64,000 bases of DNA from Pseudobdellovibrionaceae bacterium. Lineage in GTDB: Bacteria > Bdellovibrionota > Bdellovibrionia > Bdellovibrionales > Bdellovibrionaceae. This document shows positions 1 to 64,000 of this stretch, in pieces. The position numbers were made by a program, and so were the translations under genes. Within the stretch, counting starts at the first letter, position 1, and the number at the start of each line of letters is the position of its first letter. The stretch spans positions 2,884,565-2,948,564 of the forward strand of contig JAHBUV010000001.1 of the NCBI GenBank assembly GCA_019637915.1. Direction: 5' to 3'. The notes under the pieces are model-generated. The model had not been told where the DNA came from and did not search any database. It worked only from the letters and a program-made list of their open reading frames with translations.

Positions 1-781
1 GGGCCTCTTTCCCGCATTGGCCGCAGCTCAAGACCTGGTCGGCGGGGCGGCCGCAATGGGGGCAGAGCCGGTAGCGCTGGCTGGGCTGGAGCCGGGTGTC
101 CACGGCGACCCGGTCGTCGAAGACGAAGCACTCGCCCTCCCAGGAACCGCCCCCGGTCTCCTCGAGGTAGCGCAGAATGCCGCCGTCCAGCTGGTGAACG
201 TCGCGGAAGCCCTGTTCGCTCAGGGCCAGGGCGGCTTTTTCGCAACGGATGCCGCCGGTGCAGAAGATCAATATTTTTTGTTGCGGATCGAGATTCATTT
301 TTTCCACCGCCGCCGGGAACTGCTCGAAGCGTCCGATGTCGGGGAGCAAGGCGCCGCGGAAACTGCCGATGCGGGACTCGTCGAGGTTGCGCGTGTCGAG
401 CAGCACGGCGCCTTCGGCGATGGCCTGATCCCACTGCGCGGCGGACAGGCGGTTCGCCTGCCGCGCCGGCACGAGGTCGGGCCGACCGAGGCTCACGATC
501 TCGGGACGGATCTTGATGCTCAGCTTGCGGAAGGGCGGGATGACGCTCAGCGAGCGTTTGAAATCCAAAGCCGCGCGGAAAAACGCGTTCAGCTCGCTTT
601 CGAATTGATCGCGCTCCGCTTCCGACGTGAAGCCGGCCGTGCCGTTCAGACCTTCCGCCGCCAGGATGATCAGGGCCTTCATGCCCAAGGCCTGGCCGCG
701 CTCCCGCAGATGCTCTTTCAACGCGGCGGGGTCGGCCACCGGGGCGAAATGATAAAAGGTCGTGATGTGCCAGGGATGCAT
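1..781 (-). CDS. trhO: tRNA uridine(34) hydroxylase TrhO (rhodanese family), 3' end cut by window edge
   Basis: TrhO (YceA) hydroxylates U34 of certain tRNAs at carbon 5 and acts in the cytoplasm. About 260 codons are present. The N-terminal ferredoxin-like domain starts MHPWHITTFYHF and is followed by a rhodanese domain with the active-site loop FCTGGIRCEK. The C-terminal extension begins with a Cys cluster (CPHCGR, then CGQC) that is typical of the family. The ATG at 781 has an AAGGG-type ribosome site just upstream on the minus strand. The stop codon lies outside the window, so the total length is unknown. Confidence 0.9.
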   Translation of the reverse strand, partial: MHPWHITTFYHFAPVADPAALKEHLRERGQALGMKALIILAAEGLNGTAGFTSEAERDQFESELNAFFRAALDFKRSLSVIPPFRKLSIKIRPEIVSLGRPDLVPARQANRLSAAQWDQAIAEGAVLLDTRNLDESRIGSFRGALLPDIGRFEQFPAAVEKMNLDPQQKILIFCTGGIRCEKAALALSEQGFRDVHQLDGGILRYLEETGGGSWEGECFVFDDRVAVDTRLQPSQRYRLCPHCGRPADQVLSCGQCGKEA

Positions 782-939
782 GGCCCTTTCTTAGCCCGGG
801 CGGGCGAAGGGGTCGAGCAAAATGCGGAAAAGCCCGAGGCGAAGCACCCCGACTGGGGCAATTTTCATGGTGCCTTCGGGGCATTGTTTGACCGTGTCGC
901 GAACGAAATCAAACCTATTCTTGATTGGGCTTTGGCACC

Positions 940-1171
940 ACGGTTGCATTTGTCTCTGACGTGATCGCAGCCGGAGATTCTCCGGAAACAAGATCCACCC
1001 GGGACTGAAACCGGTGTTTCAGTTTCTCCTTTGTGTCGTAAGACCCGAAGAGATTGACCTGGGCGACCCGAAGTCTTTGAGTCAGGAGTCGAGAACGCAA
1101 GTTCCAAGCACTTTGAAATAAAGCTTCGGATCGGAAAGGGTTGGGATTTATTCCAACCCTTTCTTTTTTTT
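940..1171 (+). ncRNA. Putative non-coding RNA ending in a strong terminator
   Basis: The 512 bases between trhO and the hibernation factor contain no convincing reading frame, yet a strong plus-strand intrinsic terminator lies at 1134-1171. Upstream are short perfect hairpins: CCGGAGATTCTCCGG near 971, and ACTGAAAC paired with GTTTCAGT near 1005-1024. A possible -35 TTGATT (921-926) is followed 17 bases later by a poor -10. Together these suggest a structured RNA of about 200 bases. I could not match it to 6S, SRP, tmRNA or RNase P RNA. The 5' end is a guess. Confidence 0.3.
1134..1171 (+). terminator. Rho-independent terminator
   Basis: Perfect 11-bp stem (GAAAGGGTTGG at 1134-1144 pairs with 1153-1163), 8-base loop, then eight T residues. 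The T run is only on the plus-strand side, so it ends rightward transcription from a region with no reading frame. Confidence 0.88.
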
Positions 1172-1293
1172 GCTCTCTGACAAATCCGCCTTGCCGCGCC
1201 TGTGACGAAAGTTTCCGAAGATTTTGTTCAAGTGGGAATTCCGTCGGTTCAGGAGCAAACTCCTTGTTGGGGAACACCCCCGAAGGAGGACCG

Positions 1294-1653
1294 ATGTTTT
1301 ATTATCAGATCGACTTTTCCGATTGCGATCCTTCCGACGCCGTCCGTTTCGAGATCGAGCGCCATTTGCAGAAGCTCGACCGGCTGCATGACCGCATCAT
1401 CGAGTGCCACGTCTCCGTGCGCATTCCCCACCGCCATCAGCGCAAGCACACCTACCACATCAACCTGCAGCTCAAACTGCCCGGAAAAGTCCTGGTGGTC
1501 GACCGTGACCCCGACAAGAACGACACCCACACCGACATCAAAATCGCCATCCGCGACGCCTTCGCCAAACTGACCCGGCAGCTGGAGGACTACGTCCGGC
1601 AGCGGGCCGAACCGACCCCCGCCCCGGAGGCCCCGGCGGAGAACTGGGCCTGA
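1294..1653 (+). CDS. Ribosome hibernation factor, HPF/RaiA-like (short form)
   Basis: 119 residues of the HPF/RaiA (YfiA) type, which binds the 30S decoding centre and silences ribosomes in stationary phase. The usual alternating pattern is visible: helix 1 with ERHLQKLDRLHDRI, a basic His-rich strand (PHRHQRKHTYHI), a strand ending VLVVDRDPDKND, and helix 2 KIAIRDAFAKLTRQL. The tail is Pro/Ala-rich. AAGGAGGA at 1283-1290 fixes the ATG at 1294. There is no C-terminal dimerisation domain, so it would be a short HPF. A second, divergent HPF-like protein lies on the island at 27614. Confidence 0.75.
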   Translation: MFYYQIDFSDCDPSDAVRFEIERHLQKLDRLHDRIIECHVSVRIPHRHQRKHTYHINLQLKLPGKVLVVDRDPDKNDTHTDIKIAIRDAFAKLTRQLEDYVRQRAEPTPAPEAPAENWA

Positions 1654-1665
1654 AAGGAGTCCGCC

Positions 1666-1977
1666 ATGTTCAGCCTCTGCAGCCCCGATTTCCGTGACGG
1701 AGAGAACATCCCGCGCACCTTCACCCAGGAAGGGGAGAACATCTCGCCCCGCCTGGAGTGGTGGGACGTGCCGGATGAGGCGGAGGAGATGGTGTTGATC
1801 TGGCACCATTACAAATTCCATCTGTACGCCCTCAATCAGCGACTGGACCTTCGGCCTGGTTTGGACGTGAAACGCCTGCGGGAGGCCATCCTCCCGCACA
1901 TCATCGCCGACGTGGAGATCATGGGCCGTTACCGCCGCGACCGCCGGCCGTTGCGGACGGAAGAACGCCATCCTTGA
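1666..1977 (+). CDS. PEBP/YbhB-family protein with internal deletion
   Basis: 103 residues. Residues 1-45 match the start of YbhB/YbcL-type phosphatidylethanolamine-binding proteins (SPDFRDGENIPRTFTQEGEN, then SPRLEW and VPDEAEEMVLI). Residues 46-98 match their end (HHYKFHLYALNQRLDLRPG, then IIADVEIMGRYRR). The middle of the fold, roughly 50-80 residues with the DPD and GxH ligand-pocket motifs, is missing, but the frame is kept. Family members are usually 150-180 residues. It lies 12 bases after the hibernation factor with AAGGAG in the gap, so the two are probably co-transcribed. It may be a decaying gene or a shortened protein without the usual pocket. Confidence 0.7.
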   Translation: MFSLCSPDFRDGENIPRTFTQEGENISPRLEWWDVPDEAEEMVLIWHHYKFHLYALNQRLDLRPGLDVKRLREAILPHIIADVEIMGRYRRDRRPLRTEERHP

Positions 1978-2025
1978 GATCCCCCGCGACTTCCGCCAGA
2001 CTGGGGGGAGTCCGGCAGGGGGAAC

Positions 2026-3279
2026 ATGGGCGACAGCAAAGTGGACGTTTTGGTCGTGGGCGGCGGCATCATCGGGCTGACCTTGGCGCATGAGCTGCAG
2101 AAATCAGGTCGACAAGTCTTATTGATTGAAAAAGGCGAGGTCGGTTTCGGCTGCTCCTACGGCAACGCCGGCTGGATCACGCCCTGCTTCGCCATGCCCT
2201 TGCCCCAGCCCGGCATGTTTTTGAAATCCATCGGCTGGCTGCTGAACCCGGAAAGCCCTTTGTACATCAAGCCCCAGCCGAGCTGGCTCCTGGCGCGCTG
2301 GATGATGTCTTTCCTCGCCGCCATGAACGAGAAACGCCTGCGGGAATCGGTGGCCGTGCTGACGGACATCTCGAAGTACAGCCTGACGTTTTACCGCGAG
2401 CTCGCCGGCCGGGCGCCGCAGACCTTCGGTTTCGACCAAAAGGGATTGCTCATGGTGAGCGCCACCCCGCAAGGGCTCGCGGCGGCCGAGGGCGAGATGC
2501 GTCTCATGCTGGAACGCGGGATCCCCGGAAAACTTTTGAGCGGCGAAGAGATCCGTCAGCTCGAGCCTTCCTTGAAGCCCCTCATCCGCGGCGGCGTGTA
2601 CTTCCCGTCCGAGGCGCACTCGGAACCCCTGGCCACGGTGCAGGCGGTGGCGCGCGAATTCCAGGAGCTCGGCGGCCGGGTGCAGCCGCGCACGGAAGTT
2701 TACGATTTTGAATTCGCGGACGGGAAGATCTCGAGGGTTCTCACGACCCGGGGGAATTTCGCGCCCGATCTGGTGGTGCTGGCGACCGGCACCTGGTCGC
2801 GGCGCATGGCCCGCGACCTGCGGGTGTCGGTTCCCATCCTGGGCGGCAAGGGCTACAGCCTGATCGTGGATGATTTTGAGACGAAGCCCGCGCATCCGAT
2901 CATGATCGTCGAGCGCAAGATCGCCGTGACCCCGCGGGCGGACTCGGTGCGCCTGGCGGGGACCCTGGAGCTGGTGGATCAGGACGACGGCATCACCCGG
3001 CGCCGGGTGAACGCCATCCTCCAGGGATCTGAGGCGTATTTGCATTTACGGCCCCAGCCGCAAGTGAAAGAGCTTTGGCGGGGATTGCGTCCTTGCACCC
3101 CGGACGGCGTGCCGATGCTGGGATTTTCAAAAAGACATCGCAATCTTTTTTATAGCGTCGGCCACCAGATGCTGGGGCTGCAGTCCGCGCCGGGCTCGGC
3201 GCGCCTGTCCGCCGATCTGATTTTGGGACGGTCGCCTTTGACGGATCCGCGCCCCTTCCGGCCCGAGCGTTTTGAGTAA
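2026..3279 (+). CDS. FAD-dependent D-amino-acid dehydrogenase (DadA-like)
   Basis: 417 residues, the normal length for DadA-type flavoenzymes of the DAO family, which oxidatively deaminate D-amino acids and pass electrons to the respiratory chain. The N-terminal dinucleotide fold is clear (VVGGGIIGLTLAHELQ, then the acidic strand end LLIEKGEVGFGCSYGNAG). The region GCSYGNAGWITPCFAMPLP is characteristic of DadA. The C-terminus carries the second FAD-contact region (LRPCTPDGVPMLGFSKRHRNLFYSVGHQMLGL). A GGGGG ribosome site precedes the ATG. Substrate specificity cannot be told from sequence alone. Confidence 0.85.
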   Translation: MGDSKVDVLVVGGGIIGLTLAHELQKSGRQVLLIEKGEVGFGCSYGNAGWITPCFAMPLPQPGMFLKSIGWLLNPESPLYIKPQPSWLLARWMMSFLAAMNEKRLRESVAVLTDISKYSLTFYRELAGRAPQTFGFDQKGLLMVSATPQGLAAAEGEMRLMLERGIPGKLLSGEEIRQLEPSLKPLIRGGVYFPSEAHSEPLATVQAVAREFQELGGRVQPRTEVYDFEFADGKISRVLTTRGNFAPDLVVLATGTWSRRMARDLRVSVPILGGKGYSLIVDDFETKPAHPIMIVERKIAVTPRADSVRLAGTLELVDQDDGITRRRVNAILQGSEAYLHLRPQPQVKELWRGLRPCTPDGVPMLGFSKRHRNLFYSVGHQMLGLQSAPGSARLSADLILGRSPLTDPRPFRPERFE

Positions 3280-3382
3280 GGGCCTTTTCAAACAGGCGCC
3301 CGGGTCGGAGAAAGCTTTGCCGATTTCAAGAAATGGATTTTCCCTCTCAAGTCGGGAGGGGGCCCGCCGATAATCACTTCAT

Positions 3383-3871
3383 ATGAAAAAGTCGTGGTGG
3401 TGGACTCTCGCGGTGGTGGTGCTTGTGGCTTTGGGTTTCCCTTTCGTGCGCGCTTTGGAGGCGTCGTCGGGCAAGAAGGCCCTGGAAGCTTCGTCCCTGC
3501 CCTCGGGTTACGTCGCCCATCACTTCGTGAAGGTGGGGGACAGCTCGTCGCGCAAGTTGATCCGCTACCTGGCGGGCCGCGGCCGCGACGCGCGCATCCG
3601 CGAGGTCATTCACCTGATCAACGGCGATTCCGAAACCGAAATGGGCCTTTTGCGCTTCGGCTTCGAGGTGGAGAGCCTGAACGGCGAGGAAGCCGCCGCC
3701 AAATACCCACTGAACGTCATGCCGAAGCTGGTCGTCAAACGCGACGGCGATGTGCTTTACGAGGGCGGCTACGGCCTCGATCAAAGCGGCATCCCCTACG
3801 GTGATCGCCGCATCATCGACGACGTCCTCGCCAACCGCACGATCAACACCAGCGACATCACGTCGCTTTGA
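3383..3871 (+). CDS. Secreted or membrane-anchored protein of unknown function
   Basis: 162 residues. An N-terminal hydrophobic helix (residues 4-24) after two Lys residues is a signal peptide or anchor. The mature part has a possible thioredoxin-like segment, NVMPKLVVKRDGDVLYEGGYG, with a proline in the cis-Pro position before a beta hairpin. No CxxC motif is present, so it would not be a redox thioredoxin. It stands alone between the dehydrogenase and yaeQ with its own ATG. I do not recognise the family. Confidence 0.7.
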   Translation: MKKSWWWTLAVVVLVALGFPFVRALEASSGKKALEASSLPSGYVAHHFVKVGDSSSRKLIRYLAGRGRDARIREVIHLINGDSETEMGLLRFGFEVESLNGEEAAAKYPLNVMPKLVVKRDGDVLYEGGYGLDQSGIPYGDRRIIDDVLANRTINTSDITSL

Positions 3872-3941
3872 CCGTCCTTCCCGCAATCACCGGTTGAATC
3901 CGGCGCGGATTTCATTCAATGTGGCCGGGTGAGGGAACATC

Positions 3942-4478
3942 TTGGTCAATCTCTATCGTTTTAAAATCGACGTGTCCGACATTCCGCGCGCCGTGTACGA
4001 GTCGCTGGATTTCCGCGTGGCCCAGCATCCTTCCGAGGCTTTGCCCTATCTGCTGACCCGCGTGCTGGCTTACGCCCTCAATTGCGGCGAGGGGTTGGAG
4101 TTCTCCGCCCAAGGTTTGGGGGACCCCGACGCGCCGGCCCTGCGGGTGAACCACGTCAACGGCGGCACGGCCTTGTGGATCGAGATCGGCAATCCCGCCG
4201 CCCGCAAGCTGCACAAGGCGGCGAAGGCCGCCGATGTCGTGAAGGTCTACACCTACAAGGACCCGGCCGTTCTCCTGCGCGAGATCGCGGCGGAGAAAGT
4301 GCACCGCGCCTCCGAACTGGAAATTCATTCCTTCCCGCCGGAATTCCTGCGCCGCTTGGAGGACAAGCTCCGCAAGGACAACCGCTGGTCCCTGGTGCAC
4401 GACGAGGGTTCATTGATGATCACGGTGGGCGAGGACACGGAGCAGGGCGAGATCCTGCGCCATCAAGTCCCCGTCTGA
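3942..4478 (+). CDS. yaeQ: YaeQ family protein
   Basis: 178 residues, matching the compact YaeQ family, which has a PD-(D/E)XK-like fold without a settled function. Typical features are the N-terminal strand LYRFKIDVSDIPRAVY, the LTRVLAYALNCGEGLEFS helix and LWIEIGNPAARKLHKAAKAA. A TTG start is used, since no ATG lies in frame nearby and the coding similarity begins at once. The last 16 bases overlap the convergent radical-SAM gene. Confidence 0.8.
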   Translation: MVNLYRFKIDVSDIPRAVYESLDFRVAQHPSEALPYLLTRVLAYALNCGEGLEFSAQGLGDPDAPALRVNHVNGGTALWIEIGNPAARKLHKAAKAADVVKVYTYKDPAVLLREIAAEKVHRASELEIHSFPPEFLRRLEDKLRKDNRWSLVHDEGSLMITVGEDTEQGEILRHQVPV

Positions 4479-5341
4479 AACCGTTCGATGTACTGGCAGC
4501 GCTGGCAGAGGTCCTCCACCAGTTGCCGGCGTTGGAAACCCTGCAGGAGGGCGCGGGCCCGTGGGCTGCCGAGAATCTCTGAAAGGTCCTGATCCTGAAT
4601 GCGCCCGAGGGGGATCGCCGCCTCTTTGTCGAGGCAGCAAGGCACGACGGTGCCGTCGACGAGGATGCCGAAGTGGCTGCGCAAGCCGTGGCAGCGGCCT
4701 TGTGTTCCGAGCACGGGCAGATCGAGGGCGGGCCAGGTGAACTCGGTGTCGAAGTGCAGGTACAGGCGGTTCTGAACGAGGTGGCTTTTCTGCACCCGCA
4801 CGTCGATGTCGGGGGAGATCTTCACCTGGTAGCGCTCTTCGATGCGGGCGAGCATGCCGCGGTTTTTTTCGCCCGAGCCGCGGGGGTCGCCCAGGTTCCA
4901 CAGACGGAAATTGATGTAAAGATCCGGTCTTTCGAGGAAGGCCCGTTCGGTGTAGCGGAAAATGCGCTCGAGGTAAGCGCCCGGATCCTTGTCGCCGTAG
5001 TTGTCGCCGAAGCTGTGCAGGGAGAAGTTCACCTGGCGGAAAGCGGGGTGCAGGAGGATCTCCGCCTGCTTGTCGCGCAAAAGCACGCCGTTCGTGACCA
5101 GGAAAATGCGCACCTGGTGCTCATGGCAGATGTCGACGAATTCGGCGAGCTTCGGATGGACCAGGGGATCGCCCATCAGATGAAAGCAGACCTGATCGGT
5201 GTGGGGGGCGACCTGCTCGATGATGCGGCGGAAAAGGGCCTCGTCCATCAGGCCTTTGTGGCGTTGGACCTCAGGGCAAAAACTGCACTGCAGATTGCAG
5301 ATATTGCTGATCTCGATATTGACTTTCGAGAAGCGTGACAC
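4463..5341 (-). CDS. Radical SAM protein with SPASM-type C-terminus
   Basis: 292 residues. The radical-SAM cluster motif is CNLQCSFC close to the N-terminus, followed by the GDP/PLVHP region (HLMGDPLVHPKLAEF) that helps bind S-adenosylmethionine. The C-terminal third has the SPASM/twitch layout with GTVVPCCLD and a final CQRCQY, so auxiliary iron-sulfur binding is likely. The start is set at GTG 5341, which has GGAGGG seven bases upstream. An upstream TTG at 5392 would add 17 residues without a ribosome site. The substrate, probably a peptide or small molecule, is unknown. Confidence 0.78.
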   Translation of the reverse strand: MSRFSKVNIEISNICNLQCSFCPEVQRHKGLMDEALFRRIIEQVAPHTDQVCFHLMGDPLVHPKLAEFVDICHEHQVRIFLVTNGVLLRDKQAEILLHPAFRQVNFSLHSFGDNYGDKDPGAYLERIFRYTERAFLERPDLYINFRLWNLGDPRGSGEKNRGMLARIEERYQVKISPDIDVRVQKSHLVQNRLYLHFDTEFTWPALDLPVLGTQGRCHGLRSHFGILVDGTVVPCCLDKEAAIPLGRIQDQDLSEILGSPRARALLQGFQRRQLVEDLCQRCQYIERFQTGT

Positions 5342-5395
5342 GATCCGTCCCTCCGGCGCGGAAACATACGCCGGGGACGGCTCGAAAGGCAATCA

Positions 5396-5737
5396 CTACC
5401 AGGTGTTGTAACAATTCGACTTCGTCAGGAAGCCGTCGTTGGCGCGGAAGTAGTACTGGCAGGAGTTTTCCGAGTAATGCAGGGTGATCCAGATGTGCGG
5501 GACGGGCTGCTGCTCGCGGTTCAGCAAAACGGTGTCGGTGATGTAGATGTCCGCCAGGCGGGGCAGGGTGCAGAGCTGCGTTTCGGTGTATTGCATGCGC
5601 TTGGCCAAAACGCTCAAGGTGCGCAGATATTGCGGCTTGTGGGCGTATTTCTGGCAGAAGCCGGGCACGGATTGGGCCTGGGCCGGCGCCACGAAGGCGA
5701 AGGACAGGAGCAGGGCGAACATCGACAGCGAGCGCAT
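5396..5737 (-). CDS. Small secreted protein of unknown function
   Basis: 113 residues with a clean signal peptide (residues 1-22, ending PAQAQS), so the protein is exported. The mature part holds four Cys residues that could form two disulfides, and it ends in CYNTW. GAGGAG lies just before the ATG. It sits head-to-tail downstream of the ABC-F gene on the same strand, across a 200-base gap with hairpins. I do not recognise the family. Confidence 0.65.
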   Translation of the reverse strand: MRSLSMFALLLSFAFVAPAQAQSVPGFCQKYAHKPQYLRTLSVLAKRMQYTETQLCTLPRLADIYITDTVLLNREQQPVPHIWITLHYSENSCQYYFRANDGFLTKSNCYNTW

Positions 5738-5785
5738 GGGATCTCCTCGGTTTCAGTTTCAGGATCAGGTCAGGATCAACGAAGG

Positions 5786-5837
5786 CCCCGAAACCTAAGA
5801 TTTCGGGGTCCCCTTGTCACTTCCGGCGCCGGAAGTG
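5786..5837. other. Two hairpins between the ABC-F and small secreted genes
   Basis: CCCCGAAA (5786-5793) pairs with TTTCGGGG (5801-5808). Next to it, 5818-5837 is a perfect 20-base palindrome centred on GGCGCC. Neither is followed by a T run, so a terminator function is uncertain. Confidence 0.45.
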
Positions 5838-5938
5838 AAATCCAAATGAAAGCGCCCCGTCGGGCTTTCCGCGCCCGCACGGGAACGGACGCGATCCGTC
5901 CGAGGGGAGGGTCTTCACCGCAAGGCGGGTCCGTTCCG

Positions 5939-7483
5939 TCAATCCGGAGGCCTTCTTCCCGCCACGAAGCGAAGGCGTCGCTCGACGCCGATGTTCTCCA
6001 GGAAGTTCTCGTCGTGGGACACCACGATCAGGGCGCCTTGGAACTTCCGCAAAGCGGCCTCGAGGAATTCCACGTTCAGCACGTCGACGTTGTTCGTCGG
6101 CTCATCGAGGACCAGGAGCTGCGGCGCGGGATCGGCGAGCAGGGCTTTGGCGAGGGCCAGCCGCAGGCGTTCGCCGCCGCTCAAGGTACCGGCCTTTTGA
6201 TGGACTTTGTCGCCCATGAACAGAAAAGGCGCCATCAGGTTGCGCAAGGAGGCCGGATCCTTGCGGGCGGTGAGGGCGACGTTCTCGAGCAAACTCAGGT
6301 CGTCCTCCAGTTGCGACAGTTTCTGGTCCAGGAATTGGCCTTCGAGCGCGCCGGGTTTCAGCGAACCGCGGCGGGTGCCTTCGATCTTTTCCGGCTCGAG
6401 GAGCAGGCGCAGGAAGGTCGATTTGCCCGCGCCGTTGTCGCCTTCCAGGGCGATCTTGACCGGACCTCTCAGGGTCAGGTGCACGGGATCGCGCCACAGG
6501 TCCGCGCTGTCGCCGGGAAAGCGGAACAGGAAATCCTGCGCCTCGAAAACAAGTTTCGAGGCGGGGATCCTGGTCTCGGGAAACTCCGCGTACAATTGCG
6601 GCGCGGCCTTGATTCCTTCCAACGCCTCGCGGGTTTCATCCACGCGGCGGTGCAGGGCCTCCTGCGTTTGGTGGTCGATCTGGCCGGCCGTGGCTTGCGC
6701 CGCACGCTTGAGGCCACCGATCAGAATGCGGGGAAGTCCGCCTTTGTCGGCTTTGGCCTGGCCGCGGCTTTGACGCTTCTCCTGACGCTGGATCCGTTGC
6801 CCGCGCTCCTTTTCGGATTTCTTCACGGCGTTCTTCGAGCGCTCGAGTTTGGTCTCCCGGCGCCGGCGTTCCTGACGGCTCGCGCTGTCGTAGAAAGACC
6901 AGTTGCCGCCGAAAACGCTCAAGCCGCGGTTCGAAAGCTCGAGGATGACGTCCATCTCCTCCAGCAGCTCGCGGTCATGGGAAATGATCAGCAGGCCGTG
7001 GGGGCATTGCCGCACGAAATCCAGGAAGTGCCCGCGGTGGGTCCGATCCAGATTGTTGGTGGGTTCGTCGAACACCAGCCAATCCGCCTCCTGAGTGAAG
7101 GTCCGCGCCAGGCGCGCCCGGGTCCACTCGCCGCCGCTCAGGTCCGGGCATTTCGCCGTCAGCGACAGGCCGCCCAGCAGGGCCAAAGCCGGCGCCCGGT
7201 CCGGCGGGGACAGGCGCTCCCACAAAGGACCGAGGTAATCCCCCAAGAAAATCCCCGGCGCTTTTTCCGATTGCGCGAAAAAGCGGATGAGGCCATCGAC
7301 CCGCACGGATCCCGCGGTGGGCTCGAGCTGCCCCATCAGCAAACGGGCCAGCGTGGTTTTGCCCACGCCGTTCGGGCCCACCAGGCCGTGCTTCCGCCCG
7401 GGGTTCATCACCAGGTTCAAATTTTGGAAAATCACATCGCCCCGAGGGGTTTCATAACCCAGGGATTTGAGTCGCAGGGACAT
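5939..7483 (-). CDS. ABC-F family ATPase
   Basis: 514 residues with two ABC ATPase domains and no membrane segments, as in ABC-F proteins that act on the ribosome (translation factors or antibiotic-protection proteins). Domain 1 has Walker A VGPNGVGKTT and signature LSGGEWTRARLA. Domain 2 has GDNGAGKST and LSGGERLRLALA, each with a DEPTNN Walker B. The charged linker (around residues 210-260, very rich in Lys, Arg and Gln) is the expected P-site tRNA-interaction motif and is fairly long. The ATG has GAGG upstream. The subfamily cannot be set by eye. Confidence 0.88.
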   Translation of the reverse strand: MSLRLKSLGYETPRGDVIFQNLNLVMNPGRKHGLVGPNGVGKTTLARLLMGQLEPTAGSVRVDGLIRFFAQSEKAPGIFLGDYLGPLWERLSPPDRAPALALLGGLSLTAKCPDLSGGEWTRARLARTFTQEADWLVFDEPTNNLDRTHRGHFLDFVRQCPHGLLIISHDRELLEEMDVILELSNRGLSVFGGNWSFYDSASRQERRRRETKLERSKNAVKKSEKERGQRIQRQEKRQSRGQAKADKGGLPRILIGGLKRAAQATAGQIDHQTQEALHRRVDETREALEGIKAAPQLYAEFPETRIPASKLVFEAQDFLFRFPGDSADLWRDPVHLTLRGPVKIALEGDNGAGKSTFLRLLLEPEKIEGTRRGSLKPGALEGQFLDQKLSQLEDDLSLLENVALTARKDPASLRNLMAPFLFMGDKVHQKAGTLSGGERLRLALAKALLADPAPQLLVLDEPTNNVDVLNVEFLEAALRKFQGALIVVSHDENFLENIGVERRLRFVAGRRPPD

Positions 7484-7682
7484 AAGACCTCACAAGCCGC
7501 CCGATGAAAAAACGGGCGCGTTCGCGCGCTGAATTTCGGAATGGAATAAAGAGGGGTGAGGTGCTTACTTCTTCATCGGCGTCTGAATCGCTTCAGACCC
7601 GCCCAGTGTCACACGGATGAGCGGGGATTTCAAGGGGTGGCCCGGAACGAGACGGAAAGTGGGCGGGAGGGCGCGTCCGCGT

Positions 7683-8555
7683 TTACCGAGGGAAATCGCG
7701 TTCGAAAAGGACGTAGGCCCGGAAGCGGCGGAAGTTCAGGCGCCGGGCGGCGCTCATGAAGGGCACGAAGAGTTTCGCCCACCACGGCAGGGGCACGGGG
7801 CGGCCCAGGCGCAGGGATTCCTCATCCAGGTATTTGATGTCGCGGGGAACCCAGCCGTGGGTTTTGAAAAAACCGAACCAGTCCTCCGGGAAAAACACGA
7901 AGGGGGCGTTGCGCATCTGTTTCATGCGCGCCGGGCTTTGCAGGTGACGGTAGCTTTCTTTGGCGAAGTATTCGGCGATCCAGAACCGGAAACCGGGATG
8001 CGCGCGCAGGTCTTCGGCGAGTTCGGCCACCTGCTGTTCATGCAGGTACGGGATCACTCCCTCGGTGAGAACGAGGATTTTTTTCGAGCGCGCGGCGATC
8101 TCCCGCAGCAGGGCCTGGCGTTTCGGGCGATCGGCGAGATCGAGGGGCACGCGCTCCAGCCGGCATCGCGGTTTTTCCGCGCCCAGGATCTTTTCCTTGT
8201 GCTGGATCATATGCGGGTAATCGACTTCGATCCACAGCAGGGATTCCGGCAGGGCCATGCGGTAGGGACGCGTGTCGAGGCCCGCGCCGAGATTCAGCAC
8301 GAGGTCGACGTCGCCCGCGATGAGGTCCTGGATGTAGCGGTCGATCACGTGGGTGCGGATGGACAGCGACCAGGAGACCTGGCTGCCGACGGCCTTCATG
8401 CGCTCGGCGATCTGCCGGCCTTTGTCGCCCACCAAGGCCCTGGCGTAGGGGTCCTGGAAGAGGGCGTCGGGGCGCTCCGTTTCCACCGCGCGGTAGTGCG
8501 CCACCCACAGGGCCGTGTCGGAAACATGCTGGATGCTGCCTGAATCGTCGGACAT
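7683..8555 (-). CDS. SAM-dependent methyltransferase, leucine carboxyl methyltransferase (LCM) family
   Basis: 290 residues of the LCM/putative S-adenosylmethionine methyltransferase family. Residues 5-30 (VSDTALWVAHYRAVETERPD, then LFQDPYA) are the family N-terminal signature. The SAM-binding loop is LVLNLGAGLDTRPYR, followed by the acidic strand WIEVDYPHMIQHKEKIL. A third motif, LVLTEGVIPYL, is also typical. The methyl acceptor is unknown. Such proteins often act on small metabolites in actinobacteria and myxobacteria. A GGGAGAG stretch precedes the ATG. Confidence 0.8.
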   Translation of the reverse strand: MSDDSGSIQHVSDTALWVAHYRAVETERPDALFQDPYARALVGDKGRQIAERMKAVGSQVSWSLSIRTHVIDRYIQDLIAGDVDLVLNLGAGLDTRPYRMALPESLLWIEVDYPHMIQHKEKILGAEKPRCRLERVPLDLADRPKRQALLREIAARSKKILVLTEGVIPYLHEQQVAELAEDLRAHPGFRFWIAEYFAKESYRHLQSPARMKQMRNAPFVFFPEDWFGFFKTHGWVPRDIKYLDEESLRLGRPVPLPWWAKLFVPFMSAARRLNFRRFRAYVLFERDFPR

Positions 8556-8621
8556 GGCTCTCTCCCACCGGCCCTGGGGGCCGATGCTTCTTTTTACCTC
8601 AGAAGAAAAGCGGAGCGAAAG

Positions 8622-9005
8622 TCAAATCGGGGCCGGGGTCACGGCCGTGACTTGCAAGCGGCGCTGTTTGCCGTTGGGCATGGGCCACTGGATGCTTTGC
8701 CCCACGCTGAGGCCGATGAGGGCGGCCCCCAGGGGCGCGATGACGGACACCTTGTGGTCGTCGATGCTCGCCTCGTGGGGATACACGAGAGTGACCTGGG
8801 TTTCCTTGCCGGATTCCAGGTCCACGAAGGTCACCAGCGAATTGATCGCGACGACGTGGGACGGCAATTCGTCATCCGGCACCACCATGGCGCGTTGCAG
8901 TTCCTCCTCGAGGAGTTCCGCGGTTTCGGACGACGTGGCCGCCAGCAAGGCGGAAATTTTTTGGAAGGCGTCTTGAGAAAGTATGATCTTATCGGCATTT
9001 TCCAT
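8622..9005 (-). CDS. rnk: Rnk-like nucleoside diphosphate kinase regulator (GreA/GreB C-terminal family)
   Basis: 127 residues. The short N-terminal helical part and the C-terminal FKBP-like domain of the Gre superfamily are present: VTLVYPHEASIDDHKVSVIA, then PLGAALIGLSVGQSIQW. Rnk proteins bind RNA polymerase near the secondary channel and affect nucleoside diphosphate kinase levels in some proteobacteria. The N-terminal coiled coil is much shorter than in GreA, which favours Rnk. AAAGGAA lies upstream of the ATG. It is a single gene transcribed towards the methyltransferase. Confidence 0.8.
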   Translation of the reverse strand: MENADKIILSQDAFQKISALLAATSSETAELLEEELQRAMVVPDDELPSHVVAINSLVTFVDLESGKETQVTLVYPHEASIDDHKVSVIAPLGAALIGLSVGQSIQWPMPNGKQRRLQVTAVTPAPI

Positions 9006-9207
9006 GGAAAATTCCTTTCATGATTGAGGCGGAGTGTGCAAGCGAAGAAAACGGCGTGGTCCGAGCGAAAACCTCAGCCCGCCGTTAAGAAACGAACTTG
9101 AGAACCTTGCGAATGGAAGAAGAAGCGAACATCAGTTTCACACCGACAGGATAACAGAGATCGCCCGGGGATTCAATGGGCGAGATTTAAGGGGTTTTCA
9201 GGGCCGG

Positions 9208-9594
9208 TCATCGGCCCGGCGAGGGAAAGCGGTTTTCCAGCCACCTGACCCCGGGCCAGAAGGAGTCCAGGGAGCAATCCTTTTTGAGGGTGCTGAGGAA
9301 AAGGGACGAGGAAAGGGGATTCACCCGATTTTTCCGCCGCTGGAGCTCCCGCCAGGAGGCCTCGTCCGCTTCGCCGGAGGGGATCGGCTCGGGGTCGGGG
9401 TCTTGACGGGGATCCGGGTCGGCGACCGGCAGGGGTGAAAGGAATGAGGAGGCCCGCGATGTCCCGGCGGGTGCGGGTGCTTCCTTCATCTCGCTGGAAA
9501 AGGGGAAGGCGGGAGGATGCCTGCGTTCGGCAAAAAGGAAGAACGCCAAAACGAAAACGAACAAGATCAAAGAGAAAAAGATTGTTCGCTTCAT
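9208..9594 (-). CDS. Hypothetical protein with N-terminal membrane helix
   Basis: 128 residues. Residues 4-22 form a strongly hydrophobic helix. A Pro/Asp-rich linker follows (many DP repeats around residues 58-70), then a basic C-terminal part with two Cys-free helices and one isolated Cys. AGAGGG stands before the ATG. The low-complexity middle makes the call less certain. I do not recognise it. Confidence 0.45.
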   Translation of the reverse strand: MKRTIFFSLILFVFVLAFFLFAERRHPPAFPFSSEMKEAPAPAGTSRASSFLSPLPVADPDPRQDPDPEPIPSGEADEASWRELQRRKNRVNPLSSSLFLSTLKKDCSLDSFWPGVRWLENRFPSPGR

Positions 9595-9829
9595 GGGGCC
9601 CTCTTTTCAGGGAAGCTCCGGCGGGAAGGATTTCATGAACTGATTTTGATTTTCGGTGAAACGAACCGGAGGGTCAAGGCGAGGCCGAAGCCTTGGCCAT
9701 GGCCGTGTTCCGTGCCATGAGCAATGTGAGGTCGGTGATTATCACCATGCGTTACTCTTGTTCTCGGGCACTTTCCTTGTTGGCAGGTCCTTCATAAACA
9801 GGAAAAATTCAAAGTCACCAGGAGTGTTG

Positions 9830-11214
9830 ATGACGATGACGAAGGACATGCCCTTTGGGCGGAAGATATTCATGCTTTTCGCGGGTCTGGTGGCCATCGT
9901 CATCGCCGCCTCCCTGGTGGTGGGGACTCTGTATTACAAAGTCAATGTCCAGCAGTCCGAGCTTCTTGAGCAGAGGCTGTACTCTTTCGCGCAGATCCGT
10001 CACCTGATCAGTCTGGCGCAGAAGGTGGAATCGTCCGGGGCGCACTTCATCATCACCGGGGGAATGCCCGCCTTCCAGGATTTCCTGGCCGCCCATCAGA
10101 TCTTCGACAAAGAGATGCGCGCCGCCGTGGCGGATCCGCGTTTGGCGGATCACCGACCGGCGCTCGAGTCCCTTCTCGAGGAGGGGAGGCGGACGAGGAT
10201 CTGGGCCGGCCCCATTTCACCGCCCGCCTGAGGGGGAAGATCTCCGCCGAAGAGACGGGGCGTCTTTTGAACGAGGCCGGGCGCCCGAGCCTGTTGAAGC
10301 TGCAACGCGGGCTGAAGGAACTCGAGGGCGAGATCGAGAAGGACTGGCGCGAATCGGCCGTCGGCGCCGCCGATCTGAAGGAGAACGCGGCGGTGGTGCT
10401 CTTCGCGGTGGCGATCTGCAGCCTGCTCACGGTCGCGGTGCTGTTCCTTTTCCTGCGTTCCCTGGTCGAGCAGAAGAAGATGATGGACCTCCGGCGCGAG
10501 GAGATCTCCCGGGCGCGCAAGGAGATCGTGGAAGTGGTCGCCCACGATCTGCGCAATCCGTTGAGCCTGATCCGGATGAGCCTGATCCGGATGAGCCTGA
10601 TCCGGATGAGCCTGGAGGTCCTGTCCGATCCCGAAAACGACGAGGACAACGGGGAGGTTCTGGGGATCGCCCAGCGCGGGGTGAAGCAGGCTTTCGAACT
10701 GATCGGCCTGATCCTGGATCACGCGCGGCTTGAAACGGGGGGACTCATCATCCAACGCCATCCCTGTGATCTGAAGGAGTTCCTGAACGAACAGAGCGTG
10801 CTGTTCACGGGCCTTTGCGCCGAGAAGAAAATCAAACTGGAGATCGACTGCTCGACGCTCCGGGACATGATCCCCTGCGACCGCGTCCGCATCAGCCAGG
10901 TCCTCTCGAACCTGATCGGCAACGCCGTCAAGTTCTCCCCGAAAGAAAGCCGGATCATCGTGTCCGCCGAGACCCTGGACGACGGCCACGTGGTGGTGTC
11001 GGTGCGGGATCACGGCCGGGGAATCCCCGCGGAGGCGAAGCAGAGGATCTTCGATCGCTACTGGCAAACCGGAAAAGGGGAGTACTCCGGCATCGGTCTG
11101 GGCCTGGCCATTTCCAAGGGCATCGTCGAGGCCCACGGCGGGCGCATCTGGGTGGAGGACGCGGACGGCGCGGGATCGCTGTTTTATTTTTCGATGCCGT
11201 CCGGTGAGAGTTGA
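9830..11214 (+). pseudogene. CHASE3-type sensor histidine kinase interrupted by a one-base frameshift
   Basis: Two frames together make one kinase. The first (ATG 9830, ribosome site AGGAG at 9820-9824) gives a membrane helix, then a CHASE3-like periplasmic helix bundle, and stops at 10231. The second takes over near 10183 and runs to 11214 with a second membrane helix, the DHp box HDLRNPLSL, N box NLIGNAVKFS, G1 DHGRGIP and G2 GIGLGLA. Adding one G to the GGGG run at 10183-10186 restores a continuous protein of about 460 residues. The gene is a pseudogene, a sequencing error in a homopolymer, or a -1 frameshifted gene. The DHp helix also carries a repeated pentapeptide. No response regulator is adjacent. 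Confidence 0.75.
10564..10614 (+). repeat. 15-bp tandem repeat (3.4 copies) inside the kinase DHp helix
   Basis: The unit AGCCTGATCCGGATG occurs three times in perfect register from 10564 to 10608, plus a partial AGCCTG to 10614. It encodes SLIRM three times directly after the phospho-acceptor box HDLRNPL. One unit would give the normal sequence leading into SLEVL, so two units (10 residues) look like extra copies. Confidence 0.95.
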
Positions 11215-11476
11215 TCGGACCGAACTGCCGCCAGCTTTTGTTTTCTTCCGCAGTTTAGAACTGTGATGTTGGAATTTCGTAGTGCTCAGCTAAATAACTC
11301 AATAGAGGCTGTGCTGAGAGGTGGGGACTGTTGAAAAGTGCCCTGAACATCTATGGATTCAAGCATGGTCTTATGATCACTTCTTTTTGAGATGAAAAGA
11401 AATAAAGCTGAAAATAGGTCATGAGCGAACTGGATTTGATGTGATTTTAACGGCTTAGTGGCCTAGGCGACGATGG
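11215..11476. other. AT-rich intergenic stretch without a visible gene
   Basis: These 262 bases between the kinase and the GNAT-like gene are clearly richer in A and T than both neighbours. I see no reading frame with a ribosome site, no terminator and no RNA gene. It may hold regulatory sequence or the remains of inserted DNA. Confidence 0.5.
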
Positions 11477-12415
11477 TCATTTGACGTAAATCACGGCGAC
11501 GATTTGGCGCTTCATAAGGCGGCTGAGGTGCTGGATCGCCGGCTGGGACGTCCCGCCCCAGAACGTCCGCACTTTCCGACGGACGAAAAATTCCAGAAAA
11601 ATCCGATAGCCGGTTTTAGTGATTCCCTGCCCATGGATGGAGGGATGGAGAAAAAACGCCAGGCTGCCGGTTCTTTCCCCGGGGCGATCCCCCGGATGGA
11701 TGGTGGCCGCCATCAAACCTCGCAACCGTGAGCCTTGGTAAACACCGAGCAACACGCCTGATTTTTCTTTGAGAGCTTCGCGGTAGCATTTGAGATCTTC
11801 GCGCAGCTGCTTCGGGGTGTGGGAGAAGTAGCCATGCCTCTTGAATTTCAAAATCACGGATTTTTGCAGTCGCATGGCTTCCTTCAGCTGAGAAGCCGAG
11901 GTCAGCCTCACCAGGTTCAGGCCCGCGTGTGTGAGATCGCGGGGCGGATCTTTCCGTTGGCGCAGGTTCCGCAAGGCGACCTTCGTATCGCCCTTGAGGA
12001 TTTCGTAGCGATTCTGAAAACCTGCGGCGAGGAGAACGGAGCGGTACAGTTTCTCGTCCCCGGGCATCAGCGTCGCCACCGTGGCGCGGGGAGCGGCCGC
12101 GCCCAAGGACCGCAGTTGTTCCTTGATCCACGCGCGGGTTTTTCTGGAGGTCTTTTCCCGATCCATCATAAAAAACAGGGCTTGTTGGTTTTTAATCCGA
12201 GGCCGGTTGGAAGGGATGCGATAGACCACCGCGACGGGTTTGGAGCGGGCCCGGAGCACCCGCAGAGAACGGTTCTTTGCCGCGGTTTTCAAGATGATCC
12301 CCGCCCGCCCGGCCAAGAAGGCTTTCTCTTGGCGTGTGAGTTTTTTCGCGCCTTGAACGCGTTGCTGCTCTTGGCCGAGCCAGTCGGCGAGGTGTTCCTG
12401 CAGGTCTTTGTCCAT
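11477..12415 (-). CDS. GNAT-like acyltransferase domain protein
   Basis: 312 residues. The C-terminal half (about 175-300) looks like a GNAT fold: GVLLGVYQGSRLRGLMAATI (strands 2-3), then GSLAFFLHPSIHGQGITKTGY, where the Gln-Gly turn with a following helix fits the acetyl-CoA site, and a last strand FWGGTSQPAIQHLSRLMKRQ. The N-terminal half may be a second, degenerate GNAT domain or a partner domain; it is basic. GGAAGG precedes the ATG. Substrate unknown. Confidence 0.6.
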   Translation of the reverse strand: MDKDLQEHLADWLGQEQQRVQGAKKLTRQEKAFLAGRAGIILKTAAKNRSLRVLRARSKPVAVVYRIPSNRPRIKNQQALFFMMDREKTSRKTRAWIKEQLRSLGAAAPRATVATLMPGDEKLYRSVLLAAGFQNRYEILKGDTKVALRNLRQRKDPPRDLTHAGLNLVRLTSASQLKEAMRLQKSVILKFKRHGYFSHTPKQLREDLKCYREALKEKSGVLLGVYQGSRLRGLMAATIHPGDRPGERTGSLAFFLHPSIHGQGITKTGYRIFLEFFVRRKVRTFWGGTSQPAIQHLSRLMKRQIVAVIYVK

Positions 12416-12426
12416 GCCGGACCTTC

Positions 12427-12933
12427 CTAGAAATCAACCCAAAACACGAACAGCGGACTGACGGTTTTCGAAATGGATTTCGGTGAGGAGTTGCCGAATT
12501 TGAAATCGCGGTACGAGAGCTGGGGGGCGAAGGACATTTTGCCAGCCTTGAATTTGTAACCAAGGTCCACTTGCAGGCCCGTGCCTTTTTCCGAGCCCCG
12601 GGACAGGGAGAGGAAGTAGGTCAGCAGGCCGTAGAAGCCGTCATCCCCGGCGATCCAGCCGCCCGTCAGGCCCGTGCCGGATTGGGAGAGCGTGTCCTGG
12701 CCCGCGCTGGACTGTGTTTCCTGCGCGTAAAGGGCGCCCAGGGACCAGCCGGAAGATCCGACCCATCCGGCCCCGAGCTCGAGATTCATCTTCGAGGATT
12801 TGCCGGTGCTCCCTTCAACGCCCGATTCCGTCGAGTTGTACATCGTGCCGAGGCGGGCGTAGCCTTTGGCCAGAGCCGGAGCGGCGGTACCGAGGACGGC
12901 AAGAGCGAGGCAAAGACGCGCAAGAAGGGGCAT
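12427..12933 (-). CDS. Small outer-membrane beta-barrel-like protein
   Basis: 168 residues from the ATG at 12933, which has AAGGAG upstream and begins a typical signal peptide (MPLLARLCLALAVLGTAAPA, then LAKG). The mature protein shows alternating strands with aromatic belts (GWSLGALYAQ, YGLLTYFLSLSRG, GLQVDLGYKFKAG) and ends in an aromatic residue (FWVDF), the usual outer-membrane insertion signal. It is short, like an eight-stranded barrel. A longer frame reaches to 13005 but lacks a ribosome site. Function unknown. Confidence 0.7.
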   Translation of the reverse strand: MPLLARLCLALAVLGTAAPALAKGYARLGTMYNSTESGVEGSTGKSSKMNLELGAGWVGSSGWSLGALYAQETQSSAGQDTLSQSGTGLTGGWIAGDDGFYGLLTYFLSLSRGSEKGTGLQVDLGYKFKAGKMSFAPQLSYRDFKFGNSSPKSISKTVSPLFVFWVDF

Positions 12934-12997
12934 GGCTTCTCCTTGTGTGGGTGATGGATTGAGCCTAGCGGTGGAACGGGTTTCTTGCAACAGGGAG

Positions 12998-13050
12998 TCA
13001 CTCATGGGCCTTCACCAGATTGGTCAACATGCGTCCCAGGTGATCAATGG
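12998..13050 (-). pseudogene. C-terminal remnant of a four-helix-bundle protein
   Basis: On the minus strand these bases encode IDHLGRMLTNLVKAHE and a stop. The intact four-helix-bundle gene at 16601 ends in the nearly identical LDHLGRMLTNLVKAHE. The DNA differs at many third positions, so the copy is old or came from a relative. Upstream the frame is broken by a stop and no longer resembles the family. It is the first sign of accessory DNA after the left chromosomal block. Confidence 0.75.
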
Positions 13051-13143
13051 ATCGTCGCAAAGGTTAAAGAGAATCGGCAACATCCCGACGTCGAAGCTGA
13101 TCGACGCGGTCGGCAGGGAGAAGTGCGGCTGTGAGCGGAACGT

Positions 13144-14262
13144 TCAAAGACTCGCGCCCATGAGCGTCCCGAGCCCGTATGTCACGCCCGCCGCCAGTCC
13201 GCCCAGGAGGAGTTGCCGCGATCCCGAAAAGAGAACGGGCCGGCCCGTGAAGACCGAGATCATTGCGCCGGTCCCGAAGAGAGCAAGGCCGCTCAGGACG
13301 AGGCTGCTGACAATCGCTGGAATGCCCTGGAGCGCGAAAAACGGAAGGACGGGGACGATCGCCCCCGACGCGAACAGTACGAATGAGAACAGGGCGGCCT
13401 CGTTGGCCGAACCGCTCAGGTCGTCAGGATCCAGTCCGAGCTCCTCACGGGTCAAGGCGTCGATCGCGCGTTTGGGATTCTGGATCATGTGCTGGGCGAG
13501 ATCGCCTGCGTCCTTGGGGGACAGTCCTTTCGACTCGTAGATCAAGCGAATCTCCTCGGCCTCCGACTGCGGGTCCATCGCGAGTTCGTCGGCTTCCACG
13601 CGGATCTCGCGCTGAGCGAGCTCACGTGAGCTGGTGACTGAAAGCCATTCGCCGAGCGCCATGGAAAAGGCCCCGGCGAGCAGCCCCGCGAGTCCGGTCA
13701 GGATCAGCGTGCGGTTTTCCGTCGAAGCTCCCGCCACGCCCATCACCAGGCAGAGATTCGAGCACAGCCCATCGTTCGCCCCGAGCACCGATGCCCGCAA
13801 AGCGTTTCCGCCGAACGCCTTGTGGCGTCCTTCGATTCGTCCGAGAATGCGGCCCGAGACGCCCGCTGTCTGCGTGCGTGCGAGCTGATTCAGGATCTCG
13901 GCGTGTTGATGTTCGTCGTGCAGCATACTCGTGCCCGCGGTTTCCTTCTGACGGGCATAGGCGTTGCGGTTGAGTGTTTCGTTCTGCGCGACGGTTCCCA
14001 GGATCATTTCGGGGCCGAAGCGTTTCGCGAGGCCGATCAGCACGCGAGCCCGCCATGACGTCTTCCGCTGGGGGACCGTTCCCCCGATTCCGCGGATCCG
14101 TTCTTCCCAGAAGAGCATGTGCCGCTCTTCGACGCGCTTGAGGTCTTCGTAGATCGCTTTGATCTTCGGGTCCGACTCCGCGTCGGCCATTGCTTGGTAT
14201 TGGGCGACGCCGTCGACTTCGCCCTGCCAGTTTTCGAGATATCGTTGGAGACTGTCGTCCAT
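13144..14262 (-). CDS. mbfA: MbfA-type membrane ferritin: rubrerythrin-like domain fused to VIT1/CCC1 transporter
   Basis: 372 residues from the ATG at 14262 (AGAGGAACC upstream). Residues 1-150 form a ferritin-like four-helix domain with the di-iron ligand pattern (ENWQGEVDGVAQY, then KRVEERHMLFWEE; NETLNRNAYARQ, then DEHQHAEIL). Residues 165-372 are a VIT1/CCC1 domain (VLGANDGLCSNLCLVMGVAG, then the membrane helices and cytoplasmic metal-binding loop). In Agrobacterium and Bradyrhizobium MbfA exports iron and protects from peroxide and acid stress. A terminator-like hairpin in the 5' leader suggests attenuation. Base composition is close to the chromosomal flank, so it may belong to the host rather than the island. 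Confidence 0.85.
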   Translation of the reverse strand: MDDSLQRYLENWQGEVDGVAQYQAMADAESDPKIKAIYEDLKRVEERHMLFWEERIRGIGGTVPQRKTSWRARVLIGLAKRFGPEMILGTVAQNETLNRNAYARQKETAGTSMLHDEHQHAEILNQLARTQTAGVSGRILGRIEGRHKAFGGNALRASVLGANDGLCSNLCLVMGVAGASTENRTLILTGLAGLLAGAFSMALGEWLSVTSSRELAQREIRVEADELAMDPQSEAEEIRLIYESKGLSPKDAGDLAQHMIQNPKRAIDALTREELGLDPDDLSGSANEAALFSFVLFASGAIVPVLPFFALQGIPAIVSSLVLSGLALFGTGAMISVFTGRPVLFSGSRQLLLGGLAAGVTYGLGTLMGASL

Positions 14263-14267
14263 GGTTC

Positions 14268-14330
14268 CTCTAAAAAACAAAACCCACCTTTCGATGGGTC
14301 AGCTTCGTCGTTCCGGGATGTCTTTCTCAG
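14268..14330 (-). promoter_or_regulatory. Structured 5' leader of mbfA with GNRA terminator hairpin (copy A)
   Basis: Read on the minus strand: a conserved block (complement of 14308-14326), then a 7-bp stem closed by a GAAA tetraloop (14282-14299), then TTTTGTTTTTT, the ribosome site AGAGGAACC and the mbfA start. The same arrangement with paired base changes occurs before the PIN gene at 52966-53030. The 19 bases 14308-14326 are identical to 53007-53025. Confidence 0.65.
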
Positions 14331-14447
14331 GTACTACTTCAGAGTAGTTGGCGTGGCAATGCGGCCGAGTATCGAACTTGGTTCATACAAAACGCCTATT
14401 CGATAAACATTAATAAAATCAATAGCCTATTGGCCTCTTGATTTTTT

Positions 14448-14495
14448 CGGGCACAAGCGGGCCCGCGTACTCGGGTCGGTCCTAGCTTGTGCCCG
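14448..14495. repeat. 11-bp perfect inverted repeat
   Basis: CGGGCACAAGC (14448-14458) is the exact complement of 14485-14495 with 26 bases between. There is no T run on the 3' side of either strand, so it is not an intrinsic terminator. It lies where the low-G+C DNA begins; the role is unknown. Confidence 0.7.
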
Positions 14496-14529
14496 GGTAT
14501 CGGGGCCCATCAAGCCATTAGTCCAGATT

Positions 14530-14585
14530 ACTAGTTAACTAGTTGCAAGTCGCCCGGCCTGAGGAAAACATACTATTTAACTAGT
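14530..14585. promoter_or_regulatory. Two BlaI-type operators before the BlaI/M56 pair
   Basis: ACTAGTTAACTAGT (14530-14543) is a perfect 14-base palindrome. A near copy with one mismatch, ACTATTTAACTAGT, lies at 14572-14585, starting 42 bases later (four helical turns), right before the ribosome site. This is the expected layout for autoregulation by a dimeric winged-helix repressor. Confidence 0.8.
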
Positions 14586-14595
14586 AGGAGATGAG

Positions 14596-14970
14596 ATGGC
14601 ACGCCCAAAACAACCAGGTCTGACTGAGAACGAATTGTCTGTCATGAAAGTTTTGTGGGAGGAAGCTCCGCTAAAAATCGGAGAAATTCTGGAGCGTCTC
14701 AAGCGGCATCCCAAGCCTGCATATACGTCTCTCCTCACGCTCGTTCAGGCGATGGAGCGCAAAGGCTACATCGCTCACGAGCAGGACGGGAAAGCCTATT
14801 CCTACTCTCCGAAACTGCTCGAGCGAAATTTCACGAGTAGCGAAATCAAGAGGGTCGCAAAGCGTCTCTTCAATGATAGCCCCTTTGCCTTGGCGATGAA
14901 TCTCGTCAAGGACGAGCATCTTTCGCAAGAAGAGATCAAACAACTCAGGCAGCTTTTGGAGGGCGAATGA
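14596..14970 (+). CDS. BlaI/MecI/CopY-family repressor
   Basis: 124 residues, the usual length. The N-terminal winged helix shows the family pattern (LTENELSVMKVLWEEAPLKI, then TSLLTLVQAMERKGYIAHEQ and AYSYSP), and a C-terminal dimerisation part with KQLRQLLEG follows. Proteins of this family are inactivated by cleavage when a partner M56 membrane protease senses a signal; that partner overlaps by 4 bases. AGGAGA precedes the ATG, and two palindromic operators lie just upstream. Confidence 0.9.
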   Translation: MARPKQPGLTENELSVMKVLWEEAPLKIGEILERLKRHPKPAYTSLLTLVQAMERKGYIAHEQDGKAYSYSPKLLERNFTSSEIKRVAKRLFNDSPFALAMNLVKDEHLSQEEIKQLRQLLEGE

Positions 14971-16235
14971 TCACTTCCTCACAGGCCGTCGGCGTATTAA
15001 CTGGCATTTTATTTCTTTCGAGCCTGTTTGTCGCGATTTATCGGCTGCAAAGTTCGCTGAACATCCATCATCGACAACGAGTTAAATTCCTGAGGCTCGG
15101 GATTGGGGCGACATGGACAGTTGCATTGCTGTCGATCTTCATTCTTTCGCTGAATGCGGGGCGAGCCATCGGCCAATTGCTTCCGGTCGCTGGGCCGATG
15201 GGTAAAATCATCGATGGATCTAAAGCGCGGGTCTTGATTTTCGAAGGGGATAGTTCGGTTGTCGTTCGTGCAATGCTGATTGGTTATTTGATCGGACTGG
15301 CGATAATGAGTATTCAAATCATCTCGGCTTACCTGAAAATGAGAAGATTGCTCTTGAATTCGTCGAGTGTGTCAGCGATGGGTCAAGATGTTCGCTCCGC
15401 ACCGCTCGCCGAATCTCCATTCAGTTTTGGGTTTCTGAATCCGCAAATTTTTCTCCCCGCGCATTTCCTATCAGAACAATCGACGGATGCTCTTCGGGTT
15501 ATGTTGATTCACGAAAGAACGCATGTGCAAAATCACGATCCTCAATGGAAACTTATTTCTCTTTTGACGAGAGCGGTTTTCTTTTTTTCTCCGGCCTCTT
15601 GGTACATGCACCGGAAATTAGATCTCGAAACCGAAATTGAATGCGACCGGCTTACGATGCGGGAGTCCGGGCTGGAATTCCAAAAATACGGCAACCTACT
15701 CCTCGACGCCGTAGCAGTTCTTCAAAGTAGTAAGCAAAGTCCAATGTTCACCTATATGTCCGATAGTAACCTTAGAGGGAGGATCGAAGCCATGAAAGCA
15801 AAGACAATACAGCGTCCATCACTATCAATTCTTTTTGGAAGTCTCGTGCTGATTGCAAGCGCGACGGCGATCGCGGCGACGACGGGGATTTCAAAGGTCA
15901 AAGGTCAATATAAAGTGAAAGCCGAGATCCTGGTGGATGGAAAGGTCGTCTCGACTCCTCAGTTCATTGTCCTGCCGAATGAGCCGGCGTCTCTCGAAAT
16001 GAAGGCGGAGCATCCCGAAGCTGCTTTGCGAATGATGCTGACCGCGTCCGACTACTCAAGTGCCGACATTGCCAATGGTATTGATCTTAAAATGGCTGTT
16101 GATTACAAAACGCATGATCGAAGTTTCCGCGCAAACCCCCGAGTTGTCGTCGCTCCCGGTGAAGAGGGCGTCGTGACGATCGGATCCGGTGCGAATAATA
16201 CGATGGAAATGAAGATCACAGCGGAAAGACAATAA
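14967..16235 (+). CDS. M56 (BlaR1-type) membrane metalloprotease without penicillin-binding sensor
   Basis: 422 residues. Four hydrophobic helices surround a cytoplasmic zinc-protease loop with HERTH at residues 182-186 and a downstream acidic ligand in ETEIECD, as in BlaR1/MecR1. The C-terminal exported part after the last helix (from about residue 300) is only some 120 residues and reads KVKGQYKVKAEILVDGK, then beta-rich sequence. It has no SxxK penicillin-binding domain. The signal sensed is therefore probably not a beta-lactam. It overlaps blaI-like by ATGA, so translation is coupled. No beta-lactamase or other clear target gene is next to it. Confidence 0.85.
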   Translation: MITSSQAVGVLTGILFLSSLFVAIYRLQSSLNIHHRQRVKFLRLGIGATWTVALLSIFILSLNAGRAIGQLLPVAGPMGKIIDGSKARVLIFEGDSSVVVRAMLIGYLIGLAIMSIQIISAYLKMRRLLLNSSSVSAMGQDVRSAPLAESPFSFGFLNPQIFLPAHFLSEQSTDALRVMLIHERTHVQNHDPQWKLISLLTRAVFFFSPASWYMHRKLDLETEIECDRLTMRESGLEFQKYGNLLLDAVAVLQSSKQSPMFTYMSDSNLRGRIEAMKAKTIQRPSLSILFGSLVLIASATAIAATTGISKVKGQYKVKAEILVDGKVVSTPQFIVLPNEPASLEMKAEHPEAALRMMLTASDYSSADIANGIDLKMAVDYKTHDRSFRANPRVVVAPGEEGVVTIGSGANNTMEMKITAERQ

Positions 16236-16239
16236 AGAT

Positions 16240-16608
16240 TTATGGCCAGCTCACGAGATTTGAAAACTGAGAAGATTGCGAAAGAACTTGATTTTTCTGA
16301 GCTAGAGAAGGCTTGTGGTCATGAGCAGAGCTTTGTTGAAAAACGTCATGCCTCTTTAGCAATGGCGTCAGGTCCTTCGGAAATTGGACGGGTTTAAATT
16401 CAAGGTCCTCGCATAAGTCCATCAGAATGCTACTCCGGGGACGGACGTGCACGATCTCGAACATTCGCGTTTCAAATTCCTGATAAGAGGCGGCCAATAA
16501 CTCGACTTCGTCAGGAGCAAGATGACCGAAAGCCTCATCAATGAAAGCGTTAAGATGGGTCCGGCGGGCCGTCTCGTCGGGACATGAATGAATATTTCGC
16601 TTACTCAT
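16240..16608 (-). CDS. Hypothetical protein following the four-helix-bundle gene
   Basis: 122 residues, mostly helical and acidic in the first two thirds (FIDEAFGHLAPDEVELLAAS, then YQEFETRM). It starts inside the last codons of the four-helix-bundle gene (overlap of 8 bases), which supports co-translation. No signal peptide or membrane segment. I do not recognise it. Confidence 0.5.
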   Translation of the reverse strand: MSKRNIHSCPDETARRTHLNAFIDEAFGHLAPDEVELLAASYQEFETRMFEIVHVRPRSSILMDLCEDLEFKPVQFPKDLTPLLKRHDVFQQSSAHDHKPSLAQKNQVLSQSSQFSNLVSWP

Positions 16609-16954
16609 GTGCTTTCACTAGATTTGTGAGCATGCGCCCCAGGTGGTCGAGTTGATCAGGTGCTTTTTCAAGCTCTTCGTGGGTGATTTGCTTCTTACGT
16701 TTCAAAAGTTCTAGCAACGGCACGCACTCGAAAACAGACCCGCGCGCGATCCAAAAGAACTGGCGCTTTTCGGCGGAATGCCAGCGACCGTTTCCTTCGG
16801 CGATATTCAAAGGGATTGAAAGCGAGGCACGTTGGAATTGATCTTTGAACGAATGGGTCAATTCATCTTGAGAGCGCCTACAGAGCTGTTCAACTTGCTC
16901 TGCCCAATCGAGTGACAGCTGGTAGACCTGGAGGTTTTCAAATGGAAATGCCAT
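16601..16954 (-). CDS. Four-helix-bundle protein (S23/IVP family)
   Basis: 117 residues from the ATG at 16954, the usual size of the family first found in intervening sequences of 23S rRNA genes. Key signature: FENLQVYQLSLDWAEQVEQL, then SFKDQFQRASLSIPLNIAEG, with NIAEGNGR typical, and a final helix LDHLGRMLTNLV. Relatives include Avd of diversity-generating retroelements, but no reverse transcriptase is nearby. A longer frame back to 17212 exists but would overlap the YdeI-like gene and adds no family sequence. A 17-residue C-terminal copy of the same family is left at 12998. Confidence 0.75.
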   Translation of the reverse strand: MAFPFENLQVYQLSLDWAEQVEQLCRRSQDELTHSFKDQFQRASLSIPLNIAEGNGRWHSAEKRQFFWIARGSVFECVPLLELLKRKKQITHEELEKAPDQLDHLGRMLTNLVKAHE

Positions 16955-17012
16955 TCCGAGCCGGGGAGCAAAGCAGAGGCCACCGTCAAATCGAATGACG
17001 TTGCTCGATGAT

Positions 17013-17054
17013 CGATTTTCGCCCGATTTTCGGATGTCGATCATTCGATTTTCG
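17013..17054. repeat. Three helically phased CGATTTTCG repeats
   Basis: CGATTTTCG occurs at 17013, 17024 and 17046, that is at offsets 0, 11 and 33, all multiples of about one helical turn. They lie 60-100 bases upstream of the four-helix-bundle start on the minus strand. A partial inverted copy follows near 17112. This looks like a protein-binding array. Confidence 0.6.
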
Positions 17055-17192
17055 AATTTTTCGCCCATGTTACTGGCTGATGCTTCGCACGCCGCCAGAA
17101 AATCGATAATAGAAAATCGAGGAAATTTTTCTGCGAAAAATTTGGCGTTCCATGGTGCTGCGTCTTCGAACTGAGATCCTTGAACTAGCCAT

Positions 17193-17789
17193 CTAACGAA
17201 ACTTTTCGCCATTCGCCATCATTGCCAGAATCGTCTTCATACGTTTTTCACGCGTCTTAGGTGTCTTTGCTGTTTGAAGTCGATAGCTGATCGAATAGAG
17301 ATTGGCTTTATTCAATGTCTTGAAAAACGCCTCTGCCTTCTTGTTTCGACTAAGCGCCTTGAGAAAATCTTCTGGGAGGCTTGCATTGCTTGGAGAATCG
17401 TAAGCCGCTTTCCATCGCCCATCTTTCTTCGCTGCCTCGATTTCAGCAAGCCCAGATGGCTTCATCTTTCCGGCCTGTATGAGCCGGTTAGCATGCTCGG
17501 TATTCTTTTTTGACCAGCCACTTCGAGGACGCCTGGGTGTAAATTTCTGGAGCCACGAATTTTTATCGTGGCGATTTTTTTGTCCATCGATCCAGCCGTA
17601 GCAAAGAGCAGCGTCAAGTGCTTCAGCGTAAGTCAGAGACTTTTTGGCGGATTCCCTTTTTTGGATACACAGCCAAACTCCATTTGATCTTGAATGGTTT
17701 ATCTTCAGCCATGCTTCCCACGCCTTCACTGATTTGGGAGAAATGAGATTTATTTCGCTGGTTTTTTTCTTAGTTCGAACACCCTTCAT
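17193..17789 (-). CDS. YdeI/OmpD-associated family protein
   Basis: 198 residues, typical length. The family pattern is clear: EAWLKINHSRSNGVWLCIQK, then LTYAEALDAALCYGWIDGQK, FTPRRPRSGWSKKNTEHANR and a C-terminal block AKTPKTREKRMKTILAMMANG. Members are soluble and linked to resistance to cationic peptides or bacteriocins in some bacteria, but the mechanism is not settled. The ribosome site is weak. It is transcribed ahead of the four-helix-bundle gene. Confidence 0.8.
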   Translation of the reverse strand: MKGVRTKKKTSEINLISPKSVKAWEAWLKINHSRSNGVWLCIQKRESAKKSLTYAEALDAALCYGWIDGQKNRHDKNSWLQKFTPRRPRSGWSKKNTEHANRLIQAGKMKPSGLAEIEAAKKDGRWKAAYDSPSNASLPEDFLKALSRNKKAEAFFKTLNKANLYSISYRLQTAKTPKTREKRMKTILAMMANGEKFR

Positions 17790-17829
17790 GGCGTCCAGTA
17801 TAACTGTTTGAAATAATTATGTAAATAAA

Positions 17830-17933
17830 TTGGCGTCCTCTAGGCCGACAATTCTGAACTTTTGAGGACCGCCGTTTCTTAAAAGTTCAAAATATGTAAG
17901 GTTGGCGTTCCCAAGCCCGACAATTCTGAACTT
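17830..17933. repeat. Pair of 32-base imperfect direct repeats, 72 bases apart
   Basis: 17830-17861 and 17902-17933 agree at 28 of 32 positions; the second half CCGACAATTCTGAACTT is identical. Between them, GAACTTTT (17856-17863) and AAAAGTTC (17881-17888) form an inverted repeat. They lie in the 304-base gap downstream of the serine recombinase gene, where I see no coding sequence. A recombination or regulatory role is possible. Confidence 0.75.
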
Positions 17934-18093
17934 CAGTGAACCCGTGTCTCTCGGAAGACTGAATCGCAGAGATAACTCTCATGGCGTTCAGGCTGTGAAA
18001 GAACCCAAACGATCCAAGCGGATAATCCCAGGGACGTGCTGAATAAAACATTTTGAGGAGCAGCTGGACAACGAAATCAAATTTCGCGCTGCG

Positions 18094-19869
18094 CTAAATT
18101 GGCTTTGCGTGGCCGATTTGTAGCTTGAACGGGATCGGAGCGGCTTCCAAACCCGCGCCGCCGGCTCCGCCGATATCGTAGACCCGAAACTTCATGAGCG
18201 AAAAGACGCTCAGAACGCCCGTAGCCTCGTAGTAGTGCTTGGAACCGACGATCTGAGGGGTCATGGTGATTTTCTCAGGAAAGAGGCGTTTCAACGCCTG
18301 ATTGGCCTCCACCATCTTCTTGTTCAGGATCTCGTCGAGGCGGACCATCTTCTCCCGAATCAGCCCAGGCGTGATGTAGACGTTCGATCCAAGCTGGGTT
18401 TGCAGATATGCCCGCTCCGTTATTAAGCGCCTCAGAGTCTCCTCGGCCTCAGACAAGTTCTTGGCGATCGTTTCGGAAAAAGCGCCGGAACGGATAAACT
18501 TGTCATAGTTCGAGATCGCCTTCGTTGTCTCGGACATCGCCGTCTCGAGCGTTGCCAGCTTCTGTGGGATGTCACTGCCTTTGTGTAGCATGAGTTCGTT
18601 ATACTTCTTCGCGATGTACTCGTAAATTTCAGGCCGATCGAGTTGCCCTCGGAGGAAGTCAATGAGCCCGGTCTCGACTGAAGCCATCTTTACGGTTCGG
18701 GAGTTGTTGCATGGGACAGCCGCCTCTCGATGGGCATTCATGCACCCGAAGTAGCCGCCTGCTTTTCCTGAGACTAATATAAAGTTTCCGCCACAGTGGC
18801 CGCATTGAAGGGAACCGACGAACAGATGCTTGGGGGTATTCCCTTGGTTTGCGAAGCGGCCGCCTTTGGCTAACCGTTCGGCAGCAAATCCCTCTCTTCT
18901 TTTCTTAACTTTGTCCTCAATCTCCTTCGGAACAATGCGAAGATCCTCTCTCTCGAGGACGAGCCATTCACTTTTCGGCCGCGGCTGCTGGTCAAGTTTA
19001 TCTCTGTCTGGATCTTTCACCACTCGCGTTTGTTTGTAGCGCCAGATGCCGACATACTTATCTTGATTGAGGATGTTCCACACGATCTGCTGGGTCCAAC
19101 GCTTCTGTTTGTAGTTTCTGCCTCGAGGCGCGGGAATGCCTTCGTCATTGAGAGCCGTAGCGATCGAGTGACATCCAGTTTGCTCTGCGTACATCGTCCA
19201 GATGCGAAAAACGACCTGAGCCTCTTCATGCTGAATCATGATCTTAAAGTTTGTCGGCTTTTCCATGTTCTTAATGGAGATCGTGGCCGTCGCTTGAGAG
19301 AAGTAGCCGTAGGGAACGTGACCCGTGGAGAGCCCCTTCAGCGCTCTGACTTCAAGACCACGCATCGTATTCTTGGACGTCGCTTTGGATTGATGCTCGT
19401 TCGCGTAACCCTTAAACACAAAAAGATCACGAGAGTTTGGCTCTAACGTACTGATGTTATCTGAGACAGAGATTCCTTCTACACCATAGTACGTCAGTAG
19501 CTCATAAAGGTTGATGGTTCCGCCTAGATCACGATAAATACGCGAGACGTCGTCGACCAGCAGAATGTCAAAAGTCTTCGTCCGGATACCGGCTTGGATT
19601 AGATCAAGCCCCTCTCTACCAACTCGTCCAGTTTGCGCGTCGTCTTTGATAATCCAGTCTTCGGCGATTTCGATTTTCACGTTAGGACCAGCTAGAGAGC
19701 GCACCTGTCCACGGGCGAGTCGGCTGCGGATCATTTGGATTTGTTCTTCCGTGCTGAAAGGCGTGTTACCGATCGAAGAGTAGCGAGCGTAGATGGCCGC
19801 GCGTAAAATTCGCGTAACGACATGGGCGTCGTCATCACTCATAGGGATAACCCGGAACTCGCTATTCAT
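18094..19869 (-). CDS. Large serine recombinase
   Basis: 591 residues. The N-terminal resolvase domain has the nucleophile region AAIYARYSS (Ser 31) and the conserved DILLVDDVSRIYRD. A recombinase domain follows (GLSTGHVPYGYF, then HSIATALNDEGIPAPRG), then a zinc ribbon (CGHCGG, later GCMNAHREAAVPCNN) and a coiled-coil-rich C-terminus (about 420-520). This is the architecture of phage and integrative-element integrases of the phiC31/TP901 type. GAGGAG sits six bases before the ATG. The start overlaps a small upstream frame by 8 bases. No attachment site can be assigned for sure; repeats lie downstream at 17830-17933. Confidence 0.92.
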   Translation of the reverse strand: MNSEFRVIPMSDDDAHVVTRILRAAIYARYSSIGNTPFSTEEQIQMIRSRLARGQVRSLAGPNVKIEIAEDWIIKDDAQTGRVGREGLDLIQAGIRTKTFDILLVDDVSRIYRDLGGTINLYELLTYYGVEGISVSDNISTLEPNSRDLFVFKGYANEHQSKATSKNTMRGLEVRALKGLSTGHVPYGYFSQATATISIKNMEKPTNFKIMIQHEEAQVVFRIWTMYAEQTGCHSIATALNDEGIPAPRGRNYKQKRWTQQIVWNILNQDKYVGIWRYKQTRVVKDPDRDKLDQQPRPKSEWLVLEREDLRIVPKEIEDKVKKRREGFAAERLAKGGRFANQGNTPKHLFVGSLQCGHCGGNFILVSGKAGGYFGCMNAHREAAVPCNNSRTVKMASVETGLIDFLRGQLDRPEIYEYIAKKYNELMLHKGSDIPQKLATLETAMSETTKAISNYDKFIRSGAFSETIAKNLSEAEETLRRLITERAYLQTQLGSNVYITPGLIREKMVRLDEILNKKMVEANQALKRLFPEKITMTPQIVGSKHYYEATGVLSVFSLMKFRVYDIGGAGGAGLEAAPIPFKLQIGHAKPI

Positions 19870-20032
19870 CTTTCAACTCCTCGGCGGTGTTGTGGCGACG
19901 CAAGTCTTCTTCAACGAGAATTTTTGCGATCAGCTCACACAGCTGCCGGAGCCCGGCATCGGAGTTGATGGAGGAGTTAGTCTCAGAAAACGCTTTCTGA
20001 GATGTTCGAGTCAAATTTTTTTCTAAGTCCAC
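19862..20032 (-). CDS. Small frame coupled to the serine recombinase
   Basis: An open frame runs on the minus strand from 20071 to a TAG at 19862, ending LRRHNTAEELKDE, and overlaps the recombinase start by 8 bases. The recombinase ribosome site GAGGAG lies within it. From a GTG at 20032 it gives 56 residues, acidic and helical (LRQLCELIAKILVEEDLRR). No good ribosome site is visible for any start, so its expression is uncertain. Position and size would fit a recombination directionality factor. Confidence 0.4.
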   Translation of the reverse strand: MDLEKNLTRTSQKAFSETNSSINSDAGLRQLCELIAKILVEEDLRRHNTAEELKDE

Positions 20033-20160
20033 TGGACCGGATTTGGTGCGATCTCCATTGGAGATCGACGTTCACCTCTGAAACGCTTCCGGCCTGCTTG
20101 CGTTTGATGGTCGGGGTACATTCCTTATGGGTGAGCGCAAAAACATCGAGTTCGGCGGAT

Positions 20161-20601
20161 TCAATCTATTTCGTGCCATTCCTCCTTCATCACATGCGTG
20201 ATGCAAGCCTTCATAGCCTCGATTGCGACATCGAGCGCGGCCTCTCGTCCGGTTGAATTCATGCCGACGAGTCGAAATTTCTTTTCCAGGCTCTCGCTTA
20301 TAGGAGAGATATGAATTTTTGAAGACGGCCCGTCGGGTAGAAACTTGGGCGTAGGCATTTCAAAATCATGCTCGAACAATGCGAGAGACAGGGCGTCTGC
20401 GAATGATGGCAACCCTGTGAGCTTGGCAGCTTTTTTTAGCGAGGCTTTATTCTCGTCTTTTCGGAAATCAGGAATATGCCCGTGCTTCCATCTATTGAAT
20501 AGAGTCGGGTGCATACCGATGGCTTCGGCGAGCTCGCGATCGTTCCATCCCGAGCGCTTCCCGTAAGTCAAAATGAGGTCAATCAAAGTACGTCTCTTCA
20601 T
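20161..20601 (-). CDS. HTH (XRE-like) repressor of the element
   Basis: 146 residues. The N-terminal helix-turn-helix is ELAEAIGMHPTLFNRWKHGH (about residues 23-42). The C-terminal half has no known domain and ends with a helix rich in Met and His. It is divergently transcribed from a Cro-like gene over a shared dyad. The promoter places transcription start only about 6 bases before the ATG, and there is no ribosome site, as in leaderless repressor mRNAs such as lambda cI. It most likely keeps the recombinase/replication genes silent. Confidence 0.7.
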   Translation of the reverse strand: MKRRTLIDLILTYGKRSGWNDRELAEAIGMHPTLFNRWKHGHIPDFRKDENKASLKKAAKLTGLPSFADALSLALFEHDFEMPTPKFLPDGPSSKIHISPISESLEKKFRLVGMNSTGREAALDVAIEAMKACITHVMKEEWHEID

Positions 20602-20613
20602 ATCAATAAAGAA

Positions 20614-20650
20614 ATAATAATTTCGTTTTTGCTATTGACGCAACGAAATT
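20614..20650. promoter_or_regulatory. Repressor promoter overlapping a dyad operator
   Basis: On the minus strand TTGCGT (20643-20638), an 18-base spacer and TATTAT (20619-20614) form a good sigma-70 promoter for the repressor. AATTTCGTT (20619-20627) and AACGAAATT (20642-20650) form an inverted repeat that brackets the promoter, a likely operator for the repressor, the Cro-like protein, or both. Confidence 0.6.
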
Positions 20651-20756
20651 TTTTTGTCAGCCTGGAGGTGTCACGCAAAAGTGGCATCTGTCTTCCTCGG
20701 AAGTGGCTGTGAGCGTTTACTTGTAACGCCGGAAAAGAGTCACAAAAGGAGGAAGC

Positions 20757-20978
20757 ATGAAGTCTTGTGAACCTTTACCGGCTTTGAAGGCGCTGATCCT
20801 GGAATACCAGATCAGACAATGGGAGCTCGCCGCTGATATTGGCGTGCCCGACTACGTACTCAGTCTCATCATCAACGGTCGCAAGCGGTTAACCGAGGAT
20901 CTTGCGAAGAAACTCGAGCGGCGTTTCAAGCGCGACCGTAAACACTTTCTTCCACGTTCATACAAGCTGGAGTCCTGA
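20757..20978 (+). CDS. Cro-like XRE helix-turn-helix protein
   Basis: 73 residues, nearly all helix-turn-helix: QWELAADIGVPDYVLSLIIN, then GRKRLTEDLAKKLERRF. AAAGGAGG precedes the ATG at the ideal distance. It is divergent from the larger repressor and stands first before the primase and helicase genes, which is the place of a Cro-type activator or antirepressor. Confidence 0.75.
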   Translation: MKSCEPLPALKALILEYQIRQWELAADIGVPDYVLSLIINGRKRLTEDLAKKLERRFKRDRKHFLPRSYKLES

Positions 20979-21050
20979 CTAGTCAGTCAGAGAGATGGCC
21001 CGCGGATTCAGCCGGCAAGCACGATCCGCAGGCTTTTGAAAGGTATAGCT

Positions 21051-22163
21051 ATGTCCAATTCTAATAGTACACACGAAGAAAAACAAGCTAACGGCGCTCA
21101 CGCTCTCGCTGACGTTCTCACTTCGGAAAAAGTCAGTGTTGAGGAAATAACCGTCGACGCTTCTCTTTTTTATAGCAAACACGACAACCAGCCCAAATCG
21201 TATCGGGGATCACTAAAAGGGCTTTTAGGATCTGTCCACGAAGTGCGCAAAGAAAAAGACGGCCCAGCGTTTTCGCCGGCTGTGTTCACCGAAGGTGCAG
21301 CTCGTAGTTGTGCCAGCGTAGAGCGACTTTCGTTTCTCGCCTTTGATGCGGACCACGAAAGCGAAGAGCGCCTTGTCGTGCGACAACAGCTTCTCGGGTC
21401 TTGCGCTCGCGTTGTTTACACCACCTTCAGCGATCAGCAAGAGGGAAAAAACGATCGACGGTTTCGCCTACTTCTTCCCGTCTCACGGCCTTTCACCGCT
21501 GACGAGCACCGCCTCATCTATTCGGTTGTTGGAAACCTTGTCGGTGGCTATGACCCAGCAGCCTCGGATCCACCCCACATTTTTTTTAAACCTGCCGTGC
21601 CGCTCGAACGCAAGGCTTTCGCAAAGCTCTTGTACGTTGATGGTGTTTCAGTCGATGTCGATAAGGTTCTAACGCTGGCCGCGTCGATGCCAAAAAGACC
21701 TTCGCCAAGCCCGAGGTTCAACCGTTCCACACGCGGGAGCCTTCTTGCGGAAAGCCGTCTTTCTTCCTTATTTAAGAACTGCGAAGCGGCGGACCGCTTG
21801 GCTCGGGCGGGAAGACTTCGTCAGCTCAAGCACGACGAAGGATTCGCATTGCTGTCCTGGGTTGCGTGTTTTGAAAACGGCGTGAACCGCTTCATCTCAA
21901 AGATGGTGGGCTGGGGAAAAACTCCTGACCAACTCAAGCAAATCGAACACTTCGTGGAGAAAAAGCGTTACGCTCCGTACTCATGCGCCCGTGCCCAAGA
22001 ACTCGGCGTTTGCAAAAAAAAAGACCCCGAAGCCTGTTTAAAGGCTCGTGGAACGGCCGGCGCAAAGGTATCGCCGTCACCCATTCGGTTCGCATTGCAG
22101 ACGTTGAATATCAATCATCACGTGGACGCCATCATGAAAAAGTATGGGGTGGGCCATGAGTGA
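21051..22163 (+). CDS. Archaeo-eukaryotic-type primase (mobile-element type)
   Basis: 370 residues from the ATG at 21051 (GAAAGG upstream). The N-terminal half has an AEP-like series: LSFLAFDADHE (acidic motif I), VYTTFSDQQ, RFRLLLPVSRPF and DPPHIFFKPAV. The C-terminal part has a Cys motif, YSCARAQELGVCKKKDPEAC, as in the zinc-binding region of many plasmid and phage primases. It would prime DNA synthesis for the element together with the next gene, which it overlaps by 8 bases. Assignment is from motifs only; catalytic activity is not proven. Confidence 0.65.
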   Translation: MSNSNSTHEEKQANGAHALADVLTSEKVSVEEITVDASLFYSKHDNQPKSYRGSLKGLLGSVHEVRKEKDGPAFSPAVFTEGAARSCASVERLSFLAFDADHESEERLVVRQQLLGSCARVVYTTFSDQQEGKNDRRFRLLLPVSRPFTADEHRLIYSVVGNLVGGYDPAASDPPHIFFKPAVPLERKAFAKLLYVDGVSVDVDKVLTLAASMPKRPSPSPRFNRSTRGSLLAESRLSSLFKNCEAADRLARAGRLRQLKHDEGFALLSWVACFENGVNRFISKMVGWGKTPDQLKQIEHFVEKKRYAPYSCARAQELGVCKKKDPEACLKARGTAGAKVSPSPIRFALQTLNINHHVDAIMKKYGVGHE

Positions 22164-24231
22164 CACTAAAATCACGGACCCCAAAAAGGCGATCGAATTC
22201 GTGGTCGATCTTTTCAAGCCTGTGATCGAGGCTGGGGCTACCTATCAGCAGGAACTTCAGCTCAAACTTCAGGTTCTCGAGAGCACTGACCTGGGAAAGC
22301 GACAGATCGATCGACTGTGGTCTGAACTGGTTCAGCAAGTCAACAAAGTGAAGGAAACGGTTCAAGCTCAGAATGGGAAGTATATCGAAGCTCTCGGCAC
22401 AAAATTTTACGTATCCGCCGAGAATGAGCTATTTGTTGTCACCAAGAATGCCGAAGGAAAAAACGAACACCGGATCATCGCCAACGGGATCATTCATGTC
22501 GACAAAGTCGAGGTCGTTGAAGATCCGCTGACTAAAGATACTTTCCTAGTGGGCAGTGTCTTGATTCGCAATCAACATTACCCTTTTAGAATGCGCAATG
22601 CCGAATACTCTGCGAACCAGTCCTTCGGCGAAAAACTTAACGAAGCAACACGTACCGCCTTCAAGTTTTACGACGGCGAGCTGAGTACGCTTCGTCTTTT
22701 TTCAAAGGAGGCAAATGCGCCAGTTCACGCTGTCATAAGCCGTAATTTTGGATGGGATGGCGACAGATATCTTACCCCAAAGCTCATCATTAGCCGAGAT
22801 CGAATCGAACAAAATGCGGAGAAGGTAATTGCGATGCCCTCCACCGTTATTGCTAGATTTCTTGGTTTTGAACACGAGCCTGACCAGCAGAAATACCGGT
22901 TGACGCTGAAGAATTTCATTGAAAACTTCCTGGCCCTTCAGGATCCATCCGTAACCTACTTTGTCTTAGCTCACGTCTTTCTTTCGCTCGTGCATTCGCG
23001 TTTTCGTGACCTCCCGCGGCCCATCATCTGGCTCGGCGGAAGAACGGGTGACGGCAAGAGCTTCATTGCTATTATGGCGCAAAATCTGCTCGGAGACTTT
23101 CCCGAGTCCGCAGATAAGAGCCGTAAGGTTTCTTGGACAAGCTCTCCGAAGTACATCAGCGAACAAGGCGTCTACTTCAAAGATGTCATATTCCTGATTG
23201 ATGACTATAAGCGGAGCAACATCTCGCCCGCTGAAATTCGGCAGATCGTTCAGATGATCGCCAACATTTCTGATGGAACGGGCAGAGGAACACTAACGCG
23301 GTCGAGAGAGTCGAATGAGCAAGCGGTGATCCGTGGGCTCGTCATCGCCACGGCCGAAGACAACCCACCGCTTGATGCGGCAGGCTTTGCGCGGATCACG
23401 TTGGTACCATTCCCCGCCAGACCTCGCAATGTTGGAGCTGGTAAGGAATTGAGGGCCATACGGAAGGACCTTCCGACGATTCCACCCCAGTTCATTCAGT
23501 GGTTTCTAAACCAGAACATCGAGGAGTTTGACGAATTTAACCAGCGCTTGCGGGATCATCTCCAGAACAAGATTGTCGGCAGCCAAAACGATCTTAGGAT
23601 CGCAACGATGGCCGCTCAGAGCGGCCTTGGTTTTCATCTTCTCACCAAGTTTCTTGTTGAAAGCAATGTCTGGTCGAACGAAGAAGCTGAAAAACGAGAG
23701 GCCGATTTCAAGCGGATCCTTGAAGTGCATGTAGTTCAAATGTCCACGCTGGCAACAGAAGAGCAAGCCTCCAATCTTTTCCTGCGTGTTCTAAGCAGCT
23801 TGATCACCGCAGGTGAGGCGAGAATCCACGGGCTCGACGTTGACACGCCAAGTGACCCGGCTGGCGGCGACCGCGGTGCTCTTGATCAGTTTGGCGGTCG
23901 GTACGTTGGTTTCATCAAGATCGGCAATGAGCATAAAGACACAGTCTACATCGACCCCGAAGTTGCATTCAACTCCGTCGACCGCTTTCTCCGCGCGGCG
24001 GGTGCCGAAGTAGGCTTCACCAAGAATACGATCGGAAAACAGCTCCTTGGCGACGGCCATTTCTCCAGGACGCCACCCAACGGATCGACGGTCATGAAGC
24101 AGCGTTGGATGAAGGTCGAACCCTATGTTTGGCCGCTGAAACCGTCGAGCCTGGGGCTGACGCTCACAGAACCACCGAAGAGCAAGCCTTTAGACCTCCC
24201 AAATCCACCCATGGAGGGGGGACTCATATGA
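22156..24231 (+). CDS. P-loop ATPase / replicative helicase of the element
   Basis: 691 residues from the ATG at 22156. A central ATPase domain (about 290-430) has Walker A WLGGRTGDGKSFIA, Walker B DVIFLIDDYKR and a sensor strand GLVIATAED, close to superfamily-3 or DUF927-type helicases found with primases. The N-terminal 100 residues are helical with a coiled coil. The C-terminus has a winged-helix-like segment (RFLRAAGAEVGFTKNTIGKQ). It follows the primase in one translational unit, so both likely form the replication module. Confidence 0.75.
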   Translation: MSDTKITDPKKAIEFVVDLFKPVIEAGATYQQELQLKLQVLESTDLGKRQIDRLWSELVQQVNKVKETVQAQNGKYIEALGTKFYVSAENELFVVTKNAEGKNEHRIIANGIIHVDKVEVVEDPLTKDTFLVGSVLIRNQHYPFRMRNAEYSANQSFGEKLNEATRTAFKFYDGELSTLRLFSKEANAPVHAVISRNFGWDGDRYLTPKLIISRDRIEQNAEKVIAMPSTVIARFLGFEHEPDQQKYRLTLKNFIENFLALQDPSVTYFVLAHVFLSLVHSRFRDLPRPIIWLGGRTGDGKSFIAIMAQNLLGDFPESADKSRKVSWTSSPKYISEQGVYFKDVIFLIDDYKRSNISPAEIRQIVQMIANISDGTGRGTLTRSRESNEQAVIRGLVIATAEDNPPLDAAGFARITLVPFPARPRNVGAGKELRAIRKDLPTIPPQFIQWFLNQNIEEFDEFNQRLRDHLQNKIVGSQNDLRIATMAAQSGLGFHLLTKFLVESNVWSNEEAEKREADFKRILEVHVVQMSTLATEEQASNLFLRVLSSLITAGEARIHGLDVDTPSDPAGGDRGALDQFGGRYVGFIKIGNEHKDTVYIDPEVAFNSVDRFLRAAGAEVGFTKNTIGKQLLGDGHFSRTPPNGSTVMKQRWMKVEPYVWPLKPSSLGLTLTEPPKSKPLDLPNPPMEGGLI

Positions 24232-24497
24232 ACTGTTCTACGGTTCTGTCTGTTTTTGAGCGTGTGGAGGTTGTTGGAAAAAACAAATTTAGAACTTTCC
24301 AAAAAGAAAAAGCCTCTCTCGCTAGGAAATCTAGAAGATCCTTTTCACAGAACAGTAGAACAAGGGGTGGAAAGCCGAGTTTTTTCTTGTGCTTAGAGTG
24401 TTCTATTTCGTCAAGTCGATGCTTGAAGCGCATCCCAGTCTCTTACGATGGCCAAGCCCATCTGGAAATGGGTGCTTCGCAGGGGGCCGACCTATGA
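24228..24497 (+). CDS. Small basic Cys-containing protein, translationally coupled
   Basis: 89 residues, rich in Ser, Lys and Arg, with CLECSISSSRC near the C-terminus. Similarity to known proteins is not apparent. The support is contextual: GGAGGGGGG lies five bases before the ATG, the start overlaps the helicase stop (ATGA), and its stop overlaps the next start (ATGA). Confidence 0.6.
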   Translation: MNCSTVLSVFERVEVVGKNKFRTFQKEKASLARKSRRSFSQNSRTRGGKPSFFLCLECSISSSRCLKRIPVSYDGQAHLEMGASQGADL

Positions 24498-24817
24498 ATA
24501 TCGAAAGGCTGGTAAAACTCCTCAACCTCACAGCGTCGAATTCAGACGGCGAAGCCTTGAATGCGATCAGGCTTGCAAACTCTATCTTGAGGAAAGCAAA
24601 CCGCACCTGGAGCGATCTGATTTCTGGCGGGGTCGCTCGCCAGGACTCCGGACCATCGATCCAGGAGATGCTCGAATTCCTGCAAAACTGTGATCTTCAT
24701 AGTGGCACTCGTCGGTTCATCGACAGCCTCGAAGACTTCCATAGCAAAAACGGCTTTTTGACGGATCGCCAAATGACGAAGCTCAAAGAAATTTATCAAC
24801 ACTACTGTAGGAGGTAG
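24494..24817 (+). CDS. DUF2786-like small protein
   Basis: 107 residues. The first part, RLVKLLNLTASNSDGEALNA, then IRLANSILRKANRTWSDL, resembles DUF2786, a domain seen in phage and mobile-element proteins, often near replication genes. The second half (QEMLEFLQNC, then LTDRQMTKLKEIYQHYCRR) resembles a helical module found in similar elements. Start overlaps the preceding stop by ATGA. Confidence 0.6.
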   Translation: MNIERLVKLLNLTASNSDGEALNAIRLANSILRKANRTWSDLISGGVARQDSGPSIQEMLEFLQNCDLHSGTRRFIDSLEDFHSKNGFLTDRQMTKLKEIYQHYCRR

Positions 24818-24818
24818 C

Positions 24819-25190
24819 ATGGATCCGATTATCCCACATGACACCGTTTACACGCCCGACACCCTCGGCACGTTCGAGACGTCATTCTCAGCAGGCTTGG
24901 ATCTGATCTACGCCGGCCACCACTTCGTAGGCTTCGTAACCGTCGACGGTCAGCCCGGGGACCTCCACGCCTCGGTGGCGATGGTGCTGACCGTTGAGAG
25001 ATCAGGCCGTGAGATCGAAGAACTTCAATTTCGGAGGGGAATCCTGAGGGCACTTTTGGATCTGCTTTTCAAAACGTACCGCCAGGAACCGGTCGTCTTT
25101 CGCACTTCGTACGAGGATCTTGTTCTGGAGCCCAACATCGGGAAGGCGATGGGCTTGCTTGAAAAACGCAATCCGCATTTGTTTTCTTAG
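24819..25190 (+). CDS. Hypothetical protein at the end of the replication operon
   Basis: 123 residues, mixed alpha/beta, without membrane segments. GGAGG stands before the ATG and the gene follows the DUF2786-like gene by one base, so it belongs to the same operon. I do not recognise it. Confidence 0.6.
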   Translation: MDPIIPHDTVYTPDTLGTFETSFSAGLDLIYAGHHFVGFVTVDGQPGDLHASVAMVLTVERSGREIEELQFRRGILRALLDLLFKTYRQEPVVFRTSYEDLVLEPNIGKAMGLLEKRNPHLFS

Positions 25191-25301
25191 ATATACTGGC
25201 CTTCGGTGCGGTGACTGGTGGAGCCCCAATATTCCGCCGGCTGGAAAGAAAATGGCCCGAAGGTACTGGAAGTGCGTCAACGGCTGTAATCATTCGGTAT
25301 C

Positions 25302-25330
25302 GTGACAGCAGGGGCCATGTTGATTAGAAT
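25302..25330 (+). promoter_or_regulatory. Promoter of the HEPN/nuclease operon; predicted leaderless start
   Basis: GTGACA (25302-25307), exactly 17 bases, then TAGAAT (25325-25330). The ATG of the next gene is at 25337, so the predicted transcription start falls on or next to the A of the start codon. No ribosome site is visible. Confidence 0.65.
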
Positions 25331-25336
25331 TTCGAC

Positions 25337-26140
25337 ATGGTCCGACGAAAAACCACAATCATCAAGCGCTGGAAGCAATTCCTTGAAATCGCATCCGGCG
25401 AAGTCACCTTCCTCAATCACTATGCCGAGGTCAGAGCGCAGTTCAATTTGATCGCGAGCCAGTCCCCCGTCGCTAACGTCGGCAGTGAATTTTGGACCTT
25501 CGTAACTCAGGCTTTTGCGCACGAGATGATCTTCAGAATCTCCCGTCTTACGGAGGGTCAGTTCAAAGATCGCAAAGGGCGGGTTCTGAAGCATCTGGAA
25601 GTCTCTTCACTGACAGCGCTGCTTGAGGAGTTTGCGGAGCATCCTGAGTACCTTTCTCGTGCGCAGTACCTAGGGGTCAGCCCTGTTACGTTTGAAGAGT
25701 ATCTGAGAAAGCATCCGAGCCGCTTCGATCCGCCTGACCGTTATAACTACGATCGCCTTAACCGAGAGTTTGATGACCTTGCCGGTAAAGGCGCGAACCA
25801 TATTGCCGCCGCGGTCATACAATCCGATCTGGCAACTTTAGGGAAAGTCACCAAGCGGCTTAAAGCATACAGGAACAAACGCCTGGCTCATCTGTCCGTC
25901 AAGCGCGGTCGATTTAGGAATCCGAAAATGACCGAAATCACCCGGGCGATTACGGAAATTGATCGCTTCATGCGGAAGTATTTTTTGGCTTTGAACTGTG
26001 CGAGTCACCCGCTTGAATTTGGCCACGTCGACATCACAGACATCTTCTTGAAACCTTGGATCAAGAACGAGAACAACCAAAAAGAGCTCCAGCGAAGATT
26101 TGAAAAAGCACGAGAGCGGCAAAGGAAAAAGCGTTCATGA
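25337..26140 (+). CDS. HEPN (AbiU2-like) putative ribonuclease
   Basis: 267 residues, helical and basic. Residues 52-71 (FWTFVTQAFAHEMIFRISRL) and RNKRLAH at 179-185 (R-x5-H, the HEPN catalytic motif) match the AbiU2-type HEPN layout. HEPN RNases act in many phage-defence and toxin systems by cutting tRNA or other RNA. The stop overlaps the start of the next, nuclease-like gene (ATGA), so both are made from one message. The promoter is its own. It may be toxin, effector, or RNA-binding partner. Confidence 0.6.
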   Translation: MVRRKTTIIKRWKQFLEIASGEVTFLNHYAEVRAQFNLIASQSPVANVGSEFWTFVTQAFAHEMIFRISRLTEGQFKDRKGRVLKHLEVSSLTALLEEFAEHPEYLSRAQYLGVSPVTFEEYLRKHPSRFDPPDRYNYDRLNREFDDLAGKGANHIAAAVIQSDLATLGKVTKRLKAYRNKRLAHLSVKRGRFRNPKMTEITRAITEIDRFMRKYFLALNCASHPLEFGHVDITDIFLKPWIKNENNQKELQRRFEKARERQRKKRS

Positions 26141-26733
26141 ACACTGAGGAAAACAGGAGGCGCATTGAAGGGGTGCTCGGCGATGTAGCCGAAAAATGCC
26201 GCCGAAATCGTGCTTTAGTGCTCACGGAAAGCGATCTCAAATGCCAGGTGTATAGCGCGTTGATGGTACCACGAGAGTTTGGCGAGCTCGCCAATACTTT
26301 CGATCACGGCATACGCGGATCCTCGGTTCACACGGAAACTAAATTCTTCGATCACAACGGCCTCCTTCGGCAAGCTCCCGATCTTGTCGTCACGGACCCA
26401 CGCCGTATCAGCATTACTCAGCGTCTCGATGGGGACCCTGTTCCCTCAAAGGGATTTCACTTCGACGGCCCTGCCATTTTGATTGAACTCAAGTTTTTGA
26501 AGCGTGATGGCCGGCCATCGGCCGGAACTCTTGGAAAAATTGAAGGTGACATCATGAAAGGCGAGACTCTGAATCGTCGCGGCGATATCGACTTCCATCT
26601 GTTTGTCGCCGTCTTCGATCGGTTCCATCACGGTCATGAAGCCGTTGAAGCAATTTTTGATCGTCACCGCCGCCAGAGAAATCTGACCTGTCTCTATTTT
26701 CCCGGCGGTCCTTCATTTCGACATCGTGTTTAG
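26137..26733 (+). CDS. PD-(D/E)XK nuclease-like protein
   Basis: 198 residues. The nuclease core can be read as E31 in LTESDLKCQVYSAL, D82 in APDLVVTDP and E117-x-K119 in AILIELKFLKR, the order and spacing of PD-(D/E)XK enzymes. A Gly-rich loop and helix (GTLGKIEGDIMKGETL) follow. It is translationally coupled to the HEPN gene. A DNase beside an RNase suggests a two-component defence or abortive-infection module. The pair is not one I can name. Confidence 0.6.
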   Translation: MNTEENRRRIEGVLGDVAEKCRRNRALVLTESDLKCQVYSALMVPREFGELANTFDHGIRGSSVHTETKFFDHNGLLRQAPDLVVTDPRRISITQRLDGDPVPSKGFHFDGPAILIELKFLKRDGRPSAGTLGKIEGDIMKGETLNRRGDIDFHLFVAVFDRFHHGHEAVEAIFDRHRRQRNLTCLYFPGGPSFRHRV

Positions 26734-26750
26734 CATCCTAGAGTCTGAGA

Positions 26751-27347
26751 CTAGACACCTTTACTTTTAGGAAACTTGATCACGACTTTCTTGTCCTGTT
26801 GCTCAATCTGAAACTTCTGAGCGTCCACACCTTCAGGCGCAGGAAAAGATCGAACAAAACTTGATGAATAGAGAGACGCGGAACCCGAGCCTTCAGATTT
26901 CTTTTCGATCTCGCCTTTGATCGTCACTTGGCCGTTTTGGACGCTCACATCCAACTTTTTCGGTAGCTCGTTTCCTGATTCAATTTCGTAATAGACGAAA
27001 TCTTTGTCCTCTCTCATTCGGAAATCAGAAGGCACTCCGCCTCCGAAGTTTTCTTGGAACCATCCCCCAAAGTGATCTTCACCGGATCCGGATTCCCCGA
27101 AGTTTTTCATCATCTGCCGATGCAGCCGGTCCATTTCCTGGAAGGGATCCCGCGATTGTTTAAAGAAGTCCGGCCCGAACAGGTCGTCAAAATTCGGAAG
27201 CTCTTTATTGAGAGCGAGTGGCGTACTCTCGGATCGTTCCCGATGATAGTGGGTCCATATTTTATCTCCACCCCAGAAGGTAAATCCGCCGAGCAAGAAG
27301 ACGGCGATCAGGGAAAGAACAACGTGTCGCTTTAAAAATTGCTCCAT
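26751..27347 (-). CDS. Membrane-anchored Hsp20-like protein
   Basis: 198 residues from the ATG at 27347. A membrane helix (about residues 8-26) is followed by an acidic linker and a C-terminal alpha-crystallin-like domain (DFVYYEIESGNELPKKLDVS, then VQNGQVTIKGEIEKK and SSFVRSFPAPEGVDAQKFQI). It lacks the classic A-x-x-x-n-GVL motif in exact form but ends in the related KKVVIKFPK. Bacterial small heat-shock proteins are usually cytosolic, so an exported or anchored form is unusual. Its stop is 17 bases from the convergent nuclease gene. A structured leader precedes it. Confidence 0.7.
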   Translation of the reverse strand: MEQFLKRHVVLSLIAVFLLGGFTFWGGDKIWTHYHRERSESTPLALNKELPNFDDLFGPDFFKQSRDPFQEMDRLHRQMMKNFGESGSGEDHFGGWFQENFGGGVPSDFRMREDKDFVYYEIESGNELPKKLDVSVQNGQVTIKGEIEKKSEGSGSASLYSSSFVRSFPAPEGVDAQKFQIEQQDKKVVIKFPKSKGV

Positions 27348-27368
27348 ACACACCTCTTTTTGAGAAAG

Positions 27369-27469
27369 AAAGGGGATGTAGAAGCGTCTTTAGGCAAGGC
27401 GCTTGCTAAGGCTCGAACAAGCAGATGTAAACATCCACGAATTCAAAACCCGAAAGCGACATCCCCTTT
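27369..27469 (-). promoter_or_regulatory. Structured 5' leader of the anchored Hsp20 gene
   Basis: AAAGGGGATGT (27369-27379) and its exact complement (27459-27469) can form an 11-bp closing stem. Inside are hairpins GATGT/ACATC (27424-27435) and AAGCG/CGCTT (27382-27386 with 27400-27404). On the minus strand the 3' arm of the closing stem ends about 14 bases before AGAGGT, the ribosome site. The shape fits a thermosensor or riboswitch-like leader. Confidence 0.6.
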
Positions 27470-27613
27470 GTCTCCGAGCTACAGATCCTGAGCTTACGGG
27501 AGACGTTTGCCTTCATCGAAAAAATGAAATGGAGAAAAGTTTTGTCAAGGTCCGCGACTCTTGTTTTCTTGACAGGTGAGGCGCGAAACTCACGTTTTAA
27601 TGGGGAGGTGTTT

Positions 27614-27958
27614 ATGATTTTACGAGATGATATCCGTCTCGAGCTGAAAGGTTTCGAGGCCGGTTCGGACTTCGGCGGTTTTGCCAAAGGCTTGGTTGAC
27701 GATCTTTATCTGGATGCGCCGAGTGACGCCTCTCTGACGGCGTCGTTCACTCGTTTTGAAGACCACGTGACCGGAGCCATTCAGATCAGTTCTTCGCAAG
27801 GGGTCTTTTCGGCGACCGCCGGCGGCGTCGATGCCGAAGAAGTGGCGCAGAAAATTGTTCGCCGAATCCGAAAACAACTGATCGCTTGGAAGCAGTCCCG
27901 CTGGGAACGGAATCGCGCCTTGATCGGGTCAGACGAAGCGCGCGAAAGCATCACATAA
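27614..27958 (+). CDS. HPF/RaiA-like protein of the stress cassette
   Basis: 114 residues from the ATG at 27614 (GGGGAGG upstream). The pattern IRLELKGFEA, then SLTASFTRFEDHVTGAIQIS, GVFSATAGGVDAEEVAQKIV and RRIRKQLIAWKQSR follows the beta-alpha-beta-alpha order of HPF/RaiA ribosome-binding proteins, though it is divergent. Location between two heat-shock genes supports a stress role. A hairpin terminator follows at once. Confidence 0.55.
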   Translation: MILRDDIRLELKGFEAGSDFGGFAKGLVDDLYLDAPSDASLTASFTRFEDHVTGAIQISSSQGVFSATAGGVDAEEVAQKIVRRIRKQLIAWKQSRWERNRALIGSDEARESIT

Positions 27959-27966
27959 AAAAGCTA

Positions 27967-27998
27967 AGCCCTTCTCCCCTTGAGGAAGAAGGGCTTTC
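27967..27998. terminator. Terminator between the convergent HPF-like and Hsp20 genes
   Basis: AGCCCTTCT (27967-27975) pairs with AGAAGGGCT (27987-27995) over an 11-base loop. Flanking A and T runs on both sides fit bidirectional use. Confidence 0.75.
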
Positions 27999-28009
27999 GC
28001 ATCGGCGGC

Positions 28010-28558
28010 TTAGTGGGCTTGAGCTTTATTGTCCGCTTTTTCTTCCCGCTTACTGGAACCGATCAGCTTTGAGAAGAAGCTGCCCTTGCCGGACCCGATC
28101 TGGATGGAGCGCGGTTTGGCCTGCTCGGATTTCGGAAGAGCTACGCGCAAAACACCGTCTTCGAGATTCGCCTCGACCTTATCGACATCGATCGAAGTCG
28201 GCAGAGTGAAGCTGCGTTGGAATTGTCCGTACGCGCGTTCATAACGACGAGCGCCTTTTTCTTTGGACTCGTGTTCGTACTTGCGTTCGCCCGAAACCGT
28301 CAGGATGTTTTCGGTGAGATCGACCTTCACGTCTTCTTTCTTCACGCCGGGCAGATCAACACTGAGCAAGTACGCCTGATCGGTTTCCTCGACGTCGAAG
28401 GTCGGCTGCATCCAACGGGTGTCAGCCATCACCGCCGGACGAAGATCCTCGAACAGCGAGAAGGGATTTCTGAGGGCGCGCTCGAACATGTCGTCGACAT
28501 CCGGCATATTCCACACGGGCATTCGATTGCCTTTCGAGACTTCCAATGTGTTACGCAT
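28010..28558 (-). CDS. Hsp20-family small heat-shock protein
   Basis: 182 residues with a complete alpha-crystallin domain: PTFDVEETDQAYLLSVDLPG, then VKKEDVKVDLTENILTVSGE, FQRSFTLPTSIDVDKVEANL and the signature EDGVLRVALPK. Small heat-shock proteins hold unfolding proteins for later refolding. The C-terminal tail lacks the usual I-x-I but has SIQIG. AAAGGAGG lies upstream, and a sigma-70-like promoter is 70-95 bases before the start. Confidence 0.92.
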   Translation of the reverse strand: MRNTLEVSKGNRMPVWNMPDVDDMFERALRNPFSLFEDLRPAVMADTRWMQPTFDVEETDQAYLLSVDLPGVKKEDVKVDLTENILTVSGERKYEHESKEKGARRYERAYGQFQRSFTLPTSIDVDKVEANLEDGVLRVALPKSEQAKPRSIQIGSGKGSFFSKLIGSSKREEKADNKAQAH

Positions 28559-28623
28559 AAGTATGACCTCCTTTTTTGAAAGCCAAAGCCTATGAATAAG
28601 GGCCTTGGGAAATTTTCCGAGCT

Positions 28624-28652
28624 TAAAATGTGCGTGCGTTTGAAACTGTCAA
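28624..28652 (-). promoter_or_regulatory. Promoter of the Hsp20 gene
   Basis: On the minus strand TTGACA (28652-28647), a 17-base spacer and ATTTTA (28629-28624). It is oriented towards the Hsp20 start at 28558. Confidence 0.6.
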
Positions 28653-29047
28653 GGCGGTCTAATATGAGACATCAAAAAATCGAATGCCGCACAATTTCAG
28701 TTCCTCGTAAAAGGAGGCGCGCTTGACAACTTTTTCGAGCATCACAGATTTTTTTAGGAAGACGAGGAAAGGAGGTCTGGAAAGGAACGACAGATATCCG
28801 GTTATGCCTTGTTTTTGTGAGCGGAATGGCTCAAGCCTTTTTTGAGGCGCTGCTTAAAGATGACTTTCGGCAGGCTTCCGGGTTTTTTTGTCCTGGCCCT
28901 GTCCTGTGCAATCTTTTGCGATTGCGTTTTCCAGTCACCTTTTTCAAGAGCGCCTATCGTACCGACCGCCATCGGTTGGCAACTTTGAGCCTTCTGCGCT
29001 GGGCTTGGCGCGGTAGGGCTTCGTGCCCGGCCCAACCCATTATTTGA
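28653..29047. other. Region without an assigned gene between Hsp20 and the next operon
   Basis: A plus-strand TTGACA at 28723-28728 and the strong terminator at 29048-29112 bracket about 320 bases. A minus-strand frame of 77 codons (28802-29035) is basic (VIFKQRLKKGL near its end) but has no ribosome site. A plus-strand frame over the same bases looks non-coding. It could be a small RNA gene; I cannot decide. Confidence 0.35.
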
Positions 29048-29112
29048 CGCTCGTGGGCCGCCCCGGCGGCAGTTCTCATTTCGTACCCGATGTGGCCCAC
29101 GGGCGTTTTTTT
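29048..29112 (+). terminator. Long-stem terminator
   Basis: CGCTCGTGGGCC (29048-29059) pairs with GGCCCACGGGCG (29094-29105), apart from a T/G and a C/G position, followed by seven T residues. It ends plus-strand transcription from a region with no clear protein gene. Confidence 0.8.
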
Positions 29113-29158
29113 AAGACCTGAAGAGAGGACTGAATATGGAATGATGAGGTGACCAACG

Positions 29159-29614
29159 ATGACAGACTTTACCGACTACCCCGAACTGATTCGGGCGATC
29201 AAAAATACGAAGTACATCGACAATCTGTACGCAAGCGACGGATTTCATCCCGCGAAAACGCCGGAGGATTACACGCCCGCTTCGGACGACGCTCACGCCT
29301 TGAAGGTGTTTGCCGAGCTCGTTCGTAACATCACCGACATGGACTACGGTGATTTTATGAGAAAAGCCAACGGCTACCTTTGCCATTTGAAATCACAGCT
29401 CAAAAACGTGCCGGCTCCTCTTCAAAAGAAGTTCGATGAAATGCAGCACTATACCCAGTTCGCGCCGAACTGGGACGTGGAGTCGACCCGTCGTCGCCTT
29501 CTAAAAGATATCGAGATCGCGGAGCGATGGCTTGTCAATCTGACGCGCGCCCGCGAGCTGCGAGCGCATCATAGCTTACGCCGCCGGGACGTTTCAAATT
29601 CTCTGGCGGCATGA
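29159..29614 (+). CDS. Hypothetical protein upstream of the SDR gene
   Basis: 151 residues, soluble, helical, with an aromatic-rich start (FTDYPELIRAIKNTKYIDNL) and a strongly basic C-terminus. GAGGTG precedes the ATG. It lies 10 bases ahead of the SDR gene, so co-transcription is likely. Not recognised. Confidence 0.65.
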   Translation: MTDFTDYPELIRAIKNTKYIDNLYASDGFHPAKTPEDYTPASDDAHALKVFAELVRNITDMDYGDFMRKANGYLCHLKSQLKNVPAPLQKKFDEMQHYTQFAPNWDVESTRRRLLKDIEIAERWLVNLTRARELRAHHSLRRRDVSNSLAA

Positions 29615-29624
29615 GGAGGGAACC

Positions 29625-30689
29625 ATGTGGAACTGGCTTCTTAGAAAAAAAAGATGGGAGGAAAACCGAAAGCGCGTTGCCCTGATTACTGGTGCAAGCA
29701 CGGGCTTGGGACTGGCTTTGGTGAAGGAACTCGCCCGCTCCGGCGACTTTCATGTGATCGCGACGGCAAGACACTCATCACTTCACAGGTTCAAAAAAGC
29801 CGGGATTGTCGAAAACGAACGACTTTGGATCAGGCCGCTCAACGTGCTCCTGAAGGCTGAGCGGGACGCCGTCATCGAAGAAGCAAATCAAAAATTGGGC
29901 GGCATCGACGTGTTGATCAATAACGCTGGCTATTGCCTGCGCGGGGTCGTCGAGCAGGTGAACGAAACCGAGCGCCTCAAACAGATCGACACGAACTTTA
30001 GGGCGCCGATGGCTCTGATCCGCGGGGTTCTTCCCAACATGAGAAAACGCAGAAGCGGCCACATCATCAATATCTCGTCGGTCGGCGGAATGATGGCGAT
30101 GCCCACGATGGCCATTTATAGTGCATCCAAGTTTGCGCTGGAGGGCGCGACCGAGGCTTTATGGTACGAGGTGCGTCCTTGGAACATCAAGGTCTGCCTG
30201 ATTCAGCCGGGCTTCATCAACTCGGAGTCATTCAGAAACGTCGAGCTCACGCGTGAAAGCCGGAAGTCGCTCCAGGACAAGAACAACCCTTATTACTACC
30301 ACTATAATTCGATGGCTCCGTTCATCGCGAAGATGATGCGGCTCTCACCGTCCACGCCTGAAAAGATCGCTCGCAAAATTCATCGGGTCATCGACAGCAA
30401 AAATCCGCCCTTGCGGGTTCCCGTGACCATCGACGCCACTTTCTTCGGTCTCATTCGCAAGCTGCTTCCCCGCCGGCTCTACCACGCGATCATGTACTAC
30501 TCACTGCCTCGAGTTTTCCGCTGGGGTGAAGACGACCATTACCATATGGACGCCGAATATGAGCGACAAGAATCCGCTCGGAAGGTTTCCAGTCCGAAGA
30601 TTGATGAGGCCCAAGCGCCGCAGCCCCCGGATCGATCCGTCGCTGTTCTTGATGATCGGAGGCCCGTACAAACCGGGAAGGGAGCCTGA
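29625..30689 (+). CDS. Short-chain dehydrogenase/reductase (SDR)
   Basis: 354 residues. Rossmann motif TGASTGLGLALVKEL (TGxxxGxG), the NAG strand VLINNAGYCLRG, and the catalytic Ser and YxxxK (INISSVGG, then YSASKFALEGATEAL). The C-terminal part beyond residue 260 is longer than in typical 250-residue SDRs and is basic and Tyr-rich. Substrate unknown; NADP use is suggested by the basic N-terminal region. GGAGG precedes the ATG. Confidence 0.88.
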   Translation: MWNWLLRKKRWEENRKRVALITGASTGLGLALVKELARSGDFHVIATARHSSLHRFKKAGIVENERLWIRPLNVLLKAERDAVIEEANQKLGGIDVLINNAGYCLRGVVEQVNETERLKQIDTNFRAPMALIRGVLPNMRKRRSGHIINISSVGGMMAMPTMAIYSASKFALEGATEALWYEVRPWNIKVCLIQPGFINSESFRNVELTRESRKSLQDKNNPYYYHYNSMAPFIAKMMRLSPSTPEKIARKIHRVIDSKNPPLRVPVTIDATFFGLIRKLLPRRLYHAIMYYSLPRVFRWGEDDHYHMDAEYERQESARKVSSPKIDEAQAPQPPDRSVAVLDDRRPVQTGKGA

Positions 30690-30808
30690 TGCGGTCTTGA
30701 ATAATTTTGAGAACTTGGCGCGCAGGTAAACGGTCGCGGCCCTCGCGGTCCACGAGGTGAACTTGACAAGTTAACAGGTCAGCTCATTTTTTTATCGGAG
30801 GTGAAATC

Positions 30809-32434
30809 ATGCTCGTCAAGGACTCGACGAACGTCCTGATTCTCTCTTCCGGCAAGAATGATGCGGAGGAAATCAGGAGTTTTCTCAGGGAATCCGGTGT
30901 CGCCTGCGAAGTCTTCAGAGAAATAAAACCGTTGATTCGGGAAATCAACGAGGGAGCCGGAGCGGTTATCATCGTGAGAGATGCGCTCTCGGCGTCTTCC
31001 CGGAACGAACTGGCCGAGGCTCTTCAGAAACAGCCGAAATGGTCCTTTCTTCCTGTCTTGATGATTCTAAGCCGCGGCGATCTTCAGAGCGAAGAATCCT
31101 TAAACCTTCTCAAGCCCCTGTCGAATCTAACGGTCCTTGAGCAACCCGTCCTGCCCCGAGTACTTCTCTCGATCGTGCAGGCGGCCCTCGCCGAACGTCG
31201 GCGGCAGTACGAACTTCGTGATTCGCTCAATGAAGCGATCGAGGCCAACCGGGCGAAGAGCGACTTCTTGGCGAACATGAGTCATGAAATCCGTACCCCC
31301 TTGGGGGTCATCCTGGGCTTTTCCGAGCTGATCGCGGAACCGGGCCTAAGCGACGAAGGCCGTAAATCATATCTCGACATCGTTCAACGAAACGGCCAGC
31401 TCCTCACGGCGATCGTGAACGACATACTGGATCTCGCGAAGGTCGAAGCAGGGCGCCTGCAGATCGAGCTGATCGAGACCTCTTTGGGCGAACTCCTCTC
31501 TGAAGTCACTTCGGCTCTTAAGCTACGCGCCAGCGGCAAAGACATCCAGCTTCTGGTCGAGCGGGATCCGGGCGTCCCCGATCTCGTCAAAACGGACCCC
31601 ATTCGTCTTCGCCAGATTTTGCTCAACATCGTCGGCAACGCCGTCAAATACACCTCGAAAGGGACGGTCAAAATTTCGGTGATGACCGACAGCCAGAGCG
31701 GAGGGACAGAGGCGAAGAGGCGTTTGGTCTTCCGGATCAGCGACACCGGAATCGGGCTTACGCCTGAACAAGCGAGCCTTCTCTTCCAGGCGTTTTCGCA
31801 GGCCGACGGGTCCATCACCCGACGTTTCGGCGGGACGGGCCTGGGTTTGGTTCTTTCCCAAAAGTTGGCCCGCGCCATGGGTGGAGACGTGAGGCTGATC
31901 GAAAGCCGGTACGGCGTCGGCAGCGTGTTTGAAATTTCCATCGCGCTTGATGAGGCGGTCAAACATCCGGACCATGCCACCGAAACTTTTCGCTCTTCGC
32001 AAGTCACCAATTTGCAAGGAACGCACATCCTCGTCGTTGACGACTCGAAAGATAACCAGCTCTTAATCAGCCATCTCTTGAGACGGGCAGGAGCTTTGGT
32101 CGATTTCGCGGAGAACGGCGAGGAGGGCGTGGAAAAAGCGCTCGGTCTGAATCCCGATATTATTTTGATGGATGTCCAGATGCCGGTCATGAGTGGCATT
32201 GACGCCACCACACGGCTTCGGGCCAAGGGCTTTGCAAAACCGATCGTCGCCCTGACGGCTCACGCATTGAAAGGAGATCGTGAGCAATGCCTCGCCGCGG
32301 GTTTCACGGATTATTTGACGAAACCAGTTCGGCGAGATGATTTGTACGGACTTCTTCGGAGCCTGAAAAACAGCAGCCCTCCGACGTCAGACCGAAGGAA
32401 TGATTCAACGGAGTTGAGATCACTGGAGGCTTGA
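30809..32434 (+). CDS. Hybrid histidine kinase: receiver-like N-terminus, HisKA-HATPase, receiver
   Basis: 541 residues, cytosolic (no membrane helix). N-terminal 125 residues resemble a receiver fold without a clear phospho-acceptor. Then HisKA (FLANMSHEIRTPLGVILGFS), N box (NIVGNAVKYTSKG), G1 (SDTGIGLTPEQ), F box, G2 (GGTGLGLVLSQ) and a C-terminal receiver with the Asp in DIILMDVQMPVMSG and the Lys in YLTKPV. It probably senses an internal stress signal and controls the heat-shock cassette next to it, but no output regulator is linked. Confidence 0.9.
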   Translation: MLVKDSTNVLILSSGKNDAEEIRSFLRESGVACEVFREIKPLIREINEGAGAVIIVRDALSASSRNELAEALQKQPKWSFLPVLMILSRGDLQSEESLNLLKPLSNLTVLEQPVLPRVLLSIVQAALAERRRQYELRDSLNEAIEANRAKSDFLANMSHEIRTPLGVILGFSELIAEPGLSDEGRKSYLDIVQRNGQLLTAIVNDILDLAKVEAGRLQIELIETSLGELLSEVTSALKLRASGKDIQLLVERDPGVPDLVKTDPIRLRQILLNIVGNAVKYTSKGTVKISVMTDSQSGGTEAKRRLVFRISDTGIGLTPEQASLLFQAFSQADGSITRRFGGTGLGLVLSQKLARAMGGDVRLIESRYGVGSVFEISIALDEAVKHPDHATETFRSSQVTNLQGTHILVVDDSKDNQLLISHLLRRAGALVDFAENGEEGVEKALGLNPDIILMDVQMPVMSGIDATTRLRAKGFAKPIVALTAHALKGDREQCLAAGFTDYLTKPVRRDDLYGLLRSLKNSSPPTSDRRNDSTELRSLEA

Positions 32435-32504
32435 AAGGATTAGAAGCGACGCAATTAGCAGTTATAGTGCGGGCCACAAGATATCTAATGTGGCCCGCGA
32501 GAAA

Positions 32505-33563
32505 TCAAAGACCGAGATAATTCTGCCAGAATCTCTTGTTGTCCAGGTTTGGTTGGAAGTCGTTCTCATCTTCAAACAGGTCGAAGAAGTCCGATGCAGC
32601 TTCGCTCTCTAGAAATTTCTTGATCCGCGTAATCGCGCTGTTGAGGCGTTTTACCTTCGGGTCATCGAGGTTGGGCTCGATCGTCTTGTTGTCTTCGTCG
32701 ACGCTAAGGTAGCCTTCATCATGGGCGTCGTCGATCCTGGTATCCCAATTTTCCGGCCAGTACCTTTTTCCGGAGTACAGGTAGTAGAAGGCCGTGATGA
32801 CGATCTTCGGTAGCGCTTCGTAGTGCTTGTCGTACATTTTGATGTACTCATCAAATTTCTTTTGATCCGGCAGGTTCTCAAGAAGAATTTTCTTTTTGTC
32901 CCCCGGTGTTTTCGCAGAAGCCAGCTTCTTGTTTATCTCGATTTGAGCCGCAAGCTGAGCTTCGAGATCGCCGTAGCTCTTTTTATATTCAGATAGTTCA
33001 TCGACGACTTTCTGATAGCTCGCAAAGTCCACTTTTTTCGGCGCTGGCTGTTTATTTAGCAATGCTTGGACTTGCTCGATGAATTCCTTCTTCTTGCGAG
33101 TCCATGTTGGGGTGGCGTTGCCACTGATCGACAAGTCATTCTTTAGGTCATCAAACATCACATCTAGGTCTTCTTCCACATCGACCTTGATGGCTTGTCG
33201 GCCCAGCAAGACGGCTCCGACATCACTTTTCTTCAGCGGGGGAACAACCACTGGATAGGGGTCTTTTGCAAGGGTCCAAGCGCCGCCCAACTCAGCGATC
33301 GAAAAAATGCTTTCGTAGTAGTTGCTTGAAAGCAGCGAGATTACGACATCTGCTTCAATCAACGCGGACTTGATCTTTTCAACGAATCCCTTTCCCGTGC
33401 TGATGCTGTTTCCTGGTAATGATGAACAAAAGATTTGAGTGGTGCTGACCCCGACGCCTGAGACAAGCAAATCAACGAGCTTGTGGGCAATCGTTTCGTT
33501 TGCGACCGAGTGACTGATAAAAATGCGGACTTTATTGGGGTTTTCAACATTCTTTTTCATCAA
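32505..33563 (-). CDS. TIR-domain protein (putative NAD-cleaving defence effector)
   Basis: 352 residues. Residues 12-150 are a bacterial TIR domain: VRIFISHSVANETIAHKLVD, IFCSSLPGNSISTGKGFVE, and the catalytic-type Glu 91 in SIFSIAELGGAW. A coiled coil (about 190-230) and an unknown C-terminal domain (about 240-352, YDKHYEALPKIVITAFYYLY) follow. TIR effectors in Thoeris, CBASS or Pycsar systems deplete NAD on infection. Here no SIR2, cyclase or ThsA-like gene is next to it; its partner is the upstream gene at 33624-34343. Low G+C. Confidence 0.85.
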   Translation of the reverse strand: MMKKNVENPNKVRIFISHSVANETIAHKLVDLLVSGVGVSTTQIFCSSLPGNSISTGKGFVEKIKSALIEADVVISLLSSNYYESIFSIAELGGAWTLAKDPYPVVVPPLKKSDVGAVLLGRQAIKVDVEEDLDVMFDDLKNDLSISGNATPTWTRKKKEFIEQVQALLNKQPAPKKVDFASYQKVVDELSEYKKSYGDLEAQLAAQIEINKKLASAKTPGDKKKILLENLPDQKKFDEYIKMYDKHYEALPKIVITAFYYLYSGKRYWPENWDTRIDDAHDEGYLSVDEDNKTIEPNLDDPKVKRLNSAITRIKKFLESEAASDFFDLFEDENDFQPNLDNKRFWQNYLGL

Positions 33564-33623
33564 TATCGAATCGGATTTTCTCAGGAAAACATTGATCTAG
33601 ACTTCGGTCGGAGCAGCCAAGAC

Positions 33624-34343
33624 CTATTTGATCCCTAAGTTGTTTTGCAAATCCTTAACCACCGCCGTCACCCACTCATCAAATAACGCCAGGGTCTTTT
33701 CCTTTTCAGATAGAGATAGGACCTTAGCGATTTCAAAGCCAGCCATCGAACTGTGTTTGAGGAAGGACTCGTATGGAATCCCGGCGGACTTGAGAGTAGT
33801 GACGTTCCTCTTTGCGTCCTCTGGAAACGTGGCCACTTGCTCGTCCCAGTTTAGGTCTTTGTAGGAAATATTAAATGAGACGCCGTCTTCCTTTTTCGAG
33901 ATCGGATTTACTAGCTCTTGCCATTCATCATCGTGACGAACGTAGTTGCTTGCGCAAACTACGCCTTCCGCCCACGGTACACAGTTGATTCTCGGGCCAA
34001 GTCTGTAAAATTCAAACGCCTTCTGGGACGTCATGCCGAAATGCTTGTTCGCCGAAGCGCGATCGCCAGCGATTTTTTTGATCAGTTCACTACAGCAGAT
34101 GATCAGAGACACTCCGACACTATGATATCCAAGTCGGGCTTTCTCGAAGGCTTCAAAGTCGAGGCTTTTGAGGATTTCTTCGGGTGCCTCAACGGGCTTC
34201 TCTTTCAAGTCAGAGAGGATTTTTTCCTTTAAGCTATCCAGGTCGCCAAGAGTGCCAATAAGCGGAGAAATCGAGTGTTCAAGAGTATCCCGGCTACCAA
34301 ATGCGATCATGCTGAAAATGGTAAAGTATCGTTGCTTGTCCAT
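33624..34343 (-). CDS. Partner of the TIR gene; possible HEPN-like protein
   Basis: 239 residues, helical. The segment CASNYVRHDDEW (residues 130-141, with R136 and H137) recalls the N-Y-x-R/K-H-x-x-E-W motif seen in a group of uncharacterised helical proteins that resemble HEPN domains. No signal peptide. It lies 60 bases upstream of the TIR gene on the same strand with no terminator between, so the two likely form one operon. It could be sensor or antitoxin-like partner. Recognition is weak. Confidence 0.5.
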   Translation of the reverse strand: MDKQRYFTIFSMIAFGSRDTLEHSISPLIGTLGDLDSLKEKILSDLKEKPVEAPEEILKSLDFEAFEKARLGYHSVGVSLIICCSELIKKIAGDRASANKHFGMTSQKAFEFYRLGPRINCVPWAEGVVCASNYVRHDDEWQELVNPISKKEDGVSFNISYKDLNWDEQVATFPEDAKRNVTTLKSAGIPYESFLKHSSMAGFEIAKVLSLSEKEKTLALFDEWVTAVVKDLQNNLGIK

Positions 34344-34380
34344 AGAGTAAATCCTGGCTCAGGTTAAGGAACAGGGCTTT

Positions 34381-35382
34381 TCAGTCGCACCGGCAACCCC
34401 GCGACTTCGTACCGTCGTTACAAAGAACTTTCTTGTCGTCTCCGCAGCAGGCCCTCCATTTCTTCGGACCCGCTACGCCGCCATGACCGCTACAACACCC
34501 ATGAATGGTTGCGCTTTGGAGCGTCGTTCCCGCAGGGCATGATCCACCCGCGAGGTCCGGGGCTCTCGTGTAGCTTGCATGGTGCGATCCCGCGGACCAC
34601 TCATCAAGACTTGCGGTCGCTTCAACTCGTTTTTCGATCTCGTCGGGAAGCGCTGGGAAGAAGTCGATCCCCGTGACCTTTTCGACCTCGGCCACGGAAT
34701 GTACGAACTTGGTTATGTCGCCTTTATCGTCTTGTGCAACGATGAACCCGACCCCTTTGAACTGGTCGCCATCCTTTTCGAGCACAACCTTAAAGTGTCT
34801 CTTTGGAACGCAAATTCCGCGGCCGATCGTCTTCAGACAAGGCTCGCTCAGTATTGGGCCCGCGACGACGTAGACTTCGTCGTGCTGAGCAGACCAGCCA
34901 CGCACTTGAGACTCGATCCGTTTCCACGATCCGCGGTTCATCGACGCCGACTGTGGGGTCATGTTCGCCATTGAAAAAGAGTCGTACATGGCCTCTGGAG
35001 ACCAGCGAGCGTCCTCCGCGGGGAACAGATGTCCACGATCGTAGCCGGTGTGCTTGTATTCGTCGGGATCAGGGCAGCTTTCGACATCGCCGTCGACGTG
35101 GAAGTCGTTAGACCGCTCCGCGACCTTGCTAAAGGCCGTGCTCTTGTTCAAGCGGTACGCTACCCAGCGCGCGACCCGTTTGGATTTGTCGAAGAGAACA
35201 GCATATCCGGCCTTCTGAACTGGATGCTCTCCGGTCCTCAAGGAGGGGACCTCGAGCCCCGTGGACGGCACCGGGAGCTTCTGCTGCTCAACCCGTGGGG
35301 CTGTGGGTTCTGGAGGACGTGTTGGCTGCGTGGTGCAGCCGACCATCAGTGCAAGCAGTACAAACAGAAGCCTTGAGTTCAT
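34381..35382 (-). CDS. DNA/RNA non-specific endonuclease (NUC family), lipoprotein
   Basis: 333 residues from the ATG at 35382 (GGAGGG upstream). A lipobox ends LALMVGC, so the protein is lipidated and exported. The beta-beta-alpha-metal active site is GYDRGHLFPAED (DRGH), followed by MANMTPQSASMNRGSWKRIE with the metal-binding Asn. The last 70 residues form a Cys-rich domain (ten Cys, including CCSGHGG and GCRCD) not usual in the family. A surface nuclease could degrade external DNA or prey nucleic acid. It is the last gene of the minus-strand block that includes the TIR pair. Confidence 0.85.
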   Translation of the reverse strand: MNSRLLFVLLALMVGCTTQPTRPPEPTAPRVEQQKLPVPSTGLEVPSLRTGEHPVQKAGYAVLFDKSKRVARWVAYRLNKSTAFSKVAERSNDFHVDGDVESCPDPDEYKHTGYDRGHLFPAEDARWSPEAMYDSFSMANMTPQSASMNRGSWKRIESQVRGWSAQHDEVYVVAGPILSEPCLKTIGRGICVPKRHFKVVLEKDGDQFKGVGFIVAQDDKGDITKFVHSVAEVEKVTGIDFFPALPDEIEKRVEATASLDEWSAGSHHASYTRAPDLAGGSCPAGTTLQSATIHGCCSGHGGVAGPKKWRACCGDDKKVLCNDGTKSRGCRCD

Positions 35383-35537
35383 CGCGTCCCTCCAGCGGCT
35401 TTTATCGGCCAAATCGATCTTGCCCCTGAGTGCCCGACCAAAGTCGGTCGTCTCGATCCGTGGGTATAAGACAAGAAATCCGAAGCATCGACGCTTCGGC
35501 CAACACAACAAGAGGAAACACCTCAAGGAAGGACACC

Positions 35538-35729
35538 ATGACTTTTAGAGAACTGCCGACCAACCAGAAGTTGCTCTTCGTTGCGCACTCGCTGGCCGCC
35601 GTTGCGGCCTTTGTCGCCGCGTATGCGAACATTCTCAGCCTCTGCGAGCGTGGAACGCTCCCGAATGAGGTGACCAGAAACCCATCCCCGCCGGCCGAAG
35701 GAAGAAGCCGCAGCGGATTTTTCGACTGA
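35538..35729 (+). CDS. Small membrane protein
   Basis: 63 residues with one hydrophobic segment (about 11-33, LLFVAHSLAAVAAFVAAYAN). AGGAAGG stands before the ATG. First of a run of five closely spaced plus-strand genes that ends with the tyrosine recombinase. Not recognised. Confidence 0.6.
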   Translation: MTFRELPTNQKLLFVAHSLAAVAAFVAAYANILSLCERGTLPNEVTRNPSPPAEGRSRSGFFD

Positions 35730-35740
35730 AGGAGGACAAA

Positions 35741-36103
35741 GTGGATTCGTACACCAAAGCATTGATCGAACGGCGAGCTCTTCAACTCGCCAAGGTCTGC
35801 GAGCGCCTCTTGCTCGAACAAGAGGCGGACGACATCGCGGCCGCTGGCTTTCGTTGGGGCTACCTAATTCTACGCAAGCCGAAAAGGTACCTTGAAGAAT
35901 TCCGTCACGGAACCCTTCTGATCGACCCGGACGCACTTCGGGACTCCTTCTGGTTCAACCAGGAGGTCATCGAGGGTCCCGCGGGATTGATGCCCGAAGA
36001 AGAACTCATTCTCAAAGAATTCAACGACGAGGCAACGGCTTGGATGAAAAATAATTCTAAAGTCATCAGCCTCGTTCGCACCGAACACAACACCTACCGC
36101 TAA
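35741..36103 (+). CDS. Hypothetical protein in the tyrosine-recombinase operon
   Basis: 120 residues, starting at GTG with GAAGGAGGA upstream. It is acidic and soluble, with a helical N-terminus (ALIERRALQLAKVCERLLLE) and aromatic middle (RWGYLILRKPKRYLEEF). No family recognised. Confidence 0.6.
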   Translation: MDSYTKALIERRALQLAKVCERLLLEQEADDIAAAGFRWGYLILRKPKRYLEEFRHGTLLIDPDALRDSFWFNQEVIEGPAGLMPEEELILKEFNDEATAWMKNNSKVISLVRTEHNTYR

Positions 36104-36121
36104 AAACAAGAAAGGAAATCT

Positions 36122-36928
36122 ATGACTTCATCATCATTGGGCATGGCCGAGCTTTGCTTGAAGCACTACGACCGTCTCGCAGAGGAGCGCGGTGGCTTCG
36201 GAGGCTGGCGTCCGCGGCTCCTCGAACTCTCGCCCCGATGGCAATGGTATTCGCGGCTGATTTTCTTCAAAGAGATCCCGAAAGACCCATTTCCGCAAAT
36301 CCACTTCATCGATGACCACGACGGACGAGCTCGCCGTCTCGTCGATTCCTGCCTTCGTCCTTTTTCGGACGTCGGCATGGACGAACTACTCAAGTTCTTG
36401 TTGAACCGTTTCGGGTATAGCGAATGCCGCGACCTGCCCCCTTTGATCAAAAAACACCACGTTGAACATTGGGAAGCGACGTTTGACGTTGCAACCGCGA
36501 TCTCGCTCGATCGCGATGTGTTCGGCGATGCGTATAGCGATTGCATGGGCAAGGGCTTGCGCAGCGGAACTGGTTATTTCCCGACGCCGATCAGCGTTTG
36601 CCGTTTGATTGCAGACATGACTCTCACGCAAGCCGATCTGTTCAGCACCGTGCATGACCCATGCGTAGGCAGCGGTCGGATGCTTTTACCCGCGAGCAAC
36701 AGGAGTCTTTTTCTCTCGGGCATGGACGTAAACCCGGTCTGTATTCGTATGACACTTGTGAACGGATTTCTGTTCGCGCCGCAGATCGTGATTCCGCCGC
36801 CGGCAGAACTCCGTCCTCAAAAAAGTCGAAAAGTCGTCATCCCGCGGAACACGCTCATGCGCTTGTCTGCGGAGCTCGAGGAGGTCGGTCATGGAAGCAC
36901 TACTCGTCGCTTTCAGTCTGCTCATTGA
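36122..36928 (+). CDS. N6-adenine methylase-like protein lacking the NPPY motif
   Basis: 268 residues. The start of an HsdM-type methylase domain is visible: GYFPTPISVCRLIADMTL (motif X) and VHDPCVGSGRMLLPAS (motif I, SAM-binding), then LSGMDVNPVCIRMTLVNGFL (motif II). The catalytic (N/D)PP(Y/F) motif IV and the target-recognition region are absent; the protein ends 60 residues later. It may bind SAM without methylating DNA, or be a truncated relative. AAGGAAATC precedes the ATG. The next gene starts inside its last 38 bases. Confidence 0.65.
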   Translation: MTSSSLGMAELCLKHYDRLAEERGGFGGWRPRLLELSPRWQWYSRLIFFKEIPKDPFPQIHFIDDHDGRARRLVDSCLRPFSDVGMDELLKFLLNRFGYSECRDLPPLIKKHHVEHWEATFDVATAISLDRDVFGDAYSDCMGKGLRSGTGYFPTPISVCRLIADMTLTQADLFSTVHDPCVGSGRMLLPASNRSLFLSGMDVNPVCIRMTLVNGFLFAPQIVIPPPAELRPQKSRKVVIPRNTLMRLSAELEEVGHGSTTRRFQSAH

Positions 36929-37256
36929 AGCCGACATCAAGAAAATGAGTGATGAGGCCGCTATCCAAAAACTGCTGGAAATCCTAAAGGCGTCTGATCC
37001 ACTTGTGATGACAACCAGAAACGGGCCGATGTTGCTGGCGCTCTTGCGTCGTTATGGCCTCGTCGCCCCCTTCTGCGGACAAGAGCGGCTTGATACCGTC
37101 GACCCACAACTGGTCTGTGAGACGCTCGTCGAGTTCGAGCGTTTTCGGGCGAAGGTCATCCGTTTTTACGAAAAAACCCAGGAAACATATCAACCCATCT
37201 GTAAGCCAAAAACGACCGATGAAATTTCCAAATCGAAAGGAGATCACACCCGATGA
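36891..37256 (+). CDS. Hypothetical helical protein before the recombinase
   Basis: 121 residues with GGAGG just upstream of the ATG. The start lies 38 bases inside the methylase-like gene in another frame, and its end overlaps the recombinase start (ATGA). It is helical, with no signal peptide. Not recognised. Confidence 0.6.
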   Translation: MEALLVAFSLLIEADIKKMSDEAAIQKLLEILKASDPLVMTTRNGPMLLALLRRYGLVAPFCGQERLDTVDPQLVCETLVEFERFRAKVIRFYEKTQETYQPICKPKTTDEISKSKGDHTR

Positions 37257-38200
37257 ATAGCCTGCCATCGAAAATTGAAAATTCTATGCTACATATGGAA
37301 AACGACCTGCCGGCGTTGATCACGCGGTACTTCCAAGAGGAGGTCGTCGGTCGATCACCGCACACACTGTACGCGCGGAAGATCGACCTATCTAAGTTCT
37401 GTTTGTTCTATCAGAACCTCAACGGACATCTTCGGGCTCGTGAGCTGATGCCGAGAGATGTAAAGCTCTTTCTAAATGAGCTTGAGTCCCGCGGCTACGC
37501 GCCGAACTCGATCAACCGGCACCTGGGCTCGGTCCGAGCCCTCGGGTCCTGGCTTCTTGAAAACGGGATCGTCCGTGTTCATCCGTGCAAGTCCATCAAG
37601 GATCTTCATGTCGAGCTTGGCCCACCAAAAGCTCCACGCGATCGTGAGTATCATCGCCTTCGCAAGACGGCCGACGTGCTTGCGGAAGCGTCGCCTTACG
37701 AGTATTCGCAGGACTTCCGAAATCTTGTGCTCTTGGAGACGTTGGACTCAAGTGGCCTTCGCATCAGCGAACTGCTGTCGATCCTGCTGAACCAGTTCAG
37801 GGACCGCAAGTTCCACAACGTGAAGTGTAAGGGCGGAAAAATCCGATCGCTTTCCATCAAGACGGATACTTGCGAGCTGATCCAGGAGTACCTCAATCAC
37901 CACAGGGTTCCCGGGAGTGACTTCTTGTTCACGTCGAAGACCGGGCAGCAGTTGGACCGTGTCAGCGCGTGGAAGGCTCTAAAGAGACTCGCACGGATCG
38001 CCTCGGCGAACCTGCCCGCGGAGGAACAAATTCATCTTCATCCCCATATGCTGCGGCATCGACACGGATACAAAGCGCGAAAAGCGAAAGATGCGGTCTT
38101 TGCAGCGACACGTCTCGGCCACAGCTCGCTCAACTTCGTTCAGAGGTACACCCAGGAAACCGTCGAAGAAGAGCGCGACCTCATCGAAAATATGGATTAG
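37253..38200 (+). CDS. Tyrosine recombinase (XerC/D-like integrase)
   Basis: 315 residues. N-terminal SAM-like core-binding domain (TLYARKIDLSKFCLFYQNLN), then the catalytic domain with Arg in SSGLRISELLS, Lys in KCKGGKIRSL, H-x-x-R in HPHMLRHRHG, His in LGHSS and the nucleophile Tyr in FVQRYTQE. All catalytic residues are present. AAAGGAG lies upstream. Length and sequence fit integrases of integrative elements as well as Xer proteins. It ends in a 4-base overlap with the convergent helicase. Confidence 0.92.
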   Translation: MNSLPSKIENSMLHMENDLPALITRYFQEEVVGRSPHTLYARKIDLSKFCLFYQNLNGHLRARELMPRDVKLFLNELESRGYAPNSINRHLGSVRALGSWLLENGIVRVHPCKSIKDLHVELGPPKAPRDREYHRLRKTADVLAEASPYEYSQDFRNLVLLETLDSSGLRISELLSILLNQFRDRKFHNVKCKGGKIRSLSIKTDTCELIQEYLNHHRVPGSDFLFTSKTGQQLDRVSAWKALKRLARIASANLPAEEQIHLHPHMLRHRHGYKARKAKDAVFAATRLGHSSLNFVQRYTQETVEEERDLIENMD

Positions 38201-38241
38201 CGTGGAGCGAGATCGAGGGGTTTGAATTCCTCGATCTTTAC
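38180..38241. repeat. Junction repeat, left copy (recombinase/helicase 3' ends)
   Basis: These bases contain the last codons of the recombinase and of the helicase. They align with 43879-43940 over about 60 bases with one 2-base gap: the runs CTCATCGAAAA, CGAGATCGAGGGG and CCTCGATCTT are identical. The two copies are direct repeats that enclose the three-gene operon. Confidence 0.75.
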
Positions 38242-40794
38242 CTCGCCCGGATCGGCAATGTGCTCCTCGATTGCGGCCTGGCTCTTCACGCTCAGCAGAC
38301 GCTCAGAGAACTGCGACCGCAAATGGACGCGACTCAATACGCGCTCGTCATAGGTAAACGGCCAAACCAAGTGATGAACTCGGATCTTGTGCGCAACTTC
38401 GTAAGGGGCGATCGCAAAACGCGCCATCAGCTCTTTCTTGTTCCGGGGACGATCGATTCGACCTGTCTTTTGCTCGAGGTCATGGGGTGTCCAGCTCGGA
38501 GTATAGTGAACTACGTCCCAGCAATACTCATGAAGATCAACCCCCACCGTGCATATGTTCGTAAGAACCAGAACTTTGGGATTTCCCGGCGTGAGGAAGC
38601 GCGACGTGATCGAACTGCGCGATTTCGAGTCGTCTCCAGTTTGCACCGCAACTTCCTTGATCGCTCGAGCGTTGTGCGCCTGAAGTTTTGATGATAGCTC
38701 CAGTTGTCTCAAAATACGGCTCGGTCTTTGTGCCGCGTACTCTTGCCAAGCGTCGTCCTGCTTGAACGCCTCGTCATACGCGTCAGCAACACGCTCAAAG
38801 ATGCCTTCGATAGTGGATTGATCGCGCTTTCCAACATGAAGACGAAGATTTTGCAGCATGACGAGATCGGATCGGACTTTAGTGCTGAACCGCTCTCGTT
38901 TTTTTTCATTGGAAATGTGCCGCGGATCGAGAATGTCCACGGCGACCTTTCTTGTCTTTGGTCGCTTGCGAGCCTGTTTGTCGTCAAAATCGATGATTCG
39001 TTCAAGCCCGAGCCGCTTCAGAATATGGTTCCGAAGCTCCGGCCAGGTGTTGAGGGCGTGGAAATGTTTCTCACGGCGCTTGATTTTTTCCAGCCCCGAG
39101 ATCGTCTTACGGAAGCTCTCGATTTTTGAGTTCGCAGGTGAACGGTGGGCATTCACGCAGGCCGCGAGGTAAAGGGTCAAGTTTCTCTCGATCAAATCGT
39201 CAACTGCGAAGCCCTCATCCTTCATGACTTCGGCAAGTTTTCGACTCGGAGAGCGCCAGTCGTTGTTCAGAAAGAGCGCCTTGTTTTTAGCTTCTGTCGC
39301 AATTTTCGATAGCGTCCCTTTCATCAGCCCTTTAAGCGTTGAGTTGAGCCTCTTGCCAAGAAGACGTGCCTCGGCCTGGTTGCGTGCGCGATGTGTTCGG
39401 AAATCAAAAGCCGTTTCGCGGTGGTGAACGTAGACCAACACCTTGAAGGAAAAACGGTCGGGATTCCTTTGTGTCAGCCAGCGATTTTCAGTTTTTTTGT
39501 AGTGATCGCAAAACCATTTAAGAAAGCCATCCTGCTTGGGATGAAGATCGTTAAGGTCATCCGGTCCTCGTTCCGTGATCTTGCTCCAAGCGGGAAAGAA
39601 TCTGGCATCTTGTTGGCTTTGCTTTTTATTTTTCGTTTCAAGAGTCCAACGCATGAAGCGGATCAAGTTTTGTTTGGCCTCCTGGCAGCTCCAATGCTGG
39701 GCCTGGAGTTCTTTTAAGACGTCATCAAATTTTCGTGAGACCGGGAAACGGTTCGCTTCGACAGACGTACCTGCGGTCGCTTGGCCTACGGGCCAGAAGT
39801 GATACTCTCGATCTGGTTGGTTTGGTGTGCGGACCAAAAGTTCCCGCAAACCCGTTTCGAGGGCGAACTTTGCTCGGTTGTAGTCTTTCAGATCCTCTCT
39901 ATGAGTACTTCGACTCGGATCAAGTCCGTTTTTCAGCGCTTGCTGTAACTTGTGGAAGTCATCATGGTTGAGCAGTCCATCCACAGTATTTGAGCTGAAG
40001 TCGAACGACGGATCCAGCCATCCGTAAGCGAGCTTGATGAGCGCCCATGTATCAACGATGTCTCGGGAAAGAAGAGTCGCCGATAGGCAAATCAACCAAG
40101 GACGTTTACGGTTGCTGCTCCAAGGGCTGATTTTGCTATCGTTTGGACGTAAAATCCTCCCGTAGATCGAGTCATCGTTTCGCGCGCCAAACACTTCGTC
40201 GGCAATCACAATGTCGGCATTCTTGAGCCAAGACCACCAAAAGGGATCACGGCCGCGACCGCTTTTCATCCAGTACGGAGTTGTGACAAGAATTTCAATA
40301 CGAGAGTGGCGACTCTGCTTCCTCGGTCGCAAGACGGGATTCGGCTTATCGCCGTAGTCAGACGAAAGGTTTTCGATACAACGCTTGCCCTTGAATCGAT
40401 AGACCACGACATCTGGAGCATTCCTAGATTTCATCTCAGGGAGATAAGTGTCGAAAAAGGAATCCTTATCTGGAAGGGAGGCCAGGTTTTCGCCAATTCG
40501 GTTTTTTGCGGGCACAAAGGGGCCATTCAGCTTCTTCAGCCAACTGCCACTGAGATCGTTGTTCGGACTGATGATCAGAATTCGGAAGACCGGCTTCTTC
40601 TTTCGCTGTTGCCGCCACCGTCCGATTGCTACAGAAAGTGCGATGTAGGATTTCCCTCGTCCGACGGCGTCCGCAATAAAGTACACACCTTGCTTCTTCA
40701 AGCCAGTCCACACCGATGCGATCGTTTTGTTCTGGGCTCGCGCCATTGGCGCGCCGATGGCTTTCGTCGAAATGTGTACTGGCCCTTTACTCAC
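38197..40794 (-). CDS. Superfamily 2 helicase of an unnamed three-gene operon
   Basis: 865 residues. Walker A is VGRGKS (residues 44-49) in FIADAVGRGKSYIALSVA, Walker B is IVIADEVF, motif III LSATLLSRD, motif V NICTVGVDLHEY and motif VI DLEQKTGRIDRPR, so both RecA-like lobes are complete. A long insertion (about 330-640) of charged helices separates them. The start overlaps the stop of the PLD gene by ATGA. Helicase-nuclease pairs of this kind act in DNA-targeting phage defence. It is neither the UvrD-type nor the Upf1-type helicase of several known systems. Confidence 0.85.
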   Translation of the reverse strand: MSKGPVHISTKAIGAPMARAQNKTIASVWTGLKKQGVYFIADAVGRGKSYIALSVAIGRWRQQRKKKPVFRILIISPNNDLSGSWLKKLNGPFVPAKNRIGENLASLPDKDSFFDTYLPEMKSRNAPDVVVYRFKGKRCIENLSSDYGDKPNPVLRPRKQSRHSRIEILVTTPYWMKSGRGRDPFWWSWLKNADIVIADEVFGARNDDSIYGRILRPNDSKISPWSSNRKRPWLICLSATLLSRDIVDTWALIKLAYGWLDPSFDFSSNTVDGLLNHDDFHKLQQALKNGLDPSRSTHREDLKDYNRAKFALETGLRELLVRTPNQPDREYHFWPVGQATAGTSVEANRFPVSRKFDDVLKELQAQHWSCQEAKQNLIRFMRWTLETKNKKQSQQDARFFPAWSKITERGPDDLNDLHPKQDGFLKWFCDHYKKTENRWLTQRNPDRFSFKVLVYVHHRETAFDFRTHRARNQAEARLLGKRLNSTLKGLMKGTLSKIATEAKNKALFLNNDWRSPSRKLAEVMKDEGFAVDDLIERNLTLYLAACVNAHRSPANSKIESFRKTISGLEKIKRREKHFHALNTWPELRNHILKRLGLERIIDFDDKQARKRPKTRKVAVDILDPRHISNEKKRERFSTKVRSDLVMLQNLRLHVGKRDQSTIEGIFERVADAYDEAFKQDDAWQEYAAQRPSRILRQLELSSKLQAHNARAIKEVAVQTGDDSKSRSSITSRFLTPGNPKVLVLTNICTVGVDLHEYCWDVVHYTPSWTPHDLEQKTGRIDRPRNKKELMARFAIAPYEVAHKIRVHHLVWPFTYDERVLSRVHLRSQFSERLLSVKSQAAIEEHIADPGEVKIEEFKPLDLAPR

Positions 40795-42569
40795 TCAAGA
40801 ACCTCCAGCAAGGCACGAGCCAGCAGAAGCTCGTTTGAGGGCTGGCCGTGACGGATAAGTGAGCGCAGTCGCTTCTGAATACGTGCGATGTCTTCTTTCG
40901 ACTGGATTTGGCTCAAGGCTTTGGTGAATTTGACCGCTTCCGGCAGGTGGTTGTATTCAGCCTCCGTACTCAGCGACGGAATAGAGAAGCTCTCCTCGTT
41001 GTTCGTTTCATCGTCCTCTTCGTCCTCAACGTCAGGATCAACGACGACACGGCCTTTAATCGGCCGCACAATCGGCCGTCCGCGGCCAAGAAGAGAATCG
41101 AGATCAAGGGCCGTCTCCGTCGGAAATCCTGTTTCCGGATCACGCTCCTCAAAATTAGGAAAGCTCTGAATCACAGGAGCTTTCATAATGTGGCCGTCCC
41201 TCAGGGTGACGATGATCGCCAGATGTTCGGGCACGGTGTCGATGCGATCGTTGGTCCGCTCCCAACGAATGTGCTGATCGGTGAAGGCCGGTTTCCTCCA
41301 CGCTTTGGGATCTAAAAAATCAGCTTCTATTTTCTTTAACTTCGCGACTTCAAGGCGGGATTGTTTGGTGTGGATCTCATCGCGCCGTTTATCATGCTCA
41401 ACATCCCACTTGACGTCATTGACGTGCGTCGCTTTTTCACTGTGCCTGAGTTCGAGAGTCCCGTGCGTTTCGTCGTAAGTCGCCCAGAAAATCATAGGCT
41501 GCGCCGGCAAAGTGTCGTCGTCCTCAAGGGCAGGCGTCGCTTTGATGAGCTTCTCAAGACGGGAGACCTTCACTTCCTCCAGGCGAACGGCTTCGGGTGG
41601 CTGTGGGATGGCCTTTACAATGCCTACGAATTCATGATTGCCACGCATCCACGCTGCTGCCGTGAAATTGGCAGAGCCGTAAACGGTACAGCCACGGCCT
41701 GATGAATCCAGGAACTCAATCGTCTTGGCGTGGAGCGGAAACCACTCCTTCAGTTTGTGGTTGGGCTCAAGATCGCTACGAACAAAAGATAGAAACTTGA
41801 CCCTCGTTATGTCCCTGAGCGCGAGAGCCCGCTCAAGGTGTTTTCGTCCTGCTAAGGCCCCGGAGAGGTCAAGCACCACTTCGACCTGATCCGGCTGTGT
41901 ATGGATCAGAATTTCCTGAAGAAGAGCCTTTGACCCGTCATCAAAATACGGCGAAGTGATTCGCACGGTCTTGATCATTCCGACCTGCTTCGCGCACTCC
42001 TTCCAAATCAACAATCGGGTATCCGCTTTCTTTTTCTGCGAGCCATCGAGCCAATACACCAATTTGGTCTTTGAAGACTTCAGTCGTTTTGTCCAAGACG
42101 ATAAGAACGATTCTTTCAGATGTCCTTTGGACAAATAGAGAAGGAAGTCTTTGATCGCAGGCTCCGCTGTGCGAGCGTTCCAGTTCCATGTTTCGAGATT
42201 GCGTAGCCAGCCCGATTTCGTGAGATTAGCAGATCCGATCCCGACAAGAAGATCCTTTCGCCCTTCGTATTCGCAAACGACGAACTTGCCATGGAAAACA
42301 GTGGAGCTTTCAAGAAAGAAGAGACGAAAGCGCCTTTCAAATCCACACCAAGCGCTCAGTTCATATTGATCGCCGAAGCTCGGTAGATCCTTTTGGTCAA
42401 ACTTCGATGCCACCACCAAGACTTCGCAGTCCGATGTTCCTGCTCGATTGATGTAAGGAAGGACGTTATTGTGAAACCAGTAGAAATTGAACTGATAGGT
42501 AAAGAAAAAGACCCGCTTGATGCGTTTGCGGCTGGCCCAGACGTATCCCAAAGAGTGCTCAATTTTCAT
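40791..42569 (-). CDS. Phospholipase D-fold nuclease of the three-gene operon
   Basis: 592 residues from the ATG at 42569 (AGGTG six bases upstream). Two HxK motifs are seen: HGKFVVCE with GSANLT (residues 93-117) and HAKTIEFLD with GSANFT (280-303). This is the arrangement of PLD-type nucleases such as restriction enzymes of the NgoFVII/BfiI type. The first motif has Glu where Asp is usual. The C-terminal 250 residues are acidic and unlike known domains. It overlaps the upstream gene by 11 bases and the helicase by 4, so the three are co-translated. Confidence 0.82.
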   Translation of the reverse strand: MKIEHSLGYVWASRKRIKRVFFFTYQFNFYWFHNNVLPYINRAGTSDCEVLVVASKFDQKDLPSFGDQYELSAWCGFERRFRLFFLESSTVFHGKFVVCEYEGRKDLLVGIGSANLTKSGWLRNLETWNWNARTAEPAIKDFLLYLSKGHLKESFLSSWTKRLKSSKTKLVYWLDGSQKKKADTRLLIWKECAKQVGMIKTVRITSPYFDDGSKALLQEILIHTQPDQVEVVLDLSGALAGRKHLERALALRDITRVKFLSFVRSDLEPNHKLKEWFPLHAKTIEFLDSSGRGCTVYGSANFTAAAWMRGNHEFVGIVKAIPQPPEAVRLEEVKVSRLEKLIKATPALEDDDTLPAQPMIFWATYDETHGTLELRHSEKATHVNDVKWDVEHDKRRDEIHTKQSRLEVAKLKKIEADFLDPKAWRKPAFTDQHIRWERTNDRIDTVPEHLAIIVTLRDGHIMKAPVIQSFPNFEERDPETGFPTETALDLDSLLGRGRPIVRPIKGRVVVDPDVEDEEDDETNNEESFSIPSLSTEAEYNHLPEAVKFTKALSQIQSKEDIARIQKRLRSLIRHGQPSNELLLARALLEVLE

Positions 42570-43818
42570 CAGAGTCACCTTTGCGATACTTGGGGCTCTC
42601 GTAGAGTGTGAGGGACGCGCCGAAACGATAGCCGAAAAGGCCCCAGCGGCCGGCGGTGAGTTCGAGGCTGAGCCTGTCGAAGACCTGATTCACACGATCG
42701 GCCTTATGAAGCTCCTCAAGGTATATGGACCCCGGCTTGTTTTGAATTTTACAGTAGGTGTTGTGCAGTCGAACCAAAGCCGGCAGCAGTTTTTCAGACG
42801 GAAGGTCCGCGAGGTTTGTAATAAGGGTTCCGTCGTGCAGTTTTGCGAGTTGATCGAAGCTGTATGTGCTGCTCTGGTCATCGAGGACATCCTTGATAGA
42901 TTCAGACCAGCCTTTGAAGAATCCTCGTCGAAAATGGATTTCGTGAAGCTGAAGACCATGGGCCACGACGTCGCGGTAGGCGCGCGTCTCCGATCCACTC
43001 TCTTTGCATTGAAGACAGGCCAATAGGAACTCTCTAAGAAGCCGCGGCTCTTTGAGGCCACTTCGCTTCGGAATGGAATTTTTGAAGCGCACACACTGGA
43101 TCGCAGCTTCAAAGGTCGTTTGCCAGACGGTCAGCGCAAACTCCAAACGACGAGCGAGCTTGATAGAATCGGAGACGCCTCGTGCTGGAGCTTCGAGACC
43201 TGTTATCCACCAGTAATGGAGTTGGTTGTCGAGAATGCGAGAGAGGTTGCCGGAATCGATGTTGTCTTGAATTGCATAGCCACGATCTCGATACCAAGTC
43301 GCGTTCACAATTCGAGTTTCTCGCTGAACGGAATTTTTCTCCCAGGGCTGACCTTTTCGCGGCGTGTAGTTAGGGTCAAAAATGAGTCGGCGGTAGCCAG
43401 GAAGTCCGCCAAGGGCTTTCGGTGAGGTCAGCATGTTGAAGTGATTGAGGAGTGATCCGTAGCGCTGCCAGTAAGTCATGCGCTGTCTGTATCCGCGCTT
43501 AGAATCTGATGCGATAATGCCACTGCGGGCAAGGGATGTCAGCACGTGAGCGACGCGCACATCGGTTCCTTTGCCGCGAAACTGGGCCCAGTTGGGCCTT
43601 TTGCGATTCATTTCGTCGATCGCTACAGAGTGCAATGCGAGGACATCAAAGAGATCGCGGGTCAGCACGGTGATGCCCGGAAAAAGAACATTTCCCCAGC
43701 GAGACGTTAGGGACATGAACCCCAACGCCGATCGAATTGATTCGCCCTTCTCAAAGGGCTCTACATAAAACAACATAGCGGTTTTCTTAGGGTAAACCAT
43801 CACCGCTGACGGGTCCAC
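42559..43818 (-). CDS. Unknown first gene of the PLD-helicase operon
   Basis: 419 residues with a GTG start (AAAAGGAC upstream); ATG at 43800 is an alternative. No P-loop, nuclease or membrane motif is visible. The N-terminus (KTAMLFYVEPFEKGESIRSA) looks like a strand-helix unit, and a possible winged-helix region follows (VRVAHVLTSLARSGIIASDS). It might serve as a sensor or specificity subunit. It overlaps the PLD gene. Confidence 0.65.
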   Translation of the reverse strand: MDPSAVMVYPKKTAMLFYVEPFEKGESIRSALGFMSLTSRWGNVLFPGITVLTRDLFDVLALHSVAIDEMNRKRPNWAQFRGKGTDVRVAHVLTSLARSGIIASDSKRGYRQRMTYWQRYGSLLNHFNMLTSPKALGGLPGYRRLIFDPNYTPRKGQPWEKNSVQRETRIVNATWYRDRGYAIQDNIDSGNLSRILDNQLHYWWITGLEAPARGVSDSIKLARRLEFALTVWQTTFEAAIQCVRFKNSIPKRSGLKEPRLLREFLLACLQCKESGSETRAYRDVVAHGLQLHEIHFRRGFFKGWSESIKDVLDDQSSTYSFDQLAKLHDGTLITNLADLPSEKLLPALVRLHNTYCKIQNKPGSIYLEELHKADRVNQVFDRLSLELTAGRWGLFGYRFGASLTLYESPKYRKGDSDEN

Positions 43819-43869
43819 CCGGGTCCTTTTGAAGCGGCGCGCTTGGCTGAATTCTGAGGTCGCAGAATC

Positions 43870-43971
43870 TTACCGGCCCTCATCGAAAAGATGGACGAGT
43901 GTGGCGAGATCGAGGGGACTGAGCCCCTCGATCTTCTCCGGCCGCGGTAGAGCCTTAATTAAGATAGACAT
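43870..43971 (-). pseudogene. 33-codon remnant matching the helicase C-terminus
   Basis: The frame ends KIEGLSPLDLATLVHLFDEG and one Arg, then stop. The helicase at 38197 ends VKIEEFKPLDLAPR. The small frame starts within the last codons of the RHH-YfbU gene and has no clear ribosome site, so it is more likely the tail of a lost helicase than a gene. Confidence 0.5.
43879..43940. repeat. Junction repeat, right copy
   Basis: Aligns with 38180-38241 in the same orientation. The hairpin GATCGAGGGG/CCCCTCGATC (43908-43933) is within it. Confidence 0.75.
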
Positions 43972-44551
43972 CTGTCTGAACATTAAACTTACGAGTAATT
44001 GACCGTGCTTCGCTAGGATGATCCATCTTCTTCAAGAGGGATTTCCAAAAAGCATCATCAAAAAGGTCTTTCAGGAACATATAACGACACGCAATGATCA
44101 GCGAGGAACGGTCCCAAGAACTCCGACCCGAGCGTACGGCATAGTAATCCTCAAGTTCGTAAAATGAAGGGACCTTTTTTTCTCTCCAGCATTCATCGAG
44201 GTGCTTTGAGAGTTCTTCGATCGACGCCCGAGAAATCTTGAACTGATCTGCAAACGGCACATGGTGATCGGCCCCGTCATCAAAGAGCGGATACACTCCA
44301 CTTTCCCACGCATAAACATAGCCTTCAGAGAGTCCATTACCGATTCCCTTTGTTTTTGCGGCGGTAAGGATCTGGAATCGCATGATTTGAAACAGCTGAC
44401 GATTCTCCGGGCTGCCAAGGCCCAAGTTGAGCAGCCTACGTACTGCTTCGGACCTATTGGGTAGATCCGACTGCTCGGAACGCCACTCATCAATACGATT
44501 CAGAATCTCAGTTTCTAACCTAAGTTCAAATCTTTCAGTTTTAACTTCCAT
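43955..44551 (-). CDS. RHH (CopG-like) DNA-binding protein with YfbU-like domain
   Basis: 198 residues. The N-terminal ribbon-helix-helix is RFELRLETEILNRIDEWRSE, then NRSEAVRRLLNLGL. The C-terminal part ends IIACRYMFLKDLFDDAFWKS, then LLKKMDHPSEAR, which matches YfbU. E. coli YfbU has been linked to mazF-mediated cell death. GAGGGGG precedes the ATG, and phased TACGG repeats upstream suggest autoregulation. It may control the PLD-helicase operon, which lies downstream on the same strand. Confidence 0.75.
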   Translation of the reverse strand: MEVKTERFELRLETEILNRIDEWRSEQSDLPNRSEAVRRLLNLGLGSPENRQLFQIMRFQILTAAKTKGIGNGLSEGYVYAWESGVYPLFDDGADHHVPFADQFKISRASIEELSKHLDECWREKKVPSFYELEDYYAVRSGRSSWDRSSLIIACRYMFLKDLFDDAFWKSLLKKMDHPSEARSITRKFNVQTDVYLN

Positions 44552-44565
44552 GTTTCCCCCTCTAT

Positions 44566-44601
44566 TACGGAATATGGCCGTATTGTACGGGTTTTGTACG
44601 G
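44566..44601. promoter_or_regulatory. Operator array of the RHH-YfbU gene
   Basis: TACGG (44566-44570) and CCGTA (44578-44582) form an inverted repeat. TTGTACGG then occurs at 44583-44590 and 44594-44601, 11 bases apart. Helically phased short sites fit a ribbon-helix-helix autorepressor. Confidence 0.65.
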
Positions 44602-44758
44602 ATAATTCAATACTCGCCCTGAGTGCTGCGTCATTTGCGAGTTTCGTTCCTCAGTCGAAGTCGCGGCATCTTACCAGTTCGTAATTTAGCCCTTCTTTTT
44701 GGAATAAGGAAGATAGAGGCGGAATCAGCCGTCTTCCAACTACCTTTAGGAGGTCACA

Positions 44759-44962
44759 ATGTCGGAGCCTGCGCCGAAACAGCAGCAAGAAAAGAAATCG
44801 AAGTCGAAAATCAACTGGAAGGAAATGGCGATTCAGACCGCGTCGTTCATCGGCGTTGCGGTCGCCTCGGGTTTCCTCTCACAAGCCGGAGGCCACTTGT
44901 ATGAGCGCACCATGCGAAACAGGAAGCCCGGCAAGGTCATTCCGATCCAAAAGGTCGGCTAA
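44759..44962 (+). CDS. Small single-helix membrane protein
   Basis: 67 residues: a Lys/Gln-rich N-terminus, one weak membrane helix (AIQTASFIGVAVASGFLSQA), then a basic tail. TAGGAGG lies upstream. A strong terminator follows directly. Not recognised. Confidence 0.6.
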   Translation: MSEPAPKQQQEKKSKSKINWKEMAIQTASFIGVAVASGFLSQAGGHLYERTMRNRKPGKVIPIQKVG

Positions 44963-44969
44963 GATAACC

Positions 44970-45003
44970 GCCCAACTCGTCAAGAGTTGGGCTTCTTTTT
45001 TTT
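44970..45003 (+). terminator. Terminator just ahead of the XRE gene
   Basis: GCCCAACTC (44970-44978) pairs with 44984-44992, then a T-rich run to 45003. The next ribosome site (GGGAGTG) begins right after it. Confidence 0.85.
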
Positions 45004-45013
45004 GGGAGTGATT

Positions 45014-45298
45014 ATGCTTGGAAAAAACATCCGGGCCGCTCGGATAAAACGCGGCATGACGATCAAGGAGCTCGCGGGCCATGCGCAAGTAAAACCCCAT
45101 GTGATCCGCGACATGGAAAATCGTGGCTCGCTCCCGCGCAACACGGACATCGCGGATCTCATCACTAAGATTGCTCGCGTCGCCAACACAACCATCAGCT
45201 TTCTGATCACGGGGAAAGTCGCACAAAACGCCGTTGCTGTTCAGGAGTGCGAGCGTATCGTTACAAGTGCCAACAAAATCTTAAAATCGATTGAGTAG
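45014..45298 (+). CDS. XRE-family regulator
   Basis: 94 residues. Helix-turn-helix MTIKELAGHAQVKPHVIRDM, then ENRGSLP. The remainder is a short helical tail. It begins 10 bases after a terminator, so its expression from the upstream promoter needs readthrough. Probably a regulator of the island. Confidence 0.75.
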   Translation: MLGKNIRAARIKRGMTIKELAGHAQVKPHVIRDMENRGSLPRNTDIADLITKIARVANTTISFLITGKVAQNAVAVQECERIVTSANKILKSIE

Positions 45299-45393
45299 CA
45301 GCAGCCTTCATTCAGGCCAGCTAGTTCAGCTTCAACCTACTTACCCTCAACATCCAAACTCAAACGCCGAAAGAGGGACCGAACGGAGTTCCG

Positions 45394-45417
45394 TTAGTAG
45401 ACCGGAACTACGGATTT
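45394..45417. promoter_or_regulatory. Inverted repeat before the second XRE gene
   Basis: AGTTCCG and CGGAACT are separated by about ten bases, upstream of the next XRE gene. A possible operator. Confidence 0.45.
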
Positions 45418-45455
45418 TTGTGCAACGGCCCGGCTAATAAGCCGATTGAGAAGTG

Positions 45456-45818
45456 ATGAAGACTATGGGCAAGAAACGTCAGCGACGTGGCGATCTTCCC
45501 TTCGCGAAAAACCTACGCAAGATTATGCGGGAGCGAGGGGTGTCGGCGCGCTCGCTTTCAAAAATGACGAACGTGAAAGCATCGACTTTAGGTGACTGGC
45601 TCGCGGGAGCGGCGCCGACGGATTTGCTGGCCGTCGCAGAGGTAGCGAAAGCCTTAAAGGTCGACTTTCAAGTCCTCCTTCTGGGAACGCGCCCGGTTGA
45701 GGATCATGAGGAAAAGACTCTCGCTGAGCTCTTCGAGATCGAAGACCACCCCGAGTTCTCTGGAGTGTTTCTGATCGAGGCAAAACGCCTTAGGCGGAGA
45801 CCAAAAACTTCTAACTGA
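45456..45818 (+). CDS. XRE-family regulator 2
   Basis: 120 residues. Helix-turn-helix VSARSLSKMTNVKASTLGDW. The region LLAVAEVAKALKVDFQVLLL is typical of XRE tails. The C-terminus is basic. Start is ATG 45456, with GAGAAG upstream. It heads a run of genes for membrane and surface proteins (45.8-49.7 kb). Confidence 0.75.
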   Translation: MKTMGKKRQRRGDLPFAKNLRKIMRERGVSARSLSKMTNVKASTLGDWLAGAAPTDLLAVAEVAKALKVDFQVLLLGTRPVEDHEEKTLAELFEIEDHPEFSGVFLIEAKRLRRRPKTSN

Positions 45819-45830
45819 AAGGAGGTCGGC

Positions 45831-46739
45831 ATGGTTGTACTAGCTATTCTTGTGCTCATTGGCGTTGTCTTCTGGATTTTCCGTCCGCAAAAGAAGACCG
45901 CACCTTTGAATGAATTGGTGAAGACGGCACCAGCGAAGCTGTCATCGAGGCACTGTTTCTTCTGTGGCGATCGTCTTTCGCACGGGAGCAGCAAATACCT
46001 CGGCCGGTATTTGGACTTCGAGAATGTTCTCAAGGGCCAAATTTCTGGATACCTGTTTCCCTTCTGCGAAGAGCACGATCCGCTCCACTTGAAGTCGCCG
46101 CTTCCTCCGGCCCTTGAACAACTGCTTTCCGAGGGACGTCGGGCGATGGATCCGCATGAACGCTCACGCTCCGCCCAGGAAGATGTCAGCCGCGACACTT
46201 ACGTGCTCGCTGGTCAGTCCCTCGGCCAATTCGCCGGAAGCCCCCTTGCGGGTGCGGCCTTCGGACTCGTCGGCGCGCTTGTCGCGAGCATGAAGAACGC
46301 TCCTGAATCGGTGCAAGAGATTTTCACGAAGAACCAGGACCTTCTTCTTCGCATCAACTTGGTGGAGTTCGAGGTCCTGCGTGGAACACCTCACTTCATG
46401 GAACTGGGGGATTCAGCCTTTCGCCCGCTCCAAACGAGCATCGATGCGGTTAAGAAGCACTTAACGGCGCGCCTGGAGCTGATTCGTGGTCTTGGAGATA
46501 AGCCCGAGTACATGGACGTCATCCAGAGGACGCAGGCGGCGCAAGCCGAGATCAGTGAGGTTGAGCGCGAGCTAAAGTCAGCCCTGGAGAACCGGCAGAA
46601 GGCTCGTGTCGACCGTCAGGAAAAGGACACGCGCCTCGTTGAAGGCATGAAGAAGCTCAAGCTCGCTCGGATGACTGGCGTCATTACCGAAGAGTCCTAT
46701 CAGCGCGAGGCGGAGGCATTAAAACGGGAGACCGGATGA
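45831..46739 (+). CDS. Membrane-anchored protein with Cys motif and coiled coil
   Basis: 302 residues. An N-terminal membrane helix (2-18) is followed by a possible zinc site (HCFFCGDRLSHG, later CEEHDPLH) and a hydrophobic stretch rich in Gly and Ala (about 125-155). A long coiled coil comes next (about 225-275), then a SHOCT-like end (KLKLARMTGVITEESYQREA). AAAGGAGG lies upstream and the stop overlaps the next gene by ATGA. Not recognised as a whole. Confidence 0.6.
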   Translation: MVVLAILVLIGVVFWIFRPQKKTAPLNELVKTAPAKLSSRHCFFCGDRLSHGSSKYLGRYLDFENVLKGQISGYLFPFCEEHDPLHLKSPLPPALEQLLSEGRRAMDPHERSRSAQEDVSRDTYVLAGQSLGQFAGSPLAGAAFGLVGALVASMKNAPESVQEIFTKNQDLLLRINLVEFEVLRGTPHFMELGDSAFRPLQTSIDAVKKHLTARLELIRGLGDKPEYMDVIQRTQAAQAEISEVERELKSALENRQKARVDRQEKDTRLVEGMKKLKLARMTGVITEESYQREAEALKRETG

Positions 46740-47158
46740 GGTCAATCACCAACGCCGGCATAAACTCCGTTTCTCTGGGATTTGCGATCATTGCCGCGCT
46801 CGTCTCGGGTGCAATTTCACTTTATGCCATCTGGAACTCCGAGTGGGCGCTTCTTGCTTTCGCGTCTCTTGGGTTTCTCTTCGTGGGCAAAGTCTATCTT
46901 CAACACCGACGGACCCAGCGCCTTGAGGGTTCCGTCGAGGATCAGGTTTACAGCGATCTTCTAAAAGATCCCGCTCTTGCGCATCGGCCGCTCATTCAAG
47001 ACGAACTCCGAAGGCGACGGTTTGTTTCTCGAGTTCTTATCTGGGGCCCTGTTGCCGTGGTGATCACGGTTCTTTTGATCTGGGGCTCGATTCCAATCTT
47101 CAAAACGATCCTCGTCTACATACCGCCTGTTCTGAGGAAACTCACGGGCACGATGTAG
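46736..47158 (+). CDS. Membrane protein with three predicted helices
   Basis: 140 residues. Helices at about 10-30, 35-52 and 95-118 are visible, with a basic loop between the second and third. It is coupled to the preceding gene. No family assigned. Confidence 0.6.
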   Translation: MRSITNAGINSVSLGFAIIAALVSGAISLYAIWNSEWALLAFASLGFLFVGKVYLQHRRTQRLEGSVEDQVYSDLLKDPALAHRPLIQDELRRRRFVSRVLIWGPVAVVITVLLIWGSIPIFKTILVYIPPVLRKLTGTM

Positions 47159-47179
47159 GCGAAGGAGGAGGAGGGTTTT

Positions 47180-48814
47180 ATGAGAACGTATTTTCTGGCC
47201 CTCGGGGCCGTTTGTTGTTTAGTGAGCTGCACGGGTGGCGGCGGCGGGGGAGGTTTGACCACGACCCCGAGCATGACACCACCGACCGATGGCGGCACCG
47301 ATCCTGGCGGGAGTACTGGCGGCGGTGGAGGCGGCGGCACCACTCCTGCGCCTGACGAGTACACCGTCCCCGCGCCCGTTCCGCAGCTTGCCTTTGACCA
47401 GGTCCCGTCCTCAACGCTCTACGCCCGCGATGCCGATGCGATCCCGCTGGGCTTCACTCTGAACAACCCGACGGGTGAGACGCCGAAGTGCAACTGGTTC
47501 ATGGAGATTCCGCCGCAAGCGTCCATGCCGTCAGGTATCGCCAAGCAGCAGTTCGGTACGGTCAACGGGAACTGTGACCCGTTCGTTCACAACCAGATCA
47601 GTCAGCTCGACTTCCGCTACTGGGTCTACATCAGCGCGGGAAGTTCGACGCTCGAGTACCAGTGGGACGTGACCTACGTGAGCTCTGCCGTGAACACGGC
47701 CGTTTCGATCTCTTCGGCAACCGATTCCGGAACCTATCGAGTCTACGACTCGAAGCTGTTCTCGGTGGTGGTGGACGACAGGGATCAGGATGGGACGTGC
47801 TCGTGGAAGATCGATGGTGTGGAGGTCAGTACGAGCTGCGTGAACTACACGATCTCGGCCGCTTCGGGCACGAGAACGCTGTCGTTTGAGATCGCCGACG
47901 GTTCGACGGGCGACTCCAAGTCTTGGACGATCAAGCCGGCCGCGAAGATCACTGGTTTTACTCCGGCGTCTGCCAACATCGCAAATGGCGCAAGCCAAGC
48001 GTTTGTTGCGACTCTGAGTGATGCCAACTCTTCGGGTGCGACTTGTGAATTCAGGAAGGACAACGTGGTGGTTCAAAGCGGATCCTGCACGTACAACTAC
48101 ACGGGTGACGGTGCCATGCACACGATCACCGTGGAGGCTGTCTACGGTGCTGAGCACAGTGGTACTTTAAGTACCGCCTACGCTTATGGTCCTGCGAACA
48201 ACCCCGTTTCGTTCGACAGCTTCACGCCGTCGCACACGGGTGTCATGTACTTCGCGCCTGGCGAAACGTCGAACACGTTCGGTGTGACCTACACGGACGT
48301 GGACGGTGACGCTCAGTTCAAGTGGTATTTGGGTGGTGTGGAAGTCGACTGCGATGTCAGCTCCTCTTGCACCTACACCAATCCGCTCAAGAACGGCATC
48401 CAGCTCGATAACTTCGCTGGAAGCTCGGTCGTCGTGAAGGTGGTGCTCTCGGATGGTCAATACTCGGCCTCGAAGACGTGGCTTGCCCACATCGACCGAG
48501 CGGAGATCAACGAGAACCTGCCGGCGGGAACGAAGTGTAATGCCTCGGGAACGGAGTTCTGGATCTATGGCCGCGGGTTCGAGTCCACGGACACGATCAC
48601 GCTGCAAAACCAGAACGTCGTACTCACGAAGCTCTACACGAGCGACAACGCCGTGAAGGTGAAACTGCCTCAGTCAGTCAGCCCCGGCATGCAGAAAGTC
48701 CGCATTGTGAAAGCCTACAACGCAAACCAGACGCTCTCCGGGAACACGGGTTCCACGGTGGACACTGCGTTCGGGTTTGTGACGTTCACGAATGCGAGTC
48801 AGTATTGCCAGTAA
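47180..48814 (+). CDS. Large surface lipoprotein with Ig-like repeats
   Basis: 544 residues. Lipobox CCLVSC at residue 17, then two Gly runs of seven residues as a flexible tether. Repeated beta-sandwich domains with paired Cys follow (CSWKIDGVEVSTSC, CEFRKDNVVVQSGSC, CDVSSSC), each resembling PKD/Ig modules. The C-terminus has an IPT/TIG-like domain (FWIYGRGFESTDTITLQNQN). It is probably an outer-membrane adhesin or receptor that the element displays on the host. GGAGGAGG precedes the ATG. Confidence 0.7.
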   Translation: MRTYFLALGAVCCLVSCTGGGGGGGLTTTPSMTPPTDGGTDPGGSTGGGGGGGTTPAPDEYTVPAPVPQLAFDQVPSSTLYARDADAIPLGFTLNNPTGETPKCNWFMEIPPQASMPSGIAKQQFGTVNGNCDPFVHNQISQLDFRYWVYISAGSSTLEYQWDVTYVSSAVNTAVSISSATDSGTYRVYDSKLFSVVVDDRDQDGTCSWKIDGVEVSTSCVNYTISAASGTRTLSFEIADGSTGDSKSWTIKPAAKITGFTPASANIANGASQAFVATLSDANSSGATCEFRKDNVVVQSGSCTYNYTGDGAMHTITVEAVYGAEHSGTLSTAYAYGPANNPVSFDSFTPSHTGVMYFAPGETSNTFGVTYTDVDGDAQFKWYLGGVEVDCDVSSSCTYTNPLKNGIQLDNFAGSSVVVKVVLSDGQYSASKTWLAHIDRAEINENLPAGTKCNASGTEFWIYGRGFESTDTITLQNQNVVLTKLYTSDNAVKVKLPQSVSPGMQKVRIVKAYNANQTLSGNTGSTVDTAFGFVTFTNASQYCQ

Positions 48815-48822
48815 ATTTCGGT

Positions 48823-48849
48823 CTCGCCGTCTTTCGGCGGGGCCTTTTC
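48823..48849 (+). terminator. Weak terminator between two lipoprotein genes
   Basis: CTCGCCG (48823-48829) pairs with CGGCGGG (48835-48841), then GCCTTTTC. The ribosome site of the next gene follows within 15 bases. Confidence 0.6.
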
Positions 48850-48860
48850 ATGGAGGACGT

Positions 48861-49373
48861 ATGAGGAAAATTTTGATTTTGTCTCTGGCGCTATCGGCCT
48901 GCGCTTCAAATCCAAATAAGGCCGAAAAACTCGATACCCAAGTTGAGCTTGCCGCTCCCGTGGCGACGGACCAGGTGATCGGCGTGAAGGACGGCAATAT
49001 GATCGTGCAGAAGAAGGTGCTGATGAGTGAGGAACTCCGCCGGCTTCAAAACGAAACGTACGAGGTCGAAGCGAAGGTTTACGGCGGCCACCGCTACTTC
49101 GATAACCGCGGCCTTTACGGAGTTCTTGAAGACTGCATGATGACAAAGCGTCTCCCGATGCCGGAAAAGCGCGAGTACGTGGTGCCGGAAGCGGAGACCA
49201 CGAAGCTCGGTCTCGATGAGAACAACCATCTGGTTGGTGTCAGCGAGGAGTTCCTGAAGGATCGAATCGAAAGATTTGCGACGTACCGAAAGGTGTTGCG
49301 CGATCGCGCGCAGGAGTACGAATCCAAAATCAAGCTCTGCGAGATGGACCGAGTGGTGCGAAATGGACAATAG
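48861..49373 (+). CDS. Lipoprotein of unknown function
   Basis: 170 residues. Signal peptide with lipobox LALSAC (Cys 14). The rest is charged and helical, with CMMTKRLPMPEKREYVVPEA in the middle and a coiled-coil-like end. GGAGG lies before the ATG. It lies in the surface-protein run and may partner the large lipoprotein. Confidence 0.65.
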   Translation: MRKILILSLALSACASNPNKAEKLDTQVELAAPVATDQVIGVKDGNMIVQKKVLMSEELRRLQNETYEVEAKVYGGHRYFDNRGLYGVLEDCMMTKRLPMPEKREYVVPEAETTKLGLDENNHLVGVSEEFLKDRIERFATYRKVLRDRAQEYESKIKLCEMDRVVRNGQ

Positions 49374-49644
49374 GTGGACACCCGAGTTCGAGGCACGAGT
49401 TTTTCGGCTCTTTGAGCGTCTGTTCCGCGATCGCGATCCCCTGATCCTCGACGAACTCCGCGAGCTTCTTACTGAAGCGGAGCTCGGGGTCGGAACGCTC
49501 GCGGGCTTTGTTCAGATGGAGCTCGACGGTCATGCCGTCCCGGGGACTCGTGAGGCGTACGATCATCTCAAACGCGCTCACCCGGAAGCGGCCGACGTCG
49601 TGATTCGCGCCGTTCGGAAAGGAGGCTCGCGTGAAAGCGCCTGA
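49363..49644 (+). CDS. Hypothetical acidic protein
   Basis: 93 residues, soluble, helical (FEARVFRLFERLFRDRDPLI). It begins inside the last codons of the lipoprotein gene (11-base overlap) and its end overlaps the next small gene. The ribosome site is weak, so coupling is likely. Not recognised. Confidence 0.5.
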   Translation: MDNRWTPEFEARVFRLFERLFRDRDPLILDELRELLTEAELGVGTLAGFVQMELDGHAVPGTREAYDHLKRAHPEAADVVIRAVRKGGSRESA

Positions 49645-49732
49645 CGCAATGATTTGGATGCTTCTTGTGCTTTGTATTGGCCTCACCGTGCACTTTAGTT
49701 TTAAGGAGTTGCGGGAACATCCCAATAGGTAA
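49631..49732 (+). CDS. 33-residue single-helix membrane protein
   Basis: GTG start at 49631 with AAGGAGG at the ideal distance. The product is one hydrophobic helix (MIWMLLVLCIGLTVHFSF) with a polar tail. It overlaps the preceding gene by 14 bases. The excellent ribosome site supports that it is real despite its size. Confidence 0.6.
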   Translation: MKAPDAMIWMLLVLCIGLTVHFSFKELREHPNR

Positions 49733-49742
49733 AAAGAGAATC

Positions 49743-49766
49743 AGGCCCGGGATCACTCCCGGGCCT
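49743..49766. terminator. Bidirectional terminator before parB
   Basis: AGGCCCGGGA (49743-49752) and its complement (49757-49766) with a 4-base loop. It separates the surface-protein operon from the convergent parAB operon. Confidence 0.75.
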
Positions 49767-49768
49767 CG

Positions 49769-50518
49769 TCATGCCTTTAATTTTTTTAAGATGTTCTCTA
49801 GGGTCTTGATGATCTGGGTGCGACTCTCCGACGGAGTCCGCTCGAAATCGACGTTGAGCCTGAGAGAGAACGCCTTCCCGTCTTTACGCTCGTTGAAAGT
49901 AAGGCATCCCTGAGCGCCATAGCGACCGCCTGCCACAGGGCCAGACGGCGCTCGAGGCGCGCTCCGCTTCTCTTCAGACCCGTATATATTGAACAGCTCT
50001 CGCAGGGATAGATGTTGAACGCGTTCAACTTCTGGGGCCGCCCTTACCACGGCCAAACACTTCGACACGTAGCCCTTGTCCTTCTGAATGGCTTCTGCAA
50101 GCTGCGCTTGGGTTTCAAATTGAGGAAGCAGACTGTGCACCGCCTTACAGGTTTCCCAGCCGCTCAAATTGTTGCGGAACAGGTTCTCCACCAAACGCAA
50201 CACATTGGATATCTCTTCAGTCACGTTTTCAATACGGACTGACGCTTCCTTGCGACCGAGCTTCTGTAGGGCCAGGTATCTACGGTGTCCGGCAATCAAT
50301 TCAAAATGACCATTCGCTTTCCTAACGACCAACGGTTGCAGTAGCCCGTGCTGAGCAATGCTCGCAGCAAGTTCATCAACGCCATCAACCAGGATCCGGT
50401 CATTTTTCAATACACGAATCGCCGCCAGAGGCAAAATCATCGCCTGGTGATCGCGCCCTGGCTGTCCCTGGAGATAATGCTTTTGTTCGAGCTTTTGTTG
50501 CTTTGGCATGTACTTCAT
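49769..50518 (-). CDS. parB: ParB-type partition protein
   Basis: 249 residues. ParB/Srx domain with LAASIAQHGLLQPLVVRKAN and the CTP-site motif FELIAGHRRYLALQKLG. The helix-turn-helix is TQAQLAEAIQKDKGYVSKCL. The C-terminus is a short dimerisation helix. It overlaps parA by ATGA and would bind a centromere to keep the element, or its excised form, in dividing cells. Confidence 0.9.
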   Translation of the reverse strand: MKYMPKQQKLEQKHYLQGQPGRDHQAMILPLAAIRVLKNDRILVDGVDELAASIAQHGLLQPLVVRKANGHFELIAGHRRYLALQKLGRKEASVRIENVTEEISNVLRLVENLFRNNLSGWETCKAVHSLLPQFETQAQLAEAIQKDKGYVSKCLAVVRAAPEVERVQHLSLRELFNIYGSEEKRSAPRAPSGPVAGGRYGAQGCLTFNERKDGKAFSLRLNVDFERTPSESRTQIIKTLENILKKLKA

Positions 50519-51243
50519 TTGATTTCCTCCAAAATTTCCGCGGCGAGCTTACGGATCTCTTCATTGGTGCAAGGTCGGCAGGCCGCCATCTCTTCCCGAA
50601 TCGACACGCGCTTTGGAACAACGGCTTGAAAAACGCGATAATTCTCGCGCAGATTCGACAGAACTTGGCGATCCATGATCTGCGTGTGCTGATATAGATT
50701 CGCAGCGATCGGCAGCCACGTGAGTTCGGGACGCAAACGCTTCTGCACCATCTCGAGCGTTTGCTGGAACCTTGGAACCTGTTGTGAGGACGCATCGTCC
50801 GTCGAACACGGCAAGAGTGCGTAATCGGCCGCGGCTAGAGGACCGATGGACAGTATCGAGTTCTGCGCTGGCGGCGTATCCAGAACGACAAGATCAAAAC
50901 CACGCAAGTCGCCCAGCAAGTCGGCAACGATGTGACCGCGATCAAAGCGGCTCGCGGTTTCTATATCCAAGTTCGCAAGCAAGTTGCTTGCGGCGATGAT
51001 TTTAAGATTCGGGCCATAAGCGGGCAAGGCATCATGGATGCCTTCGGTAATCAGCTTTTGACCGGATAGGATGTCGTAGCCACTGACTTGACAGTCGCCA
51101 GCGACAGCAAGTGAAAGAGAGCATTGGGGGTCAAAATCCCAAATTAGCGTGCGATGATGTTCTGCCCAGACTGAGGCCACGCCCCATGCAAGCGTGGTCG
51201 CGCCCACGCCGCCTTTATGTTTAGCGAAAGTGATGACTTTCAT
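50515..51243 (-). CDS. parA: ParA-type ATPase with non-canonical P-loop
   Basis: 242 residues from the ATG at 51243 (GGGAGG upstream). The deviant Walker A is KHKGGVGATTLA (residues 8-19): the first signature Lys is kept, but the usual GKT Lys is Ala 15. Walker B is DLVVLDTPP. GxGAT versions occur in CpaE/TadZ proteins. Switch I reads DFDPQCSLS, as in ParA. ATP binding may be altered. A terminator stands between the upstream HTH gene and this start. Confidence 0.8.
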   Translation of the reverse strand: MKVITFAKHKGGVGATTLAWGVASVWAEHHRTLIWDFDPQCSLSLAVAGDCQVSGYDILSGQKLITEGIHDALPAYGPNLKIIAASNLLANLDIETASRFDRGHIVADLLGDLRGFDLVVLDTPPAQNSILSIGPLAAADYALLPCSTDDASSQQVPRFQQTLEMVQKRLRPELTWLPIAANLYQHTQIMDRQVLSNLRENYRVFQAVVPKRVSIREEMAACRPCTNEEIRKLAAEILEEIK

Positions 51244-51260
51244 GTTGTTTCCTCCCTTGG

Positions 51261-51288
51261 AAAATAAAAAACCCCGCCGAAGCAGGGT
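51261..51288 (-). terminator. Terminator between the HTH gene and parA
   Basis: On the minus strand CCCTGC-TTCG-GCGGGG (complement of 51272-51287) is followed by TTTTTT. It lies about 20 bases before the parA start. Confidence 0.8.
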
Positions 51289-51310
51289 GAATTTCAAGGG
51301 GCTTATTCCA

Positions 51311-51327
51311 AGGAACTCGATGTTCCT
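51311..51327. promoter_or_regulatory. Inverted repeat, candidate parS or operator
   Basis: AGGAAC (51311-51316) and GTTCCT (51322-51327), 5-base spacer, 70 bases upstream of parA. It is not the chromosomal parS consensus. Confidence 0.4.
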
Positions 51328-51350
51328 GGGTATGAGGATGTTGTAGGTGC

Positions 51351-51614
51351 TTAAAGCGCGTTCAGCAGCCCGATCACGCCATCTTTGTATCCGAGGGCGC
51401 GGGCTACACGATCAAGGGTCAGAATGCCGACATTTCGGTCAGCGTCGAAAATTCGCCGAACGGTAGCGCGCGAGGTTTCGGATTCAAAGGCCAGCCACTC
51501 AACGGGCTTATCCAGATTAGAAAGGTCTTTGTGAACCTTCTGGCCGACTCTCTTTAGAAATTTCAATTCAAGATCATTACGAGGCTTAGATTGGCTTTTT
51601 TCACGGTTTCTCAT
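51351..51614 (-). CDS. Small HTH regulator upstream of parAB
   Basis: 87 residues from the ATG at 51614. Helix-turn-helix VEWLAFESETSRATVRRIFD, then DRNVGILTLDRVARALGY, of the XRE type. It probably controls the partition genes. The ribosome site is weak. Confidence 0.65.
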   Translation of the reverse strand: MRNREKSQSKPRNDLELKFLKRVGQKVHKDLSNLDKPVEWLAFESETSRATVRRIFDADRNVGILTLDRVARALGYKDGVIGLLNAL

Positions 51615-51619
51615 CAACT

Positions 51620-51681
51620 TAGGCTATTCGTTGCCTAATTGACAGACCGGCCATATATGAGCCTTTCTTATGAGCCTCATA
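51620..51681. promoter_or_regulatory. Divergent control region with repeats
   Basis: TAGGC (51620-51624) and GCCTA (51633-51637) are inverted; TATGAGCCT occurs at about 51656 and 51669. The region separates two divergent HTH genes. Confidence 0.5.
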
Positions 51682-51751
51682 TTTGATACATTACGTTGCG
51701 GATACGTCTTTTTCAGACAAATGCCGCGCCTCACAAAAGAAAGGAGAACAC

Positions 51752-52105
51752 ATGAACCTAGTCCCGTTAGTCAGAAAGAATGAATTAGTTGAGACGAGCA
51801 TCAAACGCCGGGTGGCTCAATTCCTGCGGCAAGAACGCGAAGTAAAAGGCCTTACTCTTCAAAAGGCCGCAGAGCGCTTCCAGTTGAATGTTCAAGATAT
51901 GTGGCTCTGGGAGGTCGGCTACTGCACGCCACAATGTCAGGTCTTTTTCCATATGGTCCGCGACTATGGAGACGCGGCGACTGACAGGGCCGCCACACTT
52001 GATCTGCAGTTCCAGCTTGAAAAGTACCATCGTCTACTCAAGGAAGCCCAAATACCTATCCACCGTAGACCTGCAATGATATCCAGATATGCAATGGCGG
52101 CGTAA
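51752..52105 (+). CDS. HTH protein divergent from the parAB regulator
   Basis: 117 residues from the ATG at 51752 (AAAGGAG upstream). Helix-turn-helix LTLQKAAERFQLNVQDMWLW. The C-terminal half is helical, without a known domain. It may be a plasmid-type regulator or recombination accessory factor. Confidence 0.6.
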   Translation: MNLVPLVRKNELVETSIKRRVAQFLRQEREVKGLTLQKAAERFQLNVQDMWLWEVGYCTPQCQVFFHMVRDYGDAATDRAATLDLQFQLEKYHRLLKEAQIPIHRRPAMISRYAMAA

Positions 52106-52423
52106 GTGGGATGGGAAGACCGACTCCAACGCCGTCGAGAGGTTTTCTTGGCGCTTCTCGACGGCTCTACGAGGATTGACGGCGAGCGAATCCTAACCAA
52201 CCTTAAAGACGCCCTCGATGTCCTCAATTCGGCACGAGAAAGAAGCCAGCATCAGCGTGAGGTGGCCGAGGGTCTTCGGCAGCTCTCCGCACTTGCCGGT
52301 CGGCTCAAGAACACAGTCACCGCGGCAGAATACCAGAAGATCGAAGCCGCCCTCTACGTGCTCCAGGACGCCATCGGCGAAGGTGTTGGAGCTGCATCTG
52401 ACGAATATGGCCGCTACCGGTAA
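52106..52423 (+). CDS. Hypothetical helical protein
   Basis: 105 residues from a GTG that directly follows the HTH stop codon, so it is probably coupled. It is a helix-rich, Arg/Glu/Leu protein (EVAEGLRQLSALAGRLKNTV) without motifs. It ends in a 10-base overlap with the convergent PIN gene. Confidence 0.5.
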   Translation: MGWEDRLQRRREVFLALLDGSTRIDGERILTNLKDALDVLNSARERSQHQREVAEGLRQLSALAGRLKNTVTAAEYQKIEAALYVLQDAIGEGVGAASDEYGRYR

Positions 52424-52959
52424 AGACCTGCGAACGGTTTCCACTGCTCCCAAAGCCAACTTGGTCGATCGACCCTAAGCCCGAGAACCTTTTGAATGTG
52501 CGAAGCATTCTTGGGAAGGCGTCGTTCCATTGTAAGAAACGAATCACAGCCCAACATGACGGCGTCGCGAATAAGGATACGATCTGCGGAGCTGATGAAG
52601 TTCAAGGTGGGAGAGTCGCACGCGGTCAAGATTTCCTGGGGGATTTCAGGAAGACCGTTTTCTTCTGCGCAGACACTCCAGTGATCCAGGACGTCGTGGG
52701 CCCAACGGAGAAAGGCGCTATCACGTTTTGCGTCGACTTCTTTGAGCGAGCCTTCTGATAGTGCGAACTCAAACGGGCCGCGGTCCACGATTTGGAAGAG
52801 GCGCTGCAAAGCCTCAAGCTGTTCCCGGCCTTCCGGGATTTTGTGGATCCGGTCGCCTGACGGAATCGGTTCGCCCTCGAAAACGAAAGCGCCGTAGTCA
52901 TGGATCGTCTGAAGGACTGAGGTGTCTAAAAAAATCCTGGAGGGGGGCGTGTTGGTCAT
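52414..52959 (-). CDS. PIN-domain protein
   Basis: 181 residues from the ATG at 52959 (GGAGG seven bases upstream). PIN-like acidic residues: FLDTSVLQTIHDYG (first Asp), LSEGSLKEVDAKR, and SADRILIRDAVMLGCDSFLT (later Asp). PIN proteins are RNases and often toxins. No antitoxin-like gene is adjacent on the same strand, so it may act alone or with an RNA. Its leader matches that of mbfA. Confidence 0.7.
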   Translation of the reverse strand: MTNTPPSRIFLDTSVLQTIHDYGAFVFEGEPIPSGDRIHKIPEGREQLEALQRLFQIVDRGPFEFALSEGSLKEVDAKRDSAFLRWAHDVLDHWSVCAEENGLPEIPQEILTACDSPTLNFISSADRILIRDAVMLGCDSFLTMERRLPKNASHIQKVLGLRVDRPSWLWEQWKPFAGLYR

Positions 52960-52965
52960 ATCGGG

Positions 52966-53030
52966 GCCTCCAAAAAAGCAAAACCCACCTCGCGGCGGGT
53001 TAGCTTTCGTTCCGGGATGTCTTTCAGGCG
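52966..53030 (-). promoter_or_regulatory. Structured 5' leader of the PIN gene (copy B)
   Basis: Same arrangement as copy A at 14268-14330: conserved block (complement of 53007-53025, 19 identical bases), 7-bp stem with GCGA tetraloop (52983-53000), TTTTGCTTTTTT, ribosome site GGAGG, ATG. Stem differences from copy A keep pairing. Confidence 0.65.
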
Positions 53031-53064
53031 GCGAACCCTGGGTCGGGTTCATAATTTATCAATT

Positions 53065-53140
53065 TGGCGTCCCCTGGGGGATTCGAACCCCCGTATTTAC
53101 CGTGAAAGGGTAATGTCCTAGGCCTCTAGACGAAGGGGAC
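53065..53140 (-). tRNA. tRNA-Glu (TTC)
   Basis: 76 bases with an encoded CCA end. Acceptor stem GTCCCCT/AGGGGAC, T loop GGTTCGAATCC, anticodon loop CTTTCAC with TTC. The island begins directly at its 3' end. Confidence 0.95.
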
Positions 53141-53161
53141 GGACGCGTACGGAAAAAAACT

Positions 53162-53237
53162 TGGTGACTCGGGATGGGTTCGAACCATCGACCCCTTCAT
53201 TAAAAGTGAAGTGCTCTACCAACTGAGCTACCGAGTC
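53162..53237 (-). tRNA. tRNA-Lys (TTT)
   Basis: 76 bases with an encoded CCA. Acceptor stem GACTCGG/CCGAGTC, D arm AGCTCAGTTGGTAGAGC, anticodon loop CTTTTAA with TTT. It lies upstream of tRNA-Glu on the same strand. Confidence 0.95.
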
Positions 53238-53327
53238 ACGTCTCTTTTTCAAGAGAGCGCCAATCTCATCGAAAAAGATCGGCGAGTCAATGGGATTTTT
53301 TGCGACCCCATCAACTTCTAAAGATGC

Positions 53328-54626
<1,299 letters not shown>

Positions 54627-54675
54627 AAATCCTCACAGGTAAAATCAGACGAGCCAGAGTCGCAAAGGACGCCCT

Positions 54676-55668
54676 TCAAGGCAATCTGAAACTCGGCGGA
54701 AGCGCTCCGTACCAGGGAACCCGGGGCGGCAGGGTGTCGGAAGTCGACCCGTCGAGGAAAAAATTCACCAATTTTTCGGCCGCCGCCTGGCTGGCCTTGA
54801 AAAAAGCATCCTCGCTGTTGGCGCCGATGTGCGGGGTCAGCAACACCTGAGGGAATTTCAGGAGCGCCGAGGCGGGATCGAGAGGTTCTTGCTCAAAGAC
54901 ATCGAGGGCGGCGGACCGCAGCCAGCCTTTTTCCAGGGCTTCGACCAGATCCGCCTCGCTCACGACGGAGCCGCGGGAGGTGTTGATCAAGATGAGGCCG
55001 CGCGCCAGGCGCTCGAGGAGCCCGCGATGGAGCATGTGCTCGGTTTCGAGGGTCTTCGGCACATGGAAACTCACCAGATCCGAGTGGCGCAGCAAATCCT
55101 CGTAAGGGGACTTCTGCACGTTCAGCTCCGTGAAACGACGGTCTTCGATGTAGGGGTCATAAGCCAGCACCTTCATGCCGAAAGCCTGGGCGTGCTGGGC
55201 GACACGGGAGCCGATGCGGCCCAGGCCCACGAGGCCCAGCGTGCGGCCCGACAGCTCCATGCCGATGACTTTGTCCCTCTGCCATTCGCCGCTTTCAATC
55301 AACGCCCGCGCCTCGCGCACGCGGCTGGCGGCGTTCAGCGCCAGGGCCCAGGTGAGCTGCGCGGCGCTCTCGACGTTGGCGCCCGGCGTGTGCATGACGG
55401 TGACGCCCCACTTGGTGCAGGCCTCGAGGTCGATGTGGTCAAAACCGCTCGTCGCGGAAATGATGACTTGCAGCTGCCGCGCCTTCTGCAGGAGCTTTTC
55501 GTCGATGGGCGTGCGGCTGCGGATCAGCAGCGCGTGCGCCGAGACCAGCTGATCCATGGGCAATTTCGCCGGATGATCGCCGGGCACCACCTCCAGGTTG
55601 CCCTGGCGCTGCAGCCACAGGAGGCTGTCGGCGGCGAAGCGGTCGGTGATCAGCACTTTCTTTTTCAA
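54676..55668 (-). CDS. serA: D-3-phosphoglycerate dehydrogenase-like 2-hydroxyacid dehydrogenase
   Basis: 330 residues from TTG 55668, whose ribosome site GAGG sits at the end of the aminotransferase gene, and the two overlap by 4 bases. NAD-binding loop GLVGLGRIGSRVAQHA, catalytic Arg in NTSRGSVV, Glu in ALDVFEQEPL and His in LLTPHIGANS. No ACT domain, so it is a short, unregulated form. With the aminotransferase it forms a serine-synthesis pair. Confidence 0.85.
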   Translation of the reverse strand: MKKKVLITDRFAADSLLWLQRQGNLEVVPGDHPAKLPMDQLVSAHALLIRSRTPIDEKLLQKARQLQVIISATSGFDHIDLEACTKWGVTVMHTPGANVESAAQLTWALALNAASRVREARALIESGEWQRDKVIGMELSGRTLGLVGLGRIGSRVAQHAQAFGMKVLAYDPYIEDRRFTELNVQKSPYEDLLRHSDLVSFHVPKTLETEHMLHRGLLERLARGLILINTSRGSVVSEADLVEALEKGWLRSAALDVFEQEPLDPASALLKFPQVLLTPHIGANSEDAFFKASQAAAEKLVNFFLDGSTSDTLPPRVPWYGALPPSFRLP

Positions 55669-56810
55669 GGGTGAGCCTCTACCCAAAGGCGCAGGGCGCG
55701 ATTGATCTTGGTGATCTTGTCCTCGCTCCAGTCGGCGGGCGCCGCTTTCAGGAAAGCATGGCCGAGCAGGTCGAAGAGCTTCAGCATGTCCTCGTCGCGG
55801 ATGTAACCCATGTGGCCGATGCGCAGGATCTTGCCGCGGGCCTGATCCTGGCCGCCCATGATGGTGACGCCGTGCTGGAGCTCGAGCTCCTCGCGGATTT
55901 TCTGGCTGTCCACGCCGGCGGGGGTGAGGAAGGCCGTCAGCGAGGGGCTCGGGCTTTTCGCGTACAGGGTCAAGCCCGCCAGGCGCGCGAACTCGCGGGT
56001 CAGGAGGGCGCGGCGTTCGATGTCGCGGTAAAGATTCGCCAGGCCCTCTTGCAGGGTCTGCGACAGCACCCAGTCGAGGGCGCGCACCAAGGGCACCGGC
56101 GTCGAATACGCGGATTCGCCTTTTTGATTGGCTTTCCGTTCGCGTTTCAGATCGAGGTAGTACTTCGGCAGGGTCGATTTTTCCGCGAAGGCCCAGGCCT
56201 TTTTCGACAGGCTGACGAAGCTCAAACCCGTCGGCAGCATGAAGGCTTTTTGCGAGCCCGCCACCAAGCCGTCGATGCCCCATTCGTCCATGGGCATCGG
56301 CAAAGCCCCCACGGCGGTGATGCCGTCGATCAGCAGCAGGGTGTCCGGATTGTCGCGCGTCAGCCGCGCCAGTTCGCGCACCGGATGCAGGACGCCGGTG
56401 CTGGTTTCACAAGCCTGGCAGAAGACGGCGCGGATGTCGGGCTCTTGCCGCAGCAGGGCCGCCACCTGCCCGGGCTGGACGGCTTCGCCCCAGGGCACGT
56501 TCAGCTCGACGACCCGCAGGCCGAAGACGCGACCCATTTCCGCCCAGCGCTCGCCGAATTTTCCCGAGACGACGACCAGGATTTTGTCGCCGGGGGACAA
56601 GGTGTTGACCAGCAAGGCCTCCATGCCGCCGCTGCCCGTGGTGGCGAGCAGGAAGACGTCCTCCTGGGTGCCGAAGACGCGCTTCAGGCCCTGTCGCGCG
56701 CGCGCGAAGATCGCATCGAACTCCGGCGTGCGATGATGGATCATCGGCAGACTCAGGATCCGCTGAACTTCCGGGTGCAAATTGACGGGGCCGGGGGCTA
56801 ACAGCAACAT
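55665..56810 (-). CDS. Class V aminotransferase, phosphoserine or serine-glyoxylate type
   Basis: 381 residues. Pyridoxal-phosphate Lys lies in VAGSQKAFMLPTGLSFVSLS. The N-terminus LLAPGPVNLHPEVQRILSLP, then MIHHRTPEFDAIF, is typical of the alanine-glyoxylate/phosphoserine group (fold type I). The following gene for phosphoglycerate dehydrogenase makes a phosphoserine aminotransferase role most likely. AAGGAA stands before the ATG. Confidence 0.85.
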   Translation of the reverse strand: MLLLAPGPVNLHPEVQRILSLPMIHHRTPEFDAIFARARQGLKRVFGTQEDVFLLATTGSGGMEALLVNTLSPGDKILVVVSGKFGERWAEMGRVFGLRVVELNVPWGEAVQPGQVAALLRQEPDIRAVFCQACETSTGVLHPVRELARLTRDNPDTLLLIDGITAVGALPMPMDEWGIDGLVAGSQKAFMLPTGLSFVSLSKKAWAFAEKSTLPKYYLDLKRERKANQKGESAYSTPVPLVRALDWVLSQTLQEGLANLYRDIERRALLTREFARLAGLTLYAKSPSPSLTAFLTPAGVDSQKIREELELQHGVTIMGGQDQARGKILRIGHMGYIRDEDMLKLFDLLGHAFLKAAPADWSEDKITKINRALRLWVEAHP

Positions 56811-56863
56811 GGGTTTTCCTTGAAATCCTCTCTGAACTGTACTTCACTGGCGGAGGACACGCA

Positions 56864-57478
56864 ATGTTGAGACGATCCGTCATTCCCTCATTTCGCCGGA
56901 GTTTTCCCGCCGCCGTCGCGATCCTGTCGTTGCTGGCGCTGCTGTCGTCGGGTTGCGCTTATCGCCTGGGCTGGGGGCCGCGCACGCTGCCGGGCGGGGC
57001 CAATCTGGTGTCCATCCCGATTTTCAAAAACCGCTCGCAGGAAACCGGCGTTGAAGTCGTCTTCACGCAGGCCTTGCTGCAGGAGTTTTTGCGCAGCCGC
57101 GTGGCCCGCGTCGTCGACGAGCCCATGGCGGAAGTTCGCCTCGAGGGCGAGATCGTCTCCATCCAGTACCGCCAGGAATCCCCTCTCGAAGGGGGAAAGT
57201 CCGCGGCCGCCGGTTCCCTGCCGGCCAAGACCGTGCTGGCCTCGCAGTACCGGATCGTGATGGACGTGGACATCCGCCTGGTGCGTCGCGCGGACGGCGA
57301 AAATCTCTGGCAAGGACGCTTCGTGCAGGAGCGTCCCTACGAGGCGCCGAAGGTGACGCCGGCCGGTGTGAACACGGTGAATCCGCTTTACAATCTCTCG
57401 GCGCGGCGGCAAAACCTTGAGCTCATGGCGAATGATATGATGGTGGAAGCGCACAGTCGCATGTCGGAGAACTTTTAA
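56864..57478 (+). CDS. lptE: LPS-assembly lipoprotein LptE
   Basis: 204 residues with signal peptide and lipobox LLSSGC (Cys 31), then GCAYRLGWGPRTLPGGANLV, then SIPIFKNRSQETGVEVVFTQ, the LptE/RlpB start. LptE plugs LptD in the outer membrane during lipopolysaccharide insertion. Its stop overlaps the holA start, a neighbourhood conserved in proteobacteria. Confidence 0.85.
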   Translation: MLRRSVIPSFRRSFPAAVAILSLLALLSSGCAYRLGWGPRTLPGGANLVSIPIFKNRSQETGVEVVFTQALLQEFLRSRVARVVDEPMAEVRLEGEIVSIQYRQESPLEGGKSAAAGSLPAKTVLASQYRIVMDVDIRLVRRADGENLWQGRFVQERPYEAPKVTPAGVNTVNPLYNLSARRQNLELMANDMMVEAHSRMSENF

Positions 57479-58521
57479 TGGCGCTGATCGACGCGCAGAA
57501 GTTCTACCGCGACCTGGAAGAAGGTCGCCTCAGCCCCCTCTATTTCATTTTCGGCGAAGAACCTTACCTGCTCCAGCAGAGCATGGAGCGCTTCAAGCAC
57601 GTTCTTCTCGATCCCAACACCCAGGATTTCAATTTCAATTCCTACTACGCCGGTGACGCCGACGTGGCCCACGTGCGGGACGCGGTGGAGCTGCTGCCGA
57701 TGATGGCGCCGCGCCGCCTGGTGATCCTGCGTGAGGCCCAGGAGTTGAATGACAAGGAATGGGCGGAGCTGGAGCCCCTGTTGCAGACGCCGGTCGACAG
57801 CACCGTCTTCGTCGTCATGGCGAGCCGGGTGGACAAGCGCAAGCGCCCCATGCGCCTGCTGATGGACAAGGCCCAGGCCGTCGAGTTCAAAAAACCTTAC
57901 GAGAACCAGATCCCGTCCTGGATCCGCTACATCGCGGGTTCCCTGGCTCTGGAGATGAGCGACGAGGCCGTGCACCTGCTGCACAAGCTGGTCGGGCACC
58001 ACCTGACCGAGATCGAGGCGGAGCTGAAAAAGCTCGGCGACTACGTCGGCGAGGGCCGCCGTCGCATCGAGGTGCAGGACGTGGCCGCCGCCGTGTCGCG
58101 CACCAAGGAAGAGAACGTTTTTGATTTCGCCCGCGCCGTCGGGGAGAACAACCGAGTGAAGGCCCTGGAGCAGCTGGTCCGCCTGCTGGACCAGGGGCAG
58201 AACGAGATCGGCATCATCGCCCTCGTGGCCCGCCACGTGCGCGTGCTGATGACCATCAAAAAAGGGCTCGATGAGGGCCTCTACGGGGCGAAGCTCGCGC
58301 ACTTCGCCCAGGTGCCGCCTTACTTCCTGGATCAGTACCTGGAGCAGGCGCGCCTGTGGACGGCGCGAAAGCTCGAGCAGACCTTGGTCGTGCTCGCCGA
58401 GACCGACCGCGCTTTGAAAAGCTCCCCTCTGTCCAGCCACATCTGGCTGGAGAACATGATCCTCAAGACCTGCTCCGGCGGCTTGGCGACGGTGCCCGCC
58501 GAGCCCGCCTTTCGTCGGTAA
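57478..58521 (+). CDS. holA: DNA polymerase III delta subunit
   Basis: 347 residues. N-terminal domain start with LSPLYFIFGEEPYLLQQSME, then the clamp-binding and AAA+-like parts, and a C-terminal collar domain (NEIGIIALVARHVRVLMTIK). HolA opens the sliding clamp in the clamp loader. Overlaps lptE by one base. Confidence 0.92.
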   Translation: MALIDAQKFYRDLEEGRLSPLYFIFGEEPYLLQQSMERFKHVLLDPNTQDFNFNSYYAGDADVAHVRDAVELLPMMAPRRLVILREAQELNDKEWAELEPLLQTPVDSTVFVVMASRVDKRKRPMRLLMDKAQAVEFKKPYENQIPSWIRYIAGSLALEMSDEAVHLLHKLVGHHLTEIEAELKKLGDYVGEGRRRIEVQDVAAAVSRTKEENVFDFARAVGENNRVKALEQLVRLLDQGQNEIGIIALVARHVRVLMTIKKGLDEGLYGAKLAHFAQVPPYFLDQYLEQARLWTARKLEQTLVVLAETDRALKSSPLSSHIWLENMILKTCSGGLATVPAEPAFRR

Positions 58522-58550
58522 AAGGCTCGAGATTCCCGCCCTTTCTGCCG

Positions 58551-58919
58551 ATGAGTTCAACGATGACTTACGAGGACTCACAGGGTTCATTCCGCCGCAA
58601 ATACCCCCGCCGCAAATTCCAGCGACGGGTGAGCGTGCTTCATCAAGGCCATTATTTTCTGGCCGACAGCGAGGAGATCGGCGAGGGCGGCATGGCTTTG
58701 CTCCTGCCGGAATCCCTGAAGGAAAATGATCAATTGGTGGTGAACTTCCGCATCCCCAGCGGGGATTTCGTGAGCCTGAGGGCCGAGGTGCGTTCGGTGC
58801 GCGCCGCGGACGGGGGCTTTCATCACGGCATCGCCTTCCGCGACATCGTCTTCACCCACAAGCGCCAGATCCGAACCTATGTGTCGGCGCGCACGTCCCG
58901 GGAAAAATTGCTGATCTGA
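58551..58919 (+). CDS. PilZ-domain protein
   Basis: 122 residues. PilZ motif: RRKYPRRKFQRRV (Arg-rich, RxxxR) and DSEEIGEGGMALLL (in place of D/NxSxxG). PilZ proteins bind cyclic di-GMP and affect motility or surface behaviour. Glu replaces the usual Ser in the second motif, so binding may be weak. Start at ATG 58551 or 58563; neither has a clear ribosome site. Confidence 0.8.
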   Translation: MSSTMTYEDSQGSFRRKYPRRKFQRRVSVLHQGHYFLADSEEIGEGGMALLLPESLKENDQLVVNFRIPSGDFVSLRAEVRSVRAADGGFHHGIAFRDIVFTHKRQIRTYVSARTSREKLLI

Positions 58920-58926
58920 TCAAAAG

Positions 58927-58957
58927 AAAAAACCCACTCGGTTCACGAGCGGGTTTT
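58927..58957. terminator. Bidirectional terminator between the PilZ gene and rpsT
   Basis: AAAACCC-CTCG and CGAG-GGGTTTT arms with A and T runs at both ends; between convergent genes. Confidence 0.85.
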
Positions 58958-58993
58958 CGTCAACATCGGATTCACCGCGCGGGCGGGCCGTTG

Positions 58994-59266
58994 TTACTTG
59001 TTGCCGATGGCGGCTTGCACGCGGGCGCTCAGGCGACCGATGCGGCGGGAGACGGTCTCACGCTTCAGGACGCCTTTGGAGGCGGCTTTCATCATCTGGC
59101 TGGTCAGGTCACGCAGCAAACCCGGGAGGGCTTTCACGTCTTTGGTGGCCAGAGCCTTCAACAGGGATTTTTCGTGGGTGCGGGCGGTGCTTTTGCGGCG
59201 GGTATTCACGGCATTCCGTTTGACGGACTGGCGGGCTCTTTTCGCGGCGGACTTATGGTTTGCCAA
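58994..59266 (-). CDS. rpsT: Ribosomal protein S20
   Basis: 90 residues: MANHKSAAKRARQSVKRNAV and a typical helical basic protein. It starts with TTG at 59266, preceded by GAGGAGG. E. coli rpsT also starts with UUG, which is used for autoregulation. Confidence 0.96.
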   Translation of the reverse strand: MANHKSAAKRARQSVKRNAVNTRRKSTARTHEKSLLKALATKDVKALPGLLRDLTSQMMKAASKGVLKRETVSRRIGRLSARVQAAIGNK

Positions 59267-59339
59267 GGGAGTTCCTCCTCTTTAATCTTGGAAAGCACAG
59301 ACAGTTAACATGACTCGGTGCCCGGCGCAAGGGGGCCTT

Positions 59340-60944
59340 TTGTCTTCAGATCGAAATAATCAGTCCTTTGTCGTCAAATCGGCGCTGAAGATGGCCTTTG
59401 GAACTCTTTCCAGCCGGGTGCTGGGGTTGGTGCGCGAGATGGCCTTCGCCGCCCTCTTTGACCGCGCCGTCACCGATGCCTGGATCGCCGCTTTCCGCCT
59501 GCCGAACCTGTTCCGGCGCCTGCTGGGGGAGGGCTCCCTCTCCGTGAGTTTCGTGCCGGTCTTCGTGGAGGCCCGGTTGCAGGATCCCGGGGCGAACGGG
59601 GGCGAAGGGGTGCGGGCGGCCAATCTGGCCAACGGCTTTTTCACCCTGCTCCTGGGATTTTTGACGGTGCTGACGGTGCTGGGGATTCTTTTCCCGGAGC
59701 CGATTCTGCAGATGGTGCTGGGCCCCCCCTACGTGGCGCAGACCGAGAAGTTCGAGCTCACGGTGCGCCTGGCGCGCATCATGTTCGGCTTCGTTTTCCT
59801 GATCAGTCTTTACGCCTACTTCATGGGGATCCTGAACGCCCTGGGGATTTACGGGCTGCCGGCCATGGCGCCGACCCTGTTCAACGTGGCGATGATCGTT
59901 TCGACCCTGCTGCCGCCGGCGTGGTTCCCGTCGCCCGGGGACGGGCTGGCGTGGGGGGTGATCGCCGGGGGCTTCCTGCAGATGGCGATCCTGGTGCCGG
60001 CCCTGGCGAAGCGCGGTTACCTGCCGAAACTGGCGTGGCCCTTCGGCAACAAGGACATCCGGCATGTCCTGCGCAACATGGTGCCGGGGCTGATCGGCCT
60101 CGGGCTGATCCAGGTGACGACCATCGTGAACATGCGTTTCGCGAGCGAACTCGGCGAGGGGCCGATCTCGTGGATCGCCTGGGCGGATCGTCTGCTGGAA
60201 TTGCCGCTGTCCCTGGTGTCGGTGAGCCTGGGCACGGCTTTGTTGCCGACGCTGTCGGGACTGTGGTCGCAGAAGCGCGCGCGCGAGATGTCGGACACGA
60301 TGAATTTCCTGCTGCGGCTGAATCTGTTCCTGTGCGTGGGCGCGGCGGCGGGTTTGTACGCCTTGTCCGGGCCGATCATTGAGCTGCTGTTCGAACGCGG
60401 CCGCTTCACCGCCGTCGACACGGCGGCGACGGCGGGCGTGCTGCAGATCTGGGCCCTGATCATGGTGCCCACGGCCTGCGTGCGGGTGCTGGCGCCATCG
60501 TACTACGCCATCAAGAACACCTGGTTCCCGGCGCTGGTGTCGGTGATCTGCCTGGTGGTGCACATCGTTTTGGCGCCGCTGCTGATGGCGCGCTGGGGCC
60601 TGACGGGGTTGAACAGCTCGTCGCTGCTGAGCTCGAGTTTGAACTTCGTTTTGCTGCTGAGTTTTTACGGATGGCTGGTCACGGGCTTCGCGTACGGCCG
60701 CGTTTTCCTGGCCTTCCTGAAATTCCTGGTGCCGGCGGCGGTGATGGTGGCGGGCCTGCAACTGTACTGGCCGCTGCGCGCGGCTTTGGGGGACTCGCTC
60801 TTCGCGAAGGTCTTCAGTCTGGTGGGCGCGGTGGTCGTGGGTGGATTTGTTTATGCCCTCGTCAGCCGCCTCCTGGGCCTCGAAGAATGGCATGGCACGG
60901 CCGAACGTCTCTTGGCGAAAGTCCGGCGCCGTCTGAAGCTCTAA
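59340..60944 (+). CDS. murJ: Lipid II flippase MurJ
   Basis: 534 residues from TTG 59340 (AAGGGGG upstream); an ATG at 59310 would add ten residues but lacks a ribosome site at proper distance. MurJ moves lipid II to the periplasm. Family motifs: SSRVLGLVREMAFAALFD, then AWIAAFRLPNLFRRLLGEGS and LSVSFVPVF. Fourteen hydrophobic helices are visible. Confidence 0.95.
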   Translation: MSSDRNNQSFVVKSALKMAFGTLSSRVLGLVREMAFAALFDRAVTDAWIAAFRLPNLFRRLLGEGSLSVSFVPVFVEARLQDPGANGGEGVRAANLANGFFTLLLGFLTVLTVLGILFPEPILQMVLGPPYVAQTEKFELTVRLARIMFGFVFLISLYAYFMGILNALGIYGLPAMAPTLFNVAMIVSTLLPPAWFPSPGDGLAWGVIAGGFLQMAILVPALAKRGYLPKLAWPFGNKDIRHVLRNMVPGLIGLGLIQVTTIVNMRFASELGEGPISWIAWADRLLELPLSLVSVSLGTALLPTLSGLWSQKRAREMSDTMNFLLRLNLFLCVGAAAGLYALSGPIIELLFERGRFTAVDTAATAGVLQIWALIMVPTACVRVLAPSYYAIKNTWFPALVSVICLVVHIVLAPLLMARWGLTGLNSSSLLSSSLNFVLLLSFYGWLVTGFAYGRVFLAFLKFLVPAAVMVAGLQLYWPLRAALGDSLFAKVFSLVGAVVVGGFVYALVSRLLGLEEWHGTAERLLAKVRRRLKL

Positions 60945-61041
60945 ACCCATCGGATCATCACATTCATGTTGTCAATGCGTGGCGTCTTTGAGCGCTCCCG
61001 GGTTGCTGCTAAAATTTTCAGCAGTCAATCAAGGAGGAGAG

Positions 61042-61473
61042 ATGGCAAAGCTATTGATGGCTTTTCTGGCGTGTTTTGTTTCCAGCGCCGCCCTGGCGGA
61101 TTACTCGGGCAACTGGAGAGGGGCGGGGCGGGCCCAAACCCAGGAGTGGCAATCCCGTTGCGACAGCATGGGTTTTCAGATCACCCATGAGAACAACCGC
61201 TTCAGCATCATTTCCGGCCGCGTTCAGTGCGGCGGCAACGAGATGAACTGGGATCCGATCTCGGCCCGGATCATCGGCAAGTCCCTGTATTACGGCATCA
61301 TCCGCGTCGGCACTTACGATGAGAACGGCGTGCACATCGACGCCGTCGACCCGCGCGACGGGATCCGCTACATCGTGGACGTGGTGAGAAACGGCCGTCA
61401 TCTGGTGTACCGGGAGAGCCGCTGGAGAAGGGGAGCCCAGCAGCTGGCGATGGAGGGAGTTCTCTACAAATAA
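61042..61473 (+). CDS. Small secreted beta-rich protein
   Basis: 143 residues from ATG 61042 (AAGGAGGAG upstream). Signal peptide ends AALA. The mature domain has two Cys (CDSMGF, VQCGG) that may form a disulfide, and a lipocalin-like strand pattern (NWRGAGRAQT at the start). Function unknown. Confidence 0.7.
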   Translation: MAKLLMAFLACFVSSAALADYSGNWRGAGRAQTQEWQSRCDSMGFQITHENNRFSIISGRVQCGGNEMNWDPISARIIGKSLYYGIIRVGTYDENGVHIDAVDPRDGIRYIVDVVRNGRHLVYRESRWRRGAQQLAMEGVLYK

Positions 61474-61477
61474 ACGA

Positions 61478-61521
61478 CCGGGATTCGGGTCTACCAGTTA
61501 ACCGGTATACCTGAATCCCGG
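61478..61521. terminator. Hairpin between convergent genes
   Basis: CCGGGATTCGGGT (61478-61490) pairs with 61509-61521 with one mismatch, and the inner TACC/GGTA extends the stem. No T run, so termination strength is uncertain. Confidence 0.6.
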
Positions 61522-61553
61522 AAGTTTACACCGGAATTCCGGTTGTTCGCTTC

Positions 61554-62189
61554 TTACTTTTCGGCCAGGCTCTGGTACTTGCTCATCTCTTTTTTCTGCT
61601 TGTCGACTTCTTTGCCCCAGCGGCCGACTTCGGCCTCGTAGCCTTTTTTCTTGTTGCGCCAGTCGCGCTCGTTGTTGAGCAGGCCTTTCAGGCGGGCGTC
61701 GGATTGGGCTTGCTGGTCGTTCAGGTCCTTGTCGCGGGCCTGCCAGCTCTGGCGCTCGGCCTGCACCTGCTGCACCTGGTTCTGGTAGGACTGGATGTTG
61801 GCTTCGCGCTTGGCGCGGTTCTCGCGGATCTTGGCGATCATGCCTTCCAGCTCCTGGGCCTTTTTCTCCTCAGTGGCGATCTTGCCCTGTTCCTCTTTGA
61901 TCATGGCGGCCAGGTCGGCCTCCTGCTTGTTCATCTTCTGCAGGGTGGCCTTGTTCTCCTTGGAGGCGTTCGCCACTTCGCGGGCTTGCTCCTCGGCCTT
62001 GGCGCGGGCGCGCACCACTTCGGTGATGTTCTTCTCGACGATGCCGAGGTTCTTCTTGTAGTCGTCGAGGTTCGCCTGCGCGTTGTCGACGTTGCCCTTC
62101 AGGCGCTCGAAGCCGGCGTCCGTGCGGTCGGCGGCCCGGGCGTTGAGCGCCAGACCGGTCACGAGGATCATCAAGAGCTGCGTTTTCAT
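61554..62189 (-). CDS. Periplasmic coiled-coil protein
   Basis: 211 residues from ATG 62189 (AAAGGAG upstream). Signal peptide ends NARA. The mature protein is almost wholly coiled coil, rich in Lys, Glu and Gln (about residues 30-200). It follows the TPR gene by 34 bases on the same strand. Such pairs appear beside envelope or motility machines in deltaproteobacteria; role here is not known. Confidence 0.75.
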   Translation of the reverse strand: MKTQLLMILVTGLALNARAADRTDAGFERLKGNVDNAQANLDDYKKNLGIVEKNITEVVRARAKAEEQAREVANASKENKATLQKMNKQEADLAAMIKEEQGKIATEEKKAQELEGMIAKIRENRAKREANIQSYQNQVQQVQAERQSWQARDKDLNDQQAQSDARLKGLLNNERDWRNKKKGYEAEVGRWGKEVDKQKKEMSKYQSLAEK

Positions 62190-62223
62190 AAAAACTCCTT
62201 TTTTCACCTTCAAAAAAAATCAA

Positions 62224-64000
62224 TCAGTGCGAGGCGACTTTTTCATCCGTCTGCGAGCAGACGTTCTTCAGCGACGAGCGGTAGTGGCCGACCTCGTCCT
62301 CCCAGATCTCGCCCTTGAAATCCCATTTCACCTTGCGCTCGTCGGAGGGCAGGCGCTTCTGCTCGGCGATCTTGGCGCCCGCCGATTGCGAACGCAGGTG
62401 CTCGCCGGCGCCGGCCAGGATCTCGTACTGCAGGACTTCGTTCTGTTCCAACACGTGGGTGAGCTCGGCCACCATGCTTTCCAGGCGCTTTTTCAGCGTC
62501 GTGGAGGCCTGGGCTTTCAGGCCGACCTTTTCCTTCTCGATGCGGGCGAAGGCGCGCGAACGGGCGTCCTTCATGAAGGTGCGGGCGCGCTTCGACAGGT
62601 CGTACTGCATCTTCAGGCCGGCGATGCGGCTCTCCAGCGAACCCAGGCGGACCTTGAGCTCGGCCTCGGAGCCTTTGCCGCCCGAACGCTGGTTCTTCAC
62701 CTTGTTCAGCTCGTCGCGGGCCTCGGCCTGCAGGCGCAGGAAGTCTTTTTCCTTCTGGATCAGCGTCAGGGTCGCCTTGTTGAAACGCTCGAGCTCGTCC
62801 TCGAAGTTGTTGATCGTGCCCTGGGCCTTCATGAACGACGGATGACGGGCGAGCTCGACGATGAAGGAGCGCGGCAGGCCGTCCACTTCGCGCAGGTCGG
62901 AGTTCTTCAGCCAGCTGCGGACCGTGTTGTAGTAGTCTTCCGGGGCTTTTTTCTCGCTGCGGTACTTCTGCAGGCGGCCGACCATGGGGCCGTAACGGCG
63001 CTTCAGGTTTTCCAGCACCTGCAAACCGTCGCCGTACTGGCACAGGTTCAGGTAGGCGACCGAGCGCACGGTGTAGGTTTCCGGCGCGAAGGCGTTCTTG
63101 AAGAAGTCCGTGTGCAGGGAGAACATGTTCCCGGCGGCCCCCTCGAAATCCTCCTTCAGGATCTGCGCCCAGGCCTGTTCCACCATGGCCTGCAGGAAGA
63201 GGGCGCTCGAGCGGTCCACTTGCAGGTAGGTGTCGTAAGCCTCCTGGTATTTGTTCTTCTGGAACTGGATGCGCGCCAGGGTCAGGGCGCCGATGGAGCG
63301 CAGGGAATTGTCCTTCGGGATCGTCTTCAGCATGATCTCGAGGTGCGTCTGCGCGCGGTCGATGTCGCCCGAACGGTACGCGGACAGGGCGCTGATCAGC
63401 AGGGCGTCGGCGCGGAACTTCGAGGTCTCGGGGATGAACTTCAGGGCGTCCTCCACCTGACCGAGGTTGCCGGCCTCGAGGAAGTACTTGGCGCGGTAGA
63501 AGTTGTAGGCGTCGTTCTTGTCGGTGTCGATCTCATGGCGTTCCACGAGCTCGGTGAGCTGCTTCATGTCGGAGAAATCGAGGGCCTCCACCTCGCGGGC
63601 GAGGGCCTCCACGGCCATCTTCGACCAGTCTTTTTTGTTCTCGAGGGCGATCTTCATCAGCGTCGAGCGGAATTCGCTGTGCAGGCCGAGCTGGCGGGCC
63701 GCCAGGGCGTAGCTGTAACGGGCTTCCGTCTGCACTTCCTTGTTGTCGAGGAGCTCGACCAGCAGGCCGAGGGCGATCTCCGGGTTCTTCTGGCGCTCGA
63801 GCAGGATCTGCGCCTCGAAGAGCTTGGCTTCGGCCACCGAGAAGGGGTCGAGCTTTTTGGTCTCGACCTGGGTGTCGGAAGTGACCGGATCCGGGATGAC
63901 TTTCAAGGGCGCCACCAGCGGGGCGGCCGTGTAGCTCTTGCCCGTGGTGAGGGTCTTCGCCGCCGTCGCCGGCGTGAAGAGATTCTTCAGCGCCTTGGCG
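62224..64000 (-). CDS. TPR-repeat protein, 5' end beyond the window
   Basis: 592 codons are present and the frame stays open to the window edge, so the start is missing. Tetratricopeptide-type helix pairs are spread over the visible N-terminal two thirds (ALGLLVELLDNKEVQTEARY, later ALTLARIQFQKNKYQEAYDT). A coiled coil follows (about 420-520), with a short Cys-containing end. It forms an operon with the coiled-coil gene. It may be an adaptor of an envelope complex, similar in style to gliding-motility TPR proteins, but that is a guess. Confidence 0.75.
   Translation of the reverse strand, partial: AKALKNLFTPATAAKTLTTGKSYTAAPLVAPLKVIPDPVTSDTQVETKKLDPFSVAEAKLFEAQILLERQKNPEIALGLLVELLDNKEVQTEARYSYALAARQLGLHSEFRSTLMKIALENKKDWSKMAVEALAREVEALDFSDMKQLTELVERHEIDTDKNDAYNFYRAKYFLEAGNLGQVEDALKFIPETSKFRADALLISALSAYRSGDIDRAQTHLEIMLKTIPKDNSLRSIGALTLARIQFQKNKYQEAYDTYLQVDRSSALFLQAMVEQAWAQILKEDFEGAAGNMFSLHTDFFKNAFAPETYTVRSVAYLNLCQYGDGLQVLENLKRRYGPMVGRLQKYRSEKKAPEDYYNTVRSWLKNSDLREVDGLPRSFIVELARHPSFMKAQGTINNFEDELERFNKATLTLIQKEKDFLRLQAEARDELNKVKNQRSGGKGSEAELKVRLGSLESRIAGLKMQYDLSKRARTFMKDARSRAFARIEKEKVGLKAQASTTLKKRLESMVAELTHVLEQNEVLQYEILAGAGEHLRSQSAGAKIAEQKRLPSDERKVKWDFKGEIWEDEVGHYRSSLKNVCSQTDEKVASH

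Follow-up and report, generated by a model that had tools for sequence, protein, structure and literature searches.

A rare, putative Azaca-type anti-phage operon with a diverged first gene in a Pseudobdellovibrionaceae genome

The window, that is, the whole stretch of 64,000 nucleotides analysed here, contains three adjoining minus-strand genes (A, B and C, 38197-43818) that we interpret, with a probability of about 0.75, as an Azaca-type anti-phage system of the order A-PLD-helicase, which belongs to a separate clade, is nearest to PDC-M27, a candidate system of PADLOC, and would act as an ATP-dependent DNA-cutting complex. Judged by its sequences, the operon is a rare, formerly unlabelled branch of the Azaca-type systems, placed beside PDC-M27 and apart from Azaca. 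The initial annotation had proposed a DNA-targeting anti-phage operon, a claim that we retain as probable. The observations that carry the interpretation are the gene order, the homology of B and C, their intact catalytic motifs, the clade membership, and the co-occurrence of the three genes.

Gene order and conserved motifs

The operon consists of gene A (42559-43818, minus strand, 419 aa), an open reading frame without any model match, gene B (40791-42578, minus strand, 595 aa from a GTG), encoding a PLD-superfamily nuclease homologous to ZacB and PDC-M27B, and gene C (38197-40794, minus strand, 865 aa), encoding an SF2 helicase (DrmD/SNF2-like) homologous to ZacC and PDC-M27C. The reading frame calls bear out the three overlapping genes described earlier. 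The overlaps amount to 20 bp between A and B and 4 bp between B and C, therefore all three genes are probably translated together. Gene B can alternatively be read from an ATG at codon 4, resulting in 592 aa. The start of gene A is uncertain and may, judging from the sequence, be located further inside the frame, at M7 or M15; the frame of one relative opens at the position of M15.

Gene B matches the PLD-superfamily model PF13091 of Pfam (2.6e-11) as well as the PADLOC models PDC-M27B (2.2e-12) and ZacB (1.3e-11). The two HxK-GSAN motifs reported for this protein are found as HGK (residue 96) followed by GSAN (115), and as HAK (283) followed by GSAN (301). Gene C matches PDC-M27C (9.1e-25), ZacC (7.9e-18) and, more weakly, DrmD (3.6e-11). 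Its SF2 motifs are located at residues 45 (GRGKS), 198 (ADEVF), 238 (SAT), 745 (TNICTVGVDL) and 775 (QKTGRIDR), and 537 residues separate motifs III and VI, confirming a long insert (approximately 500 residues) between the lobes. The motif residues of both proteins, x positions aside, are invariant in two relatives of 32-41% identity, so the genes are real and under constraint. PADLOC, named as a check in the initial annotation, matches B and C with the PDC-M27 and Azaca models, and A with none. The predicted structure of gene B, based on an alignment of three sequences, is a poor model (pLDDT 53). Its best Foldseek match is Tdp1 (E 5.5e-5), which is consistent, at the level of such a model, with a single chain made up of two catalytic halves. 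A search for solved structures that match gene B or gene C by sequence found none.

The ZacABC system of PADLOC, which corresponds to Azaca as described by Millman et al. 2022, consists of the DUF6361 protein ZacA, the PLD protein ZacB and the helicase ZacC. The literature likewise describes ZacC as the helicase of Azaca and a PLD domain as part of the system (PMC12278908, PMC10952713). A search with the ZacA model retrieved a clear Azaca locus (L019; ZacA 3.8e-52, DUF6361 1.2e-17, ZacB 2.8e-91, ZacC 3.9e-196) and a diverged one in the window's family (L020), and a search with the PDC-M27A model retrieved three acidobacterial loci (L014, L015 and L016) with the order PDC-M27A-PLD-helicase. Operons of the type DUF6361-PLD-helicase are also present on bacterial plasmids and on the plasmid of one haloarchaeon. 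Since Azaca and PDC-M27 share the gene order of the window operon, the layout is not new, contrary to the initial annotation, according to which it matched nothing known. Nor are the paired HxK motifs of the PLD protein and the long insert of the helicase novelties, as had been assumed: two HxK motifs per PLD chain are common to the window type, PDC-M27 and Azaca, and the gap between motifs III and VI comprises 534-669 residues over the helicases of all three groups. We note that locus L020 (1824-9707) is a strongly diverged Azaca, whose ZacA match reaches only 2.2e-10 in a protein of 509 aa.

Distribution and the diverged first gene

Clear relatives of gene A occur in only two other genomes, a metagenome assembly of Terriglobia (Acidobacteriota; L002) and a genome of the window's own phylum (G229). 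No further clear relatives of gene A were found in 297 genomes around the former and 368 genomes around the latter, and no stand-alone copy of helicase C was found among 197 relatives. Neither A nor B has relatives in the plasmids searched, nor B in the phages, and the viral contigs yielded none for any of the three proteins. Co-occurrence of the three genes elsewhere had been suggested as a check: all three genomes (that of the window and those with L002 and L004) keep them side by side in one order, and their neighbours include defence genes. In the trees of B and C, these three loci form a clade of their own (100/100), whose sister is PDC-M27 with a support of 100/99 for B and 99/98 for C. 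In the tree of gene B, the window clade and PDC-M27 are jointly separated from the 13 Azaca rows (100/99). The branches are long, and the tree tool warns that long branches meet here, so that the separateness of the window clade is better assured than the exact order of branching.

All Pfam, NCBIfam and PADLOC models fail to recognise gene A (E > 1), in agreement with its earlier description as an unknown gene. The protein carries, at its N-terminus, the DUF6361/ZacA-like signature LGFMSLTSRWGxxLFPGITVLTR. In a comparison with a DUF6361/ZacA profile of 11 sequences by hhalign, columns 23-55 of gene A align with columns 23-54 of the profile, that is, at the same offset (score 32.1, P 0.0023); the aligned stretch reads RSALGFMSLTSRWGNVLFPGITVL in gene A and RDELGLGTVRDGLADLLFPGTSTI in DUF6361/ZacA. 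None of 400 column shuffles of gene A against DUF6361 reaches the score of 32.1 (best 25.9; Gumbel P approximately 2e-4). Outside the N-terminal stretch no alignment with DUF6361 was obtained, and the full-length profile comparison is not significant. The description of the first gene as unrelated was therefore overstated in view of the shared N-terminal signature, although the comparison does not establish homology over the full length. The corresponding comparison with PDC-M27A gives no such signal (hhalign P 0.1, probability 0.6%; 1 of 60 shuffles equally good). The predicted structure of gene A, from an alignment of three sequences, has a pLDDT of 44 and is therefore too weak for an argument at the level of folds. 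A marginal fragment resembling gene A in L052 (E 0.00995, one stop) was left out of the relatives.

Based on the N-terminal signature, the similar length and the position in the operon, we consider with moderate confidence that gene A encodes a diverged ZacA-like subunit. Its lack of significant full-length similarity to either DUF6361 or PDC-M27A would also fit a wholly new subunit in place of ZacA, making the clade a hybrid system, not a diverged Azaca. We regard such a replacement as rather unlikely, given a signature at the same offset in a protein of similar length and in the same place of the operon.

Genomic surroundings and mode of action

The relatives of the operon have defence genes as neighbours. 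In L004, the genes form a single run AddB-AddA-A-B-C (AddAB-like pair at 6086-11895). In L002, the operon is accompanied by an AddAB-like pair (1932-4577, with L006 60-2984), a TmtA-like protein and a PglW/PglX/PglY-like set, the latter being BREX-like by our reading of the sequences. An AddAB-like pair also flanks Azaca in plasmids of Rhizobium sullae and Sphingomonas, and the pair of L002 is 38-42% identical to these. The pair, consisting of a PD-(D/E)XK protein and a UvrD helicase, recurs beside Azaca and Azaca-like operons across different phyla (among them pairs at L024 834-6886 and L028 467-5475). This recurrence suggests that the AddAB-like genes are an accessory module of Azaca-type systems. 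The single run in L004, the pair beside L002 and a recombinase that adjoins the window operon could also be expected if A, B and C were a module for DNA repair or recombination instead of defence, working together with the AddAB-like helicase-nucleases and the tyrosine recombinase. We consider such a role very improbable: the distribution is patchy (1 genome besides that of the window among 291 relatives and, by the helicase, none of 197 others), and the homologues are catalogued as defence systems.

Further genes were observed in the vicinity of such operons. To the left of the window operon, an AbiU2-like HEPN gene and a TIR-domain gene (25337-26140 and 32505-33563) are possibly further defence genes. 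Upstream of gene A, a 198-aa protein (43955-44551) with a weakly NikR-like (ribbon-helix-helix) N-terminus is, by this resemblance, a possible regulator. In L023 (3507-14951), an Azaca operon separates the restriction gene of a type I restriction system from its methylase/specificity genes.

For an Azaca-type system of this composition, we infer the following mode of action. Proteins A, B and C would form one complex, in which A may either recognise a feature of the invading DNA or gate the complex. The helicase C would hydrolyse ATP and translocate along the invading DNA, and B would cut it as a two-lobed PLD nuclease whose two HxK halves build one active site. The complex would thus resemble CglI and NgoAVII, which are ATP-dependent restriction enzymes of the PLD type, minus the methyltransferase. 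In both, the PLD nuclease joins with an SF2 ATPase to cut DNA once the ATPase has translocated at the expense of ATP (PMC4267653, PMC5737866). The literature searched yielded no published mechanism of Azaca.

The window operon is devoid of a methyltransferase to mark self DNA, although an N6-methyltransferase-like gene is found in the adjoining recombinase module. The missing self-marking would suit a sensor of genome integrity with an abortive outcome, in which the helicase, like HamB in Hachiman, responds to DNA that is damaged or being replicated and sets free the PLD nuclease, which then degrades all DNA, with A as inhibitor or adaptor; in Hachiman, the helicase is indeed the sensor and the nuclease the effector (PMC12278908). 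The Hachiman (HamAB) models, however, match none of the three proteins, and AddAB-like neighbours are compatible with DNA degradation in either case, hence we consider this mode less probable than cutting of invading DNA by the complex.

The recombinase module consists of four plus-strand genes (35741-38200): three genes at 35741-37256, encoding proteins of 120 aa, 268 aa (N6-methyltransferase-like) and 121 aa, followed by the tyrosine recombinase (37253-38200), which is convergent with gene C and overlaps its end by 4 bp. Members of the recombinase family occur in 5 of 148 genomes, one of them beside the Azaca-like locus L020; the four-gene module is whole in L041 and partial in L039 and L020. 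The recombinase beside L020 is 63% identical to that of the window. In L039 (7531-8907), another, different PLD-like gene adjoins the same recombinase family.

A direct repeat of 60 bp brackets the operon (copies 82% identical, E 6e-10). The left copy (38179-38238) takes in the end of the recombinase gene together with a palindrome, and the right copy (43878-43935) is located upstream of gene A, likewise with a palindrome (stem of 10-11 bp). As the left copy also encodes the conserved C-terminus of the helicase, site-specific recombination and an earlier duplication of the junction are equally likely. Beside the other recombinases a second copy of the repeat was not found, and when a sister genome was compared to look for an empty site, the alignment comprised only the tRNA end and one further short stretch. 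We mention as quite improbable a capture of exchangeable defence operons by the recombinase, at a palindromic site that spans the 3' end of its own gene; A-B-C would then be a cassette between two copies of the site, integron-like but with a different kind of recombinase module.

Comparison with known defence systems

Several systems combine a PLD domain with a helicase or ATPase. Mokosh does so, and was rejected as an assignment, as it is absent from the model matches of B and C and differs in layout. DISARM resembles the window operon in its PLD nuclease (DrmC) and SNF2-like helicase (DrmD), the latter being matched by gene C, but the window operon contains no DrmA, DrmB or methyltransferase; membership was rejected, since the scores fall far short of the curated cut-offs (DrmC 25 of 133 bits, DrmD 42 of 610 bits). 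NgoAVII and CglI likewise pair a PLD nuclease with an SF2 ATPase. Their nucleases, however, build one active site by dimerising, and in B a single chain holds two HxK motifs; membership was rejected since B reaches 16.1 bits against the RE_NgoFVII model (cut-off 23.8) and the operon has no methyltransferase.

Azaca shares with the window operon the gene order, the homology of ZacB and ZacC, the N-terminal FPGxT signature of ZacA, and the company of AddAB-like genes and recombinases, but the ZacA and DUF6361 models miss gene A, and B and C of the window belong to a separate clade. PDC-M27 agrees with the window operon in the A-PLD-helicase order, gives the top model matches for B and C, and is the sister clade in either tree; its PLD protein likewise has two HxK motifs, and its helicase a long insert. 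It differs in a helicase of 1150-1161 aa (865 in the window), a PLD protein of 677-763 aa (595 in the window), and a PDC-M27A that is not significantly similar to gene A, its model giving no match.

The layout of the operon is therefore ordinary, and its interest consists in a first subunit that has diverged, an AddAB-like partner that recurs, and a repeat on either side. Defence catalogues miss such systems once the first gene has diverged. As a third, compact clade (helicase and PLD protein as given above), the window type narrows down what every member needs, namely a PLD protein with two lobes, a helicase that contains a long insert, and a first subunit that bears one signature.
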